In this document: positions 1 through 64,000 of the stretch, piece by piece | How positions within the stretch are numbered: the stretch's first letter is position 1 | How the letters are laid out: each line of letters starts with the position of its first letter | Source of the DNA: Escarpia spicata | Lineage: Eukaryota; Annelida; Polychaeta; Sabellida; Siboglinidae | Assembly (NCBI GenBank): GCA_963995525.1 | Contig: OZ023208.1 | Location: 22,398,120 to 22,462,119, forward strand | Direction of reading: 5' to 3' | Length of the DNA stretch: 64,000 nucleotides | The notes under the pieces: model-generated | Databases searched by the model: none | Told to the model about the DNA's origin: nothing | What the model saw: the letters and a program-made list of their open reading frames with translations, nothing else | Position numbers and translations under genes: made by a program

Positions 1-73
1 GTGTCAGGCAGTGTCAGGCATGTGCAGTACCATGACCGCTGCTATGGTTGAGTGAATTCTTCATCTGTTGTAG

Positions 74-134
74 GGTGATCCATTTGGAAAGGATCCATTT
101 GCTGCTGCGTTCTCGTCCATGAAACCAACTACAG
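74..134 (+). CDS. EPS15: EPS15-like adaptor, internal coding exon (DPF motifs)
   Basis: This 61-nt exon lies between an AG acceptor (71-73, TAG) and an ACAG/GTAGTT donor. It reads GDPFGKDPFAAAFSSMKPTT, with two DPF tripeptides. In the EPS15/EPS15L1 family, repeated DPF motifs bind the alpha-adaptin ear of AP-2 at clathrin-coated pits. The exon ends in phase 1, which matches the phase of the next exon at 363. The gene's N-terminal EH domains and coiled coil lie outside the window to the left. EPS15 and EPS15L1 cannot be told apart from this region. Confidence 0.85.
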
Positions 135-362
135 GTAGTTTTTCACTTGTGGCTCTAAGTCCTTGCCGTCCCACTAATGGTTACAGATATTGCATTGACA
201 TGTAATAATCTATCAGATATTCTGATCATAGATCCACCATTTGGTAAACATAATTTGTTTTCAAATATCACCATTTTCTATGTCCTATGTTGTTTTTGTG
301 AAACCTTACAGGAAGGTTGAGCATGCTCTGACACTTAATACCGGTATGTGTGCCTGTTTCAG

Positions 363-418
363 CCACTAACGATCCATTTGCATCGTCCATGGATACAGAG
401 ATGAAGTCACCAGCTGAC
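363..418 (+). CDS. EPS15: EPS15-like adaptor, internal coding exon
   Basis: This short exon follows a TTTCAG acceptor and ends at GAC/GTATGT. It reads (A)TNDPFASSMDTEMKSPAD with one NDPF motif. Its first two bases complete the alanine codon split from the exon at 74-134, and it ends in phase 0, matching the exon at 1193. It belongs to the AP-2-binding DPF region of EPS15/EPS15L1. Splice phase and motif together support it; on length alone it would not be callable. Confidence 0.8.
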
Positions 419-1192
419 GTATGTCATATCATGCTATTTTATCAATGCAGATACTCAGTATTCAAGTAATGCTTGATTTTACCAGATGTAATTATACACA
501 GGAATAATATGACTAGGAAAGGTAATCAGAAACAACTGGATGAGATTAGAAATGGATACGCATGCAAGCACATACACACAAATGCACACATGCACGTCAA
601 TTAGCGTCATAGATCTATGGACACCAACACTTTGGGTGAACACTGATTTTAGTGTTTTCGTAATTCAATTTTGTACAAGAGTTGTTGCAAAACGTGGGTG
701 TTAATCATGAAGTTGAACCTTACTCAATTTTTTATTACATTTCTGGATGTTGTGTTTTGCTGATTTACAATCACCAGTAGTGTCTTTTATGTCTGTATCA
801 CTCAAATCAAGCTGTTGAAACTATTTATTATATCATTATTATGTTGACGTACCTCCGTGCTCTTGCTTTTAATTTCCATAGTCTACATAGGATTTTGTTT
901 TGTTTTTCTCTGCTTAGTTCTTTCACTCCACTTAGCACCAGTTCGCTCTACTGTATGAATGAGTGCCTGGGCATATACATAGGTGGATATTTGTAGTCTT
1001 CACATGAACAGTTACTACAACATGGCTGCGAAGTACCCACAGAAGTCGTGATGGTGCTCAATTTAACATCTCTGCCAGAGAGTGTAATGTAAAATTAACC
1101 GAGCAGGCCTAAGAACCTGATACCACGCTATACAAGAACATATCTTTTCATAGTGACCACAAGTTTGACAAAATACATGTCCCCTTTTCCAG

Positions 1193-1522
1193 TTTACGGT
1201 GAATGATCCGTTTGGAACAGACCCATTTGCACCGACGTCATCCACAAAACCAAAACAGACGAAGAGTCCCGCACCACCCCGGCCAAAGAGCAAATCACCC
1301 GCTATTGGACGAAACAGGTCCCCTGTACCTTCCCTCCCACCAAAACATAAGAAGGCCCCCCCACCCCCTCGACCCCCTGCACCGAAACCTAGCCCAGGAA
1401 GTGGGAAACCAGCGCTGGATCCATTTGAGGGAAATGATCCCTTTGGGGGCAACGCGGCAACTACAAAAGGGAGCAGCGGAGATCCGTTTGGGGGAAACTT
1501 TGCCGACTTCGGTTCAAGCAAG
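1193..1522 (+). CDS. EPS15: EPS15-like adaptor, DPF and proline-rich exon
   Basis: This 330-nt exon (110 codons) lies between TTTTCCAG and AAG/GTAAGC, phase 0 at both ends. It holds five DPF motifs (NDPF, TDPF, LDPF, NDPF, GDPF) around a basic proline-rich centre containing PAPPRPK and APPPPRPPAPKP, which look like SH3-binding sites. In EPS15 proteins the DPF region recruits AP-2 and the proline-rich stretch binds SH3 adaptors such as CRK. The next coding exon is 8.5 kb downstream, and the intervening intron has been invaded by a THAP element and two minisatellites. Confidence 0.9.
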
Positions 1523-3638
1523 GTAAGCTAGTGTAAAGATAATATTTTGCAAATTGTGAAATTTTGGTGTATTTTTGTTGTGTGTGGCGAACTTTTCACG
1601 TTTTTCTGCCTCATTTCTGTTGTATTTTGCATATGTGCAGATGATAATAATTTACGTAACAACTTAATGTAGTTGTACTTGCAATGCTGTAGGCATGAAT
1701 ATGATTTTTGTGTGCGACGGTATAAGCTATATTTCGTTTACATAAAAAAAGTATTTTTAACAAGGTTTTATTATGTCATGCCCCCAAAGTAAATGACCAC
1801 CAAACTGTTCCGAAGAAAAGTGTAATTTGTACATTCGGTACTGTTTGATGGTTTCTCTTCAAAGCAACGGCTGTCATCAGAAATTCTTTGTAACATTGCG
1901 TACTATCAGCCGTCAGCAAATTACTATGTTGACTGCTGTTTGAAGCCATTTGATGAGATTTATGCATGTTATTATGCATTTACCCAGAATTCAGCTATTA
2001 ACCAACATAATTTTTTAACATGTATAAATTGTTTTGGGTTGAAATCCGGTGGTTTTATAAAGGAACTTCTCTGGTGTGTTTGTTGAAATCATGCAAGCTG
2101 TATCTTGCCTTTGCTAACTCAGCTGTCTGTTGTGATTTGCTTGACTAAAACATACCTTTGCAGGTTCACGCTGCTGATTATATTAACCTGTGGAATGCAG
2201 CAACGATCTTATAATATAACATAATAATATCTACACAACATAGAACCAAGTACTTCGTGCATTGCTACAGTAGTTTGCCGTTGTAGACAGATATACACAA
2301 GTCCTCTGACCACGACTATTTCTGCCAATACTGAGATATCCAGAATTCCATATTCTTGCCATATTGTTTAATTTTTTGCCAGAACGTTTGCCCTGCGACT
2401 GGCCTAATATGCTGTTCTATTTGTCTTTTTTTGTAGCTTGAAAATGACTCGATCCTGTAAACTTGAAATACGGCACCCAGCATATCCGTAATGTTTTTCC
2501 CATCTCATTCTTTGTGCCCCCCCGGTATCCCTAGCCCCCTCCTCAAGTCTGGTTTCTTCTGCTCCCCAATCCCTGCATGTTAGTCTGTTCTCACTTCTCT
2601 TGGCCAAATTCCCTTCAATATTTCCATACTGAATGTAACATTACGACTGACTGAACATTCCTCAGGGTATTAATGGTAGGCACTACCCCAAAATAGCCAT
2701 ATAACCAATAGGCCAAATTCATGTCTGGATATGAAAACATGTATTGTAATGAACATTACAAATGTGCTAAGGCAATGTCATCTTGGGTTCTTACTACAAA
2801 CGCTACTTTCCTTATAACGTTGGTGGAAATTTTTTCATCTACAAGAGCATATACATTACATATAATTACCACTACTGATCTAATCTGTGTTTCGATGGGA
2901 ATCTATCCGTAATTCCACACTGTGGTAAATTGTTGAAATATCTAACTTCTGGGAATGTTGAAGAAGATTTGCAGTTTGTATTCACGTAGTATTAGTTGGC
3001 TTCTTGTAGTTGTTTAGAAGTAGTTGCCTGCTTTCTCTGTGGTACATCTCCCTGTGCTACACGTCATTATGGATATAACCGAATCAAGAAATTAAATAAA
3101 TTTAACTAAATTTGCAAAAGAGATATTTCAAATCAAACTTCCATGCAGGCCTTTTTGTACGATAACATTTTTACCAGTACAAAAATGTCCTGGTAGATAT
3201 GCATATGTACACATACAATCCAGTCAAAACATGCATGTATATGTACATAAATAAATACTTTATGTATAAAATAATACATGCATACAACAAATGTGACAAA
3301 CATTTTAAAAGCGTAATGGGCATGTAAATAACAAACAACAGAAAAAATCAATAGCATTTTCATAAACACTAGGACACCCTGTCTATGCTTCGATCTTATC
3401 CATTGTATGTATCAAGTTTATACAATTCTCTGTTTCAAAAATATATACTCAAAATAGTGATTTATGCTCATATAATAATATTGTTTGGTGTTTCTATAAA
3501 AACATGTGTGCGGAAATACTAGTCATGTAAACCTCTGCTTATTACGAATGGTATTTAAAGCACTTCCCTTCTTTTCATAGGCTGATTGTATTGTTAATAA
3601 GTTTGTGGCTTGAGATTTGTAATTGTGCACAAACATCA
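1523..3638 (+). other. EPS15 intron, left part, no gene seen
   Basis: This AT-rich intron sequence starts at the GTAAGC donor. I see no coding exon, RNA gene or clear repeat in it; the short open frames have no family resemblance. Confidence 0.6.
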
Positions 3639-4499
3639 ATTCGGGGTTGCTATGTTTGGCAACAAAGAGAAGTAGGTCGCGCATGCGCATGTTCGCGTAG
3701 GGCAGAAAGACGTAAACAAAAAGACGCGCTAAGCCGGCGTTTGTTGTGTTATGTAGGTTAGTTGTTAGTTTTGTAGGTGTAGTTTGTTGTAGTTTATCAG
3801 TTGTTTGTGTGGATGGGCACATGTGAATAATGGCACAGTTGGATAACGAAATAAATCACCTTGACAGTGTGTAGTTTAATCGTTATCATCCTTATCTACA
3901 CGCTAACACAATGGGGACTGGATAACAAGGCAGAAACCCTCACTGTTTATGAGACAATTGTCAGACTATACCATATTGATGCCAGGCTGAAATGGACTGG
4001 TCTATTAGTAAATGAGAGATACCCTATCTTGGTGCCTCTCCAGACAGTGTGAGATCACGTGGTTGTCACAACGATTCCCTTGTGGAAGTAAAGTGCTCAT
4101 TGTCATTGAAGGGACAGGATCCCATAAAATTTGGTGACAGTAGCTTAAATTCTGTATTGACAGACCAAGGAATTTAAAATAAGGTCACAGGTATTACTCG
4201 ATCCCTGATTCAGGTGCACATGGAAGTCGCTGGTATGCCTGAGTGTCATTTATACAGGTGTTGCCAACAAGATTGATAAAACTTCAGTACGAAGGATGAT
4301 GACTTGCAGAGACATGGTTGATAAGTGTTTTTTAATCATGTGAAGCCTGAGTTGCTGTCTAGAACAATTGACAAAAACTTGGTCAAACCAACAAAGACCA
4401 TGGGAATTTGTGTTTTTGGAAAGCATGTTTCTTCAATTTCTTGTATTTTTTCCTTCCTCAGTTTTCTGGAACATTCTTCTTTTTGCTCTCTGGAATCTT

Positions 4500-4772
4500 T
4501 CCTCACCCACTTGACGATGGCAACAAACAGCAGCTGTTTTGAAGGCAAACAATAAAGGGACATAATCTGGATAAGTAGCGTCAGTTTTAAAAACCTGTGC
4601 AGAAGTGGTCGCTACAAATCCTGGTATATTCTTTGGGCGTCCAATGCATACGATGGACAGCTGTGATCCATTTTTCTCTTATTTCACGATCAAATGGTAT
4701 TCTATAAAATCTAACAGTACACATGTTTGATAAACGATATGTACATCCAACAGCACAACAACCTGATGGCAT
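4500..4772 (-). pseudogene. THAP-domain gene fragment with frameshift
   Basis: Read on the minus strand from an ATG at 4772, the peptide starts MPSGCCAVGCTYR and continues through RFYRIPFD, EKWITAVHRMHW and YTRICSDHF. This is the C2CH layout of a THAP zinc-dependent DNA-binding domain: paired N-terminal cysteines, the conserved W and P, then C-x2-H. After ICSDHFCTG the frame hits a stop. The adjacent frame continues with TDATYPDYVPLLF, the usual C-terminal THAP signature, so there is a one-base slip near a T-run at about 4590. The start codon lies in the last copy of the 38-bp minisatellite, so the array sits directly on the gene's 5' end. It could be a transposase remnant or a decayed host THAP gene. 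Confidence 0.75.
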
Positions 4773-6568
4773 TGTGAAGTACATCCAACAACACAACAAC
4801 CTGATGGCATTGTGAAGTACATCCAACAGCACAACAACCTGATGGCATTGTGAAGTACATCCAACAGCACAACAACCTGATGGCATTGTGAAGTACATCC
4901 AACAACACAACAACCTGATGGCATTATGAAGTACATCCAACAGCACAACAACCTGATGGCATTGTGAAGTACATCCAACAGCACAACAACCTGATGGCAT
5001 TGTGAAGTACATCCAACAGCACAACAACCTGATGGCATTGTGAAGTACATCCAACAACACAACAACCTGATGGCATTGTGAAGTACATCCAACAGCACAA
5101 CAACCTGATGGCATTGTGAAGTACATCCAACAACACAACAACCTGATGGCATTGTGAAGTACATCCAACAGCACAACAACCTGATGGCATTGTGAAGTAT
5201 ATCCAACAGCACAACAACATGATGGCATTGTGAAGTATATCCAACAGCACAACAACCTGATGGCATTGTGAAGTACATCCAACAGCACGACAACCTGATG
5301 GCATTGTGAAGTACATCCAACAGCACGACAACCTGATGGCATTGTGAAGTACATCCAACAACACAACAACCTGATGGCATTGTGAAGTACATCCAACAGC
5401 ACAACAACCTGATGGCATTGTGAAGTACATCCAACAGCACAACAACCTGATGGCATTGTGAAGTACATCCAACAGCACAACAACCTGATGGCATTGTGAA
5501 GTATATCCAACAGCACAACAACCTGATGGCATTGTGAAGTATATCCAACAGCACGACAACCTGATGGCATTGTGAAGTACATCCAACAGCACGACAACCT
5601 GATGGCATTGTGAAGTACATCCAACAGCACGACAACCTGATGGCATTGTGAAGTACATCCAACAGCACGACAACCTGATGGCATTGTGAAGTACATCCAA
5701 CAGCACGACAACCTGATGGCATTGTGAAGTACATCCAACAGCACGACAACCTGATGGCATTGTGAAGTACATCCAACAGCACGACAACCTGATGGCATTG
5801 TGAAGTACATCCAACAGCACGACAACCTGATGGCATTGTGAAGTACATCCAACAGCACGACAACCTGATGGCGTTGTGAAGTACATCCAACAGCACAACA
5901 ACCTGATGGCGTTGTGAAGTACATCCAACAGCACAACAACCTGATGGCGTTGTGAAGTACATCCAACAACACAACAACCTGATGGCGTTGTGAAGTACAT
6001 CCAACAGCACAACAACCTGATGGCGTTGTGAAGTACATCCAACAGCACAACAACCTGATGGCATTGTGAAGTACATCAAACAGCACAACAACCTGATGGC
6101 ATTGTGAAGTACATCCAACAGCACAACAACCTGATGGCATTGTGAAGTACATCCAACAGCACAACAACCTGATGGCATTGTGAAGTACATCCAACAGCAC
6201 AACAACCTGATGGCATTGTGAAGTATATCCAACAGCACAACAACCTGATGGCATTGTGAAGTACATCCAACAGCACAACAACCTGATGGCATTGTGAAGT
6301 ACATCCAACAGCACAACAACTTGATGGCATTGTGAAGTACATCCAACAGCACAACAACCTGATGGCATTGTGAAGTACATCCAACAGCACAACAACCTGA
6401 TGGCATTGTGAAGTACATCCAACAGCACAACAACCTGATGGCATTGTGAATTACATCCAACAGCACAACAACCTGATGGCATTGTGAAGTATATCCAACA
6501 GCACAACAACCTGATGGCGTTGTGAAGTACATCCAACAGCACAACAACTTGATGGCATTGTGAAGTAT
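4741..6568. repeat. 38-bp minisatellite, about 48 copies, derived from THAP exon start
   Basis: The unit is 38 bp and contains CAACCTGATGGCATTGTGAA on the plus strand. It is repeated head to tail about 48 times with few changes. Most variants are CA/CG alternations (cagcaCAac or cagcaCGac; ggCAttg or ggCGttg), plus an occasional C to T. On the minus strand each unit is TTCACA followed by the ATG and next 29 bases of the THAP gene. Because 38 is not divisible by 3, each copy shifts frame, yet no frame has a stop, which creates long open frames on the minus strand. These are repeat artefacts unless shown otherwise. Confidence 0.95.
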
Positions 6569-6703
6569 ATTTCATTTGAGCGCCAAAACAAAAACAAAAA
6601 TTTTCCGGGTTGCCTCTCTGCAGCGAGAGTGTTCTGCCCTACAAACAAACCGCCACGTGCTTTTAATTCATGACGTCAAAACGCAACCCCGAATAGTCAC
6701 CAC

Positions 6704-7725
6704 CTAGGATAACTAGCCCCACCTACAAACCATCAAAGATACACTAGCCCCACCCACAAACCATCAAAGATACACTAGCCCCACCCACAAACCATCCAGG
6801 ATACAATAGCCCCACCCACAAACTATCCAGGATACACTAGCCCTACCCACAAACTATCCAGGATACACTAGCCCTACCCACAAACTATCCAGGATACACT
6901 AGCCCCACTCACAAACTATCCAGGATACACTAGCCCCACTCACAAACTATCCAGGATACACTAGCCCCACTCACAAACTATCCAGGATACACTAGCCCCA
7001 CTCACAAACTATCCAGAATACACTAGCCCCACTCACAAACTGTCCAGGATACACTAGCCCCACCCACAAACCATCCAGGATACAATAGCCCCACCCACAA
7101 ACTATCCAGGATACACTAACCCCGCCCAAAAACCATCCAGGATACAATAGCCCCACCTACAAACTATCCAGGATACACTAGCACCACTCACAAACTATCC
7201 AGGATACACTAGCCCCACCCACAAACCATCCAGGATACAATAGCCCCACCCACAAACTATCCAGGATACACTAGCCCTACCCACAAACTATCCAGGATAC
7301 ACTAGCCCCACTCACAAACTATCCAGGATACACTAGCCCCATTCACAAACTATCCAGGATACACTAGCCCCACTCACAAACTATCCAGGATACACTAGCC
7401 CTACCCACAAACTGTCCAGGATACACTAACCCCGTCCAAAAACCATCCAGGATAAACTTGCCCTGCCCACAAACCATCCATGACACACCAGCACCACCCA
7501 CAAACCATCCATGACACACCAGCACCACCCACAAACCATCCATGACACACCAGCACCACCCACAAACTATCCATGACACACCAGCACCACCCACAAACTA
7601 TCCATGACACACCAGCACCACCCACAAACTATCCATGACACACCAGCACCACCCACAAACTATCCATGACACACCAGCACCACCCACAAACTATCCATGA
7701 CACACCAGCACCACCCACAAACTGC
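6704..7725. repeat. 31-bp minisatellite, about 33 copies in two subfamilies
   Basis: The 31-bp tandem units are of the form CCCACAAACTATCCAGGATA plus an ACTAG-containing half. From about 7480 the array switches to a second subfamily (CCATGACACACCAGCACCA), with about eight nearly identical copies. It lies in the large EPS15 intron just right of the candidate THAP element. Open frames across it have no independent support. Confidence 0.93.
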
Positions 7726-10052
7726 TAAAGCACAAAATAACATGAGATGTAGCATCAGAGCGTCGGATTGGCAGCTTTGTTGATATATTACACGTGCGCA
7801 GGCCTCAGATATTCTAGTGTCCTTTTCAAGAGTAGACCAATTACACCATGCCTGAAATGGGCTGCCATTATAAATGTGAATGTTATCAACTAGCAATATA
7901 AACCGATTGTTTGAGAAGTTGATTTTGAACACACAAAGACCCCCACTCAAACAGCGAAAACATGCCACAAAAATTGGTTTCACAAATCTCCCACTAGTTA
8001 TGTATCTGAACATGGAAGCCAGCCATTTTCAGCAGCTTGCAGATTTACCTACGTTAATTGATACAGAACAGACAAGGAGGCAGCCCTACCTGTAGCTAAA
8101 TCATGCAAAGATGCACATTGCTTCAACTGTTTATAGACTGTGCTAGTGCATTCGCTGTGACGATTACTGTGTTCTTGTCTTTAATACATGCTTGAGCCTG
8201 CATTTCTTCCTCATGGTGCATTTAGTTCGTGTTGTTGTATTTGTTGCTTGTGTGGGAAGCGTGGTAATACTGGTCACATTCTGGGGTGGAAATATAGCTT
8301 TGTGTGTAACTGTGTGTGCGTGTATACAGTTATCTGTTAATTGTTGCAAAATCTCCTGTCTAGCAGTTGGATGCGATTATGTTGACAGAAGCTCACAACT
8401 AGCTTTTTAAAATGTAACGTAATAATGTTGCTTTGACCCTCATCATCCTTTTTGTGTACATAAAAGAGAAACAACGCCATGTGTAGATTGCATTGCGACA
8501 TCCCCAAATGATGTGTAGTTATAATGAAGAAAAAGAATTGTTTTATTTGACCCCCGTCACTATCAAAATCTAATAGTATATATAAAAACATGGTGCACTC
8601 TCTTTCAGTTTCAGTCTCCCTAGAGCCGCCTGCCAAATTGCGTTAGTATGCTTGAAACATTGTTTGCAGTTTGAAAATTGCATCTGCGAAATGTTCAAGT
8701 TGTAAACAAAGCATTCGATCTGTAAGCAGTCGATACTGGCACTTGTTGCTTGAAGTTGGCTCATTCCCACACTCCTGATTAAACTGGGACTAAGTACAAT
8801 TGAAAGTGAATAAACAGACTTTCTGCTAATAATTAACATGGTCTTGTTGCCAATCGTGTCAATAATATAAACATGCCGTTTTCATAAAAATCTGAAGAAA
8901 CCTTTGCAAAAGATATCCACACTATAACTCCTTATCGCTAATTTGTCTTATGTTATGCAAATAAATTGTCAGAAAAATTGGTTTTAGTGGAATGCTTACA
9001 GTTTCCATACGAAAACACAGCGCCACGCAAATAGTTTGGTAACAGCATTTACCATGCTAGTGGTTATAATCAATGAAAAAGATATGTTGATGCATGTGGT
9101 GCAATTGCCGAGGAAACTTATGCTCAATTCTCGTTAGTCATACACAGAGATCAGTGGCTACATCTCACGAGATTCAAAGTGGTGTGGGTCGAGATTGTGG
9201 TGTGGGTCGAACCATGACCTGGTAACTATACTTAACGGAACAGACAGCCCCCCTGTAAACTAGGCCTATATAGCAAATAATATTGAACAGAGTTTCATGC
9301 GAATTACTGTCGGTGATATTTACAAATATTCCCTGCTTCTACAACTTTGCGTAGCTGCATTGTCCCTAGCACCACTGCTGCCATCCTCAGTTCCTTCTCC
9401 CTCCTTCTCTGAAAGTTGCATTCAATTGTGAACATTTTCAAATCGATATGCCTGCATAATTGTTGATATTTACTGATAAATTGTTTTATATGAATTATTT
9501 TTATTTAGTTAAACCTTTAGTTTCTTGAATTAGTAAATTTATTCATGTTTTTAGAATTGTGAATTTTATAGTTTATCTGCAGCTATAAAACTGGTTGTAG
9601 GAGTATGTGATTTTGATGGCCCGCTGAAAAAAACGCTGTCAACGTGACATGATCGCCATTTAAAATTAATTTTAACGATTTGTGACATTTTGTAGAGATT
9701 TTTAATTTGCATTATTTTATACCCCGTATATAGTTTTGCGTATCTTTATTCAATTAATAATTTAATTATTGTTATTTACATATCTTATACACTTTTATAA
9801 ATATTATCATTTTTATATTTTACTTTTTTAATATGTACCGGGGTACTTGTTTTAACGAATTTGGAAAGCGTCTTTGAACAGTTCAGGCTGAAACGGGCAC
9901 TATATATATTATAATGTTTATTTCAGACAAAAGACAAAATACAATTAAGTATATATAGACCCATATCATGGAATAAAAAAGTTGGTTAATAAAAAATATA
10001 TAGAAATGTTATTATTATAATGTGAAATAAAACTCTACTTCTCTTCCAACAG
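7726..10052 (+). other. EPS15 intron, right part, no gene seen
   Basis: This is intron sequence between the 31-bp minisatellite and the terminal EPS15 exon, very AT-rich from about 9430 to 10040. A short direct duplication of GTGGTGTGGGTCGA occurs near 9180-9210. I see no exon, RNA gene or recognisable transposon. Confidence 0.5.
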
Positions 10053-10196
10053 ATTGGCGGTGGTGCGGGTACTGACGAGATAGCATGGGCAACGAAGAAG
10101 AGCCAGGAGGAATACACGAGACAGAAGCAACTGGAGGAGCAGGAGCAGGCCGACCTGGATCTCGCCATTGCTCTCAGCAAGGCAGACATGACATAA
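10053..10196 (+). CDS. EPS15: EPS15-like adaptor, terminal exon with two UIMs
   Basis: The acceptor CCAACAG at 10046-10052 leads into 47 codons and a TAA at 10194-10196, in phase 0 with the exon at 1193-1522. The peptide holds TDEIAWATKKSQEEY and then EQADLDLAIALSKAD. These are the two C-terminal ubiquitin-interacting motifs of EPS15/EPS15L1; the second has the full acidic-phi-x-x-A-x-x-x-S pattern. They bind ubiquitinated receptors and mediate the adaptor's own monoubiquitination. Ending right after the second UIM is normal for the family, so the protein appears complete at its C-terminus. Confidence 0.92.
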   Translation: MGGGAGTDEIAWATKKSQEEYTRQKQLEEQEQADLDLAIALSKADMT

Positions 10197-11567
10197 TCTG
10201 CAGCCGCGGCCAATGGTGTGACTGCGGGCCGAGCGAGATTGCTATTAGAGGGAACGTCCCGGTGCAGAAACTGCAACGATGGGGTCACATTGATGCTGTC
10301 TCAGTCAAGACAATATGGTTGTGTGGGGTGGTCTGGTTCGTTATAACACTGCTTCCCTGTCTGCGTTGAAAGCATGACCCATGCAAACGAGGCTGTCAGG
10401 TTGGTTTTCAAAACATAGGGGTAGCTATTGAAATGTCTGAGCCTAACAGATAGCCAGGGAATGGTGCCAAAAATATTTCCGCAGTTGTAGTGAAGACAGT
10501 GCTTTGTAAACGAGGCGTTACAATTGCACACAGATGCTGCTAGTCAACTTAATACTCACATTTGTTAGGAATAGTTGCCAAACCCTGCGGACGTTTTGTA
10601 CTGCATAATTTTCCGTAGTTTGTGAACTGAAAAAAGTTGTTTCATCGATGCGATGACAGCAGGTTGGTTAGATTCCGCGTATTTGTGTGGTCGCGTCTTT
10701 CGAGTAGCACGTTGTTTATTTTGGGTTATAGTTTGGAAAGTTTGTGGGCTCACGGTAGAAACGTTTTGGTTTTTACTTGTAAACCGTTGCAGTCTCCATC
10801 AATTGGCAGGTGCCAAGTGATTTGTGTTAGTATAGCTTAGTGTATATATTTTAGCTGAACATAAGGAAAATGTGCAATACATTAGTGTGATGGAGAGGGA
10901 GCGTCCCTCAAGTGCTGTACACACATGGATGATATCGAGCAGTTAAGGGCTCAAACACGACAATGGTTGCTTGTATGCAAATCGGATGTTTAAAATGATG
11001 AATATGCAAGAGTAGGCTTCTGTGAGTAGTCGTAGGGAGGAATGGGTGAGAGTATGTTTGCAGGAGGTCACGCCAGGTAGTTTGCTTCGAGGGTAGGTGT
11101 GTCTGCTAATGCAGTCTCTGTACAGGTAGTTTTATACTGTGGGTGAAACCAGCCACATTGAATGTAGTCGGGTTGACGTGAATGCTTGCTGTACAGTAAC
11201 TGATAACCCGGGCACTATTTCACTGCCATTCTTATGAATTCATCAGCCCGATTTTGCACTTTAAAATATATTACCTCCGTAAAGTTAACGTCGGTCTTGT
11301 GTAGCGAAAACTGGGGACACTTTCGCTGGTGCGTCGCAGAGGTAGTGTCCTCGGCGATGTGGCGGCTTCAATGTAACAATGGATTCCTTTCAATGATGAG
11401 TTTTCCTATGAGATCATTATTTTACTGAAACTGTGCCCAGGTCACAAATAGACTGGTCATGTACTAGACGTCTATAAGAGGTCATCATTTGGCTGGTGAA
11501 AGGAGGTCATGTATCACGAGAACGTAAATTGCAACAGGTATGCCAGCTACACGGATGTTAATGCACA
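10197..11567 (+). other. EPS15 3' UTR and following intergenic sequence
   Basis: This sequence follows the EPS15 stop codon. The transcript end cannot be placed with confidence because no strong AATAAA plus GT-rich signal stands out in the first kilobase. No gene was recognised in the remainder up to the 51-bp array. Confidence 0.4.
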
Positions 11568-11579
11568 TTGATGCTACTG

Positions 11580-14500
11580 TGGGTATTGAAACCAGGCAGC
11601 GTGGTGGGTGATGTCTTTGGAACTATGTCGTGTCAGTTGAAACCAGGTGGCTTGGTGGGTGATGTCTTTGGAACTATGTCGTGTCAGTTGAAACCAGGCG
11701 GCGTGGTGGGTGATGTCTTTGGAACTATGTCGTGTCAGTTTAAACCAGGCGGCATGGTGGGTGATGTCTTTGGAACTATGTCGTGTCAGTTGAAACCAGG
11801 CGGCGTGGTGGGTGGTGTCTTTGGAACTATGTCATATCAGTTGAAACCAGGCGGCGTGGTGGGTGATGTCTTTGGAACTATGTCGTGTCAGTTGAAACCA
11901 GGCGGCGTGGTGGGTGATGTCTTTGGAACTATGTCATATCAGTTGAAACCAGGCAGCGTGGTGGGTGATGTCTTTGGAACTATGTCGTGTCAGTTGAAAC
12001 CAGGCGGCGTGGTGGGTGGTGTCTTTGGAACTATGTCATATCAGTTGAAACCAGGCGGCGTGGTGGGTGATGTCTTTGGAACTATGTCGTGTCAGTTGAA
12101 ACCAGGCGGCGTGGTGGGTGATGTCTTTGGAACTATGTCGTGTCAGTTGAAACCAGGCGGCATGGTGGGTGATGTCTTTGGAACTATGTCATATCAGTTG
12201 AAACCAGGCGGCGTGGTGGGTGATGTCTTTGGAACTATGTCGTGTCAGTTGAAACCAGGCGGCATGGTGGGTGATGTCTTTGGAACTATGTCGTGTCAGT
12301 TGAAACCAGGCGGCGTGGTGGGTGATGTCTTTGGAACTATGTCGTGTCAGTTGAAACCAGGCGGCATGGTGGGTGATGTCTTTGGAACTATGTCATATCA
12401 GTTGAAACCAGGCGGCGTGGTGGGTGATGTCTTTGGAACTATGTTGTGTCAGTTGAAACCAGGCGGCATGGTGGGTGATGTCTTTGGAACTATGTCATGT
12501 CAGTTGAAACCAGGCGGCGTGGTGGGTGATGTCTTTGGAACTATGTCATGTCAGTTGAAACCAGGCGGCGTGGTGGGTGATGTCTTTGGAACTATGTCGT
12601 GTCAGTTGAAACCAGGTGGCGTGGTGGGTGATGTCTTTGGAACTATGTCATGTCAGTTGAAACCAGGTGGCTTGGTGGGTGATGTCTTTGGAACTATGTC
12701 GTGTCAGTTGAAACCAGGTGGCATGGTGGGTGATGTCTTTGGAACTATGTCATGTCAGTTGAAACCAGGCGGCGTGGTGGGTGATGTCTTTGGAACTATG
12801 GCTTGTCGGTTGAAACCAGGCGGCATGGTGGGTGATGTCTTTGGAACTATGTCATGTCAGTTGAAACCAGGCGGCATGGTGGGTGATGTCTTTGGAACTA
12901 TGTCGTGTCAGTTGAAACCAGGCGGCGTGGTGGGTGATGTCTTTGGAACTATGTCGTGTCAGTTGAAACCAGGCGGCGTGGTGGGTGATGTCTTTGGAAC
13001 TATGTCGTGTCAGTTGAAACCAGGCGGCGTGGTGGGTGATGTCTTTGGAACTATGTCATGTCAGTTGAAACCAGGCGGCATGGTGGGTGATGTCTTTGGA
13101 ACTATGTCATGTCAGTTGAAACCAGGTGGCTTGGTGGGTGATGTCTTTGGAACTATGTCGTGACAGTTGAAACCAGGCGGCGTGGTGGGTGATGTCTTTG
13201 GAACTATGTCGTGTCAGTTGAAACCAGGCGGCATGGTGGGTGATGTCTTTGGAACTGTGTCATGTCAGTTGAAATCAGACGGCATGGTGGGTGATGTCTT
13301 TGGAACTGTGTCATGTCAGTTGAAACCAGGCGGCATGGTGGGTGATGTCTTTAGAACTATGTTGTGTCAGTTGAAACCAGGTGGCATGGTGGGTGATGTC
13401 TTTGGAACTATGTCATGTCAGTTGAAACCAGGCAGCATGGTGGGTGATGTCTTTGGAACTATGTTATGTCAGTTGAAACCAGGCGGCATGGTGGGTGATG
13501 TCTTTGGAACTATGTCATGTCAGTTGAAACCAGACGGCATGGTGGGTGATGTCTTTGGAACTATGTTATGTCAGTTGAAACCAGGCGGTGTGGTGGGTGA
13601 TGTCTTTGGAACTATGTCGTGTCAGTTGAAACCAGGCGGCGTGGTGGGTGATGTCTTTGGAACTATGTCGTGTCAGTTGAAACCAGGCGGCATGGTGGGT
13701 GATGTCTTTGGAACTGTGTCATGTCAGTTGAAACCAGGCAGCATGGTGGGTGATGTCTTTGGAACTATGTTATGTCAGTTGAAACCAGGCGGCATGGTGG
13801 GTGATGTCTTTGGAACTGTGTCATGTCAGTTGAAACCAGGTGGCATGGTGGGTGATGTCTTTGGAACTATGTTGTGTCAGTTGAAACCAGGTGGCATGGT
13901 GGGTGATGTCTTTGGAACTATGTCATGTCAGTTGAAACCAGGCGGCATGGTGGGTGATGTCTTTGGAACTGTGTCATGTCAGTTGAAACCAGGTGGCATG
14001 GTGGGTGATGTCTTTGGAACTATGTTGTGTCAGTTGAAACCAGGTGGCATGGTGGGTGATGTCTTTGGAACTATGTCATGTCAGTTGAAACCAGATGGCA
14101 TGGTGGGTGATGTCTTTGGAACTGTGTCATGTCAGTTGAAACCAGGTGGCATGGTGGGTGATGTCTTTGGAACTATGTCGTGTCAGTTGAAACCAGGTGG
14201 CATGGTGGGTGATGTCTTTGGAACTATGTCATGTCAGTTGAAACCAGACGGCATGGTGGGTGATGTCTTTGGAACTATGTTATGTCAGTTGAAACCAGGC
14301 GGTGTGGTGGGTGATGTCTTTGGAACTATGTCGTGTCAGTTGAAACCAGGCGGCGTGGTGGGTGATGTCTTTGGAACTATGTCGTGTCAGTTGAAACCAG
14401 GCGGCATGGTGGGTGATGTCTTTGGAACTGTGTCATGTCAGTTGAAACCAGGCAGCATGGTGGGTGATGTCTTTGGAACTATGTTATGTCAGTTGAAACC

Positions 14501-15420
14501 AGGCGGCATGGTGGGTGATGTCTTTGGAACTGTGTCATGTCAGTTGAAACCAGGTGGCATGGTGGGTGATGTCTTTGGAACTATGTTGTGTCAGTTGAAA
14601 CCAGGTGGCATGGTGGGTGATGTCTTTGGAACTATGTCATGTCAGTTGAAACCAGGCAGCATGGTGGGTGATGTCTTTGGAACTATGTCATGTCAGTTGA
14701 AACCAGGCGGCATGGTGGGTGATGTCTTTGGAACTGTGTCATGTCAGTTGAAACCAGGTGGCATGGTGGGTGATGTCTTTGGAACTATGTTGTGTCAGTT
14801 GAAACCAGGTGGCATGGTGGGTGATGTCTTTGGAACTATGTCATGTCAGTTGAAACCAGATGGCATGGTGGGTGATGTCTTTGGAACTGTGTCATGTCAG
14901 TTGAAACCAGGTGGCATGGTGGGTGATGTCTTTGGAACTATGTTGTGTCAGTTGAAACCAGGTGGCATGGTGGGTGATGTCTTTGGAACTATGTCATGTC
15001 AGTTGAAACCAGGCAGCATGGTGGGTGATGTCTTTGGAACTATGTTATGTCAGTTGAAACCAGGCGGCATGGTGGGTGATGTCTTTGGAACTGTGTCATG
15101 TCAGTTGAAACCAGGTGGCATGGTGGGTGATGTCTTTGGAACTATGTTGTGTCAGTTGAAACCAGGTGGCATGGTGGGTGATGTCTTTGGAACTATGTCA
15201 TGTCAGTTGAAACCAGGCAGCATGGTGGGTGATGTCTTTGGAACTGTGTCATGTCAGTTGAAACCAGGTGGCATGGTGGGTGATGTCTTTGGAACTATGT
15301 TGTGTCAGTTGAAACCAGGTGGCATGGTGGGTGATGTCTTTGGAACTATGTCATGTCAGTTGAAACCAGGCGGCATGGTGGGTGATGTCTTCAGAACTAT
15401 GTCATGTCAGTTGAAACCAG
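11580..15420. repeat. 51-bp minisatellite, about 75 copies, with higher-order repeats
   Basis: The unit is 51 bp and contains GTGATGTCTTTGGAACTATG. The array spans 3.8 kb. One plus-strand frame encodes a 17-residue repeat (GVVGDVFGTMSCQLKPG and variants) and is open throughout except for one TGA at 13161-13163. The variable positions are almost all CpG-derived: ggCGtgg to ggCAtgg, gtCGtg to gtCAtg or gtTGtg, and ggCGgc to ggTGgc or ggCAgc. CG forms dominate left of about 13.2 kb and decayed forms dominate to the right. A 714-bp block (14 units) is repeated, for example from 13531 and again from 14245. No promoter or gene context is seen, so a coding role is unproven. Confidence 0.95.
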
Positions 15421-17467
15421 CGGACAATGGCTGTAGTTTTGGCAGCAATTTTAGATTGCTGAAAATATTTTGTTCCACACTACTTAATGGTGGGCATGGA
15501 TGGTGGTTTAAACCAAATTGAAAACAAAGTTTTTGAGTATTTTGTGAATTTATGAGACCACCCGTGGTAGCATGGTGTAACACCTCCTAGCAGGTGATGT
15601 GTGCTCCCAGGGACTTAGACACTGCTTTGGGATAGTCACTGGGTCAGACGAACTTCTCAGTGATAAGTATACAGTACAACAGATTTTATTTCCACAATAA
15701 CATTATAATACGTGATTTCTTTAATTGTATCCACAATTACCAGGTATTGTGGAAATGGGGAAAGCAGAAGTTTAATACTTAAGAAGTGCTTTCCCTTTTA
15801 AAACAGTAGTTACAGAATGTATGAACAGTTATCTACATGACAAATTTAATTATAATAAAGTAATAATTATTATGATAATACTGACATTCTTTTAGGTTGC
15901 TAACGATGTATAGCACAACCCAAAAGTGATGTGTCATTGGTCTAACAATTATTATACATTTATTGTACATGGTGCTCCACAAAAATGCCACACCAACAGG
16001 TAATTTCTGACCCAGAATGCAACGAGTTCGTTTTGGTCTAACGCCAGTTGGAAGTCCTTGGAGAGGCACATGTGTGGTAACCGGTGTGGGAGAAGTCCCA
16101 GTGATACATAGCAGCATCAAGCTGGGTGAACTTGCTGCGACTTAGAAAGGGTAGATATGTTGCGATTGTATCGCTACTATGCCAGAATGTAATAAGTGTG
16201 ATAGTATTGATATCGACGGGTTTCATTATTGTGTTCAATGTGTACGTATGCGTTTGTGAATATTACGTGAGGTTAGCAAGTTTGCAGGTTCACTACTTCC
16301 AGGGTTTGTAGTTGCACCAGCGACGGTTACCAGCGTGCATCAGTGCAGGTTGTCAGTGTCTCTTTAATATCGCCATGTGTGGAAATGATTGTCACCAAAA
16401 ACCGTTTGTCTTTCAAATTCGGCATGACAGTTTCCATTTCCAGGCACTGTGAGCGGATTATAGCGTCACATTATCTCAAGAAAGGTATCTATCGTGATCA
16501 CTTTCAAAGGACATCAGTAGCAGACTATCCACGTTGGTTAAAGTAAATGGTGAGAGCTCTCCCCCCACACAGGATCTCACGATGGCACATTTTAAGGAAG
16601 TTTAACAAATACATTTTTGCAGGTGGCACTAACGAATAGATTTTTTCCATATTACACACAAGCTCTCATCCTTTTTACAACCTGGTCCTGCCATGAAAAA
16701 TTTTAACATTTGTAAGTGAAGCCGCTTTCATGTTTTGAGCAACATTCAATGTATTTACATCAGTGATTCTTTAAATATATATACAGTGTACAATCATACG
16801 TAAATAAACCCGAACGTATGATTCTGAAAAGTCGCAGAAAAGATCAAATCAGGTACGGAAAAAAGCTGGCAATTTTTTTTTAAGCAAGAGCTTGGGACAA
16901 TTGTTGAGAAATTAAAAAAGAGGGAATTCTTGCATCATATTGGGAGAGCAATGGTGTGCCCTGACTGGTCTCCAACACGTGCAAATATTAGGTATCGGCT
17001 TGCATAGAGGGGTTACTATCTGTTATCCAAGAGGAAGGAAAACCACTGGGAAATAAATAACCAATGCACTTGTATTCCTGCAGGTACAGGACCTGTATAT
17101 AACAGACCTGAAATGTACATATATGAAAATGTATGTGTATAATACTATACACATACAGTAGAACCACTCTCAAGAATCACATTAAATAATAAAAATAATC
17201 AGAATTTCTATAGCACTGGAATCGCTGCCCAAATCCACTTCAGTTTAAAATAGAATGCTCTTGGACACATATTTAAATAAAACATTCGATTAGATAGGGT
17301 TAGCTTGATTACATAGGCTGGTCAGATCTAACAGAGACACAGTGTCGTAGAGTAGCTATTTCCAGTTATTCAGGAGAGTGTCTACTGTGCATTGGCCAGC
17401 ATACATATGCACACATGCATTTTTGCATAAATATGTGTGCATTTATCGATACATTACGTATGTATTT
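15421..17467. other. intergenic sequence, no gene seen
   Basis: This AT-rich stretch follows the 51-bp array. I found no exon with family resemblance, RNA gene or clear mobile element. Confidence 0.45.
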
Positions 17468-17690
17468 TAGAGTAGAACCTTGCTTTGTGGTCACATCTGC
17501 AATATGGCTACCTCACAATTAAGGTTGCGATAGAACAATCCTAAATTATTTCCACATACAGTAAAGTATAGGAAGTTAGTCTCGCTAATACTGTCATTAG
17601 TATTCAGGTCATGTAGGTTCCATCCCAAAGGTGACATTATTAGGGAGGTTTCGTGGCATACGTAACATATATCGGTATACATGGTTATAT
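17468..17690 (+). repeat. dispersed repeat copy (AGTAAAGTATAGGAA family)
   Basis: This stretch shares a colinear pattern with 44014-44215 and, inverted, with two blocks near 59208-59380 and 59475-59645. The shared elements are the core CAATTAAGGT, the string CAGTAAAGTATAGGAA and repeated TCAGGTCA/GGTCAC motifs. Four diverged copies in 64 kb indicate an interspersed family. Its class is unknown; no tRNA-like head or inverted ends were seen. Confidence 0.6.
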
Positions 17691-18529
17691 GCTATGTAAC
17701 AATATTTTAATTTGTTGTTGCTACTATTATCATAATTGATGAGCACCGACGTATGTTGTATATTGAAACAAGCCGCGGCTTGAGTGTTACAACTGAGAAG
17801 TGATAGACCTATAGAGGCATTTGTAACGTGTTTTACGAGGCACTAGTGAAACGAATATTACTGATGCAGCTTCTAGTTATCTGATTTGTAGATATCATGT
17901 CAAACTTGTACAAATATGTGTGGATCAAATGAACGTTTACCTGTACAAAATCTGGCTGTAATAAAATCTTTTATGTGACATATATGAAATATACCAGAAC
18001 GTGTGCAGGCTTTATTAATTGTCAATAATATTCTGTTTTCGAAGAAATTCTCCTGTAGACCCTATCACAGCAATTTTGTCAAATATAATGTCTGCTGAGA
18101 ACAGTGTTATTTACTAAGTAAGGCCTTGTAAAACATAATTACTGGTTTCTCATACGAACATCGTCCAAAAAATGAGGGATGTGGTTTTAGTGTGCTAGTG
18201 GAGGGGTCAGCAATTATCAAAGGGGCTATTCCCAACAACCAACATACCCAGGAGGCTAAATGCCATTTTTGGCATAAATTGTAGTCGTGTAATGCTGTAA
18301 AAGGTTTCTTCAAAAATCATACATACTTATATTTAGGATCATAACCTGGGTGAACAACCTTGTAAACAAGCTGCTAGAAACATAAACAGCACTCAAACAC
18401 CTTGCACATATCCACAAAGATGCTTTTCTCAGTCAACATCATGTATGATATTTATGCTTTTTATGATACGTATGGTTATGTTGTTAAAACCTGTGTGTGC
18501 ATCAATCAAGTTATTGTCACAAATGCAGG
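17691..18529. other. intergenic sequence, no gene seen
   Basis: AT-rich sequence with no supported gene or repeat. Confidence 0.4.
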
Positions 18530-18944
18530 GCAATAAAAACTGGTACAGGTGAAACTATGTTATCCCAAGTGTGTTACCTTATTTTAACATAAAAGCAGGG
18601 TTGTGAGAGTGCGTACCACCGGTAACGCATAAATTTTGCAATATTTGAAATTACGTGGGGAATAAAGTTTTGCATCTACCAACTAAAAATTTGTTTGTGG
18701 AGGTATTGGTGATGTATGACCATACAGTAGAGGCAGGCAACATGAATATAGAAATTGCACAATTTATTGAAGCATCCTGGGGAAAATGTTGAGTCTACCA
18801 ACTCAAAATTGGTTTGTGGGGGTACCAGAGATGCAGTGTGATAAAAACCGATACAGGGAAAGTAATGATATACCAATTTGTTTAAAAATTTAATAAGAAA
18901 GCAGGACGGTGAGAATGCATACTACAGATAACGCGTAACGTTAT
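18530..18944. repeat. copy of a roughly 400-bp dispersed/tandem repeat, interrupted by LTR element
   Basis: The order GGGCAATAAAAAC, ACATAAAAGCAGGG, GTAACGCATAA, AATATTTGAAA, then ACCAACT(C/A)AAAATTGG and TTTGTGG.GGTACCAGAGATG matches the tandem repeats at 36420-37370. This copy is cut off at 18944, where the LTR retrotransposon begins. Confidence 0.65.
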
Positions 18945-19126
18945 CGCCAGTCTATCGTCATATCCATATATGTAGATCTGTGGGATTGCGGCTCACGCGA
19001 GTGTGGGATTGCGGCTCACGCGAGTCACGTTACTGGTCTCGCTCTCCGGTATGTTTACGCGCACTGTTTGATGCGTTAATAAATGTTCTTTGCTGTTCGT
19101 TGATATACTAGTTGTCTATACTGGCG
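18945..19126 (+). repeat. 5' LTR
   Basis: It matches 23729-23910 at 181 of 182 positions. It contains a 23-bp sequence (TGTGGGATTGCGGCTCACGC...) duplicated in tandem at about 18980-19026 and an AATAAA at 19078-19083 that could serve as the polyadenylation signal. The termini form the inverted pair CGCCAG/CTGGCG. Confidence 0.92.
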
Positions 19127-19141
19127 TGGTGGCAGCGGTAC
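19127..19141 (+). other. candidate primer-binding site
   Basis: TGGTGGCAGCGGTAC begins at the first base after the 5' LTR. Starting with TGG it can pair with a tRNA 3' CCA end, as expected for LTR elements. The priming tRNA was not identified. Confidence 0.5.
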
Positions 19142-19392
19142 TGTTCGCAGTGTACCCTAAGAAACGCCTCACAAGTGACACTCGTAACTATAGCCAAACA
19201 AAAGGCACAACGAGACAGAGTACGTAAGTTACACTGGCAAAGCTTTGAACCTTTATAAACCGGAGCGTCAGTCACTGTCATGGCACAGAGAGCACCGAAG
19301 CAGTGGTCACTCTCAAAGCATCAAACTCTGACGTCGTTTGAGAACTGGCGACAAAATAATCCGAATGGAAAAAGAAGACGAATTCCACCCCG

Positions 19393-21771
19393 TTGCGGGG
19401 TCTAAGCGATGATGACGAAAACGTCCCTGCGGCTAGTCGGCGTACGGCCACACAAAAGGTCACGCACCTTGACCTAATGCTTGGCCAAATCGCCAATTTC
19501 TGTCCCGTTATATCGAGGAATACAATCGTAAAGAACTCTGTTTCTATAAAATCAATCTGGCAAGCAATACGCTTACATTTCGGCTTCCAATCCTCGGGCG
19601 CACACTTCCTCGACTTCGCCGAAATCAAGCTGGAGGCGGACGAAAGTCATGAAGATCTCTTTCAGAGATTGATGGCTTTCGTCGAGGACAACCTGTTGGC
19701 CGTGGGAGGTGGCATATCTCACCACCTGGAGTTACCGTCGTCAAACGAGGACATATCCCCGTCGTTGGAGAACATGATCGTCCTCCAATGGCTCAAACTA
19801 ATCCACCCTGAGCTACCCCGTCTAGTGAAACAACGATACGGGACAGAATTACGCAGCCGAACACTCGCAAGTCTGAAACCCGAGATATCGCAAGCATTAA
19901 CTTCTCTCCTTGATGAGCTAGCCGCTATCTCCGAAATAAAAGTCATGCGACAATCAACCACCAACCAACGGTCTGGCTCTTCTCAATCTCGTCGATATCA
20001 ACGTAGTGCAAGCAACCCAACCACTCGGCGAGCCAAACAGTGTCCACTGTGCAAGCAAGCGGGTCGTGCCAGCTACGAGCACTACCTGAGCGAGTGCAGG
20101 TTCCTACCTGAGAACGACCGGTTGTACCTATCCAAAGCGCGCAATATAATCGGAGTGGACTGCGACGACGGCTCGGATGATGAACAGTCAGCTGGAGACG
20201 GAGGTAACGAGCAATATCACACCGTACGCAGGGCTCACGCATACGTGCTGCACGCACCCTCGCCATCTACCACGGTTTGGCCGGGTGAGTTCGTAGAGCT
20301 CCAGTTGCCCACGGCCCTAGACGACCAGACTCTGGCAGTCGAGCCACGCAGCTCTCCACACAACGAAGGTTGGCCAAAGCCTGGAATCATTGAGGCAGTC
20401 GGCAACAAAATACGACTCGTCAACACGTTGCCCAGACCACTAAAGCTGTCTCGCCACGAACACTTTTGTCAGGTGCGTCACACTGTCGCATCACCGACCT
20501 GTGACACCGAATCTGAACCCGCTGTGAAGACTCGTAACATTGCCCACACCACTGACCTCTTCTCCGAAGCTATAGAGTTGGACTGCGACAAACAACTACC
20601 CGAGAGCATGCGAGGACAGTTCCGCAGTCTACATCAACAACACGACTCCGTTTTCAACCCGAGCATCGTGGGCTATAATGGACATGCGGGGCCTTTCACG
20701 GCAGTCGTCAACATGGGTCCGGTCCTGCCTCCTCAGCGCAAAGGAAGATGTCCTCAATACGCGCGCGAAAAACTGACCGAACTGCAGGAGAAGTTCGACG
20801 AGCTGGAGGCGGTTGGCGTGTTCCAACGACCGGAAGATGCCGGAATATCCGTCGAGTACCTGAACCCATCGTTCCTCGTTCGCAAGCCGAATGGAGGATC
20901 GAGGCTAGTTACTGCCTTCTCAGACGTTGGGAGGTACAGTAAACCACAACCGTCACTCATGCCAGATGTTGACTCTACCCTCCGCCAGATCGCGTGCTGG
21001 AAATACATAGTGGTGTCTGATCTAACCAGTGCTTTCTATCAGATCCCCCTAGCGAAGGAGTCAATGAAATTCTGTGGAGTGGCAACACCATTCCGTGGAG
21101 TACGTGTCTACACCAGATGCGCTATGGGGATGCCCGGTTCTGAGACCGCACTTGAAGAACTGATGTGCAGAGTACTAGGCGACCTTCTGCAAGACGGAGT
21201 TGTGACCAAACTGGCCGATGACTTGTACTGCGGAGGAAACTCACCCGAAGAACTACTAGACAACTGGGGTCGCGTTCTCGATGCCCTTGATCTATGCGAT
21301 CTACGTCTGTCGGCGAAGAAGACACGCGTTTTCCCCACATCTACTACCATTCTGGGTTGGGTTTGGTCTCAAGGCACAATACGCGCCAGCCCCCATCGTA
21401 TCACAACACTGTCGTCATGTGTACCACCACAGACCGTTCTCGGGCTGCGTTCCTTCGTTGGCGCTTTCAAAGTACTGGGACGTGTCATCCCGCAGAGTTC
21501 CAAGGTGCTTGCTCCTCTCGAATCACACATCGCGGGGAAGAAGTCTCAGGAGCCGATAAGCTGGTCCGAAAACCTCCACGAGGCGTTCTGTACAGCCCAG
21601 AAGGCCCTGTCAACTAACAGGTCAATCACCTTGCCAAGACCTGATGACCAATTGTGGATCGTCACCGACGGATCCGTCACACAGCGCGGTATCGGTGCCA
21701 CTCTGTACGTATCACGCAACGGTCAAACCCTCCTTGCAGGATTCTTCAGTGCTAAACTCAAAAAGCACTAG
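19393..21771 (+). pseudogene. gag (partial) - zinc knuckle - RT - RNase H part
   Basis: An open stretch of 792 codons. The gag body (LMLGQIANFCPVISRNT, LDFAEIKLEADESHEDL) covers about residues 20-200, and a CPLCKQ...HYLSEC zinc knuckle sits near residue 217. Reverse transcriptase runs from about 430 to 700, with VVSDLTSAFYQIPL near 540 and the catalytic LADD box at about 607 in place of the usual YxDD. The RNase H start IVTDGS lies near 756. The frame ends at a TAG that truncates RNase H. The first codon of the open stretch is not a real start; the natural start is probably the upstream ATG at 19280. Confidence 0.85.
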
Positions 21772-23607
21772 GTGACTTGGCTACCATGTGAGATCGAAGC
21801 GCTCGGCATTGCAGCCGCAGTTAAGCACTTCAGCCCGTACATAATCCAGTCCAAGTCTAAGCCGTGCCTTCTCACGGACAGCAAGCCATGCGTCCAGGCA
21901 ATGGACAAATTATGCCGCGGAGAATTCTCCTCCAGCCCACGCGTAACTTCGTTTTTGACGATCGTCTCGAGATACCAAGTCACTCTGCGCCATCTCTCGG
22001 GAGCCGCGAATGTGCCGTCCGACTTTGCCAGCCGAAACGCGCCGGAATGCATGGAGCCGCGTTGCCAGATATGCGCATTCATATCACGTATCGAAGAGTC
22101 CGTCGTCGGTAGCATCAGCGTCGAAGACATCGTATCCGGCTCTGCTCGCCTTCCATTCACGAGTAGATCGGCCTGGTTATCAACACAAGCAGAATGCCCA
22201 GACTTGCGCCGCGTCCGTGCCCACTTGAAACAAGGCACTCGCCCATCAAAGAAACTAACCAACATCAAAGACGTTAAGCGATACCTAACTACCTCAACAC
22301 TGGCTCGCGACGGCGTTGTTGTGGTCCGACAAGACGTGCCATTCGCACCATCCAGAGAACTAATTGTCGTACCTCGCCAGGTACTGGATGGTCTACTCAC
22401 TGCGATACATCTGAAGTTGAGTCATCCATCCAAAAATCAACTAAAAGTCGTAGTGCGTCGCAGTTTCTTCGCGCTAGATTTGGACAGCACAATCGAGCGC
22501 GTAACCGACATGTGCCATGTGTGTGCATCGCTGAAAAAGGTCCCTACAACGCTCACTGAGCAGACCTCAACTGACGCACCCGACGCCGTTGGGATCTCGT
22601 TTGCAGCCGACGTGATCAAACGCAATCGTCAACTAATCTTCGTCGTACGCGAAACCGTGACTAGCTACACGTCTACGTGTGTTATAGAGAACGAACGTCA
22701 CGACGCCTTGCGTGACAGTCTCGCCCGTCTTTGCATGGAACTTCGCCCCATTGACGGACCATCAGCTGTCGTTCGGGTGGATCCCGCACCCGGATTCATC
22801 GCTCTCGTAGATGACCCAACACTACAACGATTGGGCATCAGTATCGAAATCGGTCGAATCAAAAACGCCAACAAAAATCCGGTGGCAGAGAAGGCAGTGG
22901 CGGAAGTGGAGGACGAAATACCCCGACAAGAGCCAGGCGGCGACACTGTGTCCCCACTACTGTTAGCAGTCGCTACCTCGCGGCTCAACTCGCGAATCCG
23001 CAGCCGAGGCCTTTCGGCACGAGAAATGTGGTTCCAGAGAGATCAGTTCACTAATGCGCAGCTACATATCGCTGACCGCATTCTCATCACGGAACAACAA
23101 CAGTCGCGGGAACGGAACCACCCTCACAGTGAACTCGCGAAAGCCCCCCGTGGTAGAGAAGCTTCTACACACACAATCCACGTTGGTGACTTGGTATACA
23201 TAACATCCGATCGCAACAAGTCATCAGCGAGGGACAGATATTTAGTCACCTCCGTCGAAGACCGCTGGTGTTTCATTCGAAAATTCAGCGGCCACCAGCT
23301 TCGTGCATCATCATACAAGGTGAAACTCTCGGAGTGCTACTTAGTCCCCAATTCCAGACCAACTACCGTAGCCCCACCGCCCCATCACGACACTGGCAGT
23401 GATATCGAGTCCGATGAAGACGCCCCGGTGGTCTCGTTCGACGAGGCCCCTCAGACTCCGCTGACGATCGCTACTCCGCTGGAGGTACCCGTCCTACCAA
23501 CTCCAACTGACGAAGTCGTAGCTGAAATCGACACATCGGCCGACACTCCACGACCTGTCCGCAGACGTGTCAAGCCCAAGTACTTACAAGACTATGTCAC
23601 TTCATAA
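21772..23607 (+). pseudogene. RNase H remainder and integrase
   Basis: This is the same frame as the preceding part, immediately after the TAG. It carries the rest of RNase H (LLTDSKPCVQAMD, LRHLSGAANVPSDFASR) and then integrase. The HHCC zinc-binding site is formed by HLKLSH near residue 212 and CHVC near 248. The DDE core is likely FAADVIK (about 279), VRVDPAPGF (about 337) and the acidic cluster in NPVAEKAVAEVEDE (about 370-378). The C-terminus is basic and proline-rich (TPRPVRRRVKPKYLQDYV), with no obvious chromodomain. The region has no ATG at its start, so it would not be translated separately in an obvious way. Confidence 0.85.
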
Positions 23608-23713
23608 ACAGTTTGTGTGTTAATTGTTGCATCTTTACATTGTGTTTAATTGTTTATCACAAAATTAATAGTCAGTTGACTTACTATAATTTGCTTAGAA
23701 TAGAAGAGGACTT

Positions 23714-23725
23714 AAAGGAAAGTGG
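23714..23725 (+). other. candidate polypurine tract
   Basis: AAAGGAAAGTGG lies three bases before the 3' LTR, in the position of the plus-strand primer. The intervening TCG is unusual but small gaps occur. Confidence 0.5.
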
Positions 23726-23728
23726 TCG

Positions 23729-23910
23729 CGCCAGTCTATCGTCATATCCATATATGTAGATCTGTGGGATTGCGGCTCACGCGAGTGTGGGATTGCGGCT
23801 CACGCGAGTCACGTTACTGGTCTCGCTCTCCGGCATGTTTACGCGCACTGTTTGATGCGTTAATAAATGTTCTTTGCTGTTCGTTGATATACTAGTTGTC
23901 TATACTGGCG
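23729..23910 (+). repeat. 3' LTR
   Basis: Same length and sequence as the 5' LTR except one base (C instead of T in CTCCGGcATG). It is followed directly by TATGAC, of which TAT matches the three bases before the 5' LTR. Confidence 0.92.
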
Positions 23911-24365
23911 TATGACAAATTGCAGACTTGCCTACCATTCCGGATTGTCCGGAATCATTCCGGAAAGTCACCTCAAATTACGGTATTACGGTGAGGGATG
24001 AAAATATTACGGACTGTGACCATGTTGGGTAATCATTCAAATTTAGGTTGCACTATATTCAACAGGTGGCAGCATATGTATGCAGCATGTTGTGACATGG
24101 TTTTTCATTCGCTGAGTCTGGTCGTAATGTAACCAATAGGAAACAGCGTTATGAAAAATTCGCATTTCCGCGATCAAACAAAATGAAGTCACGCGGCACG
24201 AAATGATGGCTGACAGCGAAACGACGCCACCGCCAACCCAAAAGAAATGTGTAATGCAAAAATGTAGTGAGTGTTGTACTTGTAGTGTTAGGCGAACTGA
24301 CTGTACTAAGACTAAGTTAGTGTATTTATTGAGGAGTTGAGTGTATCATTGACAGCCTATCATAC
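23911..24365. other. unassigned sequence right of the LTR element
   Basis: It contains the self-complementary-looking stretch CCGGATTGTCCGGAATCATTCCGG near 23940-23965, but no gene. It does not obviously continue the repeat found left of the LTR element. Confidence 0.35.
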
Positions 24366-24790
24366 AGTTACTAGAGTCTAGGCGATGTCGATGACAGTGT
24401 AATGTAATGGTTTTGGTCCATCGCTACCCCTCCCCGTGTATAATTTATCATACTAGAGTTAGGGTAGAGTGTAGGTGGTGTTGATGACAGTGTAACTAAT
24501 GGTTTTGACCCAGTGAAATGTAATGGTTTTGGTGCATCGGTACCCACCCACCCACCCCCGTCTATCATTTATCATACCAGAGTTGAGTAGGCTAGAGTGT
24601 AGGTGGTGTTGATGACAGTGTAACTAATGGTTTTGACCCAGTGTAATGTCATGGTTTTGGTCGATCGCTACCCCTCCCCCCTCGTCTATCATTTATCATA
24701 CTAGAGTTGATTAGGTTAGAGTGTACATGATGTTGATGACAGCGTAACTAATGGGTTTGACTTGTCGCTACCCCCCCCCCCCCCCCCCCC
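24366..24790. repeat. roughly 130-bp tandem repeat, about 3 copies, ending in a poly-C run
   Basis: The recurring blocks are GATGACAGTGTAACTAATGG, TTTTGACCCAGTG.AATGT, GGTTTTGGTC.ATCGCTACCC, and a TATCATTTATCATAC.AGAGTT segment. The copies finish at a C-run of about 24 bases at 24771-24794, an expanded form of the CTACCCCTCCCC part of the unit. Confidence 0.75.
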
Positions 24791-24829
24791 CCCCACCCCC
24801 GGTGACAATATCTTACATGGTGTTGTCCT

Positions 24830-26542
24830 GCCACTGTCCATCTGCTTCAATGGGTGCTTGGAGCTTAGGGTTCTCACCTAACAAGTGGACTGAAATACTG
24901 TGTGAGAAAGATTACACCTTCTTCTGGCAAGGAAAACAACCCAATGAAACCCGGTTACATGAGTGGGGTTTGCTGTCAGGAACTCCCTTCTGGGCACAAC
25001 TGAACCACCAACAAATGGCTTAGAACGCTTCCTATCCCTCCGTATGTTTACTGAATCAGGCAAGGTGACGTTGCTGAGCATATATGCACCAACACTCTGT
25101 TCCCCATCGGAAGTCAAAGACCTGTTCTACAAATAACTCCACTCTATCATCAACGACATTCCCCACTCTGAACATCTGTTCTTGTTGGGAGATGTAAATG
25201 TTAGGGTCGGTGATTCATGGTCACTACGGCACTGGGAAAATGAATGAAAATGGACAGCGACTACTCGAGCTGTGCTCTTATCACAACCTCTGCATCACCA
25301 ACACATTCTTCCAAACTGAACTCCGCCAGAGAGTCTCATGGAAACATCCGCGATCCCATCGCTGGCACCAGTTGGACCTCGTCATTGCCAGGCGGACTTC
25401 TCTCAACAATGTGCTAATTACACGCAGCTTTCGGCCAAAGAAGATTCATCATTGCAAGCAGAAGTATCATCCTTGTATCATACCTCAGTTCCATCGCTGA
25501 TTGAAAGTTACCTAAATTCCATTGAACAGGCTCTGCATCGCAAACCAGGAGGAGGTATGGAAACCAAATGGACACACATCAGAGACAGCATATACAAAGC
25601 CGCTTTGCCAACTTTCGGCAAACAGAGACAAAGCAGCTCAGACTGGTTTGAGACCCATATATCCGACATGGAGCCCGCCATTGAAGCGAAACACATATCA
25701 CTATTGACCTACAAGAAGAATCCCAACGCAGCCGTACTTGCTGCTCTCAGAACAGCCAGAGCTACAACGTAAAGGACAGCTAGGAAATGCGCCAATGACT
25801 ATTGGCAAAGTCATCACTGTTGGCAATATCATCACTCTGTACAAAAACAAAGGTGACCGTAGCGACTGTAACAACTACCGATGTATCTCACTGCTCAGTG
25901 TTGTGGGCAAAACCTTTGTATGAGTCACTCTGAAAATACTGCAGAAACTGGCAGAGCGAATATACCCCGAAGCTCAGTGTGGCTTTCGCAGAGACAGATC
26001 CACCATTGACATGCTCTTCTCCTTGCGCCAGATGCAGGAAAAATGCCGCGAACAGCAGGTACCACTCTACATAGCCTTCATCGATCTGACCAAGGCTGTT
26101 GATCTTGTCAATAGGAGCGGCCTATTCAAACTCCTTGAAAAGATCGGTTGCCCGCCAAAACTGATGAACATTGTCATAGTCTTCCACGACAACATGGTAG
26201 CCACAGTACGGTATGGAGGAGCAACTTCGAAAGCTTTCCCCATCAATAGCGGGGTTAAACAGGGCTGCGTGCTTGCACCGTCCCTATTCGGTATCTTCTT
26301 CTCAATGGTACTATCGCACGCTTTCAGAACCTCTGCAGATGGAATATACATTCACACCAGATCAGACGACAAGCTCTTCAGTCTGGCCCGTCTGAAAGCA
26401 AAGACCAAGATCCGCAAATGCCTCATTCGAGAACTTATTTTTGCTGATGATGCTGCATTTACATTCCACTCTGCAGAAAGCCTCCAGAGAATGACAGACA
26501 GGTTTGCTGATGCCTGCAAAGAATTTGTGTTAACCATCAACA
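24830..26542 (+). pseudogene. non-LTR retrotransposon, 5' piece (endonuclease and RT), split
   Basis: Degenerate coding sequence of an APE-endonuclease/RT element. Endonuclease pieces appear at 25040-25440 (KVTLLSIYAPTLC, HSEHLFLLGDVN, HQLDLVIARR), in several frames. The linker is internally deleted near 25790. RT runs from 25820 to 26542 with TLYKNKGDRSDCNNYR, ECGFRRDRST-type AQCGFRRDRST, YIAFIDLTKAVD, SGVKQGCVLAP and the catalytic FADDAA. Stops and frame changes are frequent. The frame ends abruptly at TTAA (26543-26546), where an 8.56-kb DNA transposon is inserted; coding resumes at 35115 with the next expected residues. The clade was not determined. Confidence 0.85.
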
Positions 26543-26546
26543 TTAA
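26543..26546. repeat. TTAA target-site duplication, left
   Basis: TTAA precedes the left inverted end and is repeated after the right end at 35111-35114. Removing one TTAA and everything between restores the non-LTR element's reading frame exactly across the junction, which proves the insertion boundaries. Confidence 0.93.
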
Positions 26547-26605
26547 AGGAAAACAAAAGGCAACGTTTTGGTGTTAAGCATCTAAAAGAGTTAATACAAA
26601 CTAAC
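26547..26605 (+). repeat. left terminal inverted repeat of TTAA element
   Basis: It begins AGGAAAACAAAAGGCAACG and matches the reverse complement of 35052-35110 at 52 of 59 positions, with weaker similarity slightly further inward. Confidence 0.9.
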
Positions 26606-26907
26606 AATTTCCAACTACAATCAAATTTTTAACGTCAGTGGTTTACCAGGAAAACATTTTTGAACACGCAACTACCGAATTTCTATGGACTACGCCATTG
26701 TTAGAAGAAAGTGACGTCACACTGTCGTAACTTTTCTGCGTACTATTTGTTCCCAACTCCGTTAGGTGGCGCTATGGTACGTTTACCAATTAAACCATGT
26801 GCGCATGCGCTGTGACTGTGTAAACAAGATGGTTCCAATTCTTCGGAAGACAACGAAAACCAAATCGATTTCGAAGCAGTTGGTTACCGGTTTGAGCCAC
26901 AAAAACA

Positions 26908-27108
26908 ATGGAAGATACGGCAGAAGTGGGTGCCGGTGGGCACGAACAGGGAGGCCCACAGGCAGTCGAAATGTCGAGGCGCATACCATGCCGAGATGAA
27001 ATTGATTGGTGTCGGTGTGGAAAATGCCGCAACGTCGACGATCTCCTTGTTCAGGAACAAGACAAGAACTGAATATGTCTGCTGCCAGGAGGCGGTTGCT
27101 ACTCGAAG
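26908..27108 (+). pseudogene. ballast-domain gene exon 1 (WCxCGxC ... CC)
   Basis: From an ATG at 26908, 361 bp inside the left inverted end, the frame encodes an acidic leader and then RRIPCRDEIDWCRCGKC before a TGA at 27070. The neighbouring frame continues with EYVCCQEAVATRR up to a CGAAG/GTAATT donor. Together these form the first zinc-ligand cluster (W-C-x-C-G-x-C ... C-C-x-E) of the cytoplasmic ballast domain known from the P2X7 receptor C-terminus. There a cysteine-rich cage binds two zinc ions and a guanine nucleotide. At least one indel breaks the frame. The receptor's ion-channel domain is absent. Confidence 0.8.
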
Positions 27109-27799
27109 GTAATTATTAATATGTTTAGTTTATTGTTTAAATAACCGATGAGCCAAAGTTCTGGGCTGCGTATGAACAGCGAGAGATGATCGCTCGTGCC
27201 GGGACACGTCACTTGTCTTACATTTCGGATTGGTTGACGTTTAACTTAGTTAGATCTCACTCTCAGTGCCACTGGACTCAGTGTTTGAACTTTGACATGT
27301 CCATTTTCGAATACCACCCATGGCTGTACCTTCACTTTTTAAAAGAAATGTAGTTGAATGGTTCCATGATTCATGTGAACCAAAACTGTACAGCCTACAG
27401 GTCAGAGCTATGATAGAATATGAACAATATGTGGCAGTACTACTTTTTAAACACATGGCAGGTAGATAGATTATTTTTAACTTTATGAATACTGCAATTT
27501 TTCTGCCCAAAGTTTACATTGGCTCTTATGAATAAAATATACCTTGAACATGTTTCAGCCAGAGCCCCCATTTGTTTTGGTGACAAAGAAAATGACCACC
27601 GTTTTGTGCAAATATTGACACATTTCAAAACGGCCTTCCTTAATCTGCATGATATTTCTATGGACCCAGGTATAATATTGGGATGAATACAGTTAGAGGA
27701 TCGTGATGCATTCTTTGTGAAATTTGTTCAGAATAATAATCCATGTTTGCTTAACATTTGTGTAAAACTAATATTTAAAAGCTTAATTCTTTGTTACAG
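27109..27799 (+). other. intron 1 of ballast-domain gene
   Basis: Starts GTAATT and ends TTTGTTACAG. No other feature seen. The phase at its two ends does not match in the current sequence, consistent with decay. Confidence 0.5.
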
Positions 27800-27899
27800 G
27801 TGGATTGCTGTGCATTACAAAGACCAGGGGATTTAGAATTCTTTGTTTGGAGCAGGTGATGCTGCAGAATGGGAATTATGCCGTCCAACAAACAAGTAC
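27800..27899 (+). pseudogene. ballast-domain gene exon 2
   Basis: It follows TTTGTTACAG. The frame reads GGLLCITKTRGFRILCLEQV and on to MLQNGNYAVQQTS. The C-I-T ... F ... C-L ... V-L spacing is the second cysteine pair and helix of the P2X7 ballast fold. A donor at AC/GTATAT (27899) gives the phase needed by the next exon; an alternative GTACGT donor four bases upstream does not. The link to exon 1 requires a phase change, so another indel or a shifted splice site is implied. Confidence 0.75.
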
Positions 27900-28925
27900 G
27901 TATATATGTGCATGCATTGTTACAAGACCAGTGAAATGTGTTGTTAAATATTTATTGAAATGTATTAATAACGAACACAATACAACATCGTAGTAGCACT
28001 AGCAATACAAATATATATAGATAATTTTATCAGCAATCTCATGCCGGATGCCCAATTTATTAACAATCTTCCAGGGAAATTACTTAGTGGACTTACCATA
28101 CGTCATCTACCATCCACATGCTAAGCAAATTCACATAATTGAACTGACTACCATTTGAACCTAACATCAAGAAAGATCATGTATTCAAAACTAACAAGTA
28201 TGTCGCACTAATCCATGATGTAAACAATAACGGAATAAAATCAGAATTAACATGCATTGAAATAGGTTGCAGAGGCTATGTATCTGAACCCAACAAATCT
28301 AAGACAACCTCCTTAAAAACTCTTGGAATAAAACCACCAACAAAACAACTAATTAAATCATATGCTTGTCTAAACTAGCCCTGCTAACGCCATTCACCCT
28401 TTCTAAATGTAAAGACGAACCACACTGGTTTGACCCAAGAATAATTAAAATATGATGACCATCACCCTAATATGACAATAATTGCAAAATAAAATTCACC
28501 TCAACAGCAAGTAATCCTACATAAATGTGTTCATTTTCAATATGACTTACCTTAACCGGTGGTCATTATTTACCTAAGCCTGCTACAATATACTACTATA
28601 CATAGCTATTTACTGTATTCACACATGTACTTGGGTTATCGTTTCACACTTTATTGTATTCTACTGTAAGAATAAAGTGATACTCTCTCACTACAGAACA
28701 AATTATAATGGTTCCACTTAAGTTATCATAACGTATAGATACAATGTTTGTTGCACCTTCGTAATTTGTTCTGTAGTGCAAAATTATCAATATTTGCCTT
28801 ATTCCAGAAGAACACGTGTTTAATGGTAAACAATTTATATAAAGGAATGGTGTCGTTATATAACCGATTTTATTTTTTCATTTATTTACAATGTCAGATG
28901 TTTATTTGAGCCTAATTTATTTCAG
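27900..28925 (+). other. intron 2 of ballast-domain gene
   Basis: AT-rich intron that contains a small 90-bp element with perfect 17-bp inverted ends (28689-28778). No exon seen. Confidence 0.5.
28689..28778. repeat. 90-bp mini foldback with 17-bp perfect inverted arms
   Basis: CACTACAGAACAAATTA at 28689-28705 is exactly inverted at 28762-28778, with a 56-base spacer. It could be a very small MITE or a hairpin inside the ballast-gene intron. No clear target duplication is visible. Confidence 0.6.
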
Positions 28926-29094
28926 GTCTCTCAGGTGGGCTGCATACAGACAGTTTACCTGGTGGATCCATGGCAAGCTGGGACGGAGGGTACAGAGAGT
29001 TCTACCAGCATGCGCCAGCCATGGAATAAGATCAGGGTTCCCTGCCCCCGATGGGGGACAACACGAGGGATACCACGCTGGACTTGAAAACTAA
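28926..29094 (+). pseudogene. ballast-domain gene exon 3, C-terminal
   Basis: The acceptor TTATTTCAG is followed by a frame reading LRWAAYRQFTWWIHGKLGRR and VQRVLPACASHGIRSGFP, ending with TAA at 29092-29094. R-x-A-A-Y-R-Q-F-x-x-W, L-G-R-R-V and the P-A-C-A/V motif are hallmarks of the C-terminal half of the P2X7 ballast domain. This is the best preserved of the three exons. An alternative acceptor eight bases further in (TCTCAG/GTGGGC) keeps the same frame. The stop codon lies at the point where the minus-strand transposase frame also ends. Confidence 0.85.
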
Positions 29095-29449
29095 ACTAGA
29101 CAATGTACATGTGACCTATGAAGGTGTAGGTTGGTGGTGGCAGTGTTTGCTGTTTCTTTACAAATTGACTGACTCTTGCTGCCAGCAGATCCTCCTTCTC
29201 TGGTTTTGGGACATCTGCCCCAGTGACTGTGATCGCATGCAGTGTGATATTTCTTTATAAACACATCTGTCACTCGATCGGTGAGCATTTGTAGGTGGGT
29301 ACGTGGGTTCACCTGCTGTGGTCTGTTATGCAGCACCCATTGCTTGCGTCTTTTGGACCACATGACACCAGTCTCAACATGTTTGTCTGGGCTGGGACGT
29401 GGTCGGTAGTTCCACGCCAGAGCAGACAGCATCAATCTAGCTTTCATTC
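29091..29449 (-). pseudogene. Kolobok-like transposase, last exon
   Basis: On the minus strand a CACTGTAG acceptor (29450-29451) precedes MKARLMLSALAWNYRPRPS and KRRKQWVLHN, then PRTHLQMLTDRV. This matches the conserved tail of THAP-type transposases and their relatives, which often read 'ARxxLAAxxxN.N..R' and later 'K.W'. In the second half the better coding frame switches (GADVPKPEKEDLLAARVSQF), so there is a frameshift. The end overlaps the last four bases of the plus-strand ballast gene, giving a tail-to-tail arrangement. The assignment rests on recalled family pattern, not a search. Confidence 0.6.
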
Positions 29450-30448
29450 CTACAGTGAAGAATAGTGCATGCAGTATTCTAATAAAAGGTCTGCAAACAA
29501 CCGGTGTAACACACCAGTCTATATGTTGTTAGTAATCAGCTGTTATTTACCTTGACTGTAGCATTCAGTTCACTTTTAAGTGCTTTTCCTGTGTAAAGTG
29601 TTGGTTGTTTTTAGTAACAATACAATGGCCAATCATGGTAACCATACTGGTACATTAGTAAACTGATACTGATCCTTACAAATAAGGCATTCCATCATCA
29701 CATTCCTTCACATAATTTATTATAACTTGTTTTTTCTTCTTAATTTCTGTATCTACTGTATATACAGTGACTGTATTTTGATATCATGTTTTGATTTGAT
29801 ATTTCTTTAATAAAATTGGTGATGATGACACAAGTGCTCTTATTTATTTAATTACAGACAATTGCATTCTGGAATGTAATTATTACATGGAGACATAATT
29901 TATTACACTCAAGTAACTGTACTCATAAATGTACACAGCAACTGATTACAAGGAATAGGTAGGGTGATACAGAATGGACACTATCCATCTGTGGAGTATT
30001 CGCCCCCTCACATCTGAGTAACTAAACTACTGAAAAGTTGGTCATCAGGAACTTTGACTATGTAACATTTTGGGTCCCATTCATAAGTCGGTGGTCCACA
30101 TATTAACACATAATGTAAACAGCATTTACATTATCACTTTTTTTGGAAGTCTGAATAAACACATTTACTGATAAGGTAGTAGTCATGCTGGCTGGTACTT
30201 TTGAGTAGCCATCCTGAAAAAAACGAGTTGGATGCCTATGAAATGCAGTAATTTCAAAAACTTATTATAATGTTAGTTATGCATAGGAGCATAATGTATT
30301 TGGGATTCAAGTCGGTGACTGGAATTCACCTTACACTACTTGGGTCGTGGTCCCTACTCATCATCTACTGATTGCAAATCTAAAGGTTACTTGTTGCTTT
30401 GGACATGCCTCAGGTATAAAATGAATACATATCAAGTTTGGTACTTAC
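29095..30448. other. interior of TTAA element, introns and decayed sequence
   Basis: Apart from the transposase exon ending at 29449, I see no coding exon here on either strand. A middle part of the transposase (catalytic region) that should lie between the exons at 30449 and 29449 was not found, so it may have been deleted. Confidence 0.4.
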
Positions 30449-30598
30449 TTCAGCAACTGTGCGTCACCGTTGCATGTTGCACAACACCACCACAGATGGT
30501 TTGATACATTCTGTATCCAATGAAGGAGGTCCTCGCATCCCTTGCCTCGGACCATCGTAGTAAACTTGCGGTTGATGCCTTTCCCCATGTGCTGTTAC
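30449..30598 (-). pseudogene. Kolobok-like transposase, internal exon
   Basis: On the minus strand the exon lies between an AAAAACAG acceptor and a CTGAA/GTAAGT donor. It reads MGKGINRKFTTMVRGKGCED, then LLHWIQNVSNHLWWCCATCN and GDAQLL. The pattern W-I-x-x-[IV]-x-N-H-x-[WY]-W-C-x..-G-D is typical of the transposase core region in Kolobok-like THAP elements found across invertebrates, and both splice signals are strong. It is the clearest support for a transposase rather than a lone THAP domain. Confidence 0.7.
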
Positions 30599-31118
30599 CT
30601 GTTTTTACTGTATTTTTTTCAAAAAAAAACACTTTCACCTGGGTTGTATCCCCTTAACTAAAATTGAGTAACATTATGGAATTTTACTAAATGCAAATGA
30701 AGCCATTTTAAACGTTTCAAAATAGCGTATATAGTGATATTTTTCGTCACATAAACAGTAGTCACACATAATTATATACGAAGTCCAATTATATAACATC
30801 ATGATATAAATAATAGGCCAAACATTTCGATATATATGACAATGTCTAATGCAATATTATTGAATGCAGAACGTATTTTTGTTCATTTAACACAAAATAC
30901 AGTAAGTTTTGCAATGTTATTATAAACGACAATCATTCCAGCCCATGTTAATCCGTTACTGTAAATTGTAATATCGCTCACGCGACTTGATTGCCGTTAA
31001 CTTTTGCTATTCGGCTATCTTCTAAAGAGTCTATGTGGTGCAATATAGTACATTCTGGTACTGTTCTGGCTTGGCTCCAGCATATCTTGCATCTCAAATG
31101 TCAACAGATTTTAATTGG

Positions 31119-31126
31119 ATACCAAG
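31119..31126. repeat. hAT target-site duplication, left (ATACCAAG)
   Basis: ATACCAAG directly before the left hAT end pairs with ATACTAAG directly after the right end (34409-34416): 7 of 8 match. An 8-bp duplication is diagnostic of hAT insertion. Confidence 0.85.
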
Positions 31127-31392
31127 CATACATGCCAACCTTCAGTGATCCACACCTGTAAGACTATGGGCAAAAATCCATAAGACAGCCATAAGCAAGC
31201 TGCAAGTGTAGCGACAGGACAATACAGCTGATATCTAATATACCGGCATTAACAACAACACCTGTTCACACAACTCTCTTTATTGACCTTCACTTGTCAG
31301 ACAGGTGCTCGAGCTAATCCTCATAGCACGCATGCTTTGCGTCGCGGAGCATCGCCGGCGACACCTTTAACTGATGACAGCAGCTGTCAAAG

Positions 31393-31890
31393 TTAAGAGA
31401 AAGGTCCGCCTCGACAGCGGTCCATGACGGGCGTCGTAGCTGCCGGCGCCAAGCACCGTTTCACGATCTGGGTTGTTTTCGTCCTCTTACACTTGAATCG
31501 CTTAGCGATCTCACTATCTGGGAACATTTGGCGGGCCAGGTCGGTAAAATGGTCTGCCAAAAGTGCGGGCAGGTTGTGCTCGGCCACAAAGAACGAAAAC
31601 AATACCTCCGCTTTTGTGGTCGAGTCGGTGGAGTCCGTAGACTTGGGCTTGAAAAAGCTGGTTACTTGCGAACACTGCAATTGTCGTTCGTGCGTCTTCG
31701 ATTTAACGTGCTCGCGCACATCGTACACGCCGGAGGCGGCCACTTTAATGTCTCGACAACAGACAGTACACCATGCGTAGTTGCTCCCTGACTTACTTTC
31801 ACTAATGATGCCTTTAAACAAGCCATTCCAACTGGATTGATACGTCCCGGCATACTGCTTCTGTTTTCGCTTCCTCGCCGGAATCTCCAT
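31393..31890 (-). pseudogene. hAT transposase N-terminal fragment with BED/TTF-like zinc finger
   Basis: An intact 165-codon frame with ATG at 31890. A zinc-finger stretch at about residues 38-71 (YAWCTVCCRDIKVAASGVYD, then HVKSKTHER) shows C-x2-C ... H-x5-H. It is followed by KAEVLFSFFVAEHNLPALLA and DLARQMFPDSEIAKRFKCKR, then TKTTQIV, as in the region just after the finger of hAT transposases. The DDE catalytic core and C-terminal dimerisation region are missing; the frame ends in unrelated residues (MDRCRGGPFS). It could still make a small DNA-binding protein, but no evidence of use is visible. Confidence 0.75.
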
Positions 31891-31984
31891 CTTCTTCGAA
31901 ATTTACATGCGGTACGAATTTTCGCTAGATGGTAGGGTGGTCGGACCAAAATGTTGTTTCGTAAAAAAAAATGTTTTCTCATTT

Positions 31985-32480
31985 TTCCCTGATAGTAGTC
32001 ACTATAAGAAGTACAACGGTAGTTGTTTCATGTATCTAAGTGAAATATTAAAAAAACTACAGCTTGGTAAAGTTTCAAATTTCATGACATTTTCTGACGG
32101 TTTTCTGACAGATCTAATTTTGCTTATAAATCACAAGAATTGTTTTTAAATTATTTTCCCCTGATAACAGTCACTAATAGAAGTGCAATGGTGCTTGTTT
32201 CATGTACATCAATGAAATATTAAAGAAACTGCAGTTTTGTAAAGTTTCTAATTTCATGTTTTTTCCGACAATTTTCCGTTAGATTTGATTTTGCATATAA
32301 ATCACAAGGACAATTTGTTTAAAATATTTTCCCACATAGTGGTCACTATAAGAAGTACAATGCTATTCATTTCATGTAGCTAAATACAACAGAAAACTAC
32401 AGTTTTGCAAAGTTCTAAATTTCATGAATTTTTTCAAACGTTTTCTGACGGATCTGATTGTGTACATAAATCACAAGAAA
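31985..32480. repeat. roughly 172-bp tandem repeat, about 3 copies, inside hAT
   Basis: Three diverged copies each start near TTCCC.GATAGTAGTCACTATA and AGAAGT.CAA (about 31987, 32157, 32330). Each includes CTACAG.TT.G.AAAGTT, TTTCATG and TTTTCTGACGG.T...AT, ending in ATAAATCACAAGAA. Confidence 0.75.
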
Positions 32481-34395
32481 ATTACTTTTTATCATCTTGA
32501 GTCTTTTGCCATCTATAAAGAAGGCCAATACAAAATTACATGTAACAATAAATATACACATAAAAAAGTAAATACATACACACACACGCACACACATCAT
32601 GTATTACAATAGCATTAAATCATGAACATGACAGCAACTGAGCAAAGATGCTCAATGTGGTTCTATCTTCATAACATTAAAACAACTGTATGAACTTACA
32701 ACCACACGAAAGGATTTGTTGATTGTGATTTAGAACCACAAACTGACAATACTAGTATCCCATTACACAACACTTGTTTTATTGGGCAAAGCCAATGACT
32801 GCGATGATTGACAAGCCAATTAACTCGTAATACACTGTGGCACAAAATGCCAATAATAGTCCCCCAATACACAACACTTGTTACATTGGGCAAATCCCAT
32901 AACTACTATGATTGCCAAACCAATTAACTTGTAATATACTGTGGTTAAACCCATTGTTATCAACAATAGGGCATACTATTATACTTATTTGTCTATGATT
33001 ATATGTAATTAATAGATACCATAAATCATAATGTTTACTTAATGTATATTATTTTATGTATACTATATAGTGACAAATACAAAGATATAATCTTATTCTG
33101 TAATCTTAATATATATAAAAACTGGTACATACATATCAAATACAAAAACAGTAGGCCCTACATCAAAATAATTTATAACGATACATTTTTTTATAAACAA
33201 ATAATAATACAATAAATGAATTGAAACATAAATTATCATAAATTGTAATAATGTAACCAACACACAATATTATGTATGTGCTAAATAGCTCAACAGTTGT
33301 ATAATTAAACTAAAGTAATACCAATAAATAAACTAATAATATATTAATATAAACATCAATCAGTTACATTAAACATGGCAGCAATGAATTACACAGGTGT
33401 AGTCATATGTCTTGGCAGTATTAATCAAAGTCACCCGCTGTCGATCACATCGCTATCTGAGTCACGAGTGCATTGTATACCATGACGCACTGCGTGCATA
33501 GAGGGAAGAAGGCAAAATGGCGATATCATTTTAGACGGGGGTTCCATAAACGGACGTTGTGCATGTTTGTGCTATCAATTGGAAAGCCATCACTGTAATC
33601 ACGTTATCGTTGACACAATTCTTTACCCTTCGGCATATGCTTTCCGCTGAAACCAACTAATTAAATACTCACAAAACATCGTCAAACATAGGCCATTTTA
33701 AATCCATAATTACTATAATTTGTTATCGACGGATTACAATAATATTTTCAGATTCATTTTCCTCTGAATTTCCTCTTTCTTCATCACATTTCAATATGGA
33801 TGTACTCATTAACATAATCTCGCAAATCAGTTTGATAGGTGGGGTCTGTCAACGTGATCCAAGATGGCCGTACGCGTAAATCAAGAAAACCAAAATACGA
33901 CACTGAGAGTAAAAAAATCATTACCGCTAATAAACACTGCCAAAAAATATTTTTTCAGCGCAGATACACACATTTACATTATTACAACATAAAAAAATTC
34001 ACAAACCAACAGGTAGAATGCATGATAATAAACTATGGCCACTAAACTGGGACCCCTGTCTCCCATGTTGTCAGAAGGGGAGGTAAATTGGTCTGACCTC
34101 CCTATAGATGGTTTGCCGCGCATGCTAAAAAGGTATCTGCACTGCAATCTGGGATATATTCTTCGCATCTCGCGAGACTTCGATTAGCGCACTGAACTCC
34201 ACTAAAATGATCTGGACAAATGGTCGTTTCTCGATTCAGGAAGGATAATTTAGTTTGATGATAACGAGTCGTATAACCAAATAATAATAAAACAACTAAG
34301 TACATGAAAACGCGTTACCCGTAAGGAATTTGTCCTACGCCCGTAAGACCGTCAAATCTTAGAAAATCCGTAAGACTTACGGGTGATCCGTAAGA
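32481..34395. other. hAT interior filler, no gene
   Basis: Very AT-rich. It includes a two-copy direct repeat of about 108 bp (ACACAACACTTGTT..ATTGGGCAAA at 32764 and 32872). No coding exon is seen. Confidence 0.5.
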
Positions 34396-34431
34396 GTTGG
34401 CATGTATGATACTAAGTAACTCGGTACTAAC

Positions 34432-34783
34432 CTTCTTGCGATCGATTTCGTGGCGGCGGCGCGTTTGACCGAAAATATGCGTCGCTTCGACGGCCGAGGT
34501 CCGTGACTAAATATCGTAGGCACTGCACCTGGCTTCAAACATCGACGTCGGCGACGTTTTGTCGGATCTTGTGTCATTAACTGACGATATAGATTTCCTC
34601 CGAAGCACGTTTTTTCAAAATGATCTGAACACAGTGCGTTGTATTTCGAAGGCTTCCAACCAGCCCGTCCACAGTTGTGAATCCACTATTTCACTTCTGC
34701 TTCGTTTCAAAGGGAAACAAAAAAGACGGCTCCTTATCCTTCGCTGTACTATTGTTACAACCGTATGTAGAGCAGTGTGGCAT
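34432..34783 (-). pseudogene. THAP-domain exon of TTAA-element transposase
   Basis: On the minus strand an ATG at 34783, about 330 bp inside the right inverted end, opens MPHCSTYGCNNSTAKDKEPS and FLFPFETK before a stop. After a frame change, W...YNALCSDHFEKTCFG continues into LKPGAVPTIFSHG. C-x4-C, C-x2-H (CSDHF) and the AVPTIF motif are the defining THAP features, used by such transposases to bind their own ends. The exon closes with a good donor, CGCAAGAAG/GTTAGT, at 34432. One or more indels disrupt it. Confidence 0.85.
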
Positions 34784-35051
34784 ATTGCAAGTCACGTTTT
34801 CACTGTAAGCTCAACTTAATATAACGAACCGCATCCCATGAACATGAACCAACTACGCGAACTACACAAGACAGTGTGTCGTACACAGCAAAACTAATGC
34901 TGCTCGTTGATTGGTTGCTTTCGGCCAAATGAACGCGTCATCAGTAAGATGGCAGTCTACATGTTATCGCAGATTTCGTTAGAATCTTACACTTTAAGAC
35001 AACATTCCGAGTAAACCACTGAACTGAAAATTTTGATTGTAGATGCAAATG

Positions 35052-35110
35052 GTTAGTTTGTGCTAAATCTTTTAGGTGCTAAACACCACAACGTTCCCTT
35101 TTGTTTTCCT
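35052..35110 (-). repeat. right terminal inverted repeat of TTAA element
   Basis: It reads inward as AGGAAAACAAAAGGGAACG on the minus strand and pairs with 26547-26605 at 52 of 59 positions. It is followed by TTAA at 35111-35114. Confidence 0.9.
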
Positions 35111-35114
35111 TTAA
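35111..35114. repeat. TTAA target-site duplication, right
   Basis: Second copy of the TTAA target; the non-LTR coding sequence resumes at the following base. Confidence 0.93.
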
Positions 35115-35845
35115 GAAGACGAACATCATGGGCCAGGATGTTCGCAATACTCCATCCATCAACATCAATGACACACCTTAGAAGTTGTCCAAGTCTTCAC
35201 CTACCTGGGCTCAACTATCACCAGCAACCTTTCCATTGATGCTGAGATCAACAAACGTATAGGTAAAGCTTATTCTGCAATGTCCAGGCTGACCACGAGG
35301 GTATGGGAAAACGGCGCATTCACACTGAACACCAGGGTTCAAGTGTACACAGATTGGGTCGTCAGCATCCTGTTGTACGGCAGTGAGACATGGACAGCAT
35401 ACACAAGGCATAAGCTTCGTCTCAACACATTCCACTTACGTTGCCTCAGGCGCATTCTTGGAGTGAAATGGCAGGATCGCATCCCAAATGCAGAAGTGGT
35501 CAAGCAGGCAAACCCTCCCAGCATGTATGCTCTCATCAGCGAACGTCGCTTGCGATGGCTCGGCCACGTATGTCGCATGGAGGATGGTAGAATCCCTAAA
35601 GACATCCTCTGTAGTGAGCTTGAAATAGGTCCAGACCCACCACCCGCCCGTTGCTTCGGTTCAAGGATGTGTGTCGACGCGATATGAAGGCATGCAGCAT
35701 CGACACAACCTCATGGGAGACAGCTGCTATAGATCGCAGCATCAGTGCGTGAGGGGTGAAAACCAGCGAGGAAAAGCGGAACGCAACATGGATGAAGAAG
35801 AGATGACAACGACGTGATCGTGAGAACGGCGCACCAGTTTTAAAA
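35115..35845 (+). pseudogene. non-LTR retrotransposon, 3' piece (post-RT region), split
   Basis: This continues the element interrupted at 26543. It starts with KTNIMGQDV, the residues expected directly after the RT palm, then FTYLGSTITSNLSIDAEINK, LLYGSETWTAYTRHKLRLN, TFHLRCLRRILGVKWQDRIP and RRLRWLGHVCRMEDGRIPKD. A later part (DVCRRDMKACSIDTTSWETA) lies in another frame, ending near 35845. These are the thumb and C-terminal segments common to this group of animal non-LTR elements. No poly-A or simple-repeat tail is visible at the end. Confidence 0.85.
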
Positions 35846-36034
35846 AGGTAAGTTCTTATATAGCGCAGTATCCAGTTCAGTCGAATACCATCTCGACTTA
35901 TCTGGGAAGAATCCAGCCCCGTTGCAATTAATGCGCAAAGACTATCTGTACACAAATATCCACCAGTGTATATAGCCAGGTACTCATTCGTACATCTGAG
36001 TGAACTGAAGCATTGTAGAGTAAACGAATTTGTC

Positions 36035-36128
36035 CAAGATTCGACACTGCCGCACAGGATTCGAATTAGTTAACCCGGGTTCTCTCGGTCGAGAGTCCAA
36101 AGCTCTTACCGCTGCGCTATTACTCTCT
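36035..36128 (-). repeat. tRNA-derived SINE head (or tRNA pseudogene)
   Basis: On the minus strand TAGCGCAGCGGTAAGAG fits a box A and AACCCGGGTT...ATTCGAATCC fits a box B broken by about six extra bases. The anticodon-arm region (CTTTGGACTCTCGACCGAGAG) is also tRNA-like. The break in the T arm makes it non-functional as a tRNA. An RNA-polymerase-III-derived short repeat is the likely source. Confidence 0.55.
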
Positions 36129-36131
36129 ACA

Positions 36132-36228
36132 TAGAAGTAATTTGTTTTCTGAATGCAGTGGCAATACGAACAAATGCAAACTATTTTTCCCATGCACAAA
36201 TGGTCTGCTCATCTACTACACATTTTGC
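36132..36228 (+). repeat. roughly 97-bp segment inverted at 39382-39478
   Basis: GTAATTTGTTTTCTGAATGC through TGGTCTGCTCATCTACTA matches the reverse complement of 39382-39478 with only a few differences. The two copies flank a 3.2-kb stretch. Confidence 0.85.
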
Positions 36229-36419
36229 CATCGAACTACGTCTACAGAAACTGTACAAGGGACTGTCGCTCAAGGATTGGCCTGCATGGTCTCGGCAGAC
36301 GCTGCCCCACCAGCCATTGACTCCTCAGGCGCAGAACCTTTTGTCCTCGGGACGGGGAGTCCTACTACTACTACTATTACATTATATGGGCTGTGCCATG
36401 TGCATACCAAAGCAGAAAT

Positions 36420-37370
36420 TACACGATTTCTTGAAGCATCTTGAAACAAATTACATGTGTCTATTGAATTAGAATTGGTTTGTGGAGGTACCGGACATGT
36501 AGGGGAATAAAAACTAATGCAGGTAACACGATGATATGTTTATTACATTTTACATGGTGACGGGGCAGTAAACTGTGAACTGCATCGGTCTACCAATTCG
36601 GAAATTATATGATTTCTTGACGCATCTTGGGAAAAATGTTTTGAGTCCTGACTCAAAATTGGTTTGTGATGGTCCCATAGATGTAGGCAATAACAACAAA
36701 TACAAATAAAACGATGATATACCAACTTTGTTACATTATTTTTTTAACATGAATGCAGGGCTGTAAAAGTGCGCACCAGTACTATACCGGCAGCGTACCG
36801 GTAATGCGCAACATTCGCAATGTTGTTATAATTTGAAGGTACGTCGGGAACAACGTTACATATTGATCAACTCAAAATTGGTTAACGGAAGTACTAGTGA
36901 TGTATGGCCGTACAATAGTTGCAGCTAGAACGAAAATATGCCAAGTTTATTAAATTTTTAACATGGTAACAGGGACAGTAGAATGCATATCAACGCGGAA
37001 ATTACACGATTTTTGAAAGCTCCTGGAGAAAATGTTTTGAGTCTACCAACTAAAAATTGGTTTGTGGTGGTACCAGAGATATAGGGCAATAAAAACAAAT
37101 ACATGTAAAACGATGATATACCAACTTTGTTACATTATTTTAACATGAATGCGGGGCTGTAAAAATGCATACAGGTAATGGCACTAATGCGTAACATTCG
37201 CAATATTTGAAACTACGTTGGGAACAAAGTTATGAATCGATCAACTTAAAATTGGTTAACGGAGGTACTAGTGATGTATTGCCATACAACAGATGCAGGT
37301 AGCACGAAAATATGCCAAGTTTATTACATTTAATATAGTAACAGGGGCAGTAAAGTGCATACCAACGCGG
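36420..37370. repeat. roughly 400-bp tandem repeat, about 2.3 copies
   Basis: The same ordered motifs (AAAATTGGTTTGTGG, TAGGGCAATAAAAAC, ACGATGATATACCAACTTTG, ACATGAATGC.GGGCTGTAAA, GGTACTAGTGATGTAT) recur with a period near 400 bp (for example 36661 and 37062). A related copy lies at 18530-18944. Confidence 0.8.
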
Positions 37371-37479
37371 GTTGCGCCCTCTGTTGGGTACTTTCATGAT
37401 AACTATTGCCTTGTAAATGGACCTGTCAATCAAAATGTGCAGCCTTGAACTGCATTTCAATGAACCTTGAAGCGATGCA

Positions 37480-37802
37480 CTGATTCGCCGGTTAGGGATG
37501 TCGCACGATGAGAGTGCATCACGTGTACGCATTTGGGTCTCCTCGATGCACGCAAACGCCGGTTGACTGAGCTAAGCGGACAAAGCATCTGTGTATTGTT
37601 ATTCAACACATAATACAACGATTGCATTCGACGGTGAGTACATAGGAGTGTATACTGCATAGGTCCGGCGTGTGTCGTCGCAAAATTATCGTATGTGTGG
37701 AATTTTTCGCGCCCAACTAACTTGCAAGTAATCAGTCATAATATACGGCTGGACTACGACACGTACCGTGCCATGGTCAGCTATCGCCGTCGGTGTACCC
37801 AG
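37480..37802 (+). promoter_or_regulatory. candidate ELOVL promoter and non-coding first exon
   Basis: A locally CpG-richer stretch follows the repeat cluster. It includes an E-box (CACGTG at about 37520) and ends GTGTACCCAG/GTAATA, a good donor at 37802. The first coding exon at 39899 has an acceptor upstream of its ATG, so an upstream non-coding exon is required. This is the most plausible place, but transcript data are needed. Confidence 0.3.
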
Positions 37803-39381
37803 GTAATATTATAGTAAGCTAATGCATATGAATCAGATAAATAATACCTGAATGTCATTTGGTCACATTGTAATCCAAGAGCACACGAAAATGTGTGCAT
37901 AAATTATAAATGTTGGTTTGTTAACGTTCAATAGGGGCCAAATGAGAGTAGACACAGCTAGGACCTAGGTCTAGACTATTATAGTCTATAGGCAGAATAC
38001 GAGTTACATAAGTGCTGGGAGAGTCGACGTTTCCAAGCCACGAACTGCACGATTCGGCGGTCAGGACGAATATTCATTTTGTCAGAAGTTGGACCAGGGA
38101 AAACTCATAGATTACGCTTTGAGTACCTAGTCGCCAAGTAGGCTGATGCTTCTAATAATTTGGGCAAAATTGCCTTACTATTTATGGGATTATACTGTAA
38201 AATGTAGGCCTTGGCTAATGTTCTGGAGAAATTTTTTTAAGGCATGCATTTAATGCATTTTTTTCATATATAATACAGGACACAGTGCAGCTCTATTTAG
38301 TTAAGACCACAGGAGAAATATGTTATATTTATATATTTCAAACAATTGCATTGTTAACTTAACCTACATTTAAACCAGTTATATAAAGACCATGCAACAA
38401 CACGCATTCACAAGCATGCATGCATACACGCACGCACACGCACACGCACACGCACACGCACACGCACACACACACTATAACATTTTTATTAAATATATTA
38501 TTGTAATTATTATGTACCTTTTCAGCCTTCAATTTTAATTTGTGATTGTTGTTATCAATTGCACAGATTAAAATGCATACTGTACCAAAGTGCAGCACTG
38601 CACTGACATTTTATTTGTTGATTAATGCCTAAAAACTAGAATTTTTTTGATGTTGACATTCATCTCAAGTTCTTGTAGTTGTACAAACTAATGGGTAATG
38701 TTTCACAACATCCAGTTAGTGCCTGGCTTCTTATGAGTAACCGATCAAAGGTCAGTGTATTGTTAGAAGTGCACTACTGGTAGCTGATAAATGTTGCCTT
38801 TTTCAGAGTGTCACATTTCAAGAATTGGGGACGGTTCTTTATATATTACAGTGCTCATCTGTAGGTTTTGTTAATTGTAGACATTTATTTTAGGAATTAA
38901 TCTGGACTGCATTGGGAAGCAAGCTGTTTAAGATTTATTAATATCTAAACTTTATTTACATATTTATTTTGCTTTTATTTTGTCTATTTTCTTGTCATTG
39001 GTTTGATAGTTCCTCCATGTTCAGCAAGCAAGTTTAATTAATATTCTAATTTAAAATTTGTGAATATACAATCTTACTTATTTTATCAGTTATCCCAAGT
39101 TCTCTGTTTAAAAGCATAGATCACCAAGCATGTCCCATGGCCGGAATTTTAGTCACTGCCCAAAAGGTTTAAAGACCTGCAGTATTAGCACCTTTGAGCA
39201 AGTTCTAAGATATGTGACACGTTACAAGTGTATTATACAAATAATACTCTTGTTTACACCTTGTAAAAATGATCACTTGAAATTGCAAGGGTTGGACTGC
39301 ATTGTTGATTGCAGTTATAATATTATACCATTATTCCTTGCTGCCACATCTAACAAAATATGTTATTATTTATAATATCTA
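37803..39381 (+). other. putative ELOVL intron 1, no gene seen
   Basis: AT-rich, with a (CA/CG) dinucleotide run at about 38417-38475 (ACGCACACGCACACG...). No exon recognised. Confidence 0.4.
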
Positions 39382-39478
39382 GTAGATGAGCAGACCATTT
39401 TTGCATGGGAAAAATAGTTTGCATTTGTCCGTATTGCCACTGTATTCAGAAAACAAATTACTACTATGTGGTCATAAA
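39382..39478 (-). repeat. inverted partner of 36132-36228
   Basis: Reverse complement of the left copy with few changes. See the paired entry for details. Confidence 0.85.
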
Positions 39479-39936
39479 ACATTTGTTGGTGATGTTGCAA
39501 GACTGTTAACCTAAAGCTGAAGGAAATACTAATAATGACATCAGATACTATTTTCAGTTAAATTAAATTTGTTAAGGGATTTTTGCAGTAAACATAAACT
39601 GCTCATTAGTGTCATATTTTTGAATTTCTCTTTGAGCTGGAATGAGAATTAATATATTTTTGTGGAATCTGAAATTATGTGTGGCACAGTTTGAACACTT
39701 TCACCACAAGTGAATAGTTTTAGTGGTAGTATTTTGTTATTGGCAGAGATATAACTTGGGTTTCACAATCTATGTGATTGCGTATGACTTTATTCCATTA
39801 TTTACTTGCAACAGTCTCACGACGTTGGTTAAGAACCTATACGAAAAAGTATAGTACCGAATGTTGAAGCGTTTAATAGACTAGCTTTCTTATTGCAGTG
39901 GCATCTACTTGAACAGCAGCAAAAGAAATAGCAATC

Positions 39937-40006
39937 ATGACGACAGCTGTGCATTTTGTGAAAGACCTCGTTTACAGATATGAGCAGGAATTTCTACCTA
40001 CTGCCG
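39937..40006 (+). CDS. ELOVL5: ELOVL2/5-like fatty-acid elongase, first coding exon
   Basis: The exon is preceded by a TATTGCAG acceptor (39897-39898), then 38 bases of 5' UTR and an ATG at 39937. It encodes MTTAVHFVKDLVYRYEQEFL PTA and ends GCCG/GTAAGT in phase 1, matching the next exon. ELOVL proteins catalyse the condensation of malonyl-CoA with long-chain acyl-CoA in the ER membrane, the rate-limiting step of chain elongation. This short N-terminal exon before the first membrane segment is typical of the ELOVL2/5 group. The start is chosen because no in-frame ATG lies upstream in the exon. Confidence 0.85.
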
Positions 40007-40571
40007 GTAAGTGAGGCCTGCCACAAATATGTCTCCAGAAGTGTTTGTAATCATGTATGAATTCACTGAATTTATGTCAACTTCAATTACTTTTGTTTTC
40101 ACCATGTCACACACTGTGGTATTCACAATCATGACACAAGGCAACTTAGATATATTCGTCCAACCAGCAGTTCTACCCTGCGATCATCAAATAGTTTATT
40201 ATGCAATGGGCCAATAGTATGGAATAGTATTTCGCCTGATATTCTAAATAAACCTAGTATTACCGGCTTCGTATATTCTCTAAAGTCATGTGTCTTAAAA
40301 CACCATGTCTATTAAGATACTACACCATAAATAAAACACCTTACTTTACACAGAATAAACATGTTCTTTCATTATTTATTGTGTATCTGCTATCTATTAT
40401 CTGGCAGTATGATTGACATGGCTAAAGTTTAGTTGTAATAATAATGTTATTCATTGTAAAGACTTGCAGTTGGTTCAATCTACCTTAGTTAGATAGATAT
40501 TTGAAATATCTCTGTACCTCAGACCACACGAACATTATGTTTTTTTAACAATGCCTTGCTTGCTGGTTCAG

Positions 40572-40762
40572 ATCCACGCACGAAGAATTGGTTTCTGCTG
40601 AATGGCACACCTATCTATGTATGGATGCTCACTGCGTCCTACCTGCTATTTGTCTGGCTCGGACCAAAGTACATGCGCCATCGCAAGCCATATTCATTGA
40701 CAACATTCATGATCCTCTACAACCTCGGCTGTGTTCTTCTGTCTTGTTACATGCTCATGGAG
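40572..40762 (+). CDS. ELOVL5: ELOVL2/5-like elongase, coding exon 2
   Basis: Acceptor GGTTCAG, donor GAG/GTGGGT. It reads (D)PRTKNWFLLNGTP, a hydrophobic segment, then LFVWLGPKYMRHRKPYSL and ILYNLGCVLLSCYMLME. The DPR..W.L start, the VWLGPKYM signature and a YNL motif are shared by animal ELOVL2 and ELOVL5 proteins. It covers about residues 24-87, the first two membrane spans. A CT-rich microsatellite follows shortly after the donor. Confidence 0.93.
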
Positions 40763-40797
40763 GTGGGTGTTACAGCTACATGAATACTGATGTATTG

Positions 40798-40798
<1 letters not shown>

Positions 40799-40832
<34 letters not shown>

Positions 40833-40852
40833 GCTCGCTCTCTCTCTCCTCT
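40799..40852. repeat. (CT)n microsatellite
   Basis: A run of CT with occasional CG, in ELOVL intron 2, followed by short (CA) stretches. Confidence 0.9.
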
Positions 40853-41200
40853 CTCATACACACACGCATGCACACACACGCACACAGTTTCTTGTAATAT
40901 AAAAAAAATTGAAACTTCCAGATATTCATGGAGACATATCAATGATATTATTTTATTATTGATATAGGTATTAGTGTAATAACTATAAATGAATGTAACA
41001 AATGATATGCTGATTATGTAAGTGCTAGCTGCATGAATATGTATAAAATTAGTTGACAAATTTCTCACAAGGGGGAGTTTGCAATAAAAAGTAGTACATA
41101 CAAAAAACCAAAGGCTTCCTTGCCAACTTTACTTGCATTCTGATGTTTTTATGCTCTGGTCAACAATCATGTAAATGAGAAATTGATAACCTTGTTGCAG

Positions 41201-41290
41201 TTAGTTCTTGGTACATTGGATGCTGGCTACAACTACATCGGCTGTTCCATCTACAATGCCAAGACGATAAAAGACCCGAAAGAGATGAGG
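41201..41290 (+). CDS. ELOVL5: ELOVL2/5-like elongase, coding exon 3
   Basis: Acceptor CTTGTTGCAG, donor ATGAGG/GTAGGT, 30 codons, phase 0 at both ends. It reads LVLGTLDAGYNYIGCSIYNA KTIKDPKEMR, about residues 88-117, the loop that precedes the W-W-Y-F-F-S-K region. The position and length match the third coding exon expected for this family. Confidence 0.85.
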
Positions 41291-42818
41291 GTAGGTTGAG
41301 AACAGGGTAAAAGTTGACAACCCTGCCGTTTGTATCACCCCCTGAGTCCCCAACCTACAGTTTCAAACCAGATATGATTAAATAGACATCTTGCATAGCA
41401 CTAGCATTTACTTTGGTGAACAGGAAACAAGACATCTGATGTTACAGAACAGCGAAAGCAGATTCATTAGAAATGTTTATCCTGGATTGTCAGACTTGTG
41501 AAAATTACTGATGTCAACATCAACAGAAGACTTTTTTATTGGAACTTGGAAAAGTAACATTGTGATGACAAAATAGAGACAATTGCCTGTCAGGGAAGTG
41601 GTTTGTCGTAGATTCAACACCTTGTGTGACTTGGCTTTTCATGTTTGCTCATAGGTCTCTTGATTTTAGCAGCTAGCCGGTCGGGTAAGGAGAATTGTGT
41701 GTATTTTTGCACAGTAACTGGTTGTGTTCACTAATCAGGTTCTGTTACGTTGCGTTGTTGCCGTATTCTTAACTAACAGTTTTGGCGTGCACATGTTTGA
41801 AAGTCTTGTGCAGATTTATCTCGATTGTGTGAATCAGATGGTGCTGGATTGAAACTGGAAACTGAATTGCAATCCAGCCATGCTGACACTGACAGCTATG
41901 TGAACCTTGGGATTTCTGATGTTGTAAGCTGAGTCTGTCGGCATTATTTTGGTGTACTTTGTAGGGGGTGTTGGTAGAATGTAAAACAAATGTGAAGTGT
42001 TTCGAAATGTTTCGCATGTCTGGTCCACTGCCTGTTTGTTGTGCACTTAGAATGGTGTTATGTAATGCAGAATGTTCTCTTGTTTATTTAATGTGTATAT
42101 ATTTTTTATAATGACATGCTGAATCAGTCAGTTTGCACTGCTAGTAAACCATCTTTGTTATGAAAATTAGGGTTTGTAACTTTTTGTGTTAGTAACATAC
42201 AACATGCAGCAACACAGAAAGGTAATATGTTAGAATCCATGGTCAGTTGTTTGTCATTCATTAACAATTTACTTTAAACGAGAAAAAAAATGGAGATATG
42301 TCTATAAGATTCAGAGAGGTTTTTCTTTCTACCCGGTATCTATGAATGGAGAGGGTAAAAGATTTTTTGCAAACGTGGCATTCTCTGGGAAAGTGGTCAT
42401 CTTTGCCATTAACTCAAGGGAAATGATCCACCTCATAAAATTTTATATCCAGGCAATCAGAAAGAAAATTTTGCTAACCTCATATGTGTTTAGCATAATG
42501 TGAAGATGTGTGTATTCTGCACATAAATATAAAGATATAAATTAAAGAGTTTCTTGAACCTCCAGTTTGATTTCTATTGCCTTGTTTGTATTCAACACTA
42601 TTACCAAGTTACTTTGTCAGAGTGGTCTGGATGTTGTCTCTCACTTGTTACAGGCAATCACTTTATCTTGCGTAGATTGTCCTTGTCTAGATCAGTTATT
42701 TTATTATGGTACGTAAATAACTGCACAAGATTCTAGTGTTTTACTTTCATTATAATGTGTTAGGTGAGTGGAACATGTTACGCATGCACATTGTCTAACG
42801 TCTGCTTGCTGTGCGCAG
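41291..42818 (+). other. ELOVL intron 3, no other gene seen
   Basis: Begins GTAGGT and ends TGCGCAG. No repeat or exon recognised within it. Confidence 0.45.
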
Positions 42819-42990
42819 GTGGCAAACGCAATGTGGTGGTACTTCTTCTCGAAGGCGATTGAGTTGATGGACACAGTGCTGATGGTGCTGAGGAAGAAGA
42901 ACCGACAGATCACCTTCCTTCATGTCTTCCACCATGCCACTATGCTCAACATCTGGTGGTGGGTGACCACCTTCATCCCCGGCGGACTCT
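42819..42990 (+). CDS. ELOVL5: ELOVL2/5-like elongase, catalytic histidine-box exon
   Basis: Acceptor GTGCGCAG, donor GGACTCT/GTAAGT. It contains [34 protein letters not shown] and [18 protein letters not shown] (about residues 152-156) is the HxxHH histidine box that forms the metal-dependent catalytic centre. The glutamine five residues before it (Q of QITFL) and the A-T-M-L-N-I-W-W run after it are features of the polyunsaturated-fatty-acid elongases (ELOVL2/5) rather than the saturated/monounsaturated ones. K-x-x-E-x-x-D-T upstream is also conserved in the family. Confidence 0.95.
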
Positions 42991-43846
42991 GTAAGTCACA
43001 TCCCCAGTCAGGCCCTTAGCCAGAAATATGTTTTTGCCAGTCTTGAGTTAATCAAAAGTGTGCCTCTTAGCACACCAGTGGTTTGAATGCAAGACATTCA
43101 TATTAATTATTTCAGCCATTTTTGGCCAGTTTCGTTTTTTCAATGACAAACCAGTGTAATTTGAGCCATTTATTTAATTAATACTGATCCATTTGATTTG
43201 TTTCACTACCAGTTGTGTGGGGTATGTGTTAGTGTAGTAACTATGAATGAAAATCATTAATGTGGGCCCATATACTTGAAACTATTAGTTAATCTAGTAG
43301 CCATTTGGCCAGTCATTCAGTTGTAATTACTCGCCTTGATGAGTCATCTGCCAGTCTTGAAGACTAAGCCCCTGTCCCCAGTAACAGGCATAGCAGTGCT
43401 ACACTATTGCTATCTTGCTCTCTCTCTCTCGCTCTCTCGCTCACACTCTCTACCTCTCGGAGAGGTGTTGCCATGTTATGCTGTTGCTCCCTCGCTTTCT
43501 CAAGGGGCGTAGCAATGCTAAACTGTTGCCCTCCTATTGCTCATCCTCGTGCACCAGGGGGCGCTGCTGATTGCATAAGTCTCGATACTTAACTTAAGTT
43601 AACTTCCATACATTGTGTAGAATATCTGCCGGTGTAGTGTAGTCAATCTACCACCCCTGGCTTGCGAGGATGCTCTCGCGCTGTTTTACAAATACTGCAA
43701 TGCTTGGTTTTTCTCTCTTCCTCCCCTATTGATGGATTCATTCTTTCATGATAATGCAGTAACTAAATTATTATTTGTGTAATTTATTGAAGGTTGTTTT
43801 TAATCCCTACAAAGTAGATCATTGGTGTGTCACTGCCTGTTTACAG
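42991..43846 (+). other. ELOVL intron 4
   Basis: It includes a CT-rich run near 43410-43455 and, near 43617-43690, a tRNA-like string (GGTGTAGTGTAGT...CTGGCTTGCGAGGA) that could be a truncated SINE head. No exon. Confidence 0.4.
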
Positions 43847-43971
43847 CATTCTTCGGCAGTGCCCTGAACTGTCTGGTTCACATTGTCATGTACTCCTACT
43901 ACGGTCTGTCTGCCGTTCCCGCGCTCAAGAACAAGTTGTGGTGGAAACACTACATCACCAGGTTCCAACTG
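43847..43971 (+). CDS. ELOVL5: ELOVL2/5-like elongase, coding exon 5
   Basis: Acceptor TGTTTACAG, donor CAACTG/GTAAGT. It reads (S)FFGSALNCLVHIVMYSYYGL SAVPALKNKLWWKHYITRFQ L. N-x-x-[VI]-H-x-x-M-Y-S-Y-Y-G-L is the second universally conserved ELOVL motif, and L-W-W-K-x-Y-I-T follows as in ELOVL5. About residues 176-216. Confidence 0.95.
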
Positions 43972-44013
43972 GTAAGTCACAGACACGACAAACTCTCAGG
44001 AAGAGGAGATACA

Positions 44014-44215
44014 ATTGAACTTTGCGTTACGGTCACCTCGGTAATACAGCCACTTCGCAATTAAGGTCACCCTAGGGTAGTCCCAAATCATTCCCATGCA
44101 CAGTAAAGTATAGGAAATTAATCTCTCTAGTACAGTCACCTTGTTATTCAGGTCACTTTGGTAAATCCTAAGGCTAACCTTAATAATGAGGTCATGTTGT
44201 ATTGAGATCTCTACC
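44014..44215 (+). repeat. dispersed repeat copy (AGTAAAGTATAGGAA family)
   Basis: It contains CGCAATTAAGGTCACCCTAG, CAGTAAAGTATAGGAAATTA and GTTATTCAGGTCAC, matching 17468-17690 and, inverted, two copies near 59.2-59.6 kb. Its last 30-odd bases (AATGAGGTCATGTTGTATTG...) grade directly into the first unit of the 54-bp array, suggesting that the array arose from this repeat's end. Confidence 0.65.
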
Positions 44216-46905
44216 TCACTGACCTTGTTTGTTTGTAAAGTAAGGTCCTGCTGTATTCAGTCCTCTACTTCACTGACCTTGTTTGTTTGTAAAGTGAGGT
44301 CCTGCTGTATTCAGTCCTCTACTTCACTGACCTTGTTAGTTTGTAAAGTGAGGTCCTGCTGTATTAAGTCCTCTACCTCACTGACCTTGTTTGTTTGTAA
44401 AGTGAGGTCCTGCTGTATTCAGTCCTCTACCTCACTGACCTTGTTTGTTTGTAAAGTGAGGTCCTGCTGTATTCAGTCCTACTTCACTGACCTTGTTAGT
44501 TTGTAAAGTGAGGTCCTGCTGTATTCAGTCCTCTACTTCACTAACCTTGTTAGTTTGTAAAGTGAGGTCCTGCTGTATTAAGTCCTCTACCTCACTGACC
44601 TTGTTTGTTTGTAAAGTGAGGTCCTGCTGTATTCAGTCCTCTACCTCACTGACCTTGTTTGTTTGTAAAGTGAGGTCCTGCTGTATTCAGTCCTCTACTT
44701 CACTGACCTTGTTAGTTTGTAAAGTGAGGTCCTGCTGTATTCAGTCCTCTACTTCACCGACCTTGTTAGTTTGTAAAGTGAGGTCCTGCTGTATTCAGTC
44801 CTCTACTTCACCGACCTTGTTAGTTTGTAAAGTGAAGTCCTGCTGTATTCAGTCCTCTACCTCACATACCTAGTTTGTTTGTAAAGTGAGGTCCTGCTGT
44901 ATTCAGTCCTCTACTTCACTGACCTTGTTTGTTTGTAAAGTGAAGTCCTGCTGTATTCAGTCATCTACCTCACTGACCTTGTTTGTTTGTAAAGTGAAGT
45001 CCTGCTGTATTCAGTCATCTACCTCACTGACTTTCTTTGTTTGTAAAGTGAGGTCCTGCTGTATTCAGTCCTACCTCACTGACCTTGTTTGTTTGTAAAG
45101 TGAGGTCCTGCTGTATTCAGTCCTCTACTTCACTAACCTTGTTAGTTTGTAAAGTGAGGTCCTGCTGTATTAAGTCCTCTACCTCACTGACCTTGTTTGT
45201 TTGTAAAGTGAGGTCCTGCTGTATTCAGTCCTCTACCTCACTGACCTTGTTTGTTTGTAAAGTGAGGTCCTGCTGTATTCAGTCCTCTACTTCACTGACC
45301 TTGTTAGTTTGTAAAGTGAGGTCCTGCTGTATTCAGTCCTCTACTTCACCGACCTTGTTAGTTTGTAAAGTGAGGTCCTGCTGTATTCAGTCCTCTACTT
45401 CACTGACCTTGTTAGTTTGTAAAGTGAAGTCCTGCTGTATTCAGTCCTCTACCTCACATACCTAGTTTGTTTGTAAAGTGAGGTCCTGCTGTATTCAGTC
45501 CTCTACTTCACTGACCTTGTTTGTTTGTAAAGTGAAGTCCTGCTGTATTCAGTCATCTACCTCACTGACCTTGTTTGTTTGTAAAGTGAAGTCCTGCTGT
45601 ATTCAGTCATCTACCTCACTGACCTTCTTTGTTTGTAAAGTGAGGTCCTGCTGTATTCAGTCCTACCTCACTGACCTTGTTTGTTTGTAAAGTGAGGTCC
45701 TGCTGTATTCAGTCCTCTACCTCACTGACCTTGTTTGTTTGTAAAGTGAAGTCCTGCTGTATTCAGTCCTCTACCTCACTGACCTTGTTTGTTTGTAAAG
45801 TGAAGTCCTGCTGTATTCAGTCATCTACCTCACTGACCTTGTTTGTTTGTAAAGTGAAGTCCTGCTGTATTCAGTCATCTACCTCACTGACCTTGTTTGT
45901 TTGTAAAGTGAGGTCCTGCTGTATTCAGTCCTCTACCTCACTGACCTTGTTTGTAAAGTGAGGTCCTGCTATATTTAGTCCTCTACCTCACTGACCTTGT
46001 TTGTTTGTCAAGTGAAGTCCTGTTGTATTCAGTCCTCTACCTCACTGACCTTGTTTGTAAAGTGAGGTCCTGCTATATTTAGTCCTCTACCTCACTGACC
46101 TTGTTTGTTTGTAAAGTGAAGTCCTGCTGTATTCAGTCATCTACCTCACTGACCTTGTTTGTTTGTAAAGTGAGGTCCTGCTGTATTCAGTCCTCTACCT
46201 CACTGACCTTGTTTGTTTGTAAAGTGAAGTCCTGCTGTATTCAGTCCTCTACCTCACTGACCTTGTTTGTTTGTAAAGTGAAGTCCTGCTGTATTCAGTC
46301 ATCTACCTCACTGACCTTGTTTGTTTGTAAAGTGAAGTCCTGCTGTATTCAGTCATCTACCTCACTGACCTTGTTTGTTTGTAAAGTGAGGTCCTGCTGT
46401 ATTCAGTCCTCTACCTCACTGACCTTGTTTGTAAAGTGAGGTCCTGCTATATTTAGTCCTCTACCTCACTGACCTTGTTTGTTTGTCAAGTGAAGTCCTG
46501 TTGTATTCAGTCCTCTACCTCACTGACCTTGTTTGTAAAGTGAGGTCCTGCTATATTTAGTCCTCTACCTCACTGACCTTGTTTGTAAAGTGAAGTCCTG
46601 CTGTATTCAGTCATCTACCTCACTGACCTTGTTTGTTTGTAAAGTGAGGTCCTGCTGTATTCAGTCCTCTACCTCACTGACCTTGTTTGTAAAGTGAGGT
46701 CCTGCTATATTTAGTCCTCTACCTCACTGACCTTGTTTGTTTGTCAAGTGAAGTCCTGTTGTATTCAGTCCTCTACCTCACTGACCTTGTTTGTAAAGTG
46801 AGGTCCTGCTATATTTAGTCCTCTACCTCACTGACCTTGTTTGTTTGTCAAGTGAAGTCCTGTTGTATTCAGTCATCTATCTCACTGACCTTGTTTGTTT
46901 GTCAA
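44216..46905. repeat. 54-bp minisatellite, about 50 copies, in ELOVL intron 5
   Basis: The unit contains AAAGTGAGGTCCTGCTGTAT and TCAGTCCTCTACCTCACTGA. Shortened units (CTCT lost, or one TTTG lost) mark internal landmarks. A block of about 592 bp recurs nearly unchanged (44493 onward and 45085 onward), and a shorter set of TTTAGTCC and GTCAAGTG variant units recurs from about 45960 on. The 18-residue open frame across the units ends whenever a shortened unit shifts the frame, so coding is not supported. Confidence 0.95.
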
Positions 46906-47661
46906 GTGTTGACTGTTTGGTTACTAGTTTACAGAATGATGAACTAGTATCAAAATGTTGTATACATTTACTATCAGTCATTGGAAGTTATTCTGTTGGA
47001 AATTAGAAATCAGGAAATATCAAACATCGGTGTTATGAGATGGTGCCTAAATACTGTATTTATTCTGTTAGGCATAAAATACTCTTTAAAATATTTGAAT
47101 CACTAAAATATGTCAAGTGTGGTTATGGTTTCTAATAAGCATACACAATTTCTTTGGTTCTGAAAACGTCTTCACTGTTTCATGCCAGCTGGCAATACAT
47201 TCACTTAATTTTCATAACATAACACCACCTGTTTGAGTAATTAAAGTCCAACTTATACGACGGGCGATTGTGGAGCATGATGGATCATCTGGTTGCAGGT
47301 CTAGGCTAGTGGAGGCAAAGAGCTTCCTGTCCACGTGCCATCTGGGGTTTTTGCGTTGGATAGCAATCCTGTTATATTATTAGGGACCATCTCAAAATAT
47401 TGATGTCCGATATCAGAATAAATTTCTTTCATCTGGCCTCAGCACCCCACCCCTCCCCTCAGACGAATGTATGATGATACCAATATATTAACAGTTTTGG
47501 TCGGAAGCATAAAATATCGTTGTCCGACGCCAGACAAAATTTGGGCATTCCCTCCCCAAACAAAGTAATTTTGTCTTCGGACACCGACGTTCTGAGATGA
47601 TCCCATAAACATCTTTTATTGCTGACTTGCTGTGTTCACTTGTCTGTGTATAATTCTTCAG
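46906..47661 (+). other. ELOVL intron 5, right part, no gene seen
   Basis: Unique-looking intron sequence up to the TTCTTCAG acceptor. Confidence 0.45.
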
Positions 47662-47922
47662 ATCCAGTTCTGCTGCACACTGAGTCACACCCTGTACTCG
47701 CTGTCGGGGCCGTGCGACTTCCCGACGTGGGGCCAGTACCTCCTTGCCAGCTACATGGTGCTGATGCTAATCCTCTTCACAAACTTCTACATTATGTCAT
47801 ATGTAGCCAAGCGCAACGCCAAGTCGCATGATAACGGCTACGTCATCAAGAACGGAAAAGCGTCCCAAAACGGCAACGGCACACAGAACGGGCTGCGAAA
47901 CGGAAGCAAGAAACACAATTAA
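47662..47922 (+). CDS. ELOVL5: ELOVL2/5-like elongase, terminal exon with KKxx signal
   Basis: Acceptor ATTCTTCAG, stop TAA at 47920-47922. It reads IQFCCTLSHTLYSLSGPCDF, then GQYLLASYMVLMLILFTNFY IM, and a hydrophilic tail that ends GSKKHN. The last membrane span and L-F-x-N-F-Y motif are conserved in ELOVL proteins. K-K-H-N fits the C-terminal KKxx di-lysine signal that returns membrane proteins to the ER. The assembled protein is 302 residues, a normal length for ELOVL2/5. The polar tail (NGKASQNGNGTQNGL) is lineage-variable. Confidence 0.93.
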   Translation: MQFCCTLSHTLYSLSGPCDFPTWGQYLLASYMVLMLILFTNFYIMSYVAKRNAKSHDNGYVIKNGKASQNGNGTQNGLRNGSKKHN

Positions 47923-50659
47923 TGGGGACGGACGGTGCACTTTCGTGCTGCTCTTTATAGGTGAATTTTGTTTAATTTCGATGGAAAGGATGCTGGCATG
48001 TTTACAGCAAACTGGAGCAGTTATGGCCGTTTGCAGGACCTGTGGATGGTGCCATTTACAGGGTGTGATTTATTATAAGCGGGTAAAATATTTTGTGCAA
48101 TGCTACATTTTACGCACAAGCAGGGGTTACCGGTTTGCCATTTCCGGTATGAAATGTGGGTCTGCACTGTAATGTTGCTGTGCTCAATTGCACTTGCACT
48201 GTCTCTATATTTGAACTTAAGATTAAGAATTTGATTTACTGCAGACATACCTGCAATAAAAGTGATGTTATGTCGCATGGAGTCGGTTATGCCAAAGTGT
48301 GTTCTTGTTTCACCAGGTGATACCAGCGACATTGACTGGTGTAAAAAAGGGATCAACAAAATGTAGTTTTATATTTTGTCACGATTTCTCTGTTAGGCTA
48401 CATTTTGAAACGGATCGGTCCAGTTACACAGGACTGAAAATTGTTGGCACTGAGTTTTTAGATGCATTTTATTCTGTGAATAATGTTGACGAAATATGAG
48501 TTGCATTTTTTAATCAACTGATGGTATTTGCTGTATCTGTTTGTATTGAAATCACCTGTAATATTGCACAACTTGTTGATGTATTGTAATAATTTGTATG
48601 TTCGCCTACCATCAGTAAACTTCATATTAACCACGCGTGCCTCTGGCGTTGGATACCGTGGCAGCTGTGAATTCCCAATACATTTGTCTGTAAGCTTGTG
48701 TTGTAGTCATTGCAAAGTAATAATATGATGACTATTAGATGTCTGTACACCTGGCATTTGTATAATACCTACATGTGTAGTGACTACAGGGACATGTCTT
48801 ATATCAAGATTGTGTTTTTTTTCTTAGACAACTGATAACTTAGAATACTGAAGATAGTATATGTTGTCTGTTAGTAAACACTACTAACCCAGTGTTCAAT
48901 ACTCTACACTGATTATCGGCATTGTGTAGTATATATAATGTTTATTATATTATTAAAGCAATTTTTTTATTGTGAACAATTTGATTACCTGTCATCAAAT
49001 AACTTATGAATAAAACATGAAATCAAAAATGTTTGCTCTGATATGAAGTGCTTATTCTGTAATTATACAAATTAAGCATATTAGTATATTTTATATATAC
49101 TTTTTTTAAGTGTGGTGAAAAATACTTGTTTGATAATGTAACTGCACAGTGTAGAAATACTGATGTGCTAAATTAAGCAAAACATGATAAAAAATTATTT
49201 TTATATCAAATGTTTTCTGCAACAAATATAATGTGTGTTATTCTGTATGCACAACTTGTTATTGCACTATCCCAGTTAGAATGTTGACACCACGTTCAGT
49301 CAACTATTCACTGTGAGATGATGTGTTAATGTGATCCCATCTAAATTTTGTCTTTTTGTGTTGAAATGATTTGCAAAGTGTCCTGTCTGTAAGAAATCCT
49401 ATTAGATGTGTCCCGTGTTGATACTGCATTGTGCATTTCTGAGGGTGATAAATTATGCAATCTTGTGACTGTTGTGATATGATTCTAATTATGATACTTA
49501 AGGAGCCACTGTTTGCTATGATAGGGGTGAGTGAGTCATGAAAGTCCATTGGCTGTGCAGGCCACAGGATAGATAGCTGAATTCATATGTTGTTTCAGCC
49601 TGGACTTGAGGCTCGTTGAGTTGGTTCCATTAAACAAGCCTACAACAAGGTATTACAAAGCACATTGGGATTATTATGTGATAATCATCCAGTGATATCG
49701 TGAGGCGGTCATGGGAAATGTGATTGGTGTATTTGTCTTGTGTTTATTCTTTGAGAAATGTATTTGTAGGTATGTCCGGCACAGACCCATCAACCACTTC
49801 GTACTTGATTGTTTGAAGATACACAACTTGCTTTTCCAACTTGACAAATTTCAAGCATTGTATCTTAATTTTGGTACTGTAATAAATCTACGCACACAGA
49901 TGCAGTGTTATCTTGGTGTTTGATATTTGACATTTTCATATAATGTGAACACTAGCTTAAATATCCGATCATAGAGCAGCAAACCATTACATATTTCATT
50001 CTCACTGACCATGTAGTTACTTTTGTCACCAGAGACTACATATTTCTTGTTAAAGTGAATATAATATCACAGTGATGCCCTCATGAATCTGGTTCATCAC
50101 ATTTTTCCACAATTTCCATCTTGCTACAACAGGTAGACACATGTTGAGTGAGCTGCAAACATTTAAGAAAATAACAATAACTACCATTGTGTTATTTTAA
50201 AACAATCGTTAAATCAGATACCTATGGTCCAAAGAAGACCATAAACAGAAAGGGGCGAATTAACCTTGGCACCTCAGAGGAGATACTGCCTCGCAACCCT
50301 CAAGTCCGCATATGTACATGTGTAATATTGTATCAGGTCAATGATTACACAGAACATGTATGGTTTCTTTACTCGCCACACGCATCCACACAGTATTACC
50401 TAATGTATACATAGACATCTTCATTTATATATGTAGTTTGATATTTTTATAATTACATAGTCAGCTTGTAAATATCTATAAGTGATGTACAAATTAAGAA
50501 ATACCAAGGATAAGAGCTAATCAGCTTTCTTAGTATAAAGACTAAATGCCAGCTAAGCTAATGGGGCTACAGAATAAATACATTTTAACATATTTTATCC
50601 CACTGTAACTATACTTTGATTGCACATAAAATCTGATAGCCTAAAAGTAAACTGCTCGA
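47923..50659 (+). other. ELOVL 3' UTR and intergenic sequence
   Basis: Possible polyadenylation signals are AATAAA near 48254 and near 49008. Their use cannot be decided from sequence. No other gene was recognised before the RMC1 promoter region. Confidence 0.45.
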
Positions 50660-50722
50660 AGTGTGGCGCCACACTGTGGAAAGCGGTCAGGAAAAGGGAA
50701 CCAGCCAAAAGCGTGGCGCCAC
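50660..50722 (+). promoter_or_regulatory. two GGCGCC palindromes upstream of RMC1
   Basis: AGTGTGGCGCCACACT (50660-50675) is a perfect 16-bp palindrome. GTGGCGCCAC recurs as a 10-bp palindrome at 50713-50722. They lie 129 and 82 bp before the RMC1 ATG in an otherwise AT-rich region, a location and form consistent with a core-promoter factor binding site. Confidence 0.45.
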
Positions 50723-50803
50723 CGCTAAACGTCGCCACTGGTTACTGACTATGCCTTGATAACACTAACGGGCGGAGACGACATTTCTTTCGTATGCGCA
50801 AAA

Positions 50804-50920
50804 ATGGCAGAAACGGAGAAGGAAATGGAAAACTTTTACATCCAGTTGTCGAACAATCCAGTGCGCTTTGAACCTGTTAGCAAAGTAACGAATGTATTTT
50901 TTGATGACTCCAACCGCCAG
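50804..50920 (+). CDS. RMC1: RMC1 (Mic1) first coding exon
   Basis: ATG at 50804 (AAAATGG context) and donor CGCCAG/GTTTGT. It encodes MAETEKEMENFYIQLSNNPV RFEPVSKVTNVFFDDSNRQ, matching the N-terminus of RMC1 (regulator of MON1-CCZ1, formerly C18orf8/Mic1): a short acidic start, F/Y-x-L, P-V-x-F-E and V-F-F-D-x-N. RMC1 is part of the MON1-CCZ1 complex that activates Rab7 on late endosomes and lysosomes. The next exon begins in phase 0 with VFAVRSGG, as expected. Confidence 0.9.
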
Positions 50921-51520
50921 GTTTGTTGATGTTACAATGCTTCTGTCAGTGACAGTGTCACACTCACACTCACAGACACTGACAGTCGAGAAACAGTGAC
51001 ACTATCCTTCGTCTGCTTGTACTGTAATAGGCGTAGCACGGTAGCAGTAGGCATAGCAGCATATACTTGATAGAGTGAGATGCTCATAGACGCAGTAATT
51101 ATATCATCAGCTATATTGTTACGTCAACGGTTATCGTCTTTATCCGGCATCCACATACCTGTCGCTGTGATGTGACGTGAGCGATAATAGATGTATTTAA
51201 TAATTCATTACTTGACACTTGATGTCATAAGCTCATGCCAAGGCCAAGAAAGCAGGTCTACCATCCTCATTGTACACATTTTCATATTATAATTTGTCAT
51301 ATCATTATTGGATGTACAGTCGGGATAAACAAATCCACTTCTGTACTGTTCTGTTCTGTTCTGTATATTGTGAGACTGACAAACCATCGAAGAACAAATC
51401 CACTGATAATAACTAGCAGGGACTTGCGTGAAGCAGGTGGCAGCTAGTGATGGGGGAAGTTTGTGAAAGGTATGTAAAATGTTTTCATTCATATCTGCAT
51501 CTCGCCATTGTACTGTGTAG

Positions 51521-51597
51521 GTGTTTGCTGTTCGGTCTGGAGGAGTAATGGGGGTTGTCGTCAAAAGCTCAGAAGAGAAAATGAATGTCAGCTTCAG
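51521..51597 (+). CDS. RMC1: RMC1 exon 2, followed by a GC-AG intron
   Basis: Acceptor CTGTGTAG; encodes VFAVRSGGVMGVVVKSSEEK MNVSF plus two bases. The continuing residue and frame (R-M-E-D-R-G-E-V in the next exon) require the exon to end at TTCAG with the intron starting GCAAGTG. GC donors are tolerated when the rest of the site is a perfect consensus, and here CAG/GCAAGT is. The GT four bases inward would break the frame. Confidence 0.9.
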
Positions 51598-52792
51598 GCA
51601 AGTGATTATAATATTTCAATGTTTTTTCATAGTGCATTTTTTTTACTTCTAAGTAATTCAAATGTGCATACCGTCCTAACCTCATCTATCCTCGTTGAGC
51701 TGTGAGGCCAATAAGACTTTAAAGAGTGTTCATAAATCTTTTCACACATTTGGCTTCAAACATAATATGGTTTGATATTGCTATTATAAAAAATTTTCTT
51801 TTCAGAATTATGTTTTGCAATGGCAATATTCTAAATATATTTGTTAATGGTGTTTTGTAATGTAACGTTGAAGTGGTTGGACTGTTTATTATTAAGATGT
51901 TTATATGTTTTATGCAACAATTTCATCTAATTGTCTGTTTAAGTATTTTCAAATACCATCTCAGTGTTCGAAAGTAAGGCGACCGCCAGTTCAAAATCCG
52001 TCCTGCCGATTCAATTCGCCAAAATGTTCAAGTTATCAGCCCGACACTGCTGATTCACAAACACCACCGGTTTATTTTGGCGGACACAGCTAGGCAGCAT
52101 CTGATGCATAGTTTGTACGAATTCTTAGACCCGACTCAGTTATAGGAGACGGTAAACACAACTTTGGTAATAATTCAACAATAGTTCATTAAAACTGAAC
52201 TCTTGTCACACGAATGGTTGCATTCAATAGCAAAGCCAATGAACACCAAGTCTAAATATCAGTGGCATCGCCACCCTCAGTGCAGTTTTCCAAGAATCAG
52301 ACAGGACGCCATTTTTCATAGTTTTGCAGCGTCCTTTGGACAAAATTTTATGGTGTTTGGAAGTTGTCTCGGTTGTAGGTCAGAGTTAGGCATGCTTTTT
52401 GTTCTTTATTTAAAAATAAATATGGCCTAAATCCAAATTTAACTGGTGACGAAAGTGTATTTTGTAACGTGGCCAACATTGGCAAGGAGAAGGCCACGTA
52501 TTTTGGTGGTGTCACCTAACAAATAAAATGGGAAACACGTAAAAAGAAGTGGCAAATGTACTGTATACATTCATCTGAGTGCAACACTAATACAGTTAAA
52601 TACAAGTACTATCCTTGGGCAGAGTTTGAACAGTCAGAGCGTACATTTGGATCAATATTTATTATTATTATTGACTAGTTTGGTATTTAAAAATATTATT
52701 TAGTAATTTGCACTTTATTATAATAGTGTGCTAACAGACACATTTTTACATTTTTCAAGGCCTAATTCTAATTATTTATTTATGTATAAATT

Positions 52793-52823
<31 letters not shown>

Positions 52824-53207
52824 ATATATGCAATGCAAAGTTATATTATGTTAGTGTAACTTAGCTCTATTATGTTAGTGTACATATCGTTAATGTTAAA
52901 ATTATTATAGTTTTATATCTTATGTACTTAACTGTAAAATTCAAATGATAGACATTCATGTGTGTGATTAAAGAATGTGGAAAAATGGAAATATGTCGAT
53001 GTGCTTTGTAAATTAGTCAGGTCAGTTCAAAATTGATCTGGGCTAGTTCAAAAAAATCTGGGCCAATTAATTTGTTTGCTAATTGTAGACACTGCATCTA
53101 AGATTTTACTTGTAATTGTCTTGTAATAATGAACCGCATTGTACATGACAACTAACACAGATTTATTTTAGGAATATTTGAGGTTACAGAATTTAATCTT
53201 TTCGTAG
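51598..53207 (+). other. RMC1: RMC1 intron 2 (GC-AG)
   Basis: Contains an (AT)n run near 52795-52830. No other feature identified. Confidence 0.5.
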
Positions 53208-53292
53208 AATGGAAGACAGAGGGGAAGTGGTATCAATAAAGTTCTCTTATGACACGAAGATTCTGGCAATCCAACGATCGGACAAGTCTGTT
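53208..53292 (+). CDS. RMC1: RMC1 exon 3
   Basis: Acceptor TTTTCGTAG, donor TCTGTT/GTAAGT. It reads (R)MEDRGEVVSIKFSYDTKILA IQRSDKSV, which aligns with the conserved 'M-D-D-x-G-E-V ... I-K-F-S ... I-L-A-x-Q-R-x-x-K-x-V' block of the RMC1 N-terminal beta-propeller. Confidence 0.93.
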
Positions 53293-53634
53293 GTAAGTTA
53301 CTTTTCTTTACAATATTACTTTACGGAATCAGCAGAAACACTTAAAACTGGCCTTGAGAAATAATTCCGTCAGAAGTAGAGATGTCAAAAATGTTTTTGT
53401 TTTCATTCATCATAAATTTTGTCATGCCACATCATATCACTGTGGTGTGCATGTGACTTATGTGTATTTATTATTCACCGGCTGTTGGTAGATAACGTCA
53501 CATGTGGAAACTGTCTGGGTGTGTAACGACCATGCTCAATATCAGAGACCAGATTTGTAATGGCATTGTATTGTTGAACGTTGTTGTTTGCAATTACAGT
53601 AGTTCAGTTTCCCTCGTAGACTACAAGATACAAG

Positions 53635-53885
53635 AGAGTGTGCTAGTGCTGTGGTTAGCACACCCCCCCCCCCTGGCTTGCCAGTGCTCTCAGTTCAAAA
53701 CCCAGACTGGGCATGGTACATTAGATGTAAAAACCTGGCTTTCAACATTGGAGACTGTGTATCCCTCATGACAGAAATCACGTTAATGTTGGTCCCGTCT
53801 CAATTTGGGATGTAAAAGAACCACTGAGGACGACAAGCACCCTGGCAGTGACCACCCTCAGTGCCGACATAGAAAGATTTGTTTG
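53635..53885 (+). repeat. tRNA-derived SINE candidate in RMC1 intron 3
   Basis: GCTAGTGCTGTGGTTAGCAC resembles an RNA polymerase III box A, and about 45 bases later CAGTTCAAAACCC resembles box B, with a C-run between them. A longer unrelated body follows (TTTGGGATGTAAAAGAACCA...). The layout is typical of a SINE. Confidence 0.5.
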
Positions 53886-54075
53886 TTGATAATGTTCTGA
53901 AAATGGCTGACTAGTTATATGAGACTCCTTAAGACCATACCATTCTAGCCGCATCAATTATATACAGACTAGTCAGTTAATAGAACACTTCTGAGCACAG
54001 GAAACAACAAGAACTACAACTAATACAAAGTTGTATAATTATCTGCGGAAAATCCTCTTGATACCTGGGACAGTG

Positions 54076-54326
54076 AGACAGATACAGTGTGTGACAGACA
54101 CAGTGTGTGACAGACACAGTGTGTGACAGACACAGTGTGTGACAGACACAGTGTGTGACAGACACAGTGTGTGACAGACACAGTGTGTGACAGACACAGT
54201 GTGTGACAGACACAGTGGGTGACAGACACAGTGTGTGACAGACACAGTGTGTGACAGACACAGTGTGTGACAGACACAGTGGGTGACAGACACAGTGGGT
54301 GACAATCACAGTGTGTGACAGACACT
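54076..54326. repeat. 16-bp minisatellite, about 15 copies
   Basis: Units of GACAGACACAGTGTGT with occasional GTGGGT variants, in RMC1 intron 3. Open frames on the minus strand (SVTHCVCHTL repeats) are repeat artefacts. Confidence 0.95.
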
Positions 54327-54680
54327 TACTGCATATCACTAATTTAACCCAATGATGCCAACATTAAACATAAGTTAGCTCTCCTATTACAGACCCTGCC
54401 ATATATTTTTTTATGTTTCTTGTAGAACATATATTTCTTTTCATATATCTAATTACCACTAGTTTAACATCCTTTTGATTTAAGGATTCTACTTATTTTG
54501 TAAATTAATTAAATCAGTCGAACAACAATACAAAAAAACGTTACAGAACTTATAAACCATTTTTTCCATAGGCACATCAGGCATACACCAATGCCTGTAT
54601 CTGTTAGATCAATCTGCTATCAACAGTTTAAAAATACATTTAAAATAAATATATTTGTATTTGCATACATTTTTTTGCAG

Positions 54681-54737
54681 GAGTTTGTCAACTACAAAGA
54701 TGGACTTGAGTTGGTTGAATACTCGCAGAGTTGTAAG
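54681..54737 (+). CDS. RMC1: RMC1 exon 4
   Basis: Acceptor TTTTTTGCAG, donor TGTAAG/GTTTGT, 19 codons in phase 0. It reads EFVNYKDGLELVEYSQSCK, matching the 'F-x-N-F ... L-E-Y-x-Q-x-C-K' segment of RMC1. Short, but anchored by exons on both sides. Confidence 0.88.
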
Positions 54738-55123
54738 GTTTGTGCACCCTTTTAAGTACTCGAGTTAAAAAAATGTCTATTGTTTTCACTTTTGTTAAGT
54801 ACAACTTACTATATTACCAGCATGCCTTGTACGGGGCATGCTAGTTTAGTCACTCTGATGGTTAGATAATGATGATGATCAAGCGAATCTAGGATCTTGT
54901 TGCCATTTTCAAGCTTTAGCAGTTTCTTTCACTACACTTTTCTTCATTTCACTTGGCTGTACCACTAAGTACCTGGCTATACACGTTGGTGAATTTATGG
55001 GAATATGTAATCTTTGTGCAATAATTGCAGGTCTGCCCGGGGGTGAAACGTGACGCACTTTGTGTCATATGCACTGGATATCATGTAACATAACTTATCT
55101 TTGCCTCGTTTATTTTTGTCCAG

Positions 55124-55210
55124 GGAAAGAGTGCAAAGATCATTGGCTTCAACTGGACAAATATCAACGAGATTGTGTTTGTCACTAATCATGGATTGGA
55201 ATTATATCAG
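55124..55210 (+). CDS. RMC1: RMC1 exon 5
   Basis: Acceptor TTGTCCAG, donor ATATCAG/GTATGA. It reads GKSAKIIGFNWTNINEIVFV TNHGLELYQ, equivalent to the conserved 'I-x-G-F-x-W-T ... E-I-V-F-x-T-x-x-G-[IL]-E-x-Y-Q' of the propeller domain. Phase 0 at both ends. Confidence 0.93.
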
Positions 55211-55734
55211 GTATGACCTACACACATATGGCACGGTTATGGAACGCGTCAGCATAGACTTGTGTCACTGTGTGATAAAACATTGAATCAGGTGTGCAGA
55301 GATGGCTAAAACGTCCAGGCAACTTGCTGGAGTGCTCATTTTACATGTTCAGAAAGTCTTCGAGTATATAACTTTACAGAACTGTCCTTATTTATGCTGC
55401 TGAAAATGAATCGTTGATGTGTTAAAAATGTTTCATGATTATTAATTCTTACATATATTTTATTAACTTCAGAAATTCAAATCAAGCCATATTAGAATTG
55501 CTTCCACCATTCACCTGTGCACTTGTTGCGTTTTAGAAGTATTTCACACAAAAATCAAACATTTAGTATCTAATACAACATGCAAGCTCCGACTACTGTC
55601 TTCAATGCATACAGTGTGTGGGTGTGGGTGTGTAAATGTGATATTTAAACTAAGTTATAGTAATTGATTTGTATGATTACTTAGTGAATGCTTGAACTGA
55701 GCTGGTGCTGCTGTAAAATACTTGTTTATATTAC

Positions 55735-55845
55735 TATTGTATGAGTGCGTGAGGGTTGATTTTGTTTTTATGCACTAGAGTTGACGCAGACGTGCAATTT
55801 CTTGATGTTGGGATCAATAAAGTTGTATTGTATTGTATTGTAAGC
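55735..55845 (+). repeat. retroposon 3' tail with (TTGTA)n
   Basis: TTGATGTTGGGATCAATAAA followed by GTTGTATTGTATTGTATTGT looks like the 3' end of a retroposed element with a short pentanucleotide tail, in RMC1 intron 5. The body could not be delimited. Confidence 0.4.
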
Positions 55846-56245
55846 AGTTATACAAATGTGTTACCCAGTACTACTAGACGATAGTTTAATTTTGATGAAA
55901 TCAACAAATAAAGTATTTTTAAATATCGACTGAACCCAATAACAATTTGGCCAAACAAATACAAATGCGATTCTGCCTCTGCATTCTACAACACAAACAA
56001 ATTCACACAAATTACACTCACTGAAGTAATTTTTTTCAATGATTTTAACAAAGCATACATTCAACTTAACTGATTCACACACTAAACATTTGAATGTCAT
56101 CAACCTGCATCATGGTGAGCTAAAGAATTGTTGAAACAGCTTTGTTAGGTGATGGATATGTTGTAGATTAACTACCCCTGGTAGATTAAATCAGCAGGAT
56201 TTACAGAGTATAGGCCATAAATAAAAGCAAATGTTCTTGCGACAG

Positions 56246-56317
56246 GTTGGGGCAGAAAAGAAGACACTGAAGCTATTGAAGACGCATAGTGTCGCGGTCA
56301 ACTGGTATGTCTGGCTG
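56246..56317 (+). CDS. RMC1: RMC1 exon 6
   Basis: Acceptor TGCGACAG, donor GGCTG/GTAGGT. It reads VGAEKKTLKLLKTHSVAVNW YVWL, matching 'L-K-L-L-K-[ST]-H-x-[LV]-x-V-N-W-Y' in RMC1. The 57-bp minisatellite begins shortly after the donor. Confidence 0.9.
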
Positions 56318-56379
56318 GTAGGTGTCTATTGCATCACTACCAGGACTGGGTGTAACTGACCTATCCATCACATGACCTG

Positions 56380-57330
56380 GATGACCTTGACCCTGTGTGT
56401 ACTTTGACCATGGAGAAGGGTATGTGTAGTAGATTGAATGGCCTTGACCCTGTGGCCTGTGTGTACTTTGACCCTTGAAATGGACAGGTGTAGTAGGGCG
56501 GGTGACCTTGACCTTGTGTGTACTTTGACTAGGGAGATGGGCAGGTGTAGTGGGGTGGGTGGCCTTGACTTTGTGTGTACTTTAACCAGGGAGATGAGCG
56601 GGTGTAGTAGATTGAATGGTCTTGACTCTGTGTGTGCTTTGATCCTTAAGATGGAGAGGTGAAGTAGGGTGGATGGCCTTGGCCCTGTGTGTACTTAGAC
56701 CCTTGAGATGGATAGGTGAAGTAGGGTGGATGGCCTTGGCCCTGTGTGTACTTAGACCCTTGAGATGGATAGGTGTAGTAGGGTGGATGGCCTTGGCCCT
56801 GTGTGTACTTAGACCCTTGAGATGGATAGGTGTAGTAGGGTGGATGGCCTTGGCCCTGTGTGTACTTAGACCCTTGAGATGGATAGGTGTAGTAGGGTGG
56901 ATGGCCTTGACCCTGTGTGTACTTTGACCCTTGAGATGGGCTGATGTAGTAGGGTGGTGGCCTTGACCCTGTGTGTACTTTGACCCTTGATATGGGCTGA
57001 TGTAGTAGGGTGGATGGCCTTGACCCTGTGTGTACTTTGACCCTTGAGATGGGCTGATGTAGTAGGGTGGTGGCCTTGACCCTGTGTGTACTTTGACCCT
57101 TGAGATGGGCTGATGTAGTAGGGTGGATGGCCTTGACCCTGTGTGTACTTTGACCCTTGAGATGGGCTGATGTAGTAGGGTGGTGGCCTTGATCCTGTGT
57201 GTAGTTTGACCAGGGTAATGGACTGTGTAGTAGGGTGGTGGCCTTGATCCTATGTGTAGTTAGACCATGGTAATGGACTGTGTAGTAGGGTGGTGGCCTT
57301 GATCCTGTGTGTACTTTGACCAAAGAGATG
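56380..57330. repeat. 57-bp minisatellite, about 17 copies, in RMC1 intron 6
   Basis: The units contain GTAGGGTGGATGGCCTTG and CCCTGTGTGTACTTTGACCC, with a 54- or 60-bp variant where ATGG is gained or lost. Edge copies on both sides are diverged and the central copies near-identical, as expected for ongoing internal turnover. The minus-strand 237-codon open frame is not supported as a gene. Confidence 0.93.
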
Positions 57331-57700
57331 GACATAATAACATAAATAACATAATACAATTATTACTGATAAACTGTATTTAAAGTCAAACACAGTCAGT
57401 TAAACAAGCTGCTTACAATGCACTGTATATTAATATTATGAACAATACAATTTCAGAATGGGACAACAGACCCCTATTAAGATCAAAATTGGTCACTGCT
57501 ACTTTCTACCTAATTAACTTCACAATTGAGTTTGTACATTGTTTTAAATACACCAGAATATGAATTGTTACGTTCTCTTCAAATTATAACAATTATATAT
57601 CATATATAGCTAGACATTATTATATGAGTTAATAATTATAATATATTTTTACAAACATATAACATTCATCATTATGTTTTTGTATATAATGTTTTTTCAG
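57331..57700 (+). other. RMC1 intron 6, right part, no gene seen
   Basis: AT-rich sequence leading to the GTTTTTTCAG acceptor. Confidence 0.5.
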
Positions 57701-57769
57701 CCACAGAGTGCCGTCTTATTGCTGTCAACTGGCGCATTAGGCAACATTATCCAACCCTTCCACTTCAGG
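57701..57769 (+). CDS. RMC1: RMC1 exon 7
   Basis: Acceptor GTTTTTTCAG, donor CTTCAGG/GTAAGT. It reads PQSAVLLLSTGALGNIIQPF HFR, matching the 'P-x-S-A-V-[IL]-L-L-S-T ... L-Q-P-F-H-F-R' block of RMC1. Confidence 0.93.
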
Positions 57770-58793
57770 GTAAGTCTCATCTCTTGCAAACAAATGTATC
57801 TATTTTAAACTATCCCCACGATACATTAAGATCACCATGAATGATGTTCAAGTAAGAAGTATGGGAACAGTTTCAGTAATGTGTGACGTTGGTTTCATGA
57901 AATAAGTGAGTGGTTACTTTTGTTCGCCGTCAGAGCGCCCATTAAAAATCCTCTAGCATACTGTTCGAATAAAATCGTAATTTTGCTAATACTTATTACA
58001 AAATATTTATTAATGTGGTATCAGTTTATTGCTAAAGGAACACTTTATTAGAATAAAATTATATTAACTATTTCATCCTGCTACCAGATAATTACCATAC
58101 TGTCTATATTACAAATGTCCAATGAGACCAATGTAGGCAGCTGCCAAATAATAGAAAAATTTATCAAATCTGTTGAGGACTTTTATTTTTCCCGACATCA
58201 GACTACACCGATTCAAGTAGGCTGATCACTACCGCATCCATTACCACTGCACACCCACGGCTCGCCAGGAGAAACATCGCTGTGCCATGTTGTTCAATTT
58301 TCACCTCAAAAAGCACCCAATGTTCTAACTATCTGAACTTCTTGAGATAAACCACTTGTATGGTTAAAATCACTAATATTGAAATAATATTATTGATTTT
58401 TGTTGTTAGATCAGGTAGCTTTCAAAGTCTGAATAGGGCTGTTACATAGTATAAATTATAGCCACGTTTTCCCTTTTCTGCCAACTTATGCTTTTGTGAG
58501 GCTGGCTCTGAAACAACACCAGCGAAAATTAAATTTCACATGCAGCTTTAAATGAAGGCATAATGTTTCTTTTATTTGTCTTATTTTTACGTCATGTACA
58601 CAAGCTTATGTGTTGCAACATTAACTTTTTTGAGATAATTTCTGTGTGTTTGTGTAAAGGTAATCTGTTTTAGGTGGACGTTTTCATGGTTAGGTCAGAA
58701 AGTAAAACATTGTTTTTATGTCGAACAAACAAATAACCTTTAATCTATCTTGTCACTGTTGTAATTACAGACAACTGTGGTTATGATTTGCAG
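57770..58793 (+). other. RMC1 intron 7, no gene seen
   Basis: No repeat or exon recognised. Confidence 0.45.
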
Positions 58794-58897
58794 CCAGCAT
58801 CAATGTTGAAGTTGCCCAAGTTTGAGGTGGATCTTCCTGTCATACCCAAACCTCCCAAGTTGTGTCTCTTTGACCGAGACGTCACCATGGCAAATCT
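58794..58897 (+). CDS. RMC1: RMC1 exon 8
   Basis: Acceptor ATTTGCAG, donor AATCT/GTTAGT, ending in phase 2. It reads PASMLKLPKFEVDLPVIPKP PKLCLFDRDVTMAN, equivalent to 'M-x-K-L-P-K-F-E-[IV]-[ED]-L-P ... L-x-E-R-D-[IV]-x-M-A' in RMC1. The donor is immediately followed by a long GT run. Confidence 0.93.
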
Positions 58898-58917
58898 GTT
58901 AGTGCGACTTCTTGTAG

Positions 58918-59022
<105 letters not shown>

Positions 59023-59106
59023 GCAGGTATGCGGCATGTGTTTGTTGATAATATGAGCATATTAGCAAAGATTACAGCCTAGTACTTCTTGCACTACAGG
59101 TTGCTG

Positions 59107-59162
59107 TCATGTAGTACCCCGGTAGTACCCCGGTAGTACCCTGGTAGTACCCCGGTAGTACT
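59107..59162. repeat. 11-bp tandem repeat, about 5 copies
   Basis: GGTAGTACCCC units in tandem, in RMC1 intron 8. Confidence 0.85.
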
Positions 59163-59207
59163 GATAATGCAGCGTAGCTTTTACGGGGAACATCTACCAT
59201 GTTATAC

Positions 59208-59645
59208 AGTGCAACTTCACTATTAAGGTCACCTTTGCGAATGAACAGAAGTGACCTGAATAGCGAGGTGACCTTATTAGCGGGACTAATATCCTGTACT
59301 TTGTATGTGAATATAATGTGAGACTAGAGTGACCTAGTACTAACGAGGTGACCGTCCAGTGAGGTTCTTTTGTATACAGTTTAATTTCAATTGGTGTGAG
59401 GGCTTCTCAAGAGCAACTGTGACATTCTTAGAATCAGAGTCTCCCGACCATATTTTTGCACAACATCACACCCTGAAACCTCACTATAAAGGTTGCCCTC
59501 GGGACTCTGCCAAAATGACCGTAATAGAGAATTGACCATGTTAGCAGAACTAATTTCCTATACTTTACTGTTAAAGGAATTATTTATGACTCTCCTAGGG
59601 TGACCCTAATTGCGAGGTGGCTTTATTATCAAGGTGTCTGTACCA
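59208..59645 (-). repeat. two inverted copies of the AGTAAAGTATAGGAA dispersed family
   Basis: Read on the minus strand, both blocks (about 59208-59380 and 59475-59645) carry GGTCACCTCG, CAATTAGGGTCACCCTAG-like strings, CAGTAAAGTATAGGAA or AAAGTACAGGA, and TCAGGTCAC, as in the plus-strand copies at 17.5 and 44.0 kb. Two adjacent copies suggest an old tandem or a longer element. Confidence 0.6.
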
Positions 59646-59772
59646 TGATTTTGCATATCCAGTATGCTTATACATTGATATTTTCCATGCATGTAATATT
59701 ATGTATTATTATAATTTGCATGTATGGGGTGAAATAACGTCGGACTTGTAACGGCTGTGTTTGGTGGTGCAG

Positions 59773-59865
59773 GTATGACCAGCTGTACGTGGTGGTGCTG
59801 AGACACCACGTGAGGACAGCCCAGGGCAATGCCGGGGCTGAGATTGCCCTGTATCTCGTACAGCG
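59773..59865 (+). CDS. RMC1: RMC1 exon 9
   Basis: Acceptor GGTGCAG, donor CAGCG/GTGAGT. It reads YDQLYVVVLRHHVRTAQGNA GAEIALYLVQ(R), matching 'Y-G-Q-L-Y-V-x-x-L-R-H-H ... G-A-E-[IV]-x-L-Y-x-L' of RMC1. The split codons at both ends join correctly with the neighbours. Confidence 0.93.
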
Positions 59866-60394
59866 GTGAGTAGACTTGGTGTAGAAGGCTGTAGGTTACT
59901 GGACAATAATAATAATATTATTAATGTTTTTATTAATGGAGCCCAATTGAAGGAGAAGACACATGGGCAGGCAGCATGGATACAAAAAGAGGCAACAATC
60001 CACCAGGATAAGAGGAATTATAAACTTGTGCATGTATGCAATGACATCGCCCAACAGTCAGCTCTACTGATGAACCAGCTTGTTTAGAAGGGTGACAGTC
60101 TACATAGATCGATTCATCTTTGGATGTGATAACAGAGAATAACTACGTTCTGGCTGTCAGTTTCTGCTTATTTGTTTATCTGTCTGTCCCACATATCTGT
60201 CTGTTTTCCATATATGGGGCCAAAATTGTGTCAGCATACTACCGAGCCTTTTCGGGTGGTTCTTAGACTTATACTTTTTTCGAATTTTTGTTATATGATT
60301 TGATTCTACTGGTATTCATTGCTTAATGTACACGGAGCATATTATAATGGCGAGGGATCATGCCAGCTGTGATGTTGTGACTTGTGTGTGGCAG
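59866..60394 (+). other. RMC1 intron 9, no gene seen
   Basis: No repeat or exon recognised. Confidence 0.45.
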
Positions 60395-60500
60395 AGAGAG
60401 CCCGGCCCGCAAAACTGACATCCTCAAACTTGGTGTCAGCGGGCGCTTCGCGATCAACGTAGTCGACAATCTTATTGTTGTACACCACAAGGCATCTAAG
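60395..60500 (+). CDS. RMC1: RMC1 exon 10
   Basis: Acceptor TGTGGCAG, donor CTAAG/GTAGGC. It reads (R)ESPARKTDILKLGVSGRFAI NVVDNLIVVHHKASK, equivalent to the highly conserved 'L-K-L-x-x-x-G-[RK]-F-A-[IL]-N-V-V-D-N-L-[IV]-V-V-H-H' stretch of RMC1. Confidence 0.95.
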
Positions 60501-60884
60501 GTAGGCGGCATCAGGCCCTTAGCCAGAGAACCATTGTCCCATTGTAGGAAAAGATTTTAAAAACAAATTGCAGCAAGTTTCCCTTTTTCAAATAACAGGT
60601 CTTTTGGTATTTGGACAACAGGATTTTAAATTGTTCAGATGCCATGATCTTGTGTTGGATCGTAACGTGGATTTACTTTACCAATAACAAGGTCAAAACA
60701 GTGTTTGCATTGTCATAAAGTGTGAAAGCAAGTGCAGGACTGTAGTTTGAAGTTTTAATATTTTGCAAGCCATGGGGGGACTGTTGGAGGTTTTCTGAGA
60801 GCCCTCAAGCGGGGTGCATAAATAAACAATAAGAATGGGTAAATTGGAAAATATAAATAATCCTGGCTAAGGGAGACATAAAAT

Positions 60885-61001
<117 letters not shown>

Positions 61002-61146
61002 ACACGATACTTTGTGACGTGCCTCTGGTATGAACAATGAGAAATGACACCTTTTAGACATGGATATGACATGTATTTGGGGTAAGAAAATAATAGGTTT
61101 TACATAGGCAGCCAGTATAACCTATCCTGTGCAGGATGGATAATTT

Positions 61147-61548
61147 AAAGGGGCACTGTATAGATTGTGCTTATACCACAGCAGAAGTATTTTGAAGGCT
61201 GATGCTTGGCGTTTGCGGCTATTTATAGAACAGTGTGGTGTATGTGATATGTTTGCTGTCATAAGTTCTCAGGAACACAAGACAAGCGTGCGCTGCATCT
61301 AGTGATTGTGTTGTTGATAAAGATTTATTTATTTAGTGTTGTTGGTTTGCAACAGTATATGTCATAAATAAATCCTTATCAACAAAACAGTCACTAGATT
61401 TAGCGCACGCTTGTCTTGTGTTGCCGAGGACTAACGACGGCAAACATATTGTCTGCACGAGACTGTTCTATAAATAGCCGCAGATGCCAAGCGTTGGCCG
61501 ACAATATACTTCTGCCGTGGAATAGCGCAATCTGTACAGGGCGCCTTT
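61147..61548. mobile_element. 402-bp foldback MITE
   Basis: The two halves are inverted copies. The left half starts AAAGGGGCACTGTATAGATTG; the right half, reversed, starts AAAGGCGCCCTGTACAGATTG. Both include CTGCGG/TTGCGG.CTATTTATAGAACAGT, AACACAAGACAAGCGTGCGC and GTTGATAA(A/G)GATTTATTTAT, leaving only a short central loop near 61340-61370. ATTT flanks both ends (61143-61146 and 61549-61552), a possible target duplication. No coding capacity. Confidence 0.8.
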
Positions 61549-62365
61549 ATTTACAGATTTTCTTTAAACTGTCTCAGCACATGAAACATTAATTAACCGA
61601 CCTTGTGCGGAAAATTTGTGAAATTGTCCTACTTCATTTTTTAGAAAAATCCACCCAAACCTGACACCCCTAAATTTCGTCCCAATCTGGTGACGGATTT
61701 AGAAATGTTGGTGTGTTCTGCAAAATAGCCACTTAGTGAATATGCGACTGACTAGTGCACATTTAATGCTACCTCGTGAAAGACGTAATGCAGTAATACA
61801 TTTAGTATTCACTGGACAAACTCGTCCCATGTATAAGCCCTCGAAAAATAAATTCACACATCACATCAAAATGCAATTTTCAAGGGGACTCTCACTGACG
61901 GACACTAAATGTGGTTTTATGCCATTTGATACTAGCAACATTTAGCTACACTCATGACACAAGAAAGTAGATTGACAGGCATTTAAAACCACCTGAAAAA
62001 TCTGTGACACAAGTAATGCTTAACGACACCTGTGACACAAGAAAGTTAAATGACATCACATGATATGCATCTGACACCGGTGGTGTCAAATGATTTTCTG
62101 ATATGTCATTGATACAAATTGTACAGCTTCATACACCTCAGAGCTGCAGACATTGTACTCTTCATATATGGAGGTAGAAATGTTGTATGTATCACAAATA
62201 TATCTGATAAGTTGGCTTATTTGTCTTTTAATTAAACAGTGCACAAACACAACCAGGCATGGTGAGGAAATTTTCTGTAAATATCCTCACATTATTAACG
62301 TATTTATTTATAGGAGATGTTTTCCTGTGAGCCTACATGTTGGACAACATTCGCTTTTGTTGCAG

Positions 62366-62477
62366 ACTTCGATGCTGTTTGATATTAAACTTGGGGGAGA
62401 GTCTGATGGCTTCATAAACTATCACTACCCTGTCTTGTCACCGCTTCCAATCAGACCATTCAAATATGTTCTTCCAG
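62366..62477 (+). CDS. RMC1: RMC1 exon 11
   Basis: Acceptor TTGTTGCAG, donor CTTCCAG/GTAAGC. It reads TSMLFDIKLGGESDGFINYH YPVLSPLPIRPFKYVLP(A), matching 'T-S-x-[VL]-F-D-I-K-L-x-G-E-x-D-G ... H-P-V-L ... I-x-P' in RMC1. It ends in phase 1, matching the exon at 63938. Confidence 0.94.
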
Positions 62478-62502
62478 GTAAGCCTACTAGTACATAGTAA
62501 GA

Positions 62503-63720
62503 CAGGTGGTGGTGGTGGTGCTGGTGGTGGCGGTGATGATTGTGGTGGCAGTGGCAGTTGTGGTGGTGGTGGCTATGGTGGTGATGGTGGTAGCAGTGGT
62601 GACTGTTATGGTGGTGTCAGTGGTGATTGTGGTGGTGGCAGTGGTGATTGTAGTGGTGGTGGTGGTGGTGGCAGTGACAGTAGTGATTGTGGTGGTGGTG
62701 GCAGTGGCTGTGGTGATTGTGGTGGTGGTGGTTTCAGTGGTGGTGGTGATTGTGGTGGTGGTGGTTTCAGTGGTGGTGGTGATTGTGGTGGTGGTGGTGG
62801 TGGAGGTGGCAGTGATGATTATGGTTGTGGTGGTGGAGGTGGCAGTGATGATTATGGTTGTGGTGGTGGAGGTGGCAGTGGTGGTAGTGACAGTAGTGAT
62901 TGTGGTGGTGGTGGCAGTGGCAGTGGTGATTGTGGTGGAGGTGGTGGTGGTGGTGGTGGAGGTGGCAGTGGCAGTGGTGATTGTGGTGGTGGTGGCTATG
63001 GTGGTGATGGTGGTAGCAGTGGTGACTGTTATGGTGGTGTCAGTGGTGATTGTGGTGGTGGCAGTGGTGATTGTAGTGGTGGTGGTGGTGGTGGCAGTGA
63101 CAGTAGTGATTGTGGTGGTGGTGGCAGTGGCTGTGGTGATTGTGGTGGTGGTGGTGATTGTGGTGGTGGTGGTTTCAGTGGTGGTGGTGATTGTGGTGGT
63201 GGTGGTTGTGGTGGTGGAGGTGGCAGTGATGATTATGGTTGTGGTGGTGGAGGTGGCAGTGATGATTATGGTTGTGGTGGTGGAGGTGGCAGTGATGATT
63301 ATGGTTGTGGTGGTGGAGGTGGCAGTGGTGGTAGTGACAGTAGTGATTGTGGTGGTGGTGGCAGTGGCAGTGGTGATTGTGGTGGAGGTGGTGGTGGTGG
63401 TGGTGGAAGTGATGATTGTGGTGGTGGAGGTGGCAGTGGCAGTGGTGATTGTGCTGGTGGTTGTGGTGGTGGCAGTGGCTGTTGTGGTGGAAGTGGCTGT
63501 GGTGGTGGCGGTGGTGATTGTGGTGGTGACTGGTGGTGGTGATTGTGGTGGTGGTAATTGTGGTGGTAGTGGTGGTGGTGGTGGTGGTGGCAGTGGTGAT
63601 TGTGGTGGTGGTGATTGTGGTGGCAGTGGTGATTGTGGTGGCGGTGGTGATTGTGGTGTCAGTGGTGATTGTGGTGGCAGTGCTGGTGGTGGTGGTGCTG
63701 GTTATTGTGGTGGTGGTACG
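62503..63720. repeat. GGT-rich imperfect trinucleotide array with a 423-bp duplication
   Basis: About 1.2 kb of GGT/GTG triplets interspersed with GAT, TGT and CAGT, in RMC1 intron 11. A block starting GGCTATGGTGGTGATGG at about 62571 recurs at 62994, so the array has an internal duplication with a 423-bp offset. The plus strand is G-rich with many GG pairs, so two-layer G-quadruplexes are possible. Open frames for glycine-, valine- or histidine/threonine-rich peptides are by-products. Confidence 0.95.
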
Positions 63721-63937
63721 GTGGTGTGCGTGTGTGCGTGCATGCATGCATCTGTATAAATCATTAGTAAAAAATAATTCTTCATAAAAAACAATTGTAC
63801 TTGAATATTAAATCCATCTTTATATTTGATAAATGTTATATAACCAAACAAATTATAATTAAGAACATGTGTTTACCAACTTCCTTTCAAAACAGGTTTC
63901 ACTCATTGATGCAATGTTCACCCATTGTTTGTTGTAG
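63721..63937 (+). other. RMC1 intron 11, right part
   Basis: Short AT-rich sequence up to the GTTTGTTGTAG acceptor. Confidence 0.5.
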
Positions 63938-63988
63938 CTTTGCCAGCCTCTGCTGCTCCAGATACCCAAGACTTCCTCTGTCAGTTGT
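63938..63988 (+). CDS. RMC1: RMC1 exon 12 (runs to window edge region)
   Basis: Acceptor GTTTGTTGTAG; reads (A)LPASAAPDTQDFLCQL plus one base before a possible donor T/GTATCC at 63989. RMC1 has a poorly conserved linker here followed by C-x-L-Y, which fits a split tyrosine codon. Alternatively the exon continues past the window end. Exons to this point encode about 343 residues, roughly the N-terminal half of the protein; the C-terminal half lies outside. Confidence 0.65.
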
Positions 63989-64000
63989 GTATCCTTTCTG

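Follow-up and report, generated by a model that had tools for sequence, protein, structure and literature searches.

The DNA element described here lies at positions 26547-35110 of a 64,000-nucleotide stretch of the genome of the annelid Escarpia spicata (contig OZ023208.1), which is referred to below as the window. It measures 8564 bp between two TTAA copies. Within its inverted ends are present three plus-strand exons of a ballast gene (KolX), minus-strand remnants of a transposase with a THAP domain, and a nested insertion (Table 1). The TTAA duplications at 26543-26546 and 35111-35114 and the sharp limits of the element agree with the initial annotation. Inverted ends are also present as described, though they are longer than the roughly 60 bp first given: they extend over 106 bp at 84.9% when the TTAA is left out, and over 110 nt at 85% when it is counted in. 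It had further been claimed that excision restores the interrupted frame exactly. Upon removal of the element with one TTAA, the flanking frame is indeed rejoined at the junction (...LTINIK/KTNIMGQ...), but it is open for only about 21 codons more and then meets a stop; the target of the insertion was, therefore, already decayed. A reverse transcriptase match (PF00078, 1.5e-20) was obtained for the left flank, and the right-flank ORF at 35172-35684 gave no Pfam family match.

Table 1. Features of the element in the window, with a second ballast family of the same genome in the last row
Feature	Position	Strand	Remarks
Left TTAA target-site duplication	26543..26546	.	Read from sequence
Left inverted end	26547..26652	+	106 bp, 84.9% vs right end; first bases 5'-AGG
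KolX exon 1 (model)	26908..27108	+	ATG; WCRCGKC; 5-bp ACAAG duplication shifts frame, then TGA
KolX exon 2	27800..27899	+	CITKTRGF..CLEQ
KolX exon 3 with stop	28926..29094	+	WAAYRQFTWW..LPACA..GLEN
Transposase C-terminal fragment ORF	29091..29528	-	Conserved part 29462-29244; tblastn with P0004, P0005, P0006
Transposase middle fragment (NHLWWCCATCNGDAQLLK)	30448..30591	-	tblastn with P0004-P0006
Left 8-bp duplication ATACCAAG of nested element	31119..31126	.	Empty site printed in 5 copies
Nested later insertion, hAT-like	31127..34408	.	3.28 kb; 8-bp duplication
Right 8-bp duplication ATACTAAG of nested element	34409..34416	.	Junction comparison
THAP domain, approximate limits	34430..34783	-	Two halves, different frames
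Right inverted end	35005..35110	-	Pairs with left inverted end
Right TTAA target-site duplication	35111..35114	.	Read from sequence
Second TTAA-ended family, single-exon ballast ORF	L029 1961-8768; L031 2670-9101		Loci as fetched

The gene model of KolX is predicted from sequence only, with exon 1 ending at G/GTAATT and exon 2 at AAGTAC/GTATAT. When joined across the frameshift, the three exons match the Pfam family PF20478 (P2RX7_C) at 5.8e-13 over positions 76-189 of 192, as well as chains of P2X7 structures, the best of which is 6u9v at 4.5e-6. When about 5.8 billion proteins were searched with the ballast sequence, three of seven candidates passed 1e-3, namely the unnamed P0001 and P0003 and a protein of Capitella teleta (P0002), which is annotated with the same P2RX7_C domain. 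Exon 1 agrees with P0003 at 85% over 54 columns. These profile and protein matches confirm the earlier identification of P2X7-type ballast exons inside the element. Exon 1 had, however, been read as running continuously from WCRCGKC to CCQE. Both stretches are present, but they lie in different reading frames, and a stop comes before CCQE in the frame of WCRCGKC. For this copy, an intact zinc-binding ballast domain is not supported. Its gene is frameshifted, and the CC pair is never read in frame in the open copies of the family; the catalytic core of the transposase is also lacking. At its far end, KolX converges with the transposase ORF of the minus strand, and the stops of the two (29092-29094, + and 29091-29093, -) overlap.

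Among the transposases used as queries, the reference P0005 has 601 aa. The motifs of P0004-P0006 are tentatively read here as Kolobok, in the light of PMC9587614; the Pfam label of P0005 is PF20700, ‘Mutator-like transposase’. With P0005, tblastn recovers no more than parts of two stretches (residues 354-403 and 493-565), in the window as in 20 other copies of the element, and the catalytic core or its residues were found in none of these 21 copies. As for the THAP domain, its second half matches PF05485 at 7.2e-11 and both halves joined reach 1.2e-16, while the halves are out of frame with each other in the window and in the four translated copies L009, L011, L024 and L027. With the core missing and the THAP domain split, the family looks non-autonomous, as judged from sequence. 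Transposases of the P0005 type are present elsewhere in the genome, with 96 matches from the 73 scored of 1669 candidates. The best of them, L033, was considered as the autonomous partner and rejected, as nothing in it resembles the window element at the DNA level; an autonomous partner did not turn up in this one locus examined of the 96 matches.

The nested insertion appears hAT-like by its 8-bp duplication. It is absent from all 20 other copies, and of the six junctions printed, five are a clean empty site, and in the sixth, that of L011, the position is taken by another insertion. The ORF of the nested insertion at 31396-31902 (-) had no Pfam family match and presumably resembles hAT. Tandem repeats of 172 bp and 104 bp are present in its interior.

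Several other features were observed elsewhere in the window. An ORF at 4590-6638 (-), which ends in a THAP domain (8.1e-12), contains a 38-bp minisatellite of 48 copies (4741-6567). The unit of this minisatellite encodes the THAP start MPSGCCAVGCT, which suggests that the repeat array expanded out of the THAP exon. At 18979-23809 is an LTR-type retroelement with two long ORFs, a reverse transcriptase match (4.3e-10) and weak matches to RNase H and an integrase zinc finger; the same 23-bp tandem repeat occurs at both of its flanks. Two large minisatellites, at 11586-15420 (51-bp x75) and 44187-46908 (54-bp x51), have units that are multiples of three, and the frames are left open.

In the 1.06-Gb host genome, a search with the left end gave 40 scored matches at 98-100%, including the window, among 2018 first-look candidates, and a search with exon 3 gave the same number at 98-100%, again including the window, among 437; as only the best candidates were scored and the first look was loose, neither figure of 40 is a copy number. 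The excess of end candidates over exon-3 candidates leaves room for copies that do not carry the ballast exons. For comparison, 20 of the 39 left-end places listed besides the window were taken, picked by best left-end match. The sample is thus biased to the best left ends, and exon-less copies may exist elsewhere. All 20 are flanked by TTAA at both sides and are 5116-6624 bp long, the first 12 bases being identical in 19 of them and the last 12 likewise in 19. The termini are AG...CT in the window element and in every copy compared. Substitution divergence from the window copy ranges from 0.6 to 4.2%, where the figure for L019 also covers a portion of another copy with greater divergence. L017 and L018, which are 14.4 kb apart, are probably duplicates. 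All three exon regions align in each of the 20, several of which have internal deletions or insertions, and a part of exon 1 is missing in L026. The expectation that other copies would carry the ballast exons between TTAA-flanked ends was borne out in this best-left-end sample, and the exon-less copies that would have spoken against it did not appear there.

Under one gene model, the KolX frame is open in 10 of the 20 copies and broken in the remaining 10 as well as in the window. The window shares with L016 the 5-bp duplication after which the shifted frame runs into a stop, and therefore a broken gene spread or got copied. In nine of the ten open copies, the DNA for EYVCCQE is read in another frame; in the tenth, L026, the N-terminus is altered and the EYVCCQE stretch is absent. 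The broken copies L010 and L012 have CCQE in frame and terminate early after it. Two of the open copies, L020 and L019, match PF20478 at 3.3e-12 and 3.9e-13. The zinc cysteines WCxCx2C, CC, C and PSC do not occur together in one frame in the window or in any of the ten open copies, CC being out of frame. The CC zinc ligands were probably lost through two old frameshifts that compensated each other; an intact ancestor was not seen among the copies.

The changes in KolX number 44 nonsynonymous to 12 synonymous within subfamilies, where they were counted per copy and shared ones repeatedly, and 6 to 2 between two subfamilies, the neutral expectation being 72% nonsynonymous. This count was made on 19 sequences, L026 and L028 having been dropped, and it gave no sign of purifying selection on KolX in a test of little power. 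The changes in the ballast gene of the family look neutral, and the frame that is open in half of the copies could reflect some constraint. We infer that KolX of the window family is decaying and does not serve the element. It might also be proposed that KolX is a working derived variant, in which two compensating frameshifts lost the CC ligands while the frame was kept, and that its protein still aids the element in trans now that the family has lost its transposase; this is considered quite unlikely.

The window family is not the only one in this genome with a ballast gene. A genome search with P2RX7_C gave 150 matches from the 150 scored of 1007 candidates, the best at 5.6e-32, and four of the best five places (L029-L032) were fetched. 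These loci have a common repeat whose ends read TTAA-AGGGG, except that the left end of L031 has AGCGG; both ends are present in L029 and L031, and one end in L030 and L032. The ballast ORF of L029 has all seven motif cysteines and the complete zinc-cysteine set, and it matches P2X7 chains at 6.9e-22 and PF20478 at 8e-35. Compared at the DNA level, the four loci did not match the window element, and tblastn with P0004-P0006 gave no transposase in them; a THAP-like ORF was recognised by eye in L030. This second family may be Kolobok as well, an assignment that rests on the TTAA, the RR ends and KolX. The P2X gene of the host was located at C10:23976169-23987208, and fragments were seen on C428 and at C10:27260240. 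Along C10, the closest of the scored ballast matches is separated from this gene by about 263 kb and is on the opposite strand. A P2X7-type fusion was not found among the scored matches, and the element ORFs scanned gave no P2X match.

The ordinary look of the introns and splice sites, together with the frame that is open in half of the other copies, would suit exons of a host gene that was merely surrounded or partly captured by a transposon. The exons, however, lie within the inverted ends and travel with them in all 20 fetched copies, on which ground this explanation was rejected. It is also opposed by the second TTAA-ended family with a ballast gene, by the lack of ballast matches, among those scored (150 of 1007 candidates), over some 260 kb around the P2X gene on C10, and by the description of KolX as the partner gene of Kol0 in PMC9587614. 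The host-gene explanation is, therefore, regarded as very improbable.

The reading that we prefer, with a probability of roughly 0.9, is that 26547-35110 is a non-autonomous copy of the Kolobok superfamily, most likely Kol0, with the three-exon KolX on the plus strand and THAP/DDE transposase remnants on the minus strand. A Kolobok-type element would have been inserted at a TTAA in a decayed non-LTR retrotransposon, the transposase for its family presumably being provided in trans from another source, and the hAT-like element would have entered the Kolobok copy afterwards. The superfamily is indicated by the TTAA target-site duplication and the 5'-RR / YY-3' termini of the window element and the 20 other copies, and Kol0 by the encoded KolX with its ballast domain. 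The placement in Kol0 would also accord with the anatomy of transposase plus KolX, TTAA and 5'-RR ends given in PMC9587614. TTAA duplications are equally a property of piggyBac transposons, and a few piggyBac families with a KolX-like gene have been reported (Kojima and Bao, PMC9587614). Against such a membership stand the ends 5'-AG...CT-3', which follow the 5'-RR...YY-3' rule stated there for Kolobok termini, and, inside the element, a THAP domain together with pieces similar to P0004-P0006, of which P0005 carries PF20700. Moreover, none of the element ORFs scanned gave a piggyBac Pfam match. Membership in piggyBac was rejected because of the terminal bases and the fragments of THAP and transposase, and its probability is taken to be only slight.

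Stand-alone ballast (ZCD) proteins were described by Rump et al. in 2020 (PMC7016195), in the text of which the string ‘transpos’ does not occur. Kojima and Bao later linked such proteins to Kolobok. According to their 2022 paper (PMC9587614), Kol0 Kolobok transposons encode KolX, the second protein of this lineage, which has the cytoplasmic ballast fold, and P2X7 arose when a P2X4-like gene fused with KolX. The proposal that the ballast domain travels as transposon cargo holds in so far as the exons lie within the ends in all 20 copies, and an element of this type could donate the domain to a host gene; KolX is, however, not exotic cargo but the second protein of Kol0. The link between transposon and ballast domain is thus already published, and the present addition is a further family that appears non-autonomous and whose KolX has decayed. 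In one further genome, the observations are in line with the published view of the P2X7 ballast domain as a transposon-encoded protein, and they place a ballast gene in no fewer than two TTAA-ended families of the same animal. Alone, they change no accepted view; they provide material for asking about the role of KolX and the time at which P2X7 acquired it.

In comparison with known systems, the element is like Kol0 Kolobok in its TTAA duplication, its 5'-RR...YY-3' ends, its KolX with a ballast domain and the transposase fragments in the same element. It differs in that the transposase core is lacking in 21 copies of the window family and CC is out of frame, and the window copy carries a nested hAT-like element. 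Its ballast domain is homologous to the cytoplasmic ballast of P2X7, as seen from PF20478 and the P2X7 PDB chains; unlike the receptor, it has no channel part and is unfused to P2X. It thereby resembles the stand-alone ZCD proteins of PMC7016195, which likewise have the zinc-cysteine domain outside a P2X architecture.
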